From contig OY997591.1 in NCBI GenBank assembly GCA_963921825.1, positions 49,311,825 to 49,375,824 on the forward strand: a stretch of DNA of 64,000 nt, given 5' to 3'. Positions within the stretch are counted from its first letter, which is position 1. Each line of letters opens with the position of its first letter. The translations under genes and the position numbers were made by a program. This stretch comes from Erodium maritimum (lineage: Eukaryota > Streptophyta > Magnoliopsida > Geraniales > Geraniaceae). This document shows positions 1-64,000 of this stretch, in pieces. The notes beneath the pieces are model-generated. The model was given only the letters and a program-made list of their open reading frames with translations, searched no databases and was not told where the DNA came from.

Positions 1-1337
1 CAATTGAAGTAGAAGCTCAGGAGCTTCGTATAGGTAAGGTCGATCTTCACGGGATTCGCAAACTCCTTGAATACGAGGACCATTCCCCGCTTGAGAGGAT
101 GTTCAAGAAGGTGCCAATAACGCAGCCTCACAATACCTTCTCAGTACATACCCCACTGGTCGCATGGTACCTCCACACAAGCCCACAATGCATCCCCGAT
201 CGTCTCCCATGTTGCCTTTGTCCGAATCAAAGACGACAGACCCTGAGCGTCGACCCATAATTGTAGGCGATCCAATGCAGCCAGGTCCCGAGCATAGGGG
301 TTCAGATCACCGAGCAAGAGGGGGCGCCTATCAAAGCACCAGAGCTCATTGCCCCGGACCCATGATCGCTCATCCGCCGTCCAGAAGTAGAAGCCGAGGA
401 TACCCTGGCCGAGGTCCTTGACAACAAGTCCTTCCACAGCTCGCCTCCACACAGTGGTGATGACACGGAGGATGATATCCTTTCGGGGTGGTTTCAACTC
501 CCACAACTTACCCTCCAGTCCCCACTGCTGTCGGGCGATGAACGAGGAGTAGGTCAGGGAGTACGGGGCCATAACCTTAAACCTCGTCTTCATCCTCGAG
601 TGAGAAAATGAGAGTCCATCCTGGAGGGCCGTCATGGAAGCTAGTAGCTCCGGGAAGGCCACAGCGGGAGGGGAGGGGTTCCTCCAACGAGAGGGCCACC
701 TCCCAGTCACGAGCCATGCCAGCCGAAACAATGCATAGAGAGGGAATAATCGGGATCCTGTCCCGATTGGGAAGACAACGACCCAAGCCCAACGCCTCCA
801 CCGTTGTTCGTGGAAAGTCCTCCATCGGCACCTTCCCACGCACCGGGTCCTGTTGTAGAGGAGGAAGTGGATCGACCTGAGGAGCAAGAACGTAGGTAGG
901 AGATGCAGGAAAGACGGCGTCCTGTGGTGGCGGCGAAAGAGCCAACGAGACGGTTCCGTTGTAGGGAGGAGATGGAGGAGAGTCGGTGGCCTATGGTGGC
1001 GACGGACGAGCCAGCAAGAAGTTGCTTCGGGCGAAGCAACAATCTTCGCCTTCCCCGGACGGTCTCGTCGTGGTTTGCCGGCGATTGGTGGATTGGAGGC
1101 TCCCATGGAGAAGGGAACCAGTGCCGTAGAGGGGGATCGGATCGGTGGACTCGTCGGAGTTGCAGGAAGCTCTGAAGGAGACTCGGTTAGGGTTTGCTTC
1201 AACTTCCTCCTACGCCGGATTTTGAGGCCAGCGGTTCTACGATTGAAGACATAGTCTTCGAGAGAGAATCCTGCACCAGGGCGACGAGACAGGACCGATA
1301 GAGAGTATAACAGTGGTGTCTTCGAAGCTATCGACAA
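1..1337 (-). pseudogene. Decayed DUF4283 retroposon ORF (LINE ORF1-like)
   Basis: A minus-strand reading frame of about 398 codons ends at 141. Its C-terminal third matches the plant DUF4283 pattern: a stretch with VVKDLGQGILGFYFW, then ELWCFDRRPLLLGDL, then LQLWVDAQGLSSL. After the stop at 141 the same frame continues with VRLRYWHLLEHPLKRG, the usual join to a zinc knuckle, so this stop looks like a nonsense change and the protein ran off the window's left edge. Upstream of about residue 230 the frame is Arg/Trp/His-rich, while other minus-strand frames (945-577 and 1042-707) look more protein-like there, so frameshifts are likely. DUF4283 proteins in plants are mostly non-LTR retroelement ORF1 proteins that bind nucleic acid. 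No reverse transcriptase is seen nearby. The 5' limit near 1337-1400 is not defined by any repeat. Confidence 0.68.
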
Positions 1338-1399
1338 CAGAATCAGACCTAAAGAACACCATGATCGCAGATAGTTGGATGAGTAGGACTAAGGTCTAC

Positions 1400-3240
1400 T
1401 CTCAATTAGCGAGAGAACGATATTTAATGTTCAATAATTCATAAACAAACAACTTATTGACTTTCATATTTTCAGATATTGAATTTCAAAGGAACTTCCT
1501 GAAAATGATTGAAAGACATGTTTTTTGAACAATGTATAAAATCACCAAACATGGTTAATGGATCATTGGTCCCCCATTATATGTGAATTTTGGTAGCTCA
1601 AATAGATTGACAATTTCACATAACAAAATAAGTCAATTTGCAACAGGAGAACGTAACTACATATGGACAGGAGGTCCTCGTATCTTTCTCGATCCATGTA
1701 TTGGAAAATTAACTAATATTGACTCAACCGTATGTATATCCAACAACTAGAAAAAACCTTAGTTTGCTAGGTTTTGAATGTTTACTTGGCCCGCAAGTAT
1801 TCTCATCCCCACCAACTCAATGATAGTCTCGAGGTTTACACACTACTCTTCGATTCCATTCCGTATTCTTTATTTTCATCTCTGATTATACTTAATGTAA
1901 ACATTATTTCTATACATATCATTTTTACGACGAAATATTTGTTTGATAAAAAGTATTGAAATGTGTTATATGATACCAATATTCAGTTGATAATTTCAGA
2001 CGATCTTAGAATGAAAACATATTTTGATCAATGCGGAAAATAACATCTAGTATGTTACTCCAAAAATAATTACAATATGAAAGAGTTGACAAAACAAGTC
2101 TACGAAAACAATTCGCACCAGACAAAATTTTGAGAATCTATAGTTAGACAAAGTGCTCTGACTATCCATATATTAAGGGCTATATAATTTGTTTCAACTG
2201 ATGAAAAAAAATCAAATGTGTATGCAACTACTTGGAAGCAATATTGTTAAGGTAGAAGGCAACCTTGAAAGCAATCCGAGAATGTAATAGAAAGACCTAA
2301 CATTGGACCGCTCGAAAGGTGATTAAACCCAAATGGGAGTGGAGATTGAATAGAAATGGTCCCTATCCACTTCAAATATGTTGAGACAGGTGATGTATGC
2401 CACGTCACATACCGTATCTGATGTTGTGTCTCACCGGTGTGAGCTTTCACCGAGAAAGGAGACCTCTATGGCTAACCTACGAAACCTCTCGTTTGAACAG
2501 TCAAATCATCAGGTAACGAGAACACCACATGAGTCATAATTGGCTTTTGGTCGGCTGTTTTGGTGATAAAACCCCAAAAAATATGTCATCCAACTATTTT
2601 CTTAAACATAAACGTGTTCGGATAACTCGTTTTTTGGGACTATGTTTACCCGTTATTTATATAATCCAAAAATAGGGATTTATATTTAGTTTCGATTTTT
2701 ATGTTATTTCAGATAAAAAATGAACATGTGTTAGGCACAGAGTATCTTGAATTCCTAGTACAATCAGATTCAACATGTTCAATGGAGAGGAGAGGAGACC
2801 TTGAGATTCTTTTCTAGAGGTATGAAAACTCTCAAAACCTTATGTTCCAAAAGAGTTCCACGAAGATACAGATTATTAGAGGTAGGGTTCAAGTTGTAAA
2901 CAAACTATATGAGATGGAGGCCTCGACTCGTTGTCATTGCGAGGTTCTAGCATCGGTTCGAATGTCCTCGTTTAAAGATAATCCTAGAAGTTTATTTCTA
3001 GGATGCAAGAAATACAACGCAGTTGTATGAACTAAAACCTTTTCTTTTTGCAACTAGATATCAAAACCATAGATGAACTAGAACAAGCAAAGATTGAAAC
3101 ATTGGATTCTCTTATATATATTTTTCACCTTTAAAATAATAGGCTATATTTTAAACAATTGGATTAGGCAAAATTGATAATTTCAATATTACACTGATAA
3201 TGACATTATGAGACGGTATGATTTTTCATGAAATTAGGAT
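1400..3240. other. AT-rich intergenic DNA, nothing recognised
   Basis: About 1.8 kb of AT-rich sequence. Only short frames occur (for example 1774-1959 and 2842-3030), without a recognisable domain. I saw no terminal repeats, TSD or known transposon ends. Confidence 0.5.
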
Positions 3241-3253
3241 TAAAGTGTTTCTT

Positions 3254-4720
3254 GTTTTTTTTATCAACAAAACATTATATAAATTTTCTCCCCATTCAGA
3301 GAGGGAAGAGGGAGGACAAAGGTTCTAGCTACAGAGTCTTACAAGCCAACGGAAACCAATGAGATAGCAAAATAAATCACAACATGACTGAAATATCTTG
3401 AGCATTTGACTTGAATTCCTATAAAACTACAATTCAGATGATCAACATGAGGATGGCCTTGAAGCACCATGATACTGGCTATCATTTGATGAACTAGACC
3501 AAAGAAATCTGCAGGCAATGAAGGAAGAATCTATATAGAATGGACCTTGATAGAATCTGAATTTGCAAGAAATTGCTGAATTCTCACAACTGCAACACCA
3601 GGCCAATGATAATGAAATCAATATCGCAATCTGAACAAAACGGTATAAGGATATGCAATGATGAAGGATGGAGATATTGGTTGCCCATATTTAGATTATA
3701 TCCCAATTTTGTGGGTCAACACCTCCTGTAGATATTGAAAGGATGATGATCCTTGAATAATGCTCTATATGATGATGAACTGCATGAAAAGATGTTGCTG
3801 TAAATTCCACAATCCAACTCTAGGCCAACTGAAAGACTACAAAATGTGATGAAGAGTTGCTTTGTAGAGAGTTGAAAAGGAAAATATACCAGGAAAGAAC
3901 TAGAAAACGAGGAACACTCATATCCTAAGAGCTAATGCCCACACAAAAAAATAACCAACTGAAAGGGAAAAGAAAACCCACACACCAAACAAATAGAGAG
4001 AAGCAAAAGATGAGAAGCCTTACCAATCCTCACCCACGTCCCTTCCTGAAACCCCAAGATGAAACATATTAATAGGGATGCAAATAACCATCACTACAGG
4101 CTTACCAACACAAAACAAAACCGGAGTTCCACCCAAGAACAAAGTTCAACAAGACTGAAAAGATTTCTACCCCAATATTAGGTTGACTAAATATTTCTTG
4201 ACTTTGCTCTTGAACAACTTGTGGGAGATGAAGTCCAAATATGATATGGGAAGTAATAATTCTGATCAAAATATGGTCATTCCCAACTATAGGATTTACT
4301 TTGAATTTTGAGGCATATGACAGATGAATCTACTCAAAGGCCTTGAAAAATAGCCTCATTTCTAGCAAGCCAAATTTGTCAACAGTTCAGCTTCAAAATA
4401 TTACCCCAATTTTTTTTTATATCTATGAGGGACCAAATAATACCAATATGTGATCATAAGTTTGTCACTGGCAGAATTTACCCAAGAAAATCCCGACCAA
4501 TCAACCACCAAACACCAGGCCTCCCATGCTTTCTAACAATGTAATAGTATGTGACCTGTATCTTCTAGATCCCAAGAACAACTGGGGAAGAACATACCAT
4601 TGAGATTAATTTCCATTCCCCTAACTTCCAAGAAGAATTTAGATGGAATTTTTCAAGAGATGTCATCCAACAAAAGACTGTGATTTTTGAGGGAACACTA
4701 GGACTCACAAAATCTACCTT
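3254..4720 (-). mobile_element. LINE (L1-type) 3' fragment, minus strand
   Basis: On the minus strand, 4560-4330 encodes the end of a LINE ORF2: a zf-RVT signature containing DLEDTGHILLHC, then SGFSWV, then RNEAIFQG. It aligns with the same region of the full-length LINE at 41887-42423 (DLEDASHTLMHC). About 1 kb of 3' UTR follows and ends in TTTTGTTGATAAAAAAAA at 3254-3270. The endonuclease and reverse transcriptase domains are absent, so this is a 5'-truncated copy. I found no target-site duplication. The 5' edge near 4720 is approximate. Confidence 0.72.
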
Positions 4721-4851
4721 AATAATATTACTCTTAATTTGTCATCCTCTACTTATCATGTTAGAACGGTGAATTTATGTTGTTTTGTTATGTATAATTT
4801 TTTTTGCATAATTAGTTGTTAATGCTCGGAGAAAAAAATGTTAAGAACGTA

Positions 4852-6187
4852 GGATCATGTACGAACCCCTTCTCTCTAGATTCTTCTGCAACCCTAGAAA
4901 AGTTTCCCCCTTCTCTCTTCTTTGTTGCTGCCGGTGTCTTCATTGGCCTGGCCATGAGAGCCACTAGTGGTGCTCCTCCCACCCGATCTCCATTTCTCCT
5001 TGACCAATTTTTCTTTCTCCTCAACCTACTTCTGCCCTTCCCTCCTCCTATCTCTTGGCCGCACATCTTCACCGGTGTTTTGGTCTGATTTATATGTGGC
5101 AGATCCTTCCTCACCGATCTGGTGATGTTGAGCACAGATCTACCTTCCATCTTTGGTTCCTTCTCTTAGGGTTTTTATTTTCTTCACGTTGCTTCTCCCC
5201 CTTTTGTTGTCTCCGTCGGTTTGGTCTTTGGGCTTTGTTGTGGTTCCATTGTGGGTTCTGAGCTTTTAGATCTGGTTTAGAGCTCTTCGGTTGGAGTTGT
5301 AGTTGTGGAATGATTTGGATCTCAGATATGTCATCGAGTTCTCATTGGCGTAGTGACCTTCGCTTGCCCCTTCGTCCCTGCTTCATACAAGATCGCCTTT
5401 TCTCTTGTGGTCGTCGTACGGGTGTTGGCCTGTGTCGAGATTTGATTCCTTCAGATCAGATATGAGGGACGTCGGTGGCTTCTTTCTTTCTTCGTGAAGG
5501 TCAGTTTGGTAAGAACCCTTTTTCTTTGCATCTCTTCTTATGACCCTGGCCCTCCTCCTTGTCTAATTGATTTTGTAATTTTTTCTCGGTGTTGGCCGGA
5601 TTTACTTATCGATGGGGTGGGGGGGGGGGGGGGGTGGGGGGGTGGGGTTGGTGAGTATAGGTGTTGTCGGTGTTATGGATTCCTCCTGATTTGTTAATCT
5701 CGTCTTACTCTCGGTATCATCTTGATACTAGCTCACCACCTTTTTGGGGATTTTCTCTCAATGTATGCTGGAGGAGTCTTAACCTTGGTTTCGGTGAGCT
5801 GAGTGTGAGTCGGGTTTTATCAGACTGGGGACTATTTCCGGGTTTTCATTTGATTATTGGGTTTTGGTGTTGGGCTTTGGAAGCTTTATATCTCTTTTCC
5901 TCTACTGTTCTGTGGTTTTTCTGGGTGGTTTTGTTTGATTTTGTTTCTTGTTTGTTTTAGTAGTTGGACCTTGTTGGCTTAGTGCACTTATTTTTGGTTT
6001 TATCTGATTCTAGATCTTGTTGGTTTACTTCCCCTTGTTGGGATAGTTTGTATTCTTATCTGTTCTTGTCACTTACTCTATGCTAAGCTAGAGATTGCCT
6101 TTGTTTGTAAGTAACTGTTCTTGAGTGTTTCCCTTGGCCTTGTCTTTTTTACAAAGGCAAGGTCCATAAAAATTTACTGATAAAAAA
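4852..6187 (+). mobile_element. Non-coding retroposon with LINE-like 3' end
   Basis: A pyrimidine-rich, protein-free block starts just after AAGAACGTA (4843-4851) and ends in TTTACTGATAAAAAAAA directly followed by AAGAACGTA again (6188-6196). A 9-bp flanking repeat beside an A-tail is what target-primed reverse transcription leaves. The 3' terminus resembles those of the LINEs in this window (TGATAAAA), so it may have been mobilised in trans by them or be an internally deleted LINE. Frames such as 4816-5088 and 5661-5960 are Leu/Phe/Pro-rich and match nothing I recognise. The TSD is short, so chance is not excluded. Confidence 0.55.
5619..5642 (+). repeat. Poly(G) tract
   Basis: A run of 16 G, a T, then 7 G lies inside the retroposon at 4852-6187. 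Exact length may be uncertain from sequencing. Confidence 0.9.
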
Positions 6188-6234
6188 AAGAACGTAAAAG
6201 AAAAATTGTCAAAGTGAACAAAATATTACTCTAG

Positions 6235-7117
6235 AGCTTTCTAGAGAGAGAGTCAGTGGCCTCTCTCTAGAAAAACCTACACCCCCTTCATCCGCACGCC
6301 GCCACTCGTTGCTCCTTTCTCCGTCGGTGGCTTTCTTGTTCTCCTTGACCATGGCGGTTGCTGGCGGTGGCAAGCTTCCTTTTGTGTTCCCTTCGTCCTC
6401 TCTACCTTCATTCGTTGAAGCTTAGTGCGGTTCTCTTCTCTCCGACGGTGGTGCGGTGCCCAGATCTGATCGTGGGACGTCCTTCTCGCATGCATCGACG
6501 CGGATCTGGTGCACTCCACCTTGTTCGTGTTGATGGGTCCTTTTCACGGCGTCGGGGCGTCTCGATTCGGGCCGTGGGATGCCTTTCATCACTTTCCTCG
6601 ATGATGATTGTCGAGGATCTGGACACCTGCGTTGTGTTGAAGGTTGCTCCTCTGGCGTAGCTGTGGTGGTGGATTTCTCCTTAGATCCCGGTGAATGATT
6701 CAGATCCGGTCGTGGGTCAAGTTTCTTTCTACGTGGAGGATCCTTGCGGTTTTGCCGACTTCGCTGTTGAGACGATCTATGCTCAACCTTGGTTGCTCTG
6801 TCCTTGGATTTGGATCCAGATTTGAGGCTTCTTCTTAACAGGGTTTGCCTTGCGAGGTCGGAGGTAAGGTTCTCCCCTTTCCTTCTTTCTTTGTCATTGA
6901 TATATTCTCTCCTCCCTTGACTCCAATTTCCGATTGACCTTCCTTCTTCCCGTATGCATGGTGCTACGTGCTGGCCGGTTAAGAGGTGTTGGCCGCCGAC
7001 GAGACTCTGGGACTTTTTTCCTCTGAAAGTCTATTGGTTGATTGGATTGGCTTTTAGGGTTCTGGTGGATCCCTTTTGCCCTCAAGAAACTCCTTCAAAC
7101 ATGCCCAAAGATGAGCT
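6235..7117 (+). other. GC-rich retroposon-like block, split by a solo LTR
   Basis: A GC-richer block begins with a CTCTAGAG-rich stretch and resembles the 5' parts of plant retroposons in composition (Ser/Arg/Leu-rich frames at 6358-6660 and 6408-6626). No domain is recognisable. The solo LTR at 7118-10110 interrupts it, and the sequence from 10116 should be its continuation. The far end is undefined. This could equally be a decayed DUF4283-type ORF or non-coding DNA. Confidence 0.35.
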
Positions 7118-10110
7118 TGTCACGCCCCAATTTCAATAAAACCGAACTCGGGACGCGAACGTTTAAAAAGATACAACACTTGAAACCTGTTTTGAATAAA
7201 CACTTTGAAACATCATTTGTTCAACAAAATAGTATTTACAGCTTAAAACATGTCCCAACAAGTGGACAAAAGTATGGTATCCGTCGCTAGACTCAAAATA
7301 AACCCAGAATCCCGCTCCTAGCTCTTCAAGCTTCAAAAGCTCACCTAGTCCAACCTGCGATCAGTACCTGTAGGAAAAGCAGCTAGGGGTGAGCGTTCGC
7401 TCACCACCACGGATAACAGACTGACCACGGCATAATTAGCAGACAATGCCGGTAACACCCACAACAAACTCAACTCCGGGGATCACTGTCCCCAACTCAA
7501 GCACTTCGACTGACAAACACCCACGGTGACCTTCCTCGAACGACTCAACACTCAAACACATAAGTAGACCCGACACAACGATTGACAACCTCTTCCCAAG
7601 ACTCAAAAGACCACCACGCAACACCCAAGATCACAAAGGATCGCACACCAAAACAAGATCACAAAGGATCACACACCAAACAAGATCACAAAGGATCACA
7701 CACCAAACAAGATCACAAAGGATCGCATACCAGCTGCTCAGTAACCAATCTCTGTCCCTCGCCCTTTCCGATCCCAGTCGGGCCAGGCGGTCGACCTGTC
7801 TCAGGCACTCATGGCCTCCCAAGACACACCAACAGTAAAACACGGACTCAACAGCCTCACAGGCACCCACGGCCTCCCAAGACACACCGACAGTAAAACA
7901 CGGACTCAACAGCCCCACAGGCACTCACGGCCTCCCAAGACACACTGACAGTAACTCACGGGCTCAACAACCCCACGGGCACTCACGGCCACTCAAACCA
8001 CCAACAGCAAAGACACGGGTTCACAACCCCACGGGCACTCATGGCCACCCAAAACACCAAAGGTAAAGACACGGGTTCAACGACCCCACGGGCACTCATG
8101 GCCACCCAAAACTCGACAATAATACACGCTCGCAACTTACCGAGACTCTAACTCGTAAGCCAGCTAAGAATGCTTGCAACCCCCCGAGATTCTAACTCGG
8201 TCAGGCCAGCCAAAGACACCAACCTTAGTACACGGGCTCTCATGGCCACCCAAGACACAACAGTAATACCCGGGCTCTCACGGCCACCTAAGACACGACA
8301 GTAATACACGGGCTCTCATGGCCACCCAAGACATAATTACACAAACAACCTCTGGCATAACCAATGCCTCCAACAATCCTAATATCAACAGTTTCACAAT
8401 CAACCTCCGGGCATGGTCATATGCCTCCAGTACTCCTAACATCGATAAGTTCACAATCAACCTCCGGGCATGGTCATATGCCTCCAGTAATTCTAATAAC
8501 GCTAAGTTCTCTGATCCTACGACACTACTAAGTGTCACATGCATTTCCAATATTTTCTACGTTCCCGTATCATGCATTTCTAATGTTCGATAACCTACTC
8601 AACCCACGACACCCCGGTGTCACATGCAATTCTACAGTTAACTTTCCCTAGTCAGGGCCGAGATCCGGCTACTTTTCCCTACCTCGTGCGTGTTCTTCAA
8701 AAGTTCCCAAATAAGCCACGACGTGATCTCCGTCACTCGCCTAGCTTTCCTTGGCCCCGGTCCGCAGCACGATCTAAAAGAACATAATTTAAAGGCACTT
8801 AACAACTCGCAGGAATAAACTGAAAATCATTAAACTTGATGCCCAAACTTAGCCCCGACAATGTCGATCACTCCCAAACTCCCCAAATACTCGACATTGT
8901 CGATAAGGGACCCGTAAAGGCCCGATTCGCCCGACATGGCGAATCTGCCCGGGTTTTGTAAATGCCCTTCCGGGGCTCCAAAAATTCCCGTTTTCGTTTC
9001 TACGGTCTTAGAATAATTCAAGGGTCCCAATGTACTTGACCGAATCGAATTCCGACTCCCGAGTCAATTAATTTCCGTTTCAAGTTTCTAAAACCCGTTG
9101 AATGCAACTTTCGCATTTTAATTTTGATTCGGTTGTGGATAAATGGTCCGAGGAACGTTCTAAACCACCCGAACACAAGAACCCGATACCCGGGCATGTG
9201 GGCCCCACACGACCATAATGGGATAAATTCCCTTTTCGCCCCAAAACGTTCCTAACGAACTCCAAACCTCAACCATTCATCTTTAAACCATTCTTAAACA
9301 AAACCCAACCTTAATCAACCCATTTAAACTCAAACCCTAAAATTCAAATGTTCCAAAACGAAAATCGGTTAGATGCTCACCGTAGAGAATGTCGATGTGA
9401 GCTTGAATCTTCTATCGTTGAGACGATCCAACGGTTTGGTCGACGAGAATCACCAAAACCCTAAACTTTCTTCTCCTTTTCTCGCCACCTTCTCTCCTCT
9501 TTCTAACCCCTTTCTCTCTCTTCAACTCCCCCTTTTAGTTTCTGTTTTGCCGAAACCACCTAAACCTTCCCTTTTATTTGTTTTTAAAAAAATCAAATCT
9601 AACTCCCTTATTTACAACTACCACACATTCTTCTTTTTGTTTTGTTCAATGTTACCTAACACCACCACATTGATGACGTGTGGCAAAGTGGGTCCCACAC
9701 CTTTTGGAAAATATCTCCTAAATATTTTCCAATCAGATTCGCGAAATTCGGACGTTTCGGGCCCCGAACGAGCACTTTTTCCAAGAAATTACGAAACTTC
9801 ACGGGGTACAAGGAAACGGCTCAACTAAGACCGCTGCGACGACGCCTAAGCTTTTTGGATCCAAAACGGTCCTCGAATGGACCAAAACGTCGCCCGGTTG
9901 ACTTTTCCAAGCGAAAAGTCAACATTTCCCAAATTGATCAGAAAGTTGCCCTGAGTCCCCCGGAACTCACTTTGGTCGATATCGGGGTCAACTTAAGTCC
10001 GGTATGACCCTCGGGGTCCAATTCCGGTTCAATTCAGTGTCTGCTCAAATTTTTTAAATTTTCCTGTTTTTCGCAGGTTTGACTGGCATTGACCGAGAGT
10101 GGTTATTACA
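7118..10110 (-). mobile_element. Solo LTR of a long-LTR Ty3/gypsy element (Tekay/Del-like)
   Basis: About 3.0 kb with TG...CA ends, minus orientation. It aligns along its length with the LTRs of the two-LTR element at 31747-41155. The flanking 5-mers GAGCT (7113-7117) and GAGCC (10111-10115) agree at four of five positions, fitting a 5-bp TSD that has since changed. No internal region is present, so it is a solo LTR formed by LTR-LTR recombination. Imperfect tandem repeats lie at about 7800-8330, and a conserved palindrome, GTGAGCGTTCGCTCAC, at 7389-7404. It is a fossil with no coding capacity of its own. Confidence 0.85.
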
Positions 10111-10115
10111 GAGCC

Positions 10116-10474
10116 TCTATCCATTAACTGATGGAGTGTCTCACCAACTAAAGTGAAGAGTAGAGGAAATAATGAGCAACCATGTCTCAATTTTTTTATA
10201 TAATAAAAGTAATAAAACAAAGACTTCAAATAAAAAAAACTATATAATTTGGTTCTTATGTCACAACTTCTTCCCTTTATCATTAATTTACTATTCACAT
10301 ACAAGCTCATCATCATCACCATTTTCTTTATTTTCACCTGATTCAGTAATATTTATAGATTCTTACTCTTCACTATAGTTTTCTATCATATTCCTCTTCA
10401 TTATCAATTGTTCCTACTTTATCTAATTGTTGACCTTGAATCAAGGCCATGCCAATGACCTCCTCGTCAAACAT
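10116..10474. other. Unassigned sequence right of the solo LTR
   Basis: Continuation of the block that the solo LTR interrupts, then AT-rich DNA. No domain, repeat or RNA gene is recognisable. Confidence 0.4.
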
Positions 10475-10850
10475 TTATCCCGGAGTAGAAGATTTTGTCT
10501 CTTCATCCTCGACCGATTGATAACATCCATATGTATGTCGTTCATTATCAGTTATCATGTTATGTAGGATAATACAGTCATCGATGATATCTGAGATGTT
10601 GACATGATTGGGTAATAATTTGCTAACGAGCTTACATAACATCAAATACTCGTTCGACATCCTTTTTTGTCCCCTCTTGGTATTGAGAAACATGTGTGCT
10701 TATCCGACATGGGTACTTGTATTGTTTTTACTAGTATCGTCTAAGGTGGTCTACAGAAAAACCACTATCACCGAGGAAACAAAAACTAGTAATTTTAGAG
10801 GCGACACTGATAATGTAGAAGAAGAGAATGTTAAGGATGAGTCTTTTAAT
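10475..10850 (-). pseudogene. PIF/Harbinger transposase C-terminal remnant
   Basis: On the minus strand 10693-10475 reads IIDDCIILHNMITDNER, the hallmark C-terminal block of plant DDE_Tnp_4 (HARBI1-like) transposases, where the family consensus is close to ACIILHNMIVEDER. Upstream, in other frames, come FLGDSGFSVDHL (the family's LGDSGYP-like block) and TKKDVERVFDV (the KDVERAFGVL-like block). The order is right for the family, but the frame changes at least once between blocks, so the copy is dead. The catalytic N-terminal two thirds are not seen, and no terminal inverted repeats or 3-bp TSD could be assigned. Confidence 0.72.
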
Positions 10851-10919
10851 ATAATTTATTTTAAGTAACTTCATTATGTAATTGTGGATTCTTTTATTAA
10901 AGTTCAAAGACATATGTTT

Positions 10920-11437
10920 TAATAAAAACCGTATCCATGTTCGACAATGTTTTAGATGATTCTGATTTATTTAATGCATTGTTCACTGATCTACTCACCA
11001 AGAGCTGGAGCGTTGAAATATTTTGGCGATGTATTGTTGACTAACGATTCAGACGTATACGACAAAGACGCGAAATAAGATTAGTAAAATTTGGAGACTA
11101 TCTCGATGTCATATGACTCACCTGTTATGGATGCTCTAAAAATCATATATGTATGTCTGGATTTTGTATCAAGTAAATATAAATTAGATGAGTATGCATA
11201 TATATATATCGTGACATCATAAACTACTATATTTTATTGAATAAAATTATATCAAGTATATATAGGGACATATTCAAGTAAAAACATTTGTGTGATACAA
11301 ATTAAGAACTTATTTGTTGTCCGAGCAGAGGCGATCATGGGTTCCAAAATTGAGCAAAGGAAGAAAAGGGGTAGGCCAAACTCGGTGTCAACGAGAAAGG
11401 ATGTCAACGGGAGACTTTAGCTGCCTTAGAACTGATT
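10920..11437. other. AT-rich spacer leading into an element-rich stretch
   Basis: AT-rich to about 11300 with a (TA)n run near 11200. From about 11330 the plus strand has a short basic stretch reading RKKRGRP, AT-hook-like. It may belong to the LINE whose tail reappears at 16355, because the Athila-type element between them is bounded by a direct repeat (GGTGT). That assignment is an inference. Confidence 0.4.
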
Positions 11438-13769
11438 GGTGTTGACACTCTGAGAAATGGACCATTTCGTTCCCGTTTCGCCCCTTTTTGCTCCAAATGC
11501 TTGGTGAACTCTGAAATAAGACCACAAAATGAGAGTAAAATGCATCATTTTATATTAACTCGGGACTAAAAAGAACATAAATGTGGGCTAATGACATCAA
11601 AAATAGATGTATTTTATATCCACATCAACACCCCACACTTAACCTTTTCTCGTCCCGAGAGAACTAAACTAACAAAACAGTAAGATATGTCCCGGTTAAA
11701 CCCCGAGGTTCACCTCGATAGGAGGAGTCTGGGCTCCTTTATTAGGACAATGAAAATAAAGATGCACGTGCAATGCATGATCCTATTACTAATGCAACCT
11801 ATGACTCAACTATATGATGCATGCAAAAGTTCACGAAAAGTTGGTAATTTACGAGCCCAAGCACACAAATGATCAAAAGGGTTTTCTCTAGTTATCACAT
11901 GCCAAAAATTCTTACACAACTCAAAATAATGCATAAACCGATGAACATGTTGCATGTGAAGCGACTTGCAATAAAGTCTACTCAATTTGGCTTACAACCC
12001 TCTAGTTAACTTTGATAGGCGTTCCTTTTTTCCCTATACACAGTTCTTAGAGATTCATAAGCAAGCATTTTCAATCCCCTCTCCACTAATTATATAGGCA
12101 ATCATGAGTCACACAGGGATTTAATTAGGCTTGTAATGATCGGCTAGACATAGGGTATGACAAGATATATGAAAAGAATCTCAACAGATACATCTTGGCA
12201 AACATGCTTCAACTCACATCCCTCAAAGTGTATCTCATGACCCATAACCCCCATTTGTGCACTAAATACCCCTTTTACATCTCTACACCCCTTTTTTTTT
12301 GTATCCTTGTACACATAAGTAAAAACAATTTTTTTTCAAGGTCTTATAAAGTCTTTTCTTTCTACATGTGCGAATTCTCAACCTTACCTCACACTTTCCT
12401 TTTTGCACGGAAGAAAATTGTAATTAATTTTTTCTTCTTCCTATCTTTTAAGGGGAAGACTGAAAGCAACAAATATTACCATAAACCCGACACATTAGTA
12501 AAGAACTATTTCTCTAATCATTTTGCATCCCATTACCAACCACCAACCACAATAACCCCACTCAATTAAGCACCTAAGCCAAGAAGTATGGGTTCAAAAT
12601 AAAATAGAGGATATATAAATGAAGTGAAAGGCACATAGGCTTGTAATATATAGGTCAGAAACGAAAGGCCAAAGCTCAATAGGGGTGACTAGTAGATAAT
12701 CATATATTCATAGGTAGGAAATTTACCACAAACGGTCCAAGAATGGCCTATGATCATTTTCTTAATCACCTAATTCCTTATTTTATTTCGCCTCGAGAGG
12801 ATATCTGTGATGTTCTAGACTCAGGTTACCATGTATATGACTTAGAGGACTCAAGTACACATCAAAGTAACTGCCCAGAATGAAAACAAACGAGCATGCC
12901 TCACTACATATGCTTACACAAGTCAATTCATTCATACTAAGTCGATGCACTCCTTTGAATTATGCAAGAAAAATGATCATGTCCAACATTCCAATCATTG
13001 AAACCTTCCAATCATATGCACTAAGCTCAATAAACCACCAGAAAATATTTTTTTGATTTTCGATTTTTTTTTGAAATTTTTGAAACACAATGCAAACACA
13101 CTAAGATCTACGATCTCCCACCCCACACTTAAAACCTTGCATTGTCCCCAGTGCGACTCAATCCTATACATGCTCCTAACCACATACAGGCAACCCCACA
13201 CTTGTGTAGAATAATCAAGCAAATCAGAGAACTAAGATGCATAACCTATCAGCACAGCAAATCAGGTGCTCAACACCCACCAGAGAAACATCAAATTTCA
13301 CAATTAGATATTAAACATAATGAACAATAGAGGGATAGAGATATTGCCCCTTCACCGGTACTAATTTTTCCATGGTAGATGGAATGCTACTTCGCCCAAG
13401 TGAGATCTCGAGAACTCGGCACCAACAAATATAAATTTAACCCTCAAGCTTCCATCCTGTATCACCAACTTGCACAAATAATCAAAAAAGAGCAAGACTA
13501 GACATATAAAAACGAAGAGGGGTAGAGATATTGGGTTGCCTCCCAACAAGCGCATGTGTTTAACGTCGTTAGCTCAACGGGAAAGAGGCTCAATTAGGAG
13601 GCCTCCCACAAATCTCATACTTCCATTGCATCATTCTCTTTAAATGTGAGTGCAAATGCGAGAAAAGAAATGCAATGTAGCACAAGATTGTTTTCCTTGA
13701 GTTTTGTAAAAGTTCCAAACTCAATGCTAACTTCATCAAGCTTGCCTTAATAGAATAATTATGATTTTT

Positions 13770-14806
13770 CTAATCTTGGCATAACTTGATAGGGATATGA
13801 ATCCCATGAAGCGGAAAATGCTCATGACAACGAGGGTCAAGAGCATCTACCACAATAGAGTAAACTAAGCTCACAAACGGGGAATGAGTACTAGCAAATA
13901 CATCACAAAAATGATGCTTTATATTAAACACTCTATGCTCAATGTTAATTTTGAAAATCAATGGGATGGGTTGAACATAAAGAGTTGATTTGCTAGAATC
14001 CAAAAATGAATCTTCCATACTAGAGGGAATTTCGACATCATGTTCGATGTCTACCAAAATAAAATCAATGGAAGATTCAAATACAACCCCTCTTTTGAGA
14101 ACATGTTCCATAGTACCCCTTGGATATCTTATAGATTTGTCAGCCAACTCTATGGATACTATGGAAGGATTCGGCTCAGCAAACGCTTGTGAACTATTTT
14201 CTACAATTATACAATTATTATTTACATCTACATAATTCAAAGCATAAAAAATACATGGAGATGGAGTAGATGTTGTACAAGAGGAGTAAGAACTTGATAC
14301 CTCACATTCCACACTTACCTCTAAACTCATGGTTGGATAATGAGTTTCTTGTTCTGTTGTATCACCTAAGTGCTCGGAATGATCTTCCTCAATGTGAATT
14401 GCTTGATCGTGTAGAGCTCTATGATTCACCAACTGTATAAGAGGATTTATTTGATTCATTGCATTGGCTATTTGACCCAATTGAATTTCCAACTTCTGGA
14501 ACCGGGAATCATTGTTCCGGTTCACTATCTGCTGCTCCTGCACAGATGCCTTATGCAGCTCAATCACCTCATTTTTATCCTCCTTCATTCGTGCCATCAT
14601 GGTTAGCATCATCTGCTCTAGTTTGACTCTTGTGGTTCAACTTGATAACCTTGATGAAAAGTGGAAGGTTCCTCCCAATATTGAAAATATGCATTTGAAT
14701 TAAAGTACTCAAAATTATAGTTAGAATGATCATAAGCTCCGCAAAAATCACAATACATAGTATCACAATACCAATTCTCCATAAAAGTTATAATGAAATG
14801 AATCAA
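13770..14806 (-). pseudogene. Athila-type gag/protease remnant
   Basis: Minus-strand frames here show a cysteine/histidine patch (YCDFCGAYDHS) like the gag zinc-binding region, then FQKLEIQLGQIANAMN, which matches the Athila gag motif near LENQMGQIA, then a protease-like stretch with LADKSIRYPRG. The order agrees with gag-pro of Athila elements. It is a fossil fragment within the element at 11443-16349. Confidence 0.68.
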
Positions 14807-14881
14807 CTAAACAAATATATATACAAAAAATTTAAATAGTCTTAACACGAATTATAAACGTATCAGAGTTGCTTTAGTTGC

Positions 14882-14899
14882 TCCCCGGAAACGGTGCCA
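14882..14899 (-). other. Primer binding site, tRNA-Asp type
   Basis: The minus strand reads TGGCACCGTTTCCGGGGA, close to the Athila-type site TGGCGCCGTTGCCGGGGA. It lies a few bases inside the 5' LTR, as expected, and fixes the element's orientation. Confidence 0.75.
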
Positions 14900-14905
14900 T
14901 TAAAT

Positions 14906-16349
14906 TGACACTCTGCGAATTTACTCTCAGAATGGCACGGCAAGTGTACAGGTCATCAAGTAGTATTCGGGGTTTAAGTCCGAGATATCGTACCTGAGGG
15001 AGCAATTTAGCAAGCACTTTAGTTAATTAATTCGATGGTCAAGCTATTCCTATAATGGTGTTTGGTTTTGTTTTAGAAAATAGTAAATTCATGCAAGTAA
15101 TTAGAATATATGAATGATCGGAAAACAAAGAACAAAGTCACAACGAGATTGTAAATCAGAGATAAAAAGCGATATAGGACATTAACGGGGTTCGAGTGTG
15201 ATGAACAGCTTAACAAGGTTCGGTATACATTCACAACTAATATTAGTCTAAGGGCAACGGGAATTCTCTCAGTGTAGTCCTAACCATCTCTCGATCGTAT
15301 TAGGACCCTAATATACTCAGTCGACCTAATTATCTCTAATCTAGGTATAGAGCGGTATATAACATTATAATCTATGAATTCCTTTAACTTTCGGGTTTTA
15401 CTCCTATAGTTATTGCACTTGTGTCAGTCTAACCATATTCTGGCTTAGATTAAAACCCGAGCTATCTAATTCCTTTTTCCTCTTCTTAACCACATTTCTC
15501 AATTGTTGGTTAACAAGATTAAATCATACATGTACGTGATCATGGTAATGTAGCATTACGAACGAAATTAAATAAACACTTTCCTAGATACTAGTTAGAC
15601 AAATGTATACACGAATATGTTAACTCAATTCATCACATCATTCCCCTAGCCCTAGATCAATATAGGTTTAGTTCATAGCGCAGGAATAAGAACAAAAGGA
15701 GATGAATAAACCACTGAAATTCATATTAAACGATAAGAGTAATACAAATATCAAGTTTGAATCCAATCTACACAAAACCTTTGATGTTCTAATCTCTTGT
15801 TTTCGATCTTCTCTCAAAATTCTCCATGCTCTGAAGTGTGTTTTTCTCCTCAATTTCGTGATCCCTCTTAATTTGACCTAAAGTCCCTTTTATATGTTGA
15901 GTTAAATCTGATTAAAAGCGGGAAACGCAGTTGGAAATTGCGTTTCTGACGTTTGCACCGTCGCATGCACACCGTGCATTTCACGGTGCATCATAAGTTA
16001 CACCGGTTATTTGCACGGCGTGCAACTTTCCGGCGCAAATTATTTTGCCTCTGTTCTGGATGCACCACCAGGTTGCACGCCGTGAAAAAAACGGTGCAAA
16101 AGTGCACTGCTTCTTTGCACCCCGTACAAATAACCGGTGCACCTTACTGACATTTCTACCCAACTTCCAATTTTACTCCATTTCGTTCCCGTTTCACCCT
16201 TTTTTGCTCCAAATGCTTGTTGAACTCTGAAATAAGACCAATTACACAAAATGAGAGTAAAATGCATCATTTTATATTAACTCGGGACTAAAAAGAACAT
16301 AAATGTGGGCTAATGACATCCAAAATATATGTATTTTATGTCCACATCA
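14906..16349 (-). repeat. 5' LTR of the Athila-like element
   Basis: A 1.44-kb LTR with TG...CA ends. It shares long stretches with the LTR copies at 59855-60602 and 60791-62225. Its middle (about 15950-16145) is rich in short palindromes, for example TTGCACGGCGTGCAA. Confidence 0.8.
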
Positions 16350-16354
16350 GGTGT

Positions 16355-19300
16355 CATCGTGGATCATCTATCTTAGGGGAAACGACGAAGACCTGGCGAG
16401 GATGGAGGTTGACCGACCTCTAAGGTCTGAATAGGATTTCATGGGACCCATATTTGGTTAGGTGAAGCTTCGGAGGCCAGAGCTCCAGTATAGGGAAAAC
16501 CTGCTCATTCGAAATTTCTCTCTTTATCCAATTGATAATCATAGGATTTGGAATGGTACAAGAGAGGGTGGGACGCTGAACACTAGAAGGGAAATAGATG
16601 GTAAGGGACAAGGATATGAAGCTGATCAGGGACAACGTAAGGATGCTTCATGAATTAGCCTAATTGTTCTAGACCTAAATGAACTAGGCCCATCAGGAGT
16701 AGCTCAGGAACTAGGTGGTATCACTATGATCAAGCAAGGGGAGACAAACACCTTCACCTTTTACCATGAGAGCTTTCGAGGAGAATAGGTTGTTTCTAGG
16801 GGTTTCTCATCTGCTGTTTATTATGTGATACTGAATATACAAAGTTTCCGCTTGACATACTTCTTCATAGTCTTAGTCCAAAAAAAAAATTGTAGCACAC
16901 TTCTTACTTATGGTTTCCATATGAAGGTAGAAAGCTACACAATCGAGTTATGATGATGGAAGCTGGTACTAAGGATGTTTGTACAGTCCTATTGTGCTTC
17001 AATCTAAGGAATCTTAAGGAGGTGAGTATGAGTCTCTTGACTCGTTGGTGGTGGAGGTTTGTTGTGGAGAAGGATTCACTTTGGAACAGGGTTATATGTT
17101 ATAGATTTGCCTGGGATTTATCTGAATGGGATCTTCTAAAATTGGACAAACCAAGAAGCAATTACATCTTCGAGCACATCATGGCGTTGGGTGAGGATAC
17201 TAGATTCAGAAGTTTATTTGAAAATCAGACTATGCATTAGAAGGTAGGTGATGGTGATCGTATCCAATTTTGGAAAGATCATTGGTTTGGGGATTTTGCT
17301 TTGTGATATAAGTTTGAGAGATTATATCTCTTATCAGCTTAGAAACATGACCTAGTTGAAGTAGTATGGGTTGGTGACCATTGGTTCTTCGAATTCAGAC
17401 GGGCCCCGAGGGGGTTGGAGTGGGTCGAGCTGATGTTGTTTGGGGACTTACTGTGGGGGGCTGATTTACGACCTATAATTCTAGGTGAGTTGGAGTGGAC
17501 ACTCATGGACGGGGACTTCAAGGATGGTAATGTATATTGTCTGTTAATGGAGGATGGGAATGAACGTGATGTGGAATAGGCTAGGTGTTTATGGATCGCT
17601 CACTTACCACCCAAGATTTGTGCCTTGTGTGGTTGGCAGGACATCACGATATACTAATTTTTTTTTTCTTGGAGGATCCTGGGTTAAACATCTCTTTGAC
17701 TAGGATGCTATGTGCTTTTTACAATCACATTTTGAGGGCGTGAATCACTTGTTGCTTCACTGTTTTAATTCCTAGGTGGTGTGGACGAAAGTGTATCAAT
17801 GGTGGGGTGTGGAATGGGTGATAACAACCAATATTCCTCAAATTTGGTTCTTTGGAAAGGGTTTGGTAAGAGTCATTGGAGTGTGCAGTGGATGAAGGTT
17901 GGTTTCGTGGTTCTATGGCAAATCTGGTTGTCCCGAAACACTGCACTTTATAAAGGGTTCCAGTTAACAGGCGATGAGATTGTGCTTATAGTTGTGCACT
18001 ATTCGTTCAGTATTCTATGGAATTCGGGTAGCTTGAGGCAGGGTGATGGTTTTCCTGATAGGAAATTGAATCCATGGGAGTTTTTGGGTGTCCGTTGGTT
18101 GCAGCAGAAGAAAAGGGTGTTGTTAATGTCATTTTTTTTGTTGCAGGAAGTGCGATTTCTCAATTATTTTGGGATATGTTTGAGCCCATTAGTGTCACGC
18201 CCCAAATTCAGTAGAACCGAACCCGGGACGCGAACGGTAAAACGATAAAACCTTTTAAATGAATCGCTTAAAACATCGTTTAATTAATCAAAATAATAAT
18301 TTACAACTCAAAAGTACGTCCCAACAAGATGACAAAATACAAGGCGTACGTCGCTAGACTCAAAAGGAAACCCGGACTCCCGCTCCCAGCTCTTCAAGCT
18401 TCGAGAGCTCACTTAGTCCGTCCCGCGACCAGTACCTGTAGGAAAAGCAGCTAGGGGTGAGCGTTCACTCACCACCACGGATAACAGACTGATTACGGCA
18501 TACTTAGCAGAACAATGCCGGTAACACCAACAACAAACCCAACACCGAGGACTACTATCCCCAACTCAAGTAACCCGACTGACACACAACTGTTACTTTC
18601 CCCAACCGACTCAACACTCGGACACGTAATGTAAACCCAACACAACGATTGACGACTTCCTCCAAAGACACGACAGACAACCACGCAACACCCAAGATCA
18701 CTAAGGATCGCACACCAAACAAGATCACAAATGATCGCACTCCAGCTGCTCAGTCCCCCCACGCCCTTTACCGATCCCTGTCAGGTCAGGCGGTCGACCT
18801 GTCGCACTTTTGCCGATCCCTGTCAGGCCAGGCGGTCGACCTGTTGCACTTTTCCCGACACAAAGTCGGATCAGGCTGTCGACCTGTCACCCCCACGCAC
18901 GCGCGGCCAGGACCCCTTTCCTCATGGGCGGGCCCCCTACCCCGTCTGAACATGCAGACGCGTGCGACCACAGGACCCCCGTTTTTATGAAGCGGGCCCC
19001 CAACCTAAGGTAACCACAATCAAAATCACAAGCAAAGTTCAACAAACAGCAACAATACCGGTCTAACACTTCACAGGCACTCATGGCCACCCAAGACACA
19101 CCAAAAGTAACTCACGGGCTCAACAACCCCACGGGCACTCATGGCCTCCCAAGACACACCAACAGTAACTCACGGGCTCAACAAACCCACGGGCACTCAT
19201 GGCCTCCCAAGACACACCAACAGTAACTCACGGGCTCAACAATCCCACGGGCACTCATGGCCTCCCAAGACACACCAACAGTAACTCACGGGCTCAACAA

Positions 19301-21326
19301 CCCCACGGGCACTCATGGCCACCCAAGACACACCGACAATAACTCACGGGCTCAACAACCCCACGGGCACTCATGGCCACCCAAGACACCAACAGTAAAA
19401 ATACGGGCTCTCATGGCCACCCAAGACACAAACAGTAAAGTACGGGCTCTCATGGCCACCACCCAAGACACAAACAGTAAAGTACAGGCTCTCATGGCCA
19501 CCCAAGACACAAACTAAACAATCATCCTCCGGGCATAACCAAATGCCTCCAGTAATTCAAATATCAATAAGTTCACTGCTCCTACGACACTACTAAGTGT
19601 CACATTCATTTCTATTGTTCGATACGTTACCGTATCATACGACACCACCCGGTGTCGCCTGCCTTTCTATTATTCGATAAAATTACTTAACCCACGTCGC
19701 CCAAGTGTCACATGCATTTCTACTATTAACTTTCCCTAGTCAGGGCCGGGATCCAGCTACTTTTCCCTACCTTGTATGTTTTCTCCAAAAGCGCACAAAC
19801 AAGCTCCGGCGTGATCTCGATCACTCGCCTAGCTTTCCCTACCCTCTGTCGGTGGCACGATCTAATAAGAACACAATTTTTAAACACTTTTAAGCTTGCA
19901 GGCATAAACTGAATTTTAATAAACTTGACGCCCAAAAGTAACCCCGACAATGTCGATCACTCCCAAACTTCCCAATTACTCGACATTGTCGATAATGGAC
20001 CCGGAAAAGCCAGATTCGCCCGACATGGCGAATCTGCCCGGGTTTTGAAAACGCCCTTCCGGGGCCCCGAAAATTCCCGTTTTCGTTTCTACGGCCTTAG
20101 AATAATTCAAGGGTTCCTATGCACTCGACGGAATCAATTTCCGACTTCCGAGTCATTTAATTTGCGTTTAAAGTTTCTAAACCCGTCAATTACAACTTTC
20201 ACAATTTAAGTCCAAATTTCGATCCGGGTGTGGATTAATTACTTGGGGAACGTCCTAAACCACCTGAACACGAAAACCCGAGACCCGAGCATGTGGGCCC
20301 CACACGGCCATAATGGGAAAATTTCCTTTTCGCCCCAAAACGTTCCTAACGAACCCCAAACCTCAACCATTCATCTTTAAACCAATTCTAACCAAAACCC
20401 AACCATATTTGAATCATTTAAACTCAAACCCTAAAATTCAAACGTACCAAAACGAGAATCGAATAGGTTCTCACCGTAGAGAATGACGGTGTGAGCTTGA
20501 TTCTTTTATATTTGAGACGATCCAACGGTTTGATCGACGGGAAATCACTAAACTTCCAACACCTCCTTCTCTTTTCTCTTCTTCTTTTAACTCCCCTTTC
20601 TCTCTCCAAAACTCCTTTTTTTTTCCAATATGGCCGAACACCCCTCCATCTTTCATCTTTGTATTTTTTCAAAAACACACACTTTTCCATATTTACAAAA
20701 CTACCATCAACTTTAATTTCCTCTAGCTTTGTTCAAAAAACCTAACACCACCACTTGTGTGACAAGTGGCAAGTGGGTCCAACCCTTTAAACACATATCT
20801 TTGTAGATATTTTTCTGTCAGATTCGCGAAATTCGACCGTCTCAGGCCCTGAACGGGCACTTTTTCCAAGAAATTACGAAACTTCACGGGCTACAAGGAA
20901 ACGGCTCAAATAAGACCGTTGTGATGACGACTAAGCTTTTTGGATCCAAAACGAGCCTCGAATGGACCAAAACGTCGCTCGGTTGACTTTTCCAGCAAAA
21001 AGTCAACCTTTCCCAAATTGGTCAGAAAGTTTCCCTGAGTCCACCGGAACTCACTTTGGTCGATATCGGGGTCAACTTAAGTCCGGTATGACCCTCGGTG
21101 TCAAATTTAGGTTCATTTAAGTGTCTGTCCAAAAATTTTAAATTTTCCTGTTTTTCGCCGATTTGATTGGCGTTGACCGGGAGCGGTTCTTACAATTAGT
21201 GTTTTATGTTGGCCTTGTATTGGTCGGTTGTAGTTTTTGAGGATTTTTCTTGTTTTCATTTCCTTACCCTATTGTTTCACCTTGAAACAAATGACAGCAG
21301 TGAAATCAATTCGCTTATAAAAAAAA
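16355..21326 (+). mobile_element. LINE ORF2 C-terminal region and 3' end, split by a solo LTR
   Basis: Plus strand. 16990-17320 encodes TRWWWRFVVEKDSLW and, after one stop codon, GDGDRIQFWKDHWFGD, the block between reverse transcriptase and zf-RVT in plant LINE ORF2. Weaker matches follow, then VVLWQIWLSRNTALYKG near 17900. The body is interrupted by the solo LTR at 18193-21194 (TSD ATTAG). The LINE 3' UTR resumes at 21195 and ends in CGCTTATAAAAAAAA at 21326. In-frame stops show it is dead. The endonuclease and palm motifs are not seen, and 16355-16940 has no clear similarity. It differs clearly from the RRM-type LINEs elsewhere in the window. Confidence 0.68.
18193..21194 (-). mobile_element. 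Solo LTR, same Tekay/Del-like family
   Basis: 3.0 kb, TG...CA ends, minus orientation, flanked by the perfect 5-bp TSD ATTAG (18188-18192 and 21195-21199). It is collinear with the solo LTR at 7118-10110 and the LTRs at 31747-41155. It carries tandem repeats at about 19070-19500 and the palindrome at 18457-18472. It sits inside a LINE tail, so it is younger than that LINE. Confidence 0.9.
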
Positions 21327-22715
21327 TCTAAATTCAAACACTGACATGTCAAACATAGGCCCCCATCTCCTCGTGGTTTAGTTCGAGGCCAACACTTTCG
21401 TGGCGACGATCATATACTGAACGACCCTAAAAATCATTGTTCGACTGTTACTTTTTTTTGCACTCTAAGTAGTGTTCATCCGTTGTCTGTCTCATACATC
21501 GACTTTTAGTCTTCTTACTTAATACAATCTGAATATTTAAATTCTTGGGTCACATGATGCATAATTTTAAGGTGATAAGTTTTAATCTTAAATTCAATTC
21601 AAAATTTTACATATAAACATACACATTATTAATAACTTATTTTTAAAATTAAATCCTCAATCCTATCTACCTAATGATAAATAAATCCGCCATGTCTTTT
21701 TGAATGAAGCCTCTCTCTACAACGACTAGAGTTTTGACCCTACCCATCTGTTGGGATCCCTCCGGATCGCCCACGCAGTTGTGTCATCGGTGGCGCTCCC
21801 CTCCAAACGGTCCTTCCCGATCGCCATGCCATACTCCTCCCTCTCCATCTCCTCCGTAATCGTCTTCGATCGTCTCACGACCGGTTTTACCCCCTCTCCT
21901 TCTCCTGATATGTGAATCATGTCCTAGAATTACCACGGTATGAATTTTTTTCTCTGTGACATACTGACTCTGGAAGCTAGCATGGCGTTCCTCCAACGAA
22001 ATATGAGTTTTCATAGTGGAACTTGGGTCACTATCTTCGTCCTTGCAACGTTGTTGTATTCCTCTGCGCCTCCACACCTTAACATTGTTGTATTGTAAGG
22101 ATGATGCATAGTTTGTGATGATCCACAACTCCCTGTTGCGGTGGTGATCACCCTATCCGTGTTAGCCTCTCAAGCCAGAAGCGAACACACGAACACAACG
22201 GGAGGGGTTTCTGGTGGCCCAAACCAACAGAGGAATCAAGCTATGTCTCCTATGCAACCTCGCCTAGATACATGTGGCCTCTTAGGCCTTAGCTGTCCTA
22301 GAGGATTGATAGCACCCCCCGGCTCTCGGGGTCCTCCACTATCTCATGTGATCCCTCCCCGTACCAAGCACATTCTTTTGTTGTTTAGTGGTTTCTATGG
22401 AAAATCCTATCGGCATTGAGGTCATGGTGGTCGGGTTTAGGTCGATTCGGAATTGGTTTTGGTTTTCCTTTTCGTTTTTGTTGTAGTTTCTTTTTCTTAG
22501 TATAATTTTTGTTCTAGTTCGTTTACTCATTGCTTCCGCTTCGAAAACCTGTTTGTTTCAAACTATTTTTTAAAGATTAGTTGTCGTCTGTCTAAAGAGG
22601 GACTACTTTCTCACTACTCTTCTAGTGCCAAGTCTCATTTTAAATCAATAAAAAAATTATTACGTTAAAAATATCTATCGAATGATAAATGTGCATTTTT
22701 AACTTTTTAGAAAAT
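21327..22715. other. Spacer and GC-richer block without recognised gene
   Basis: 21327-21700 is AT-rich. 21720-22420 has open frames on both strands rich in Arg/Ser/Pro but no domain I recognise. At about 21925 the plus strand reads MS-stop-NYHG, faintly like a LINE ORF2 start (MSWNCRG), which is too weak to call. Confidence 0.35.
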
Positions 22716-22837
22716 GATTTATATCTACAACCTATTCATATATATTATGAATATAGACTGATTGATGATTATGTATGATTTATATCTACAACCTATTCAT
22801 ATATATTATGAATATAGACAGACTGATTGATTGATGA
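22716..22837 (+). repeat. Tandem duplication, 61-bp period, two copies
   Basis: The unit starting GATTTATATCTACAACC at 22716 recurs at 22777. The first 43 bases are identical between copies. Confidence 0.9.
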
Positions 22838-24429
22838 TTTTTTCTTTCTTCAAAACCTACTGAGATTTGTCTCTCTCCTGTGTCGTTTAAGCCGCCTACA
22901 TTGCCTATCACCAAGCATGGCCCTCTATTAGTCTTGCCTACCATGCCTCGCTCTGTCAATCGAGACTCACCATCATCCAATGGTCTTGTCCCACTTCCTA
23001 ATGTTATGACCCTGCACCCAAAGGTTTTGTGAACCCTAGTCGGGAGAAGGTGAGAAGAAAGCCTCGTCAACCTCTCTCTCTGCCACCTTCCTTTCCTATT
23101 CCGTTTATTGCCCTACCGTATCCTCCCTGTCTAGGAGAACAATCGTCCTTGTCGTTCAAACATGGAGTTGGGGCACCTCGTCCTAGAAACCCTAGGCCAC
23201 TAAGGGGTCGGCCGATCGCGTTCCGACCTCTCTCGGTTCTCTTCCACACTTGATCCCAACCCTAACCTCCCCACCGTTTCTGGGTATCGCTGCGGCTAGG
23301 GGTGAGTTTGTATTCTCGGACATCTCCACTACAACAACCTTATCAGTTAGGGACACGGCTCTCTCCTCTGTGGCCCTAGGGCTCTATGACTGACGGTGAT
23401 TCTTTACTCAACGGTGGTTCTCAACCACCATCGCAACGATGGGGGACACGGTGGGTCCTTGGTGCCTTACGCCCGATCCTCCTCCTTTACCTTTTATGTT
23501 CGAAGTTATACACGTTCTCCTTCCCCGGTGTCGATGAGGTCTACGTTGGGGAATCGCCTGTAGGTCCCCTCTACGGGCAGGAAGAAATGATCCCTACGGT
23601 GCATGCAAGGGGATTGGACCGGAACCTACGGAGCCATCTTATGGAATAGTACGGAGGACTATTACGGCGCACTCGAAAAATAGGGCCTTGTCCCCGCCCA
23701 GGTGGAAGGGTGATTCAGACACCCCCACTGGTTCGGATGGGACCGCCGCATTTTGTGGCTCATAGGGGGGGGCACTCTAACAGGGGGAGACTGGAGAAAT
23801 GTGACCCTCTCTGGTTGAGCATTGACCCGATACCTAAGGCGGGGGTGTCTCGAGGTATGAAAGCCAATGTGACCGTGGACCCGATACCTAAACTGGGTCT
23901 ACGCTCTTCCACCTGGGGTACCGACCATTCACGTACGATAAGACCCTCTGGGTGTTCAGAGATAAGACCTTCTGGGGTCTAACACAGGGGGGAAACAGCA
24001 GGGGTCGAGTGGCTGGAAGAGAATTGTGGCAGAGAAACCGTTGAAAGATCAGGCGAGGGATGGGAATAGCCTCGCTGGGAGGAATGAAAGGAATTCATGG
24101 CTCTAGGGACAGGCTGCGGGAGGGGTCCATTAGGAGAGCTATTCCTCCCCGCCATATTACCTGGTTCAAGTTTGGTGGTTCAATCAACTGTTGAGTCGAC
24201 GAGACGAGTCCTTGAAAAACAGGGATCAAACAACATTTAGGCCCCACCTTGAGCTATTACAGGCATTTGACACCTTTGGTTTTATTTTTTTGTCTTAGTT
24301 TTGGATTTTTTTTTTGTTCTAGTTATTTTTCTTGCACAATTATATTTGTTATAATTGAATTCGTGTTGGACAAGTTTGCTCTTAAAATTTACTGGCCTTT
24401 AACCTTTTTAAGAGACCTAACCACCATAA
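22838..24429. other. GC-richer block, no recognised gene
   Basis: Short frames at 23029-23253, 23386-23649 and 23710-23982 are Pro/Arg/Gly-rich. The phrase GACCCGATACCTAA-like recurs here (about 23826 and 23879) and, reverse-complemented, near 29910, hinting at an uncharacterised dispersed repeat. No termini were found. Confidence 0.35.
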
Positions 24430-24448
24430 TGAGTTTCCTCTTTTATTA
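24430..24448 (+). repeat. 19-bp target-site duplication, left copy
   Basis: TGAGTTTCCTCTTTTATTA, repeated exactly at 26852-26870. The bases outside differ, so the match ends sharply at both sides. Confidence 0.93.
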
Positions 24449-26851
24449 TTTTTTTTGAAACGGGTAACCGGAGACTTTCATTACTACCAAAAGATAATCA
24501 TACAGGATGAGGCGTGACTGCCTCGGGTTCCAGATATTTGTCCGGGCCGACCGTAGCAAGCCCGGCGCTCATGGACCCATAAAAATAGCCCACTTGAAAT
24601 CGTGGGCAACAACTCAAGACAACTCTCTACCATCGTTCCAACATAACGAGGCAAATAATACCAAGTCCCAAAATCCGCAGAAAATAAAATATCCCAACAA
24701 AAACACAAGCAATAACAGAAAACGTAAATAATAGGTGCTGATAATGCAGGCTGCCCCGGACCTCTCAGCAATTGCTGTCTCGGGTCTGTAGGTATAGTCT
24801 GGGGCTGACTCCACCCACCCCTGTTGGGGCAGATCATTCTTCCATCGGAGGCCTCTGTACCTCCGATGCGTCTGCTCTTCCATCCCCCTGGAAAGGTGGG
24901 TACCAGGGCTGCTGCTGGGTAGTCGGATCTCCCTTCTGCCTCTTTCTCTTCGACGGACGTGCATACCTCGAACCACTTCTAGTCTTCAAAGTGGTTATCT
25001 TGCCTTTTCCTCGACTAGGCCCACCTTTCCCTAGGCTCTCCTGGGGGTCTGTCAGGTATCCCCGTGGATCTGTCTCCTTCCCCTCCCTCATCATCGCATT
25101 GTAACCGGGGGCAACTCGGATCACAGGGTCAACAGCGGGGTGGATGTTAGCCAGGTAGTCAGGCTTTGTGTACTTGGGCGACGGTGTGGGTACTCCATGG
25201 CCCCCCTTCCGTATATTGGGTAACCCTTCTCAGTTACCCTTATCCAGGTAGTCAAGCTTCGGGATGCCTGCATCGGACGATTCCGCGCCCATAGTGATTT
25301 CCCTAGACCGAATGAGAGGGTTCATGGATAGATCACTCAGGAGGTACGTGATCGTCGGGTGTGATGCTGGAGGACGTACATTTCAGACCGTTTGCAGCAA
25401 CCGGTCCACATCCAGATCCCTCGAGACCAGGATAGAGCTATCATAGCGAATCTCCTCCCGTCCAATCCCCGGCAGCAAGGTATGGCAGCCTGGTAACCTG
25501 TGTGTCAGCATGCCACACCTGCGACAAAATTCTACCACTCTCTCGTATTGTAGATCAATCACAACAGGGGAATCAATACCTGGGCACCGGAGTCGGGCTC
25601 TGCACCGTAAGGGTCGAGACAACTACATCCGAACCCTCAGCCAGAGGTGCATATCCTCCCGTCGGGCCGTCGGGATTGGGGCTGACATGACTTGCGTGCC
25701 AATCCTGCTCGCAACGAGACCCCGGATGTAGTGATTTATGGCTCCTCCCAGGATATTCTGCGCCCGGACCCCCAAGCTCCACATGATCGAAAATAATCTC
25801 TTCTGCCCGATCGAATCGCCGAAGCGGTTCAAGGAGAAGGGGGTATCCCTAGAAACTCCTGGGGCCCCTATGGCGGATGTCTTCCATGGCTTTGGCTGAT
25901 GGGAAATGGTATCCCGTGACGTCGAGGGACAGAAACTCCACCCTGATCCCCGTCACCTTCCATTTTCGCAGCATCATCGCACAGACGATGTGCTGGTTAT
26001 AGGTCCGATCCCCTACGACCTTCGCTGCTAGGGAGAACTGGTAAGACCCGGTGGTAAAGAGTGGGACTCCTTCGTCCAACACCACTAGCTCGTCGACCTC
26101 ATCCTCCCAGTCCGGGACCAGGGATATACGGCTTGGCTGGGACTCAGGAGCCAACCGCGACGGGCTGTTAACGCTCGGATAGTCAGGTCTAAGGGCATGT
26201 ACACGCTCTGCCGGAGGAAGATATCGAGTCACCACCGGAGAAGGGGGTGGCCGGGGAGAGAGATCAGATCCTGATGGATCTCCCTCGCCGTTGATGTGGA
26301 TCCGGTGTAGGAAGGAAAAGACACCGGAGGATCTGGAGGCACGCCAGCGGCCAGGGACACACTGACGGACCGGGACGCGCCCGACTTGTCCTTCAGATCT
26401 ACAGGGTGCGGCGACATCCGAGGAGAGACTGGGTCCATCCCAAGCAGCGACGGAGGGACGTCGGCGTGTTCATCGTCTCGCTGGGCGGAGACCTCGAGGC
26501 CGTGAGTGACCTCTGCATGTGGGTGGATCTGGCCGGAGATGATCATTTCCGGCTCGTGGAGGCGGTGGATGGGGAGATCCGACATCGGCTGAGCAGAAAT
26601 GGGAAAGGGTGCTGACGGAGAGGCGGCTGTGGCGGTGGTGGTTCTGCAAGTGCAGATGGCCGGGACTTTGACCTCGTGAGGTGGAGGGCGGTTTCACGGC
26701 TAGAGCTCGTTGTGCTGTAGAGGAGAAGGCAGTGGGAGTGATGGTGGTGCTGGGCGTGGTAGTGGACGGACGGAATGAGAAATGGTAGACGGCGGCGGCA
26801 GCGACCCGATTAGGATATGAGAGAACCTCAGCGAGGTGTGCGGAGAGTAGT
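24449..26851 (-). mobile_element. ORF1-only retroposon (DUF4283 + zinc knuckle), complete by its TSD
   Basis: A 2.4-kb minus-strand insertion flanked by a perfect 19-bp TSD, with an A8 tail at its 3' end (T8 at 24449-24456 on the plus strand). These are the marks of L1-type target-primed reverse transcription. The only coding similarity is a DUF4283/CCHC protein (about 26585-24834). There is no room for an endonuclease or reverse transcriptase, so it must have been moved in trans. About 380 bases of 3' UTR precede the tail, ending CCCGTTTCAAAAAAAA, unlike the TGATAAAA ends of the LINEs here, so a different LINE family probably supplied the machinery. The 5' end starts AACTACTCTCCGC on the minus strand and appears complete. 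Confidence 0.85.
24834..26585 (-). pseudogene. DUF4283 / zf-CCHC_4 protein of the ORF1-only retroposon
   Basis: Minus-strand pieces in order are a Pro/Ser-rich leader (26585-26229), a DUF4283-like core (26235-25849, with SLAAKVVGDRTYNQHIV), and a linker ending LWLRVRM followed by a stop. The same frame then continues with RPLRCRARLRC and the zinc knuckle FCRRCGMLTHRLPGC (CX2CX4HX4C, about 25520), and ends in a basic tail (RPSKRKRQKGD near 24955) that looks like a nuclear localisation signal. At least one in-frame stop and frame changes show the copy is dead. The order matches plant LINE ORF1-type nucleic-acid-binding proteins, and the zinc knuckle is intact. Confidence 0.75.
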
Positions 26852-26870
26852 TGAGTTTCCTCTTTTATTA
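26852..26870 (+). repeat. 19-bp target-site duplication, right copy
   Basis: Exact copy of 24430-24448, marking the 5' end of the minus-strand retroposon. Confidence 0.93.
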
Positions 26871-28459
26871 ATGAAACTACAACTCATTTTAAAAATGAAT
26901 GTGTTTCGTTGTACATAGGTTAGGTGGCGACAGCATATTTTAGGAAAATATACTGTAATGGAATGTGGTGAGAGAGCCACTAAATCTATGGAGAGAGATG
27001 ATTTGATGTAATGTTATCATTGTTCTCCTTTCTCCCTTCAGGCCTCCTTTTGGGGAGTAACCTACAAACCCCACTTTCCATCTCTCCTTTCATTTCACTC
27101 GACCCCTTTTCCCATCCATTGTGGCTGAAATGGGGAGAATAACATGGCAAATATTACTCCTATATATATTTTTAATTATTTATAGTTAATAAACAATGCT
27201 TTTTTTGAAAGGGTTAATAAAGTTGTCACAATAATGATATAAGTAGCACCATAGCTTCCATTTAAAAAATAACAGTTATTGAGAATAGCCACCCATGAAA
27301 TAGTTTTATGAAAAACTCTTTCTAATATATGAAAGTGTTCTAGTTTGATTTATCTGTTATCCCACGTTAAAAAAATGACAAAAGTATGTAATATCAAAAT
27401 TCTTTTTGTTCCCTTCTAGAAATGGAGAACTTTAATGGGGAATAATATGCTTACTTGGAGATTAACAATAGGAAAAAGGAATTAGTTATAAAATAGGGAA
27501 ACCAAGAAGTATAGGATTTGATTTAATTAGTAAAGTTCATTAAAACAAAATATTTTAATTAGATTACTTTAGAGCCTGATGATCATTAGGATTTAGGAGC
27601 ATTATCAAATAGATTATTAATTATTTTAATATACATTTAAATATATAATATAGAAGTTTGTGTCTAGATATTCTTGCTAAGCAAAAAAGATATGGATGGT
27701 TTCACACAGCCTTGAGTGACAAAAGGTACACTTTCATACTTTCCACAGCATATTCCCACAAAAATGGTTCCATTAGTATTGGACAAATATTTCCACTAAC
27801 CGGCTCCTTGAACTATTTTGTCTCATCAATGTAATCATGTGGGTCCTTACTCTCTTTGCTAATTCTGTTTTTGGTGGTTCCATTTTAACTTATTCCTAGA
27901 ATCATATTTCGATTATTAATTTATTATAAATTGAAATGAGTATGTCTTTTGCATTTAAGCCATTTTTAAATTAAGAAATAGCTTCGTTAATAGTAAAACA
28001 AAGTCATTACATCGACTATTGACCATAGAATAATAATAATCCAATAACTCTTGGCAACAAACCGATCTAAAAAACTTGTCATAGCAATCAGAATCAAAAC
28101 AAGAAATATAATTAAAACATGAATTAAAACTAAAGTTAGAACAGAAAAAATTCAAAAAGTGCCGACTAGCGAGAACCGCTCAAAGTAGGGCCTAAACGTT
28201 ATTTGGTCTTGCTCTCCAAGGATTCGCTTTGTCAAATGAGCTACCAAACTTGAACTTGACCGGTTAGCTGGGAGTGATGGCTCATCTCAGGGACCCTTCT
28301 CTTGAATGTCATTTGCAGTTAATGCTGGTAGAATATTTTTAGTTTTTTCTCTATTTGTGCCCTCTCTGAATTTACTTAAAAATCAATATATATTTTATTT
28401 TTCTAATTAAAATTATAACTAATAAATAACTGTTCAATATTTATCAAAGAAGTAGAGTA
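26871..28459. other. AT-rich intergenic DNA
   Basis: No frame above 70 codons has recognisable content, and I see no terminal repeats. The direct continuity with 24429 across the retroposon is part of the TSD evidence. Confidence 0.5.
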
Positions 28460-28468
28460 TTTAATATT

Positions 28469-28810
28469 AGGATAATTGTCCAAAACTACCCTAAAGTTTC
28501 GTCCACAAACGAGTTGATGCACAAAGTTTCGTCCACGCAGTATGGCTACCCTGAAGTTTTGTCCACGACTTTTTTAGTTTTGACGTAATCGGGATGTTCA
28601 GAATGATGGTCTGGGGCCTCTGGGCAGTGCTTCCCAGATTGAATAGAAGCGTGGACAAAACTTCAATGTACCCACAAAAGCGTGGGAAAAACTTCAATGC
28701 ACCCACAAAAGCGTGGACAAAACCTCAGTGTAGCCACACAACGTGGACAAAACTTAGTGCATCAACTCGTTTGTGGACAAAACTTTAAGGTGGTTTTGGA
28801 CAATTATCCC
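28469..28810. mobile_element. MITE, Mutator-like (9-bp TSD)
   Basis: A 342-bp element with long imperfect terminal inverted repeats: the left end reads GGATAATTGTCCAAAAC and the right end gives the same on the other strand. The arms match for about 100 bp and contain repeated GTTTTGTCCACG-like motifs. The 9-bp direct repeat TTTAATATT flanks it (28460-28468 and 28811-28819). The 9-bp TSD and long TIRs point to the Mutator superfamily. There is no coding capacity. Confidence 0.85.
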
Positions 28811-28864
28811 TTTAATATTTATCAAGAAAAAGTAACTGTATGTATAGTAACATTTAATATTCTT

Positions 28865-29227
28865 TTTTTTATCAGCGAAAGAAAATTGAATTAAACCTCT
28901 TCTGAGCTAGAAAAGATACAAATAAAAAAACGCACAATCTAGCTATATACTGGGAGAAACACAACAACAAACGAAGCTAAGAAAGAGATCAAGTAACTAA
29001 AAGAAAGCAAAAGAGATGAGGGTGAAGAGTAGCAGGCCTCTGGTGAAAATCACAAAGTGCTTGTGTACTCAAACGCAGTCGACAAAGATGACTTGTGCCT
29101 CAAGTAATACAGAAGCCGCCAACCACGATGTCTTGAGCGTCAAGTAAATGGTGTGGGTTGCAGAAGGGCTTGAGGAAAGTGATGAATTGGTCTTCAAGAA
29201 TTGAAATGTGTAGTTGCAGATAATGAA
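28865..29227 (-). mobile_element. 5'-truncated LINE copy with perfect 17-bp TSD
   Basis: A 363-bp minus-strand insertion flanked by TAACATTTAATATTCTT at 28848-28864 and 29228-29244. Its 3' end (GAGGTTTAATTCAA ... CGCTGATAAAAAA) matches the 3' terminus of the full-length LINE at 31400, so it is a severely 5'-truncated relative holding 3' UTR only. Confidence 0.88.
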
Positions 29228-29244
29228 TAACATTTAATATTCTT

Positions 29245-30130
29245 ATTTACCTTTCTTATCTTTCCTTTTTTTCTTAATTATAAGTAGAACTAGTTAGTAA
29301 TTATTTAATAGGTTTCAAACATGTGTTAGGTGTATGATGGGTTTGTATTTTTAGTATATTTTTTAACTGTTTTGTACTTCTGTTTTTTTAAAATTCCTAA
29401 TTGTAATTAGTTTGGAAACTTTTATTTTTTATTAAGACATTGTCGAAGTTTGAGAGTACATCAATTTAAGTTTTGAGTTTCATTCTCTATAAAATTAAAG
29501 TTTTTTTTGAAATTTGTTACTGAATTTTGAAAAATTCAAAAAATACCATTTTAGTTTCTTTCAATTTCTTAGTTGTGTCCCTCAAATATGTTTAAGATAT
29601 GTATTATTATCGAAAATTTTTGGTGCCCCCCTCGCTGAAAAAACTGGCTCCGCCACTACCTATCATCAATCCTAGCAAGGTTACTTTCTAGCCCTCACGG
29701 CTCCCTCGTTGTGTTCCTCTTCTGACCCGTCATGCCCGAAGCTTCTCAGATGGGACATACTCAAGGGGGGCTATTTCTGAATACCCAGGGATGCCTATCG
29801 TTGAAGATAGGCCAGGGCCTCAAGGGTAAGGCTCCATCCCCAGTCGGACTGGTCTCAGGTTAGGTATCGAGTTCGAGGTTACGAGGGGCTCCTTTTCTTG
29901 AGACGACCCGACCTTAGGTATCGAGTCCAAGGTCAATGGTACGAACCCTGATGATGGTGGAAGTATTTACCATCCCCAATCCCTAGCATACGGCTGAGCA
30001 ACCAATTTGTCGTACGAGTTTTGAAATTAAAATTTTGCATGCTTTATAAAGTTTAACAAACAAAAAGGGTAAATCTTTTAACAATAAAGATGCATGCTTT
30101 ATCTCCTAACATATAATAGCTTCTCTGCTA
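29245..30130. other. Intergenic, no gene recognised
   Basis: AT-rich to 29600. A short stretch ending GGCTCCGCCAC near 29660 resembles phrases common in plant transposon remnants. 29660-30000 is GC-richer and carries a TTAGGTATCGAGT motif twice. Confidence 0.4.
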
Positions 30131-30134
30131 GAGT

Positions 30135-31255
30135 TTAAGACTTGTCAACTCTAGCCACCTCTATGGTGCCACCGCCTTCCTCCATGAAGTCGTCGTCATG
30201 CTCTAGGGCGCCATCGGGAGTTCGAGCATCCATTGCTCTTGTCCTGGAAGCTCTAACCGGATCTCGAGCACCGGCAACTGCACCGCAACCCGTTGTTGTA
30301 GTAGTCGTCGTGCACCCTACAAGCGAAGGAAAAGTTCTCCCTCGTGCCACAGGTCTCGTTTTCGGCCCCTCTCTGCGATCTCGTTCTAGGGTTCTAGCCT
30401 CACTCCGCCGCGCCTCACCCTGGCGTAGGTTCGGTCTCCTCTCCCGGCGTTGGTCCGGTCTCCTCTCCCGGCGTAGGTTCGGTCTCCTCTCCCGGCGTTG
30501 GTTCGGTAGGTTCGGTCTCCCTCCTCCGCCGCCTCTACAACCGCTAGTGAAGTCGTCGTCACTGTATCCGTCTCCTTGTCCTCCATAAGGCCTTTCTCTC
30601 AATCTCTACCCCAGTTCTGGGTAAGATGATCACCTGGTCGTCTGCTTCTCCAATTCGGATCCTCGCGCATGACCTTTCTTTGGGTTTCCTGTTGGGCGGA
30701 GCGGGGGTTGCAGGACATCAGTGTTCATCTCGGGTCTCTCCTCCGTCTCTACAAGCGCCGGTGAAGCCGCCATCATTGTTTCCGCCTCCTTGGCCTCCTC
30801 CCCGATCTCTGATCGATTGGTTCTGGTTTACTTTATTGTTTATGTTATGTTTTGCAGGGTTACTATTCAAAGAGCGACGATTCAGGACTTTTTCCCACGG
30901 GGTCAGGGAATTTCACCAAGAGGAATCCCTGATTCACATCTACCATCGTCACACTGACGAACACAGGTTCGCCATTACATCAGCAGAAGTGCGTCGCCTT
31001 CTGGGGGGCCAAAGGTATACAAGCCCTACTTTGAGCAGTGTTCGTCAGTCTCTCCTAATTAGCAATGTTATTAAGTACCCTGTAATTTCATTAATTTTTG
31101 CCTTAGTTAGCCTTAATGGCGCTCAATTCAAAAACGGCTTGGACGTTTACGTAGTTACAAGGTTATTATATTTGTCCCGTTAGGGACTTCAAAAATATAC
31201 TAGCTCTTTTTAAAGGAATAAAAGTTGCACACTTGCACTTACTCAAAAAAAAATC
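30135..31255 (+). other. GC-rich retroposon-like block with A-tail
   Basis: Plus strand. A GC-rich part (30135-30810) is open on both strands because of composition and an in-frame 24-bp repeat. A less GC-rich part follows and ends in AATAAA, then CACTTACTCAAAAAAAAA at about 31252. The A-tail suggests a retroposon. A 185-codon frame (30626-31183) contains EFHQEESLIHIYHRHTDEHR, which I do not recognise. TTTTGCAG at about 30853 resembles a splice acceptor. I could not find a TSD. Confidence 0.38.
30427..30520 (+). repeat. 24-bp tandem repeat, about four copies
   Basis: The unit GGTTCGGTCTCCTCTCCCGG plus CGTT/CGTA repeats in frame and gives 8-residue repeats (RRERRPNL-like) on the minus strand. 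Confidence 0.8.
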
Positions 31256-31384
31256 CTAAAAGAGAATGTTATTAAAACATAGATTCGATAGTTTAGATTT
31301 GATTCTTGTTGTCAACGATGTTTTAGAATAAAAATGTTACCAAAACTTTAATAAATCCACCAATATATACTCATTCAGTAGTTC

Positions 31385-31399
31385 TCGTTCTTAATTGTT
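31385..31399 (+). repeat. 15-bp LINE target-site duplication, 3'-side copy
   Basis: TCGTTCTTAATTGTT, an exact copy of 48351-48365. It defines the ends of the minus-strand LINE although the copies lie 17 kb apart. Confidence 0.92.
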
Positions 31400-33589
31400 T
31401 TTTTTTCAATCAGCAAAACAAATTTAAATTAAACCTCTTTTGAGGTAAAAGAGGAGTTACAACAATTTATCAAACAAAGGAAGCTACCCACCCCAAAACA
31501 GGAAAGGATTACAACAAGGGAATCGACACCAGTTTACATAAAGCTACCCAAAGTTATAGGGTTCCACCCAAAACCAACTGATACAAAAACAAACTTAGGA
31601 AACTTGCCACACAAGTCATGACAAGATTCAAAAATTCAAAAAAGGTAACTGTCTTGCAATCCAAGAAAAGAGGATGTAAAGGTCTTGCTGAGTTTTTTTC
31701 AAGGAAAAAGAGAGCCACTTATAGAACCAACCAAGAGCTTCAAAATTGTAAGAACCGTTCCCAGTCAACGCCAGTCAAATCTACGAAAAACAGCAAAATT
31801 TAAAAAATTTAAGCAGACACTTAAATGAACCCAAACATGACCCCGAGAGTCATACCGGACATAAGTTGACCCCGTTATCGACCAAAGTGAGTTCCGGGGG
31901 ACTCAGGGCAACTTTCTGATCAATTTGGCAAATGTTGACTTTTCGCTGGAAAAGTCAACCGAGTGACGTTTTCGTCCATTCGAGGACCGTTTTGGATCCA
32001 AAAAGCTTAGCCGTCGTCGCAACGGTCTTATTTGAGCAGTTTCCTTGTAGCTTGTGAAGTTTCGTAATTTCTTGGAAAAAGTGCCCGTTCAGGCCCCGAA
32101 ACGGCCGAATTTCGCGAATCTGATTGAAAATATATAGAAGATATTTTCCAAAAAGGTTTGGGACCCACTTGCCACATGTCACCAATGTGGTGGTGTTAGG
32201 TTGTTGGACAAGACAAGAGAAGACTACTTTTAAGTGTTAGTTTTGTAATTAAGTATTAGTTTTGATTTTTAAAACAAAACAAAAGAGGGATGAATTGTTG
32301 ATACACGTTAATTTCAAAAAAAGAGAAGACTTGGAGAGAGAAAGTGGTGTTAGAAAGAAGAGAGAAGGAAGAGAGAAAAAGAGAAGAGGTTGGGGGAATT
32401 TGTGACGTTTCTCGTCGATCAAACCGGTGGATCGTCTCAACGATAAAAGAATCGAGCTCACATCGACATTCCCTACGGTGAGAACCTAACCGATTTTAAT
32501 TTTGGAACGTTTGAATTTTAGGGTTTGAGTTTAAACGGTTTGATTAACGTTGGGTTTTGTTTAAGATTGGTTTAAAGATGAATGGTTGAGGTTTGGGGTT
32601 CGTTAGGAACGTTTTGGGGCAAAAAGGGAATTTTTTCATTATGGCCGTGTGGGGCCCACATGCCCGGGTATCGGGTTTTCGTGTTCGGGTGGTTTAGGAC
32701 GTTCTCCAAGCCGTTAATCCACACCCGGATCGAAATTTGGAATTAAATTGTGAAAGTTGGAATTTCGGGTTTAGAAACTTTAATCGCGAATTAAATCGCT
32801 TGTAAGTCGGAAATTGATTCCGTCGATTGCGTTGGAACCCTTGAATTATTCTAAGACCGTAGAAACGAAAACGGGAATTTTCGGAGCCCCGAAAGGACGT
32901 TTCCAAAACCCGGGCAGATTCGCCGTGTCGGGCGAATCGGGCTTTTCTGAGCCCTTTATCGACAATGTCGAGTAATTGGGAAGTTTGGGAGTGATCGACA
33001 TTGTCGGGGTTGAGTTTGGGCGTTTAATTCTTTAAATTTGGGTTTGGCATGCTTACTTAAAAAGTGTGTAAATTGTAATAATTGTAGACCGCGTCGCCTA
33101 CCGTGGAAAGAGGAGGCTAAGCGGGAAATTTGGAGCATTGTCGGAGAGCGAGCATCGGTTGTGACACGCTTTAAGAGGTAGTGAAAAGTAGCCGGATCTC
33201 GGCCCTGACTAAGGAAAGTTAACAGTAGAATTGCATGTGACACCGGGGTGTCGTGGGTTAAGTGGGTTTATCGAATATTAGAAAGGCATGATACGGGAAC
33301 GTAGTGTCGTAGGAGCAGAGAACTTAGCGTTAGTAGAATTGCTGCAGGCATATGATCATGCCCGGAGGTTGATTGTGAAACTGTTGATATTAGGACTGTT
33401 GGAGGCATTGGTTATGCCGGAGGTTATTTGTGTAATTCGTGTCTTGGGTGGCCATGAGAGCCCGTACTTTATTATTGTGTCTTGGGTGGCTATGAGAGCC
33501 CGTGTTATTATTGTGTCTTGGGTGGCCATGAGAGCCCGTGTTACAGTTGTGTCTTGGGTGGCCATGAGAGCCCGTGTTACTGTTGGTGT

Positions 33590-34110
33590 GTCTTGGGTGG
33601 CCGTGAGTGCCCGTGGGGTTGTTGAGCCCGTGAGTTATGGTTGGTGTGTCTTGGGAGGCCGTGAGTGCCCGTGGGGTTGTTGAGCCCGTGAGTTATGGGT
33701 GGTGTGTCTTGGGTGGCCGTGAGTGCCCGTGGGGTTGTTGAGCCCGAGAGTTATGGTTGGTGTGTCTTGGGAGACCGTGAGTGCCCGTGGGGTTGTTGAG
33801 CCCGTGAGTTATGGTTGGTGTGTCTTGGGAGGCCGTGAGTGCCCGTGGGGTTGTTGAGCCCGTGAGTTATGGTTGGTGTGTCTTGGGAGGCCGTAAGTGC
33901 CCGTGGAGTTGTTGAGCCCGTGAGTTATGGTTGTTGTGTCTTGGGAGGTCGTGAGTGTCTGTGGGGTTGTTGAGCCCATGAGTTATGGTTCGTGTGTCTT
34001 AGGAGGCCGTGAGTGCCCGTGGGGTTGTTGAGCCCGTGAGTAATGGTTGGTGTGTCTTGGGAGGCCGTGAGTGCCCGTGGGTTGTTGAGTCCGTGTTTTA
34101 CCCTTGGTGT
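33590..34110 (+). repeat. 58-bp minisatellite inside the 5' LTR
   Basis: About nine imperfect units containing TGTGTCTTGGGAGGCC and GTTGAGCCCGTGAG. Related arrays lie in the other LTR copies (about 7800-8060, 19070-19390, 39700-40110, 53990-54330). Confidence 0.9.
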
Positions 34111-34231
34111 CTTGGGTGGCCATGAGTGCCTATGGAGTGTTGAACCTGTGATGTTGCTGTTTGTTGAACTTTTCTTGTGATTGTTATTGTGCTTGCCCGA
34201 GGTTAGTGACCCGATAGTGTGTCGGGAAGTA

Positions 34232-34440
34232 GTTCGAGTCCCGGTAGGTTACGAGCATTCTTTGGCTGGCCTGACCAAGTTCGAGTCCCGGTAGGTTACG
34301 AGCATTCTTTGGCTGGCCTAACCAAGTTCGAGTCCCGGTAGGTTACGAGCATTCTTTAGCTGGCCTAACCAAGTTCGAGTCCCGGTAGGTTACGAGCATT
34401 CTTTGGCTGGCCTAACCAAGTTCGAGTCTCGGCAGGTTGT
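34232..34440 (+). repeat. 47-bp minisatellite inside the 5' LTR
   Basis: Between four and five units containing GTTCGAGTCCCGGTAGG and ATTCTTTGGCTGGCC. The 3' LTR array at 40232-40500 has more units, and 54440-54640 holds a more diverged array. Confidence 0.9.
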
Positions 34441-35117
34441 GAGCATGCCCCAATTTCAGTAAACCGAACTCGGGACGCGAACATTTAAAATCACAAAACA
34501 TTTGAAACCTGTTTTGAATAAACACTTTGAAATTACCATTTAGTTAATCAAAAATAATATTTACAACTTAAAATACGTCCCAACAAGTGGACAAAAGTAT
34601 GGTATCCGTCGCTAGACTCAAAATAAACCCAGAAACCCGCTCCTAGCTCTTCAAGCTTCAGAAGCTCACCTAGTCCAACCTGCAACCGCTACCTGTAGGA
34701 AAAGCAGCTAGGGGTGAGCGTTCGCTCACCACCACGGATAACAGACTGACTACGGCATAATTAGCAGACAATGCCAGTAACACCAGCAATAAACTCAACA
34801 CCGGGGAAACTATCCCCAATCCAAGTACTCCGACTGACACACGCCCACTGTTACCTTCCTTGACCAACTCAACACTCTGACACGTAAAGTAGACCCGACA
34901 CAACGATCACGACCTCTTCCAAGGACTCAAGGACCACCACGCAAAACCCAAGATCACAAAGGATCGCACACCAAGCAAGATCACAAAGGATCGCATACCA
35001 GCTGCCCAGTAACCTCCCTCAGCAGACTCAACCTCAAACTCGTAATGTAAACCCGGCACAACCATTGACGACCTCCTCCAAAGACACGAACACGGATCAG
35101 GCTAGCCAATGACAACT

Positions 35118-35129
35118 TGGTATCAGAGC
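35118..35129 (+). other. Primer binding site, tRNA-iMet type
   Basis: TGGTATCAGAGC, the standard plant initiator-methionine site, three bases after the 5' LTR end. Confidence 0.9.
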
Positions 35130-35482
35130 TCGAGGTTTCACACCTCGGACTGTACGTCAATTAGGTGGGGAGAGTCGAGTCAGTTAAGTCCCGTCGTGCG
35201 TTGGGTACGCAAGTCGGAACCCGTGTGTAGACCCGTAGTGGTCTGAGTCCTGTTTGTGATTGTGCGTATGTGCAGTGTTTGATTGCTGGTGTTATGATTG
35301 TTTGTTGCTGCGTGAAATGTTTTTAAGCTGTCGCGACTCGACGCAGGAGCTCCTGTAGTCGAACGTGACGGTGCTGATATCAAGTCGGTACAACGTAGTT
35401 CGGGGACGCCTGGACCGGGTTGTAACTACATGATGTCAAGTATGAGGTTTTAAAACGAAAAAGGAGAAAGTTTTAAAATTGA

Positions 35483-35612
35483 TTGGCCCGGTGGGCGTGT
35501 TTGATTTTGATTGGCCCGGTGGGCGTGTTTGATTTTGATTGGCCCTGTGGGCGTGTGTGGTTTTGTTTTGCCCGGTGGGCGTGGTTCGACTTTGGGTGGC
35601 CCGGTGGGCGGG
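35483..35612 (+). repeat. 28-bp minisatellite in the element's leader
   Basis: About five units of TTGGCCCGGTGGGCGTG plus a T/G-rich spacer. The first three are spaced exactly 28 bp (35483, 35511, 35539) and later ones are degenerate. Confidence 0.88.
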
Positions 35613-37219
35613 TGTCGTTGTTGTTGTTGAACTGTTGGTCGAGTGTGTGCTTCGTCCAAAGTTTCTCTTTGAGGTTAAAAAGGAGTAAGGGTCGAGTTTA
35701 AGGCGTTTTTGGAAAACTGCCCTGCGCGAGAGTTACGGATCCTGTTACGGATCCGTGACGGATCAGAGGGTTTTTTCCATTTTAGGGCCTTTGTCACGGC
35801 ACCGTGATCCCAACCGTGACGGGGTCTATCACGGGTCCGTGATTCCTGTTTTGTTCCACTGTCCTGGTTGTGCAGTTTGAGTGTTGGCTTTGCGTGGCGG
35901 TGTTCACGGTTGTGTTGGTTGTAGAGGTCGTAAGTTCGGTGTTAAGGGATGAGGTCTTGGGTTCGAGACTCATCAATAACCTGCGGTAGTGATACAGCGC
36001 CTCGGCGTGAGAGTCTCACAACGGAGAGGGGCTAGGGTTGGTGCGCTGCGACGCCATACGAACTAGGTTTCCCTATGTGAACGGGTGTTCGAGGTTTCCC
36101 TCGCGTGAACGGGTGGGTTGAGGTTTCCTTCACGTGAGTGGGTTATTTGAGGTTTCCTTATGTGATCGGGTTATTGGGGTATTGATAGTGTGAGCAATTG
36201 TGATTTACTGAATTGAGGACGTGTTTCCCGTGTCGAGGTTTATCTTCCATGAGCGAGTACTTGAGGTGTTGATAGCGTGAGCAATGTGACGTTTGGCATC
36301 AGGTTTTGAGGTAGTGGTTTGCCCTGATTAGATCGGTAAGTCTTTAGTGCGTTACTAGTATGCCATAATAGAACGGGTGTCCGTGGAGGTGAGCATAACG
36401 CTCGTCCCCTTTACTACTTTTCCCGCAAGGGACGAGTAGCGAACACTGGTTTGGTTGCGGAAAGTTATAAGTAACTGCCTAGAGGACCGTGTGAGGGTTT
36501 CACTAGACCTTACCAGAGTGACTAATGGAGTGGGTGTTCGGTCTCCGATTTGGGCGTCAGTTTTATTGGATACCGGGATGTCACGCTCGTTTGTTCGTCG
36601 AGTTGTGCTGAGAGGTTGGGGCTGAGTTTAGAGCCGTTGAGTCCACCCCTGCGTCTGGACACGCCGGTTGGTGGTGGGGTGGTGTTAGCTAGGGTCCGTC
36701 GTGCCTGCGGAGTTGGAGAAGAGAACCGATACTGGAGGTTCGAGAGAGGGCTCAAGAGCCCTGATGCTGGATCGAGTCCTCACCCTGAGGATTGGGTATG
36801 TTCGGAGTCGGTAGGCACGACAACGGTAGTGGAGCGAGGTCTTAGAGAGACTACGAGGATCCGTGAGGATCGGCAGCAACTGAGCTTGTGCGTATATTCG
36901 TGGGAAGGATACTTACGAAATGACAACCTTTAAACGTAGTCTTGGGAATGGATGGCTGGCGAAGTGCCGAGCCAATACCGACTGTTACTGGAGACGAGCT
37001 GCGAGAGTCGCAGCATTCGCGTCTGACGGTGCACGAGGGTAGCACTAAGAGGAGCGCGACATCAGGTGGCATGTCTAGTGGAGCGGGATGCGGAGAGCGG
37101 TCGCGGAGTTAATATCGCGATACCTCACTCGTCGTCAGGTGAGAGCCGAACACCAGCGTCCCACTGGATTATTGCAGCCAATGCGGGTTGCACAGTGGAA
37201 ATGGGGGCACGTCACGATG

Positions 37220-37800
37220 AGTTTCGTGAGCGGTTAGCCGAGTTCGCCTACAACAAAAGCTTTCAGGCTAGTATCATGATGGCACCGTTCGGAACGTTGT
37301 ATGGTAGGCCGTGTCGGTCGCCCGTGTGGGGGGCGGAAGTGAGGAATGAGGGTTCACTGGGTCTAGAACTGGACCGAGAGACAGCTGAGTCGTTCGTGCC
37401 GAAGCGTGAGCGGTTGAAGACCGCGCAAAGTCAGCAGGAGCTATGCTGACAGACGGCGCCGACCTTGCGAGTCAGCAATCATTGGTCATGTATCCCTGGA
37501 GGCGAATCCGAAAGGTGGACTAATGCGTTTCAACCGCGGCGGAGGCGGGTTAGCCCCGCGGTGTATCGAGCATTTCGAGGTCTTGAGTACGTTATTGAGT
37601 GGGCGGATGTCGAGGTAACGGGTGATGTCTCGTATAAGGAAAAACTGGTTTGGGAGATGGATCCGCGGGAGAAGGTCTTGCGCGGAAGGGTTACCCGCTT
37701 AGAATGGGTGCAGTGGCGGCACCACGAGGCCGAGTCGACTTGGAAACGCGAGGACGAGATTCGCGCGAAGTACCCCGATCTTTTCGACTCCGGAGGTGTG
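37220..37800 (+). pseudogene. Ty3/gypsy integrase C-terminal remnant
   Basis: Plus-strand frames read AEFAYNKSFQASIMMAPF, the well-known end of the gypsy integrase core region, then, further on, VQWRHHEAESTW and KYPDLF, the tail typical of Tekay/Del polyproteins. It is a fossil trace. No reverse transcriptase, RNase H or protease is recognisable in the internal region. Confidence 0.8.
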
Positions 37801-37831
37801 TTGTTTTAAATTTCGCGGACGAAATTCCCTT

Positions 37832-37844
37832 AAGGGGGGTAGAT
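37832..37844 (+). other. Polypurine tract
   Basis: AAGGGGGGTAGAT directly before the 3' LTR start TGTAAG, preceded by GGACGAAATTC, as usual in Tekay/Del elements. Confidence 0.8.
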
Positions 37845-40800
37845 TGTAAGAACCGCTCCCGGTCAACGCCAGTCAAATCTGCGAAAAACAGGAAAATTTA
37901 AAAAATTTAAGCACACACTTAAATGAACCCAAAAATGACCCCGAGGGTCATACCGGACATAAGTTGACCCCGTTATCGACCAAAGTGATTTCCGGGGGAC
38001 TCAGGGCAACTTTCTGATCAATTTGGGAAATGCTGACTTTTCGCTGGAAAAGTCAACGGAGCGACGTTTTGGTCCATTCGAGGACCGTTTTGGATCCAAA
38101 AAGCTTAGTCGTCGTCGCAACGGTCTTATTTGAGCCGTTTCCTTGTGGCTCGTGAAGTTTCGTAATTTCTTGTAAAAAGTGCCCGTTCAGGCCTCGAAAC
38201 GGCCGAATTTCGCGAATCTGATTAGAAAATATCTAGAAGATATTTTCCAAAAAGGTGTGGGACCCACTTGCCACATGTCACCAATGTGGTGGTGTTAGGT
38301 TGTTGGAAAAGACAAGAGAAGACTACTTTTAAGTGTTAGTTTTGTAATTAAGTATTAGTTTTGATTTTTAAAACAAAACAAAAGAGGGATGAATTGTTGA
38401 TACACGTTAATTTCAAAACAAGAGAAGACTTGGAGAGAGAAAGTGGTGTTAAAAAGAAGAGAGAAGGAAGAGAGAAAAAGAGAAGAGGTTGGGGGAATTT
38501 GTGACGTTTCTCGTCGATCAAACCGGTGGATCGTCTCAACGATAAAAGAATCGAGCTCACATCGACATTCCCTACGGTGAGAACCTAACCGATTTTAATT
38601 TTGGAACGTTTGAATTTTAGGGTTTGAGTTTAAACGATTTGATTAAGGTTGGGTTTTGTTTATGATTGGTTTAAAGATGAATGGTTGAGGTTTGGGGTTC
38701 GTTAGGAACGTTTTGGGGCAAAAAGGGAATTTTTCCATTATGGCCGTGTGGGGCCCACATGCCCGGGTATCGGGTTTTCATGTTCGGGTGTTTTAGGACG
38801 TTCTCCAAGTCGTTAATCCACACCCGGATCGAAATATGGAATTAAATTTCGGGTTTAGAAACTTTAATCGCGAATTAAATCGCTCGGAAGTCGGAAATTG
38901 ATTCCGTCAATTGCGTTGGAACCCTTGAATTATTCTAAGACCGTAGAAATGAAAACCGGAATTTTCGGAGCCCCGGAAGGGCGTTTCCTAAACCCGGGCA
39001 GATTCGCCTTGTCGGGCGAATCGGGCTTTTCCGAGCCCTTTATCGACAATGTCGAGTAATTGGGAAGTTTGGGAGTGATCGACATTGTCGAGGTTGAGTT
39101 TGGGCGTTTAATTCTTTAAATTCGGGTTTGGCATTCTTACTTAAAAAGTGTGTAAACTGTAATAATTGTAGACCGCGTCGCCTACCGTGGAAAGAGGAGG
39201 CTAAGCGGGAAATTTGGAGCATTGTCGGAGAGCGAGCATCGGTTGTGACACGCTTCAAGAGGTAGTGAAAAGTAGCCCGATCTCGGCCCTGACTAAGGAA
39301 AGTTAACAGTAGAATTGCATGTGACACCGGGGTGTCGTGGGTTAAGTAGGTTTATCTAATATTAGAAAGGCATGATACGGGAACGTAGCGAATATTGGAA
39401 ATGCGTGTGACACTTAGTAGTGTCGTAGGAGTAGAGAACTTAGCGTTAGTAGAATTACTGGAGGCATATGACCATGCCCGGAGGTTGATTGTGAAACTGT
39501 TGATATTAGAACTGTTGGAGGCATTGGTTATGCCGGAGGTTATTTGTGTAATTCGTGTCTTGGGTGGCCATGAGAGCCCGTACTTTATTATTGTGTCTTG
39601 GGTGGCTATGAGAGCTCGTGTTATTATTGTGTCTTGGGTGGCCATGAGAGCCCGTGTTATTGTTGTGTCTTGGGTGGCCATGAGAGCTCGTGTTACTGTT
39701 GGTGTGTCTTGCGTGGCCGTGAGTGCCCGTGGGGTTGTTGAGCCCGTGAGTTATGGTTGGTGTGTCTTGGGAGGCCGTGAGTGCACGTGGGGTTGTTGAG
39801 CCCGTGAGTTATGGGTGGTGTGTCTTGGGTGGCCATGAGTGCCCGTGGGTTTGTTGAGCCCGTGAGTTATGGTTGGTGTGTCTTGGGAGGCCGTGAGTGA
39901 TCGTGGGGTTGTTGAGCCCGTGAGTTATGGTTGGTGTGTGTTGGGAGGCCGCGAGTGCCCGTGGGGTTGTTGAGCCCGTGAGTTATGGTTGGTGTGTCTT
40001 GGGAGGCCGTGAGTGCCCGTGGGGTTATTGAGCCCGTGAGTAATAGTTGGTGTGTCTTGGGAGGCCGTGAGTGCCCGTGGGTTGTTGAGTCCGTGTTTTA
40101 CCGTTGGTGTCTTGGGTGGCCATGAGTGCCTGTGGAGTGTTGAACCTGTGATGTTGCTGTTTGTTGAACTTTTCTTGTGATTGTGATTGTGCTTGCCCGA
40201 GGTTAGTGACCCGATTGTGTGTCGGGAAGTAGTTCGAGTCCCGGTAAGTTACGAGCATTCTTTGGCTGGCCTAACCAAGTTCGAGTCCCGGTAGGTTACG
40301 AGCATTCTTTGGCTGGCCTAACCAAGTTCGAGTCCCGGTAGGTTACGAGCATTCTTTAGGTGGCCTAAACAAGTTCGAGTCCCGGTAGGTTATGAGCATT
40401 CTTTGGCTGGCCTAACCAAGTTCGAGTCCCGGTAGGTTACCATCATTCTTTGGCTGGCCTAACCAAGTTCGAGTCTCGGCAGGTTGTGAGCATTCTTTGG
40501 CTAGCCTGATCCGTGTTCGTGTCTTTGGAGGAGGTCGTCAATGGTTGTGTCGGGTTTACATTACGAGTTTGAGGTTGAGTCTGGTGAGGGAGGTTACTGG
40601 GCAGCTGGTATGTGATCTTGCTTGGTGTGCGATCCTTTGTGATCTTGGGTTTTGCGTGGTGGTCCTTGAGTCCTTGGAAGAGGTCGTGATCGTTGTGTCT
40701 GGTCTACTTTACGTGTCAGAGTGTTGAGTTGGTCAAGGAAGGTAACAGTGGGCGTGTGTCAGTCGGAGTACTTGGGTTGGGGATAGTTTCCCCGGTGTTG

Positions 40801-41155
40801 AGTTTATTGTTGGTGTTACCGGCATTGTCTGCTAATTATGCCGTAGTCAGTCTGTTATCCGTGGTGGTGAGCGAACGCTCACCCCTTGCTGCTTTTCCTA
40901 CAGGTACCGGTCGCAGGTTGGACTAGGTGAGCTTCTGAAGCTTGAAGAGCTAGGAGCGGGTTTCTGGGTTTATTTTGAGTCTAGCGACGGATACCATACT
41001 TTTGTCCTTTTGTTGGGACGTATTTTAAGTTGTAAATATTATTTTTTATTAACTAAATGGTAATTTCAAAGTGTTTATTCAAAATAGGTTTCAAATGTTT
41101 GGTGATTTTAAATGTTCGCGTCCTGAGTTTGGTTTACTGAAATTGGGGCGTGACA
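37845..41155 (+). repeat. 3' LTR of the Tekay-like element
   Basis: 3.31 kb, TG...CA. Same orientation as the solo LTR at 52066-55265 and opposite to those at 7118 and 18193. The conserved palindrome GTGAGCGAACGCTCAC is at 40867-40882. Confidence 0.9.
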
Positions 41156-41886
41156 AAAATTGTGCAGACCAAAGGAGTCTTTCTGCTGCAGAATTTGAGA
41201 GTTTGCAAGCTAAAAGGATTGGGGTTGTAGAAACAAAGGTAAGTGTGATTTCTCTTCTGATAGTCTCTGAAAGGATCTTCACATGAGCAAGGGATATAAA
41301 CCAAGCCACAAAAACAGAACAAAACAAATGAAGGATGTCTCTTTGCCAATCCATCTGCAGAAGAGACACATGTAAGAAAACACTCAACCTAGTAGGATCT
41401 ACCCTCACTCCAAAGGAAAAAAAATCCCACACACAAAACATTAAGGACGACAAGAACAAAAAGGAACCTTACCAAACTCACATCTGTACCCAGTCCACCC
41501 AAAACCCATCCCAAACCCAAACCCAACCAAATGAGCCAAACTAGTAACCAAAAATGAAGCCACAACCAACATGACCAACCAAGAGGAATTAAGATTATCG
41601 GCATCCCAAACTGCCCAAAAGTTTATTAGCATCCAAACCTACCCAATTGCTATATAGATAAGATACTTCTCTTAGTAAAGCAGGTTCTAGGAGAGGACAG
41701 CCAGGAATTATAGGAAAAAAAATATCCATTTTCCTTGAATTTTGCCCATTCCCAGTTATAGGCCTGACTTTGAGTTTTCTGAAAAATGTCTTCAACAGTT
41801 GGAGAGGGCCCTTCAAATATAGCTTCATTTCTTGCGAGCCATATTTGCCAACGAGTTATTTGTACCAGATTCCTCCAAACTTTTTT

Positions 41887-44800
41887 TCAAAAAGATGGAG
41901 CTAAAGATGACCAGGCAGTGAATAATAATTTTGGGTTCTTTAGGATGATCCAACTAATACCCCACCAATGTAATACCAGACTCCAAACTCTCCAAGCTCT
42001 AAAGCAATGCATTAATGTATGAGAAGCATCTTCCAAGTCATCATTGCAGAAGGGACAAAGAATTCCTTGAAGGGATAATTGCAATCCTCTTGATTCAAGA
42101 AAGCATCTAGTAGGGATGGCTTCCAAACAAGCAAGCCAGCAAAAGGTTGTGATTTTAGGAGGTATACCTGGGATCCACAGAGCTTTGGTCCAAGAAGCAT
42201 TAACAGATAGGGCAGAGGTTTGGTTGTCAAGTAGTGAGTATAACATTTTAACTGAAAACCCCTTTGGATCACCTGACCAGACAAGAAGATCCTTCTCATG
42301 AGAAAGGGAGATGCCTTCTAAAATCACCAGTAGAGCATTCCAATCAGATTCAGCTCTTCCCCTTGGTACACTTCTAAAATTTAGCTCCCATACTCCATCA
42401 ATCCAAGCTTCAGCTACAAGCAATTTTTTGTTATCTGCAAGGGAGAATAGCCTGGGAAAAAGAAACTTGAGAGGTTGATCCCCCCACCAAATGTCACACT
42501 AGAAAAGCATTCTAGTTCCTTCACCCAATTTCCAACCCAGACCTCTAATGCCAGAAAAATTCTGAAAGATAGGATCAGCATTGATAACTAGTACATGGTT
42601 CATAAAACTTGAAGATCCAATTTCAAAAAAAGTAGAAAGATCCCATTATGTTGTTGACCATCCATATTTACTGCAGATCACCCTCTTCTAAAGTGAATTT
42701 GAGTCCAGTGCAAATCTCCACCACCACTTGTCAAGAAGAGCTGGATTCATTTTAGCCAAATTTTTTATACCAAGGCCTCCCTCTATTTTTGCTTTACACA
42801 CATTGTTCCATTTAACTTTACAGAAAGTTCTTGCTTTAGATGATCCATGCCACAGAAACCTCCTTTGCCAGGATTCCATTTGTCTCAATACACCTTTGGG
42901 GGCTTTTATTATGGAGAAGAAGTACAATGGCAGTGCACTTAGAGTAGACTTAATGAGTGTGATTCTTCCTCCTAGTGATAGAAGCTTAGCCTGCCTAAGT
43001 CCTAGAGCAGCTTTGAAATTGCCTATAATTGAATCTTGGTTTTGATTTTCCTTAGATTTGCTCCAAAGGAAAGCCTAAGTACTTGGTAGGCAAATTTCCT
43101 TCTGAAAAACCCAAAATCACTAAGAGGACATGTCTCTCCTCCTCTTCCAAGTTGAAGAAAATAGCTGGGGATTTATCATAGTTAACTGATAAACCAGTAG
43201 CTAAATTGAACATAGTTAAAGCAAATTTGAGGCACAAGGCAGCAGTTTCTGAAGCTTGAATGAAGAAAATAGTGTCATCTGCAAATTGCAGATGAGAAAT
43301 GGTTGGGCCAATATCTTGAAATTTTATACCTTTGAAGAGGTCTTGAAGTAGTTCTGCTTTCATTACTTGGTTTAAGCCTTCAGCTACTAGAGCAAACAGG
43401 AGAGGAGATAAAGCACATCATTGCCTAAGCCCTCTTGACAATTTAAAGTCAAGACTGCGGGAGCCATTGATCAACACTGAGACATATGCATTCAAGCATG
43501 AAATTATCCAGAGCCTCCATAGAGAGCCAAAGCCCATTCTAGTCAGTAATTTGAGAATGTAATTCCAATTGACCTTATCAAAAGCTTTTTCAAAATCAGC
43601 TTTGAAGAGAATAGCTTTCTGCTTGCTTATCTTTAGAAAATCAACAACCTCTAAAGCAATTAGAATTCCATCTATAATTTGCCTGCCTTTGAGACTTGTA
43701 GATAATACCCCCCCCCCCCCCCCCCCCCCCCCCCAAGAAGTTTATAACCTGTTTAAGACTTGTAGATAATAGTTTGGACAAAATTTTGTATGAGCCTCCC
43801 ATCATGCTTATTGGCCTGTAATCATCAAATGTTAGAGGAGCATCAATTTTTGGAATCAAAGTCAGAAAAGATGAGTGCAAGCCTTTTCCAAGTTGACCAG
43901 TATGGTAGAAGCAATATAGAAATTTCATCAATTCTTCTTTGATTATAGGCCAGCATAAATTTGAGAGTGAAACCATCTGGCCATGTTGCTTTTTCAGCTC
44001 TACAAGCCATAATTGCTTGAAGGGTTTCATCTTCAGAGAAGGGTCTCTCTAGCCATTGAGCTTGTTGAATTGATAGTGTCTGAAATGTTAATTCATCAAG
44101 AGAAACATTTGAGATTGGACCTTCAGAGAATCTGAGAGCAAAATGTTCTGCTGCAGCAAGTTTGATTTCTGGAGGAGATGAAAGCAACTAATCTTTATAC
44201 CAAATGTCGCTTATGTTTTTTGTGGCTCCCTTGAAATTTGTCACTCTATGAAAATATTTAGAGCCTTTGTCCCCATCATCAAACCACCTCTTCCTGGCCT
44301 TTTGACTCCATAACTTTGACAACAATTTATATTTCTGTATTAGTGTAGCTTTAAGTTCACCTCTCTTAGAGCATTCATCAGGAAGGAGAGGCCTTAACTC
44401 CACCAGAGAATCCATATCATCTATTGCCTTGCTTAGCTGAGCAATGAGGGTTTCCAAATGACCAAACACTTGAACATTCCAGACTTTAAGATCATCTTTC
44501 AAAAGTTCAAGCTTCATCCATAGCACATAATAAGGTTGACCAAAGATTTGATAAGAGGCCCAAAAATTTTCCACTGCTGCAAAGAATCTAGAGTCTTCAG
44601 TCCAAATATTTAGGAACTTGAATGGCCTAGGCCCCCAGTCCATAACATTGTGAAAAGGTATTATAGGCCTGTGATATGAGATTGATCTGGAGAGGCAGAC
44701 CTGAGTAGGAGAATTGAATTTTTCCATGAACACTTGAGAAATAAGATACATATCTATTCTGGAAGCTCTTGATTGCTGACCAAACCAAGTGAATTTGCCT

Positions 44801-45331
44801 CCATTTAGAGGGAGATTGAGTAGACCCGGATTCTATATAAATTGTTGAAAATTCTGCATGTCAGACCCATCAGCTCTTTGTGAGGATCTCTCTTGAATGG
44901 AACTAACAGTGTTTGAAATCTCCTCCTAGTAATAAGAGAGTGTCTGTAGGAAGGGCCTTAATCATTTCCTCCAATTTGAGCCATAAAGCCTCCCTTCGAT
45001 GAGGTGTTGAAGGGGCATAAACATTGATAATGCAGCAAAACTTTTGGCTAGAGAGCATACTACCAAGCCAGAGTAGGGCACCTTCTTCCTCTATAGAATG
45101 AGAGAAGGAGAAATCTCTTTTTTTTCCACATTGAGTGTCCACAACATCATAATGGCAAGACTCTCATCTCCAAGAAAGGCCACAGGTCCTAAGAAAATTA
45201 GCAGGCATATGATCCATTTTGGACTCTTGAATCATGATGAAACTTGGGGCATGCGTGCTCAGTAAGGAACTGAAACATCTCCTCTTCTGTTGAGAGGAGA
45301 TCCCTCTCACATTCCATGAGAGGAATTTCAT
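41887..45331 (-). pseudogene. LINE ORF2: endonuclease, reverse transcriptase, zf-RVT (decayed)
   Basis: Starts MKFLSWNVRGIS at 45331. Endonuclease pieces: NVYAPSTPHRREALW, LLGGDF and, on the next piece, SRIDMYLIS. Reverse transcriptase pieces: KATWPDGFTL (family KAPGPDGFT), LTFDDYRPISMMGGSYKI, FKADFEKAFDKV, and the catalytic LQFADDTIFF at about 43280, which is intact. Then KYLGFPL, the WWWRFALDSNSL block (42720) and the zinc-binding CPFCNDDLEDASHTLMHC (about 42035-42090). It is spread over several frames, so inactive. A 27-base poly(C) run (poly(G) in this orientation) replaces about ten residues between LKQVINFL and GRQIIDG. Close relative of the plus-strand LINE at 56400-59855. Confidence 0.88.
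43708..43734 (+). repeat. Poly(C) tract, 27 bases
   Basis: Lies in the reverse transcriptase region of the minus-strand LINE. The 15-mer GACTTGTAGATAATA occurs on both sides (43693-43707 and 43757-43771). Confidence 0.95.
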
Positions 45332-45336
45332 AATAA

Positions 45337-48030
45337 TTAGGAGGAACCAAGACCAGTGGCCCCTTTGACCACCTGTAAATCAGGGTCTGAGTCTTTGTCT
45401 AGATCAACAAGCTCATCCTCTGATCCTCTATCAAAGTTTATAGAGTGATTTTTGAAGTCTTCTAGATCATTTATTTGATTTAGGATAACCTGATCAGAAA
45501 CTCCAGCCTTGAGTTCAATGGTCTTGCCAAAACCCCAAGCTTTTTTAACAAGAGTATTTTCATCCAAGAAAGTCTTCTTCTTGATCTGAGTAACAGGAGT
45601 GCTCTCAATAACTAACTCAGGAGACTTTTGCTTTAGGCCAGGAGCATAGTGCTTTGATCTAGTGCTGTAAGAGTGAGGTGTGGCTCCTCTGGTGATTTTT
45701 TTATTCTTAGTGGTGATCTTGGAGATTACTTTTGGAGAAGGGTTTTTGAGACCCAAAAAATCTGCCACTTCAGTAACTTGAGCTTGCTCCAGTTGGTTTT
45801 GGAGGGAAGAAAGGCTCACAATAATATTTCCACTGTTCAGGCCATCTAGCCCTAGGGGATCAGATGATTGAGAGTGTAAGAGGCAAATATCCCTTTGTAT
45901 GTCAGTGATGTTTAGTGCCTGGGATAGAGGGATGCATGGGGAGCTTATATCTTCTTCTTGGGCCTCTCCCAATAATAAATGCTCATCAGCCTCTATCCTT
46001 TTTTGCAATATAATAGGATTATTTAACAAAGTAGGGACCAAAATAATATCTTTACCCTTAATGCTTACAGGATTACCCAGAGGTTGCAAGGAGCTGTCAA
46101 TGAGGGTTTCCTCTATAGTTGCTGAAGCCAAAGAAATGATTGGACTAGAGGGATGACTGATCTAGCTATTGTGAGCCAACTCAAAGATTTGAATAGAGCT
46201 TTCCATATCAACAAGTATTGTAGAGATTGGGCTATCCAAAATTTGAACTGGTACTGTAGAAATTAAGCTTTCAGTAGCAACAATAAGAGTATAAGAAGTT
46301 AGAGCTTCAGGGATAGCAGCATGATCAGAGGAGCAATGCACCAGCCCAGATACAGCCTTAGTTTGAATTTCTAGAAGCTCTAAGGTATCTTGAACCACCT
46401 ATTGCTCAAAGGAATCAAGGCTGAGAAGTCCTTGTCTAACTACCTCAGTAATGTCTTGGCCAGCATTTAACAGCTGCAGAGGAATGTTGGTTGGTGGACA
46501 TAATAGAGCCTGAGTGTCTTCTCTAACTCCCATAGTGCCACAGTCTTTTGTCACCAAATCACCAACCAAGCCTTTACCAGTTAATGAATGATCAGAGGTC
46601 TCCTCAGCTTCTAGATGATCATCTTTGGAATTGACAGGGCTAATTGGTGTTACTAATTCTGAGAAGGGAGTTAATGTGAACTCAGAAGACATAACATCCT
46701 CAGGACCTTCAGAGCTAACAGAAAGTGGAACTTTTGCAGCAAAAGGAGGGAGCACCTTGTGGGACAAATTGCCTAGACAAATTTCTACTTCCTCAACAAA
46801 TGAAGAGAGCTTAAGAGAGTGAATAAGCACATATGCAATATCCACATAACTTCAAGCTTTGGAGAGTGGATGTGTAAAGAAAATAGGACCAAAATCAACC
46901 ACTGCAGCTTGAAAAGTCTCTTCATACCATCCCTTGTAAGGCACCCCATGAATTGCAACCCAGGTGAATTTCCCTCCCTTGTTGCATAAATTTTCAAAAC
47001 CAGGCAGGAAAGTTAGCCAAGTATTTAGCCAACTTCCTTCAACTCCTTCCTCTTTCATAAGTTCATCAAACTTCTCATCAGGACAATAAACCAAAAACAG
47101 TCTTATTTCTCAGAGCTTTTAAGTGGATTTCATATACTCCCTACAAAGCCATCTCTCTCGTAATTCCATCAATTGTCATATTGACATGGATCATAGCTAA
47201 ATGAGCTCTCTGCATTAATCTTGAATGGGCAGTGACTATAGATCCTTTATGCAAAAAATCATCAAAGGTTAGGAAGTTAGACTTTTCATAAGAAAGGTTA
47301 TACCTTGTCTTTGGGGAAGAATTTGTCCGGTCCCAGGCTTTAGAGACATAGAGCCTATACCCATTGTATAGAGAGCCATTAATAACAAGGATGGCTTCTT
47401 CCAAAGTTTTTTGACAACTGAAAAATAGAAAGCCATAATCCTTCCCTCTCTTGTTTGGTTTTGAAGCTCTGAGGGCCTTACAGTATCCCAATAGAGATCC
47501 AAATTCAATGGATAGCCAATTAGCATCAGCAAAAGGAGGAAGGTTGAAAATGAAAGTTGTATGAAATGTTTACTTCACAGCCTCTTTTGGAGATGTGCTC
47601 TGCCCTTGAAATGTTTGCTGCAATTTTCTTTTCTTCTGAGCCATGATAGACTGCACATTCTCGAATCCAGGAGGTGGATAACCCATTGAAGATGACTCAG
47701 GAGGCTGTTGAGCATTTATTTTTGCCTCCAGGCTAAGTTACCAGAGGTCCTGAGATTGTCAGAATGTCCCAAAAAACCTCTATTGCTCAAAGAGGGAGTT
47801 TGATCTGTATCAAAGGAGATAGGATTGAAGTACTTATCGTAGAACATCTTTTGCCCATCAAGCAGTTTAGTATGGCCACCAGGGGAGTACTCTTGTGTTT
47901 TATCTGAGGATGAAGATGCATATCCCTCATCCCTCCTAGCATACCGTTTTTTGATTATTTTTTTTCCTCTTTCCAACTGAGATATTCCTGATTTGTACAC
48001 CAGCTTGTTGAGCTTGGGCATGATCACCAT
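45337..48030 (-). pseudogene. LINE ORF1 with RRM domain (decayed)
   Basis: Five minus-strand pieces in order. N-terminus (48030-47716) has a basic cluster (GKKIIKKRYARR) and the motif HTKLLDGQKMFYDKYF. The RRM piece (47491-47141) holds GKDYGFLFFSCQ, an RNP1-like strand, and NGYRLYVSKAW. A GNKGGKFTWVAIHGVPYK-like block follows (47094-46852), then an acidic Ser/Glu-rich region (46845-46162). The C-terminal piece (46131-45337) carries KKAWGFGKTIELKAG and an acidic tail. The RRM presumably binds the element's RNA. Frameshifts and stops separate the pieces. Confidence 0.82.
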
Positions 48031-48350
48031 TCAATTCTTCAACAATGAGCACCATTGAGTGATAGAGGAAACAAAGAGAGGATATATAGTTTTGCCGAAA
48101 GAGAGGATACAAAGGTTCCAAGGAAATCAGAAAACAAGGATCTTGAGCTACTTGCAGGAGATATCTTGCTCAGACGAGAACCAAGGACAACGGTGGTCTG
48201 ATAGCCTTCAGGGCGACCATCCTGGACACTACATCGCCGTCAAGAACAAGAAGACGGAGGGAGATAGAAGAGGATGCTGATAGCGATTCAAATCTTCAAG
48301 CAAGAAACAGTAGAAATGAAGAACAAGAAGAACTGGTACTGGACACCCAT

Positions 48351-48365
48351 TCGTTCTTAATTGTT
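48351..48365 (+). repeat. 15-bp LINE target-site duplication, 5'-side copy
   Basis: Exact copy of 31385-31399. Confidence 0.92.
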
Positions 48366-48477
48366 GATTTGCTTCTAAAACAGAATATCATCATAGAATA
48401 TATGAGTTGAGAATAAGAGTAATTATTTAGGTACATGCATGTTTATGTGGAATAACTAATGAAGGATATACATATAT

Positions 48478-48735
48478 AGGATAACAATCAGGTACAAACT
48501 TCTATCTTTCGTCAGAACGCAGAACTTTCAATCTGGGCCCTTGGATCATAGAATTAAAGGCCCAGATTTAATGCATATCTTTTAATATCTTTTTAATTAA
48601 TGCATATCTTGTAATTGATTTCGTAATCAATCACCACCCCCCTGAATTTCCGTGGTCATCCGATCTGGATAATCAATGGCCCAGATTAGTTCTACGTTCT
48701 GACCCGAAATAGGGTTTGTACTTGATTGTTCCCCT
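48478..48735. mobile_element. MITE in a TA run (first of a pair)
   Basis: About 260 bp with inverted ends: left ATAACAATCAGGTACAAAC, right on the other strand GAACAATCAAGTACAAAC. The arms continue with CAGAACG-AGAACT-like blocks. Both sides are TA dinucleotide runs. No coding capacity. The superfamily cannot be assigned from the ends. Confidence 0.75.
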
Positions 48736-48752
48736 ACATATATATATATATG

Positions 48753-49195
48753 TAGGGTTGGTATCAGGTACAAACCACCCCATATTGTGCAAACTACGAA
48801 CCAATCTGAGCCATAGGATCCGCCCAAAGTGATGTCAGCAGAGCGCACCAGATGCTGACGCGTGGGCAATAAATATATAAAACACCGCGCCTTATTGTGC
48901 AAACTACGAACTCACCAGGTGCTGACACGTGGGCGCGCGTGCACAGTGCTAATAGTTTGGGCGCACAGTGATGATAGTTTGGGACTCTGCTAAACTATCA
49001 GCAATGTGCACCCAAACTATTAGCACTATGCGCGCGCGTGGTCAACACGCTCACGCGCGCGGGCAGAGGCGCGCGCGAAGCTGCCACGTGTCAACATCGC
49101 GCGCGCTCTACTGGCGTCACTTTGACCGCATCCTGTGGCTTAGATTGGTTCGTAGTTTGCACAATAAGAATGGTTTTTACTGGATAGCTACCCTA
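48753..49195. mobile_element. MITE in a TA run (second of a pair)
   Basis: About 440 bp, near-complete foldback. Left end TAGGGTTGGTATCAGGTAC, right end on the other strand TAGGGTAGCTATCCAGTA. Both arms contain GTGCAAACTACGAACC. The centre pairs CTAATAGTTTGGGCGCAC with its inverse and has GCGCGCG runs. It shares the ATCAGGTACAAAC end with the MITE at 48478, and both are flanked by TA runs. Confidence 0.8.
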
Positions 49196-49367
49196 TATAT
49201 ATATATATATGTACACAATCCGTTGTAAATGGGTTCTTATCTTGTAAAATGTAAATAAATATCAGTTGTTAAATTAGAGTAAACGAAAGGCTTAGATTAT
49301 TTCAGCATCATTAATGGTATTTTTGTAATATATACCATTTTTTATTTTATTTTTGTCATTTTAAGTG

Positions 49368-49384
49368 TATATATATATATATAC
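49368..49384 (+). repeat. (TA)n microsatellite
   Basis: A TA dinucleotide run of about 17 bases. Confidence 0.9.
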
Positions 49385-49727
49385 ATTTTTTAATAGATTT
49401 TTTCCCGATAACGCACACTTGAGGAAGATGAGACTGTTGTCGGGAAATGATATCTTAATCATTTCTCGGTGATTGGATAGTCATTCTATCCTCATAAATC
49501 TATATTAGGAATAGCTAACGACAATCCCTCGACACAGTCCCACAATATTCGGAGTTTTGTATTATTTTTTGCTTGTACTTTTATTAGATTGTGTTCTTTT
49601 TATTGACATGTGCTTTTTGACGATCACCTTTGACATAATGTTGTCACATTAAAATAAAATAAAATAATCATCTATTTTTCATTAGTAATTAACATCTAAA
49701 ACTCTTCTAATATGTGTATGGAAAAAC

Positions 49728-50070
49728 TCCAACTATCATCAACTTGTACCTTTCAAAAATTGATTGTACACTTATTAATCGATCAGTTGGACACTGTAGA
49801 CTTAAATTAATTACGCAAACTAACATTTTCCATTAGAAATGATAGAAAATGTTAGGAAAAACTCTAAGAACTAATTGTCATATGGCAGTGAACTCAACAA
49901 CTAACTATAGACTTGTTAATTTTTTTTGAGTTTTTCCAAATGTTTTTAGTCATTTCCAACGGAAAATATTAGTTTGCGTAATTATCTTAAGTCTACATTG
50001 TCAAATTGATCGAATAATAAGTTTACAGTCAGTTTTTGAACGTTAAAAGATAATGATAATTAGTTCTCGG
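49728..50070. repeat. Foldback / MITE-like inverted repeat
   Basis: Arms of about 140 bp (49728-49871 and 49928-50070) are inverted copies of each other: each carries TTACGCAAACTAA and a TGTAGACTTAA-like block in mirrored order, around a loop of about 55 bp. Imperfect throughout. No TSD could be fixed. Likely an old MITE. Confidence 0.6.
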
Positions 50071-50609
50071 TGTTATCCCTATATATAAACAATGTTACGA
50101 TTTGTCACCCAAAATCATTCACACTTAATGCTCAATGTTCTTCTCTTTATGGTGAAGGACCCAACTACTCTATATGTATAAACATTACTTACTTTAATTA
50201 TGGGAAAATATATGGTCCTTCAATTTTAAGCAAAAAAAAATTCTCATTATGTGATCCTACCCAAGGCCGTCCTAATGTAGGAATTCAAAGCATCTCTCTT
50301 CCATTTAAATTTATCCGATTAAATGGTTTTTATATCAATATTTTATGTATACTCTATAAGATATGAGTAATTAAATAACTAGCACTTGTATGGAGCAAAT
50401 ATGGGGTTCACAAGAAATTGTCCCATTAGAAAGATAGCTAAAAAAAGGCATAAGGCTATTATAATTTTGGACCACAAATAAGTGTTGTTAGAAAACAAAA
50501 TATTTAAATTTAAAATTATTCTCCCAAATGGTTCTTCCTGAATATATTTGGTTTGAATGATATTTTCCGTTCTCGAAAAGAGCCAAAATAATAACAAAAC
50601 AAAAAAAAA
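50071..50609. other. AT-rich spacer
   Basis: Two frames of about 80-100 codons on opposite strands (50070-50366 and 50379-50624) look like AT-rich chance frames. Nothing else seen. Confidence 0.45.
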
Positions 50610-50842
50610 GCATGAGAGAACCAACTCCCTCTAGCAGACTCAAAGGTAAGGCTCGGCTTAGGACTTCATCCCATCTTCATCTTCAAAATCGCTTTCTTCA
50701 GCTTGGTTCTACCTCAGCGATCCAGCCAGACCAGACTTCCAACCCTTCCTAGCATCTTCATCTTCGTCATCACATCTTACAGCCATCCCAACCAGTCATC
50801 TCTGCCTCAGTTCCAGATTCAGAACCTCAACAAAGAACATGG

Positions 50843-51739
50843 TTGACACTCCAAGAACTTTGTGGAGGCTTTGATGCTTCTCCACTTCAGGAACAGGGGA
50901 AGCAAGATTCTTCATCAATCGGCCCTCTACCAGGTTTTGAGCATGTCCAGAAGAAAGTTTACAACCCACCTGCAATAAGAAGAGGAAGAAGAACAATTGT
51001 TCATTCTCCATCTCCCTCAGACAAAACCCATACCAAACTACTTGATGGCCAAAAGTTGTTATATGACAAGTATTTTAGGACTGTGAACTCGGATACTGAC
51101 TCTACACCCTCACTTCCTACCAGACCTGAAGGGCTCATTCAACCAAGATGGAGAAATTCAAAGGTTCAATCACAAACTCTCTCAGAGACCGAGGTTAAGA
51201 CTCATCCCAAGAACAAGTCCAGCCATCTATCTGACTTTTTTGTGTATGTCCACAATATCCCTCCCAAAGCTTCAGAAGACTGGCTCTCTAATCTCTTCTT
51301 TGATATTAAAGGTGTTTCTTGGACTCATATAGTTGCAAAAAGAAGCAAGCTAGTAAAATGCTATGGTTTCTACTATTTTCACAAGCTTTCTCAGTTGCAG
51401 GAAGCTATTTTACTTTTCAATGGCTACTCAATCAATGGTCATCAACTCTATGTCACACAGGCCAGGAACATACCTCTTAGGCAGCAACCGATTCCAAGCT
51501 CTTCAAACTACCCTCATAATCTATCACACAACTTTCTCTGGAAGCAGAAAGCTGAGTTGCAACCTCCAAGAGTCCAAGGACCAGTGGTCACAAAGCAATC
51601 TCATTTACTGAAGAACTCCCATTTGGCCATTGCTCTTGGAAATTATAGTGCAGAAGACATTAGAAGAGATCTAATGATGGAGGGTGTCTGTGATCTTGAA
51701 ATCAAGTCCCTGGGCATCAATCTTATTCTCCTGCACTAG
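50843..51739 (+). pseudogene. LINE ORF1 N-terminal part with RRM
   Basis: A 298-codon frame. Residues 60-75 carry HTKLLDGQKLLYDKYF, shared with the other LINE's ORF1. Residues 127-206 form an RRM: FFVYVHNIPPKAS as first strand, CYGFYYFHK as RNP1-like strand, and NGYSINGHQLYVTQAR at the end. After the stop at 51739 the following sequence still reads like ORF1 in other frames (GGRFTRVTIQGIPYQ near 51860), so the stop is a lesion. ORF1 then continues beyond the LTR insertion at 52066. Confidence 0.82.
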
Positions 51740-52065
51740 CTTGATCCACTTGTGGGAAAAGAATTTTTGAAAGATAATGGAGCATGGTTAAACAATTGGC
51801 TCTCTTTCATTCCTGACAAGCAACATCTGTGTACCCAAGGAGGGAGGTTCACTAGGGTTACAATTCAAGGCATCCCATATCAAGGCTAGTGTGAAGAGTC
51901 TTTTGCTGCTGCTTTAAGTGGTTTTGGTTCTTTTGTTTACTCTCATCCAATTACATCTGCTTGTACATATTTAGAGAGGGCTTATGTTCTTGTTCATACT
52001 AACATCTTTAAACCTTTCTCCTCTGAGGCCAATTTGTTTCTTGGAACAAAACCTTACACTGTTTG

Positions 52066-55000
52066 TGTAATAACCACTCCCGGTCAACGCCAGTCAAACC
52101 TGCGAAAAACGGGAAAATTTAAAGTTTTTGAGCAGACACTGAATTGAACCGGAATTGGACCCCGAGGGTCATACCAGACTTAAGTTGACCCCTGTTATCG
52201 ACCAAAGTGAGTTCCGGGGGACTCAGGGCAACTTTCTGATCAGTTTGGAAAATGTTGACTTTTCGTTGGAAAAGTCAACCGAGCGACGTTTTGGTCCATT
52301 CGAGGACCGTTTTGGATCCAAAAAGCTTAGCCGTCATCGCAGCGGTCTTAGTTGAGCCGTTTCCTTGTAGCCCGTCAAGTTTCGTAATTTTTGGGAAAAA
52401 GTGCCCGTTCGGGGCTAGAAACGTCCGTTTTTCGCGAATCTGATTGGAAAATATCTAGGAGATATTTCCAAAAGGTGTGGGACCCACTTTGCCACAAGTC
52501 ACCAATGTGGTGGTGTTAGGTAACATTGAACAAAGCAAAAAGAAGAATGTGTGGTAGTTGTAGTTAAGAGAGTTAGTTTGATTTTTTTAAAACAAAATAA
52601 AGATGAAGGTTGGAAGTGTGTTCGGCAATTGTTCAAAAAAAGGAGAAATGGAGAGAGAAAGAAGAGAAAGAAAGGGAAGGAGAGAAAAGGAAAGAAAAGG
52701 GGAGATTTTGGTGATTTCCCGACGATCCGACCGACCGATCGACTCAACGATTGAAGATTCGTCATCCCGTCGTCATTCTCTACGGTGAGCACCTAACCGA
52801 TGTTCGTTTTGGTACGTTTGAAATTTATGGTTTAAGTTTAAACGGTTTGATTATGGTGGGGTTTTGGTTAGAGTTGGTTTAAAGATTGAATGGTTGAGGT
52901 TTGGGGTTCGTTGGGAACGTTTTGGGGCAAAAAGGGAATTTTTCATCGTGGCCGTGTGGGTCCCACGTGCTCGGGTCACGGGTTTTCATGTTCGGGTGGT
53001 TTAGAACGTTCGCCGGATCATTTATCCACAACCGAACCGAAATTTGGAATTAAATTGGAAAAGTTGTAATTAACGGGTTTTAGAAACTTGAAACGCAAAA
53101 TAAATGACTCGGAAGTCGGAATTCGATTCTATCGAGTGCCTAGGAACCCTTGAATTATTCTAAGACCGTAGAAACGAAAACGGGAATTTTTGGAGCCCCG
53201 GAAGGTCATTACCAAAACCCGGGCAGATTCGCCATGTCGGGCGAATCGGGCCTTTACGGGTCCAATATCGACAATGTCGAGTAATTGGGGAGTTTGGGAG
53301 TGATCGACATTGTCGGGGTTACCTTTGGGCGTCAGGTTTATTAAAATTCAGCATTATGCCTACAAGCTTAAAAGCGTTTAAAATTGTGTTCTTTTAGATC
53401 GTGCCGCGGACCGAGGCAAGAGGAAGCTGGGTGAGTGACTGAGATCACACCGGAGCTCGTTGGTTGGCTTTTGGAGAACACGCACGAGGTAGGGAAAAGT
53501 AGCCGGATCTCGGCCCTGACTAGGGAAAGTTAACAGTAGAATTGCATGTGACACCGGGGTGTTGTGGGTTGAGTAGGTTATCGAATATTAGAAATGCATG
53601 ATACGGAAATGTAGTGTTTATGAGAAAAGCATGTGACACTTAGTAGTGTCGTAGGAACAAAGAACTTAGCGATATTAGAATTACTGGAGGCATATGACCA
53701 TGCCCGGAGGTTGACTGTTTAATTTACGTCTTGGGTGGCCATGAGGGCCCGTGTTATTATTGTTGAGTTTGGGTGGCCATGAGAGCCCGTGTTATTATTG
53801 TTGTGTCTTGGGTGGCCATGAGAGCCCGTGTATCACTGTTGTGTCTTGGGTGGCCATGAGAGCCCGTGTACTAAGGTTGGTGTCTTTGGCTGGCCTGACC
53901 GAGTTAGAGTCTCGGGGGGTTGCGAGCATTCTTTGGCTGGCTTACGAGTTAGAGTCTCGGTAAGTTGCGAGCGTGTATTATTGTTGAGTTTTGGGTGGCC
54001 ATGAGTGCCCGTGGGGTCGTTGAAACCGTGTCTTTACCTTTGGTGTTTTGGTTGGCCATGAGTGCCCGTGGGGTTGTTGAACCCGTGTCTTTACCTTTGG
54101 TGTTTTGGGTGGCCATGAGTGCCCGTGGGGTTATGAACCCGTGTCTTTACTGTTGGTGGTTTGAGTGGCCGTGAGTGCCCGTTGGGTTGTTGAGCCCGTG
54201 AGTTACTGTTGGTGTACCTTGGGAGGCCGTGAGTGCCTGTGGGGCTGTTGAGTCCGTGTTTTACTGTTGGTGTGTCTTGGGAGGCCGTGAGCGCCTGTGG
54301 GGCTGTTGAGTCCGAGTTTTACTGTTGGTGTCTTGATGGCCATGAGTGCCTGTGAGTGTTGAACACGTGTTGTTACTGGTTGTTGAACTTGCTTGTGATT
54401 GTGATTGTGATTGTGATTGTGCTTGTGATTGTGGTTGCGGATCCCGGTAGGTTGCAAGCATTCTTTGGCTGGCCTGACCAAGTTTGAGTATCAACGGGTT
54501 GCAAGCATTCTTTGGCTGGCCTGACATAGTTTGAGTATCAACAGGTTGCAAGCATTCTTTGGCTGGCCTGACACAGTTTGAGTATCAACAGGTTGCAAGC
54601 ATTCTTTGGCTGGCCTGGTCCGAGTTTGAGTAGCACAGGTTGTAAGCATTGTTTGGCTAGCCTGATCCGTGTTCGTGTGAGTGGGAGAGGTTACTGAGCA
54701 GCTGGTATGCGATCCTTTGTGACCTTGTTTGGTGTGCGATCCTTTGTGATCTTGTTTGGTGTTGCGTAGCTTTCGTTTGAGTCCTTCGAAGAGGTCGTGA
54801 TCGTTGTGTCGGGTCTACTTACGTGGTTGAGTGTTGAGTCGTTCGAGGAAGGTCACCGTGGGTGTTCTGTCAGAGTATTTGAGTTGGGGACAGTGATCCC
54901 CGGTGTTGAGTTTGTTGTTGGTGTTACCAGCACTGTCTGCTAATTGTGCCGTAGTCAGTCTGTTATCTGTGGTGGTGAGCGAACGCTCACCCCTAGCTGC

Positions 55001-55265
55001 TTTTCCTACAGGTACTGATCACAGGACGGACTAGGTGAGCTCTCGAAGCTTGTGGAGCTAGGAGCGGAGTCCGGGTTTTGTCTTTTGAGTCTAGTGACGG
55101 ATACCTTGTACTTTTGTCCACGTGTTGGGACGTATTTTAAGTTGTAAATATTATTTTGTTGAACTAAACTGGTATTTTAAAATGTTTAAATGGAAAGGTT
55201 TCAAAGTGTTTATTATTTTAAATGTTTGCGTCCCGAGTTCGGTTTACTGAAATTGGGACGTGACA
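52066..55265 (+). mobile_element. Solo LTR, Tekay/Del-like family, plus orientation
   Basis: 3.2 kb with TG...CA ends and the perfect 5-bp TSD GTTTG (52061-52065 and 55266-55270). Collinear with 37845-41155 but more diverged, and in places closer to the solo LTR at 7118-10110. Carries the 58-bp and 47-bp type repeats (53990-54330, 54440-54640) and the palindrome at 54975-54990. Inserted into LINE ORF1, so younger than that LINE. Confidence 0.92.
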
Positions 55266-56393
55266 GTTTGGATCAACTCTCTTTGCTAATCTGAAGTACC
55301 TTCCATAAAAAGTCCTCAGCATTCTCAAAGTCAAAGCTCTGCAGACTCAGACTCCTTAGCCTCACCTTTTACTGAAGAGGAAGATCTGGATAACTCCTCA
55401 TCAAAGCTTGAAGATTCGGCAGAGGGTAGATCAGAATTTAATGATCAACCTCACTCAGAATTGCATGAAAACGTTGTTGAGAATGTAATTATTGCTGAAC
55501 ATTTCATCTCTGCAGGTATTACAGTCACTGAGCCAAATCTTTGTCTCCAAAGGAAGGACTCTGAAACTTTTCAAGATCACCTACATTCTTCATTCATTGC
55601 TTCTCTTATAATTCCCTCTAAACAGCTTTTGAGCCTTCAAAACAAGATCATTCAAGACACCCTTGATTCTGGAACTCCTTCTCCCACCCTACAATTGCAA
55701 CTCACTATCAGTCAGGAAAAAATTCAAAAGCTAAATGATCTAGTTGAGAAGCACGCACTTCAGTTACATTCCAAGGAAGCAAGTACATCAACCTCACATC
55801 AGGAGTTAATGTTGGGTGTGGCCCGAAAAATCATCTCTCCTCAACCCAGCTTGCAACCCCCCTTGGAAACTGATGCAATAAATGTTTCTGAACCTCTACA
55901 ACACTCTCCACCTCTAATGTCTCACTCAACACAGCTGTAAAGCTTGGATCAAATCTGCAGTTACAAAAATACCTCCTGCCACCCTTAGTTGAATAGTGTT
56001 TCAGAAGAATTGGTAGGGCCTGATATTTCCTTTTTTCCCTCCAACAACAAATCAAAAAAAGGCAAGGGTAAGAGGCAAAAAAATACAGTCTCACCTCACA
56101 TTTACCCAACCAGGTCCAAATACAAAGAATGAGGATCTAAAAGCAAATCTTTTGTTACAAAGGCTCAGGTAAAGGAAGCCAAGGGTGTTTGGAACTTTGG
56201 AAAAATCATTGGCATCTCTGCTGAATGTAGTGAGGAACTGATTTTTCAGCAAATAACCTCTTTAGATGATAACAGGTTTGTTGGAGCTGAGGTTGAGCCT
56301 GAAGAAAATATTATACACCTCTTCAAAGACTCTGATACTTTGTTATGTGATCCGGATGTGAGCAAGAGCCTCACTCCACTCTCTCCTGCTTAA
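55266..56393 (+). pseudogene. LINE ORF1 C-terminal part
   Basis: The 159-codon frame 55461-55940 is acidic and Ser/Gln-rich, with a predicted helical stretch (QLQLTISQEKIQKLNDLVEK). Beyond it other frames give IYPTRSKYKE and KEAKGVWNFGKIIGIS, matching TRSK and KKAWGFGKTIEL of the other LINE's ORF1 C-terminus, then an acidic tail and a stop near 56393. The frame changes, so it is decayed. Confidence 0.72.
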
Positions 56394-56409
56394 TTAAGTC
56401 ATAAAGCTC

Positions 56410-59400
56410 CTCTCATGGAGCTTGAGAGGACTGTCTTCCTCCCAAAAAAGGAATACCTTCGGTGACGTGATCCGCAAGCAACACCCATCCATGATCCTGA
56501 TACAAGAAACAAAAATAGAAAAACCTTTACCTTGCTTTCTCAGATCCTATGGCATGCACTAGGGCTGGGAAATGGACCTCATACCAGCAATTGGCCTTTC
56601 TGGTGGCCTCATCATGTGTTGGAAAACAAGCCTATTTTAGGTTTCCAATGTCAAGAAGATTAATGGGGCAATGATCTGGCTTGGGATAATTAAGCAATCT
56701 AGTTCTCCCTGTTGTATTACAAACATTTATGCTCCTTGCTCCAGAAGAAGAAGAAGAAGAAGAGCCTTTTGGCTTGAGCTCTCAGCTGAGATTACATCCG
56801 TATCACCCCTTCCAATGAGGGTGCTGGGTGGAGACTTCAATGCAGTTTTATCAGCTCAGGAAAGATCCAATGCAAGAGCTTCAGCTTCAGATATGGCCAA
56901 CCTTCAAGGTCTGATAGATTCACATGATCTCATTGATCTTCCTCTAATTGGAGTCAAATACACTTGGTTTGGCTCTGGATTTACTACCTCCAGAATTGAC
57001 AGGCTCCTCATCTCATCTGATTTCCTAGCCAACTATAATCATCTATCCCAAACGTGTTTACCAAGATGCATCTCAGACCACAAAGCTCTAATTCTATTTG
57101 ATTACCAAGTTGACTGGGGTCCAAGACCATTTAAGTTTCTCAATATTTGGCTTGAGGATGAAAGATTCTACAATGTTGTGCAACAGTTTTGGGGCTCCTT
57201 TCAAGTTACAGGCCCTCCTCAAATTAATCTCTGGCAAAAGCTCAAACTTCTAAAAGAAAACTCAAAGATTGGAACCTGCATGTTTTTTGTAGTCTTGATA
57301 CACAAGTATCTAACCTTAGACAAGATCTGGATCACTTAGATGATATTATTGAAGAAAGGCCACTTACTCCTATAGAATGTAATACTAGAGGTGCTCCGAA
57401 GGCTAAGTTAATTCAAAAAACAAAACTCCTGGCCAAACTATGGAGCCAAAAGGCCAGGAAAAAAATACTTTCATGAGGGTGATAAGGGATCCAAATATTT
57501 TCATAGACTGGCCAATTATCAAGGGGAAAGGAAGCAAATTACTCAAGTTCTGATGGATGATGTCCTGGTTGATGATCCTTATCTAATTAAAGCAGCAGCA
57601 GCAACTCATTTCAGCAACAGATTTTCAGAGCCTTCTCCTCACCAAACCAACATTGATCAGCTACAATTTAAATCACTATCTCAGCAACAAGCTAAAGAGC
57701 AAGAGCTACCTTTCACATAATCAAAAATTATGAAGGCCATAATGGCTTGTTCTAGAGACAAAGCTACAGGCCCTGATGGTTTTACACTCACATTTTTCCA
57801 AGTTTGTTGGCCAATTATTAAGAAGGACCTAATCAACTTCACCACCCACTTTCATATGTCTAACCATCTGGGAAAGGGTATTAACTCTTCTTTCATAACA
57901 CTTATTCCCAAATGTGAGACTCCTCTCACCTTTGATGACTACAGGCCCATCAACCTTATGGGAGGTCCCTACAAAATCATCTCTAAAATGCTCTCAACTA
58001 GACTAAAAGGGGTTATCAGTTCTCTAGTTGGTTTTGAGCAGACATGCTTTATTTGTGGAAGACAAATACTAGATGGAGTTCTTGTTGCAAATGAGGTTGT
58101 TCATAAAATCAAAAAAGATAAGATCAAGGCTATTCTCTTTAAAGCAGATTTTGATAAAGCATTTGACAAGGTTCATTGGATGTTTGTGATGAAACTACTG
58201 GCAAGACTGAGCTTTGGTAGCCTTTGGAGGCTCTGGATGATTTCCTGCTTCAAAGCTCATGTTTCTATGCTCATCAATGGATCCCAAACCTCTGACTTCT
58301 TCATATATAAGGGTTTAAGTCAGGGGTATACTCTATCCTCTCTCCTCTTTGCTTTGATTGCTGAATGTTTAAACTAGATTCTAAAAGCTGGATTAATACA
58401 CAATCAGTTTCAAGGAATCAATCTAGGAAGCAATGGACTGGTTGTCTCACATTTGCAATTTGATGATTACACAATTATATTTATTAAAGCCAATGTTGAG
58501 GGATCAACCAACTTGAAGAATGCACTCTCAATATTCAGATTAGCTACATGGCTTGAAGTCAACTTCAACAAATCAAGCATGATCCCTTTCAACCTCTCTC
58601 AAGAAGACACAAATAACTTCTCTCACATCTTAGATTGCACAGTGGAAATTCTTCCAATTTCATATCTGGGGTTCTCTCTTGGAGCACATTATAAGAGGAT
58701 AATCACTTGGGAACCAATCATACAAAAATTCAAGAAAAGCCTTGGGCTTTGGCAAGCCAAACTACTATCATTTGGGGGAAGGATTACTCTAATCAAATCC
58801 ACTCTCAGTGCACTACCTCTCTATCATTTTTCTCTCCTCAGAGCACCAAAAGCAGTCATTTTGAGTGTGGACGTAGCAACTCTAAGGAGAGTTGTGAACC
58901 ACGTATATCTTGTGTTGGCTTTTTTTATCTTGCTATTTTTGCTTGTTGTTTAAATTTCCGAATTTATTTTTAAGTTGCTAATTTTGGTAATGAATCTATT
59001 CACCACCCCCCCCCCCCTAGATTGATTCCTTGGGACCTAACAGCTCTATCAAAAGTCTTCTGCAAGGTAGCATGGAACAAAGTCTGCAAACCAAAAGAAG
59101 AAGGAGGTTTGGGTATCGGAAAGTTAAACATTATGAACTTGGCACTCCTTGCAAAATGGTGGTGGAGGTTTTCCTTAGAAGAAGATTCTTTATAGAAACA
59201 AACCATTTGCGCTAAATTAGGTTGGAACTTCCCTAAATGGGATTAATCCATTTTTTTATAAATAGGTATGCCTAGCTTCACCTCTCACATTATAGCATTA
59301 CTAAAGGGCTCAAGATTACAGACCTTCTTGGATCTAAGGGGGTTTCTTGGGGAACTAGGAAGAGGCAATAAAATACACTTCTGTGATGATTTATGGTATG

Positions 59401-59855
59401 GGGATACAGCCTTTAAACTCTTATCCCCGAAAATTTATGCTCTGGCCAGCTCCAAAAACATGATCATTGAAGCTCTTTGGGATGGCAGTGAATGAGACTT
59501 ATTTCTGAAAAGAACTCCTAGAGGGAGAGAAACACAAGAATGGGGAGCCTTCTCTACAATATTGAGCTATATTCATCCAACCACTGATGATGATAAACTA
59601 CAATGGATCCCAAATACCAAGGGTTTCTCAGTAGGCATGTGTTATGGGTTACTTGCACAGCAAGGCAATTCATAATTGCATTGGACATCACATATCTGGA
59701 TTTCAGGCATCCCTCAAAAATTTATGCTTTCTCTTGTCTTGCTTGCTTAGAAGCAATCCCTTCAAAATGCTTCCTGGAAAGAAGAGGTATGGCCTTCTCT
59801 CTGCAAGAACTGATTTTCCCCCATTGCTCCTGGGATTTTGAGGATGGAGCTCATT
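56410..59855 (+). pseudogene. LINE ORF2: endonuclease, reverse transcriptase, partial zf-RVT (decayed)
   Basis: Begins near 56410 with a FLSW-like start. Endonuclease (56671-57339): NIYAPCSRRRRRRRAFW, LGGDFNAVLSA, VKYTWFGSG, SRIDRLLISSDF, CISDHKALIL, so its catalytic motifs are present. Reverse transcriptase (57730-58953): KATGPDGFTLTF, FDDYRPINLMGGPYKI, FKADFDKAFDKVHW, GLSQGYTLS. The palm motif reads LQFDDYTIIF where the family has FADDT, so one of the two catalytic aspartates is replaced. The C-terminal part (59080-59850) has KEEGGLGI, a WWWRF block and the start of zf-RVT up to DFEDGAH. A GAA-type run at 56743-56763 encodes the Arg run. Confidence 0.85.
58897..59020 (+). mobile_element. 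Possible copia-type LTR end fragment inside the LINE
   Basis: About 125 bases interrupt LINE similarity between an AAGGAG stretch and ATTCCTTGGGA. The stretch starts TGAACCACGTATATCTTGTG and ends with a CACC-C(n) run, which resembles the 3' ends of some Ty1/copia LTRs. No complete LTR, TSD or coding part is present. Resemblance is by memory only. Confidence 0.35.
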
Positions 59856-60602
59856 GATCTAGGGATAGGGGAACGATGTGATGATTTGAATTAACGTGTT
59901 TTGGTTGTACATTTGACAAACTAATATCTAGGATATCGTTTATTTAATTCTACTCCTAATGCTTCGTTGCCTTGATCACGTGATGCATGATTTAATTATA
60001 TTAGCCAACTATTGAGAAATGAGGCTAATGCGAGGAAATAAGAATTAAATAGCTCGGGTTTAATCTAAGCCAGAATATGGTTAGACTGACACGAGTGCAG
60101 TAGCTATAGAAGTAAACCCAGAAAGTTAAAAGAATTCATAGATAGTAATGCTATATACCGCTCTACACCAAGATTAGAGATAATTAGGTGGACCGAGTAT
60201 ATTAGGGTCCTAATACGATCGAGAGATGGTTAGGACTACTTAAAGAGAATTCCCCTTGCCCTTAAAATAGTATTAGTTATAAATGTATGCCAAATATCGT
60301 TAAGTTGTTCATCACATTTGACCCCCATTAATGTCCTAGATCGTCTTTTATCTCTGATTTACAATCCATCTTTGATTTTGTGCTCTATTTGCGGATCATT
60401 TACATACTCAGTACTTGTATGAAATTAAATTTTACAAAACAAAACAAATCCTCATTATAGGAATAGCTTGACCATCGAATTAATTAACTAAAGTGCTTGT
60501 TTAATTTCTCCCTTGGGTATGATATCTCGGACTTAAACCCCAAATACTACTTGACGATCGGTACGCTTGCCGTGCCATTCTGAGAGTTAATTCTCAGTGT
60601 CA
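59855..60602 (+). repeat. Athila-type LTR part, plus orientation
   Basis: About 750 bases that are the inverted copy of 60791-61545, ending TCTCAGTGTCA just before a tRNA-Asp type primer site. The left edge fuses with LINE sequence at a short shared stretch (CTCATTGATCTAGG). A fossil LTR remnant. Confidence 0.82.
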
Positions 60603-60608
60603 AGCTAA

Positions 60609-60626
60609 TGGCGTCGTTGCCGGGGA
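60609..60626 (+). other. Primer binding site, tRNA-Asp type
   Basis: TGGCGTCGTTGCCGGGGA, one base from the Athila-type consensus, a few bases after the plus-oriented LTR. Confidence 0.8.
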
Positions 60627-60790
60627 CTAGCAAATGTAAGCTAAACGGGTAATAGGGACTAGCAAATGTATCAGCAAATTCATACGAAGTGTTAAATTGA
60701 TTTAGCTTGGTTCGGTTATACGTTTGTTAAACTAGTATTAGAATTTTGACTATCTAATTCTGTTCGTATTGCTTTGTCACTTCATTAACT

Positions 60791-62225
60791 TGACACTCTG
60801 AGAATTAACCCTCAGAATGGTACGGCAAGCGTACCGGTCGTCAAGTAGTATTCGGGCTTTAAGTCCGAGATATCGTACCCAATGGAGCAATTAGACAAGC
60901 ACTTTAGTTAATTAATTCGCTAGTCAAGCTATTCCTATATCGATGTTTGGTTTATTTTTAGAAAATAGTAATTTCATACAAATAATGAGAATAAATATAT
61001 GATTTGAAAATAGAGCACAAAACCACAAATGGATTGTAAATCATAGATAAAAGGCGATCTAGGACATTAACGAAGTTCGAATGTGATGAATGACTTAATG
61101 TGATTCGATATACATTTGCAACTAATACTATTCTAATGGCAACGAGAATTCTCTCAATGTAGTCCTAACCATCTCTCGATCGTATTAGGACCCTAACATA
61201 CTCAGTCCACCTAATTATCTCTAATCTAGGTGTAGAGCGGTATATAGCATTACTATATATGAATTCTTCTAACTTTCGGGGTTTACTCCTATAGCTACTA
61301 CACTCGTGTCAGTCTAACGATATTCTGGCTTAGATTAAACCCAAACTATTTAATTCTTATTTCCTTACATTAACCTCATTTCTCAATTGTTGGTTAATAT
61401 AATTAAATCATGCATCACATGATCAAGGCAACGAAGCATTAAGAGTAGAATTAAATAAACGATATCCTAGATACTAGTTTGTCAGATGTACAACCAAAAC
61501 ACGTTAATTCAAATCATCACATCGTTCCCCTAGCCCTAGATCAATGAGGTTTTTAGTTCATATCAATGGAATAAGAACACATAAAAATAATAAGAACAAT
61601 GATAATCATATTGACTGAAAAAGTAATATAAGTATCACAATTGAATCCAAACTATGAAAAACCTTCAAAAGTGGCGTGAGAACTCTTGTTTGATCCTCCA
61701 CCCCCCCCCCCCACCCCCCAAAAAAAACCAACAAAGCTCTCTCCAAAAGTGTTTTCTCCTCTGAATTTCGTGATCCCCTATTACAATCCCTAAAATTCTA
61801 TTTATACATCATTAAACCCTAGAGATAAGACGAGAAATTCGCCAAAAATTAACAAAATATGTGCGTGCACGTTTGGCGCATGCCGTGCGGCCAGCTTGCA
61901 TTTTGGACAGTGGCCAATCCTTCATCAAAGTTGTAGATAATTTAATTCCCTTCGATTTTATATGTAACGGGAGAAAATCGGAGTTCGGATGCGAAAGTTA
62001 CGCCCTTTACAAGATCAGCCAAGACTCCAAAACTCCTTAAGCTGATTTTTGCTCCATTTAGCTCCAAAAACTCTTTATTTCACATCAAACTCCTAATTAC
62101 TCTTAAAAAGAGACCAAATACATAAATATAGAGAGAAATACATTAAATCACATAATCCCGGGATTGAAAAGCTTAGAAATGTGAGCTAAAAACATCTAGA
62201 ATAGATGCATTTTACGTTCACATCA
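60791..62225 (-). repeat. Athila-type LTR, minus orientation
   Basis: A 1.43-kb LTR with TG...CA ends (plus strand TGACACTCTGAG ... GTTCACATCA). It aligns with the LTR at 14906-16349 at both ends, with a diverged middle. It faces the LTR part at 59855-60602 across 188 bp, giving a large inverted repeat. A short poly(C) run lies near 61700-61718. Confidence 0.82.
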
Positions 62226-64000
62226 GCCCCCTATCTAGTTTTCCTAGAATGGTCCTCCCTTCATCGTTCCCCGACCACCCCATTCCCTATCCTCCCGGTC
62301 ATACCCAACACCACGAACCCAAAAATCTCACCAGTCTCGCTGCCCAAAGTACCAGTTGTAGCCATCAGAGAATCCAAAATCACCGCGTATTCTTGGTTAC
62401 AACATCACATTGAGGTTTCTTGATCATAGTCCCTTCAAGCTTCTCCCCAATCACGAGAAGGTGGAGGCAAATTAGGATTCCCAACAAACAGGAGGTTGAT
62501 AATTACATGTGCTATAGATTTAGATATAAAAATGAGAGGGAATGAAAAATGGAGGATATGGTTGAAAGAAAAGAGGATCACAACATCAAGTCGTACAATC
62601 GTCGTGGGTTATCACGTATGTGCCAAATTCGTGCCACCACTACTAGGGTTACAAAGCAATTCATCCTAATAATTATAATCTAAATTCTATGGATCATAAT
62701 TAATCTCTTTCTTCAGCCAAAATAACATATAGAGAAAAAGTTGGAACTTAGTGTTTCTCTCCTCTTTCAAATCGTTTTTCTCCCAAAACTCCATTTTCGA
62801 TCTCCCCTATCGTCATAGCCGCCCTCCCCTCTATTGCTCTCCATAGCTTCCCGTTTATCGCGCTAACTGTCACCACCCACCAAATCCCGCCTGTCGGTTC
62901 ATCGTGCGGAAATGAGTCCACCAATCCACAAGGGCCCGTGGATCACACCACAAAAGGAAACATGCTCCCTCGATACTGATCGTCGAAGATTTCCTAATGA
63001 AATGGCGTACCTACAACCTGGGGACTGCCACCTCTGATCATAAACTGAAACCCAGCCACGCCGCCGCCGAATTCACACGGAGGAGGATGGGGACACCGCC
63101 CTCCACTGGACTATCAAACAAATTGCACTATACCATGGAGGTCCCTACTCCCGACCAGAACCTCATACCTAACGAGGTGTCGTCGGATCGACACGGATAA
63201 CAATGAGGAACCTTCCCTCCGATGGAGATCTAGAGATGAGGTCATGGAACTGGGATCTTAGGACTCTCGATGGCCCATTAGGTCACAAACCCGAATTGTA
63301 CTCCCACTCTACCTCTACTCTAGGCCCTTCGATACTAGGTCTTGCCTATGGCACCGGTAAGCGTCTAGGAATCCGCCTAGACCTTGGGATGCAACACTAA
63401 GCTCCCAACCACAAGAAGGGATGGATCGGGGATCCCGGAGGGATATACCGTCCCATTGGCATATGCTCCACCAACTACAGAACCTTTTCAAGTCGATTGA
63501 TGATGATGGATTGATGGGACGAGACTCGGGTTGTACTTCTTGGTCGATGGCCATACTACTACGACTTCGGGTAGCCCTCGACACCCGTCCATATAAGACT
63601 CACCCGAGAGACATGAGAGACCAATCTCACATATATAGAAGGACGTGGGGCGATCGACTAAGACTTACTGTAGGAAAGCACCTAGGGTACGACAAGAGGA
63701 ACCCCGCTGGTATCCGTCCCCTCCTCGGGCGGAGGAACCCATCCTCCCAAACCAAAGGATGGAGGAACAACGATGGTATGTCTCCTCCCTAGGGACGGAC
63801 GACTCTACTACTCTCACTCAAGGAAGTCTGGAATCCACAAAAAAGACTAAGGAAGACAGCCTCGATGGGGTAGATACGAGGCACGATAAGCTGCATCGCG
63901 GGTCCCCATGAGTATCCTCGGGCATCGCGGGGTGTTTATGAGGAGGCACACCCCAGCCTCTAGGAGTCAGTTTCTCTTTGACTCTCAACATCCTCCTTTC
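62226..64000. other. GC-richer block of unknown nature at the right edge
   Basis: 62226-62740 is mixed sequence. 62741-64000 is GC-richer with frames on both strands (63421-63792 plus, 63584-63315 minus) that match no domain I know. At 63235 the plus strand reads MRSWNWDL, weakly like a LINE ORF2 start (MRxLSWNCRG). A decayed retroposon running off the window is the likeliest reading, but unproven. Confidence 0.35.

Follow-up and report, generated by a model that had tools for sequence, protein, structure and literature searches.

A decayed ORF1-type retroposed insert in Erodium maritimum as a possible HAL1-like half-LINE retrocopy

Within the window, the 64-kb stretch of Erodium maritimum DNA analyzed here, the insert at 24430-26870 bears the signature of an L1-type LINE insertion, and the copy is now a pseudogene. 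We tentatively favor the reading, at a little short of even confidence, that it is a decayed, trans-mobilized, HAL1-like half-LINE retrocopy. This reading is supported by a repeat that abuts an A8 tail, by a zinc knuckle with a weak DUF4283 match just upstream, by an undetected ORF2, by L1-type activity in the genome and by precedents in other systems; it is weakened by the finding of a single copy in the window, by a 3' end unmatched there, by a DUF4283 score under its cut-off and by the occurrence of the same domains in plant genes and pseudogenes.

The boundaries of the insert are defined by a perfect direct repeat, TGAGTTTCCTCTTTTATTA, identical at 19 of 19 positions between 24430-24448 and 26852-26870; no 12-mer of this repeat recurs on either strand of the rest of the window. 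The 2,403 bp between the two copies carry a T8 run on the plus strand (24449-24456), which is the A8 tail of the insert and places the element on the minus strand, reading from 26851 to 24449. The 5' copy of the target-site duplication accordingly lies at 26852-26870 and the 3' copy (sense TAATAAAAGAGGAAACTCA) at 24430-24448. When the two ~230-bp insert ends were subjected to dinucleotide shuffling (n = 300), the longest word common to both was 11 and no shuffle reached 19. Random pairs of window stretches ~2.4 kb apart shared 19 bases in 2 of 400 cases, both of them the repeat TGAGTTTCCTCTTTTATTA itself, with the next best at 12. Furthermore, a scan for retroposon marks (T- or A-runs of at least 7 with an exact flanking repeat of at least 11 within 9 kb) made this insert and another at 28848-29244 stand out, two more matches of 11 and 12 bp probably being due to chance. 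The insert also differs from its flanks in composition (56% vs 40% G+C). L1-type LINEs that insert by target-primed reverse transcription (TPRT) usually leave a target-site duplication and an A tail, and both marks are present here, as a 19/19-bp flanking duplication and an adjoining 3' poly(A) of eight residues. The sequence-only reading, which had described 19 identical bases at both ends, an A8 tail and 2.4 kb between, was thus confirmed in its account of the ends.

Frame analysis divides the minus-strand insert into a 266-bp 5' leader (26586-26851), a broken ORF1 of 1,752 bp (24834-26585, with its ATG at 26585 and a presumed natural stop at 24834-24836) and a 377-bp 3' untranslated region (24457-24833) that ends AATGAAAGTCTCCGGTTACCCGTTTC before the tail. 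Within ORF1, a zinc knuckle (zf-CCHC_4, PF14392; motif C-x2-C-x4-H-x4-C) at 25482-25622 scored 33.4 bits, over the cut-off of 27. DUF4283 (PF14111) scored 19.6 bits (E = 8e-4) at 25680-26046, below its cut-off of 27.2 and only in a read-through of the broken frame across one stop and one frame change; this match spans residues 23-117 of the 122-residue read-through piece, and the Pfam scan did not see the domain in single frames of the insert. The zinc knuckle sits downstream of this weak DUF4283 region, an order typical of DUF4283-type plant LINE ORF1, and the DUF4283 naming of the protein is probably correct. AlphaFold returned a mean pLDDT of only 33 for the DUF4283 region, and a PDB sequence search gave a single chance match (E 0.71). 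A Pfam match to MRP-S24 (E 0.07-0.1, under its cut-off) was likewise attributed to chance.

The DUF4283/CCHC protein proposed from the letters of the sequence stands in its zinc knuckle, and its DUF4283 domain gives a below-threshold match in read-through; it does not stand as an intact protein. Four in-frame stops precede the presumed natural stop (25849-25851, 25623-25625, 25383-25385 and 25230-25232), and two frame changes are placed approximately, near 26230 and near 25750, with ORF1 as read passing from insert frame 2 to frame 1 and back to frame 2. In the frames as chosen, G+C by codon position in the three ORF1 pieces was 0.70/0.48/0.72, 0.65/0.43/0.62 and 0.58/0.50/0.59, so that G+C is lowest at the second position in every piece, as coding DNA predicts, weakly so in the last. 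With about six breaks in its frame, the copy is unable to make an ORF1 protein or to package itself, and the suggestion that the element packages itself with its own ORF1 protein is not supported for 24430-26870. If all four stops arose after insertion, substitution models imply a body divergence of about 9-11%, and the chance of the duplication staying perfect while the frame gained those stops ranges from 0.05 under equal rates to 0.17 when transitions at C and G are raised eightfold. This low chance gives a weak, model-dependent hint that part of the damage is older than the move, such that the source may have been at least partly broken before moving.

No endonuclease or reverse transcriptase (RT) domain was detected in the three sense frames of the insert (Pfam, E <= 1), the 3' untranslated region included. 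Upon tblastn comparison of 17 protein segments from the LINE regions of the window with the insert, nine matches appeared at E <= 1, ranging from 0.15 to 0.71, none of them credible; in the corresponding control, from which rows of at least 95% identity (self matches) were excluded, 13 of the 17 segments matched the window's other LINE at E <= 1e-5 (best 5e-66). The earlier statement that only a DUF4283/CCHC protein lies inside is upheld within these searches as regards endonuclease and RT. The ORF2 with endonuclease and RT that marks an autonomous plant L1 LINE was not found in the insert, and its content, an ORF1-type frame (broken) with ORF2 undetected, is that of a HAL1-like element. With ORF2 undetected, another LINE is the most likely source of the enzymes, and the RNA accordingly probably carried ORF1 alone, a situation like that of HAL1. 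Movement in trans, as first proposed, is thereby supported by the combination of the repeat, the A tail and ORF1-type content without a detected ORF2.

Other routes to an ORF2-less insert were weighed against the same data. It is quite improbable that a full-length LINE inserted and later lost ORF2 via internal deletion: this would leave the two outer ends as they are observed, in a sequence that is indeed decayed, but the deletion would have had to take out all detectable ORF2 yet spare the end of ORF1 and a 3' end. We also regard as improbable a single copying event, without later spread, of a LINE transcript from which ORF2 had been spliced out or internally deleted. Human genomes do contain spliced L1 copies (SpIREs), and the available portion of PMC5860796 calls them evolutionary dead ends; the splicing described there, however, falls in the 5'UTR/ORF1 and not across ORF2, and the present case would require a junction just past the ORF1 stop, next to which the searches detected no remnant of ORF2. 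An origin of the 3' end by premature polyadenylation within ORF2 is disfavored, as no endonuclease start was detected past the ORF1 stop.

The main rival to the HAL1-like reading, unlikely in our estimate, is a processed pseudogene, in which the mRNA of a stand-alone DUF4283/zinc-knuckle gene, either a host gene or one derived from a LINE, was retroposed once by an L1-type LINE. Such an event would leave the same hallmarks of repeat and tail, and AATGAA, a possible variant polyadenylation signal, begins 26 nt before the tail. In the sections of PMC7935947 available, DUF4283 is listed as enriched in pseudogenes relative to functional loci in three of five plant genomes and zf-CCHC_4 in two of five (retrocopy status is unstated there), and the parental loci of bean have an entry for DUF4283 as well; since both domains thus occur among annotated plant genes and pseudogenes, a gene origin is possible. 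Against this, DUF4283 in poplar lies in a LINE ORF1, and the accessible text of PMC11288735 describes this domain as conserved among the LINEs of diverse plants.

The 3' end and the body of the insert were also compared with potential helpers and relatives. A second copy of the 2,403-bp insert was not found in the window (blastn, E <= 1), the search returning itself and three short matches inside the insert, and the 3' end was not matched anywhere in the window, including its LINEs and the retroposon at 28848-29244. A conserved 3' hairpin has been reported for one monocot L1 lineage (excerpt of PMC3747384). Here, the last 52 nt folded no better than shuffled sequences (z -0.55; 49/200 as good) and the last 132 nt somewhat better (z -2.02; 7/200 as good), a result drawn from a single sequence. 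A tail-like string at 27201-27218 (3 mismatches; equaled by 2/100 shuffles) was rejected, having no flanking duplication of at least 9 bp. Searches of non-plant collections, in which misses say little, were uniformly negative: the 79-residue zinc-knuckle piece gave 21 pattern matches among viral contigs and 592 among prokaryote genome contigs, none confirmed in either, a zinc-knuckle codon pattern gave no match in either set, 17 bases of the insert 3' end found no match among viral contigs, and tblastn found none among plasmids. PF14111 matched neither the phage lambda record nor any of 14 control genomes, and this comparison is hence uninformative.

Two decayed LINEs with RRM-type ORF1 lie elsewhere in the window, at 41890-48030 (minus) and 50753-59850 (plus). 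In the minus-strand LINE, RRM (19.4 of 20.7 bits, 47144-47569) and RT (29.1 of 29.6 bits, 43055-43417) fall just under their cut-offs and zf-RVT (41890-42498) exceeds its own; in the plus-strand LINE, RRM (50753-51736), endonuclease (56641-57336) and RT (57721-58374) are all over their cut-offs. The second retroposed insert, at 28848-29244 (minus), has a body of about 365 bp and a 17-bp repeat in which the last two bases of one copy lie inside an A8 run, allowing it to be read as 15 bp + A8 or as 17 bp + A6. Over its final 53 bases this insert matches, at 82%, an A-tailed end on the minus strand (31399-31453), and the two are probably 5'-truncated 3' ends of an L1-type LINE. Together, the two RRM-type LINEs and the 28848-29244 retroposon document L1-type activity in this genome. 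Neither Rfam families nor tRNA genes were found in the window, and thus no tRNA-type SINE is flagged.

The window additionally holds five related repeat copies (7118-10110, 18193-21194, 31744-35016, 37843-41155 and 52065-55265). The first two lie on the strand opposite to the others, and the final portion of the third is inverted. Each copy contains tandem units of about 58 bp, three of them have 47-bp units as well, and the copies are possibly LTR-type elements. One of them interrupts the plus-strand LINE at about 52066-55265.

On the HAL1-like reading, we infer a polyadenylated source RNA that held only the leader, the DUF4283/zinc-knuckle ORF1 and the 3' untranslated region, with no ORF2. 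The endonuclease-RT of a helper L1-type LINE, acting in trans, would have reverse transcribed this RNA intermediate at an AT-rich site that had been nicked, an event expected to yield the 19-bp target-site duplication and the A8 tail. Such a route is consistent with a proposal that plant L1s recognize poly(A) and hence mobilize other RNAs (as given in the excerpt of PMC3747384), and with mobilization of an ORF1-only RNA in cell culture, as cited in the portion of a review available (PMC4859970). It is doubtful, though conceivable, that the insert belongs to a family of plant half-LINEs coding only for a DUF4283/zinc-knuckle ORF1, independent of HAL1 in origin and borrowing RT from a different L1 lineage, for example an RRM-type one. 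Among the literature matches listed, no report of plant half-LINEs was found, which is no proof of absence. Should copies with the same ends exist, HAL1-like elements would have evolved in plants in parallel to mammals, a modest novelty; were the family real, it could be tested why an ORF1-only RNA is mobilized and whether ORF1 aids its own RNA. Taken as a single decayed copy, the insert would represent one more trans-mobilized retrocopy of a plant genome.

Among known systems, the likeness is to HAL1 (half-L1) of mammals, for which the primary paper is reportedly that of Bao and Jurka from 2010. As stated in the available part of PMC5753468, HAL1 derives from L1, is non-autonomous, codes for ORF1p alone and has arisen several times, and it is likely mobilized by L1 machinery (the same part and an excerpt of PMC4161310). 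The distinct non-autonomous strategy that the sequence-only reading had envisaged, therefore, already has a known counterpart (PMC5753468, in the part available). The insert shares with HAL1 the ORF1-only content of a non-autonomous, L1-type element, being likewise without a detected ORF2, whereas it differs in having a zinc-knuckle/DUF4283-like ORF1 in place of mammalian ORF1p, in residing in a plant and in being known here from one broken copy. Celine, an L1-type LINE of poplar, resembles the insert in its DUF4283 ORF1 (1,617 bp vs 1,752 bp), short 3' untranslated region, poly(A) tail and target-site duplications of 10-30 bp, but differs by a second ORF that encodes endonuclease and RT, neither of which was detected in the insert (accessible text of PMC11288735). 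Finally, the processed pseudogenes of flowering plants, in the excerpted account of PMC3747384, have in common with the insert an A tail, a target-site duplication and mobilization in trans by L1 LINEs thought to recognize poly(A); in contrast to them, the insert has coding content that looks like LINE ORF1 and not like that of an ordinary host gene.
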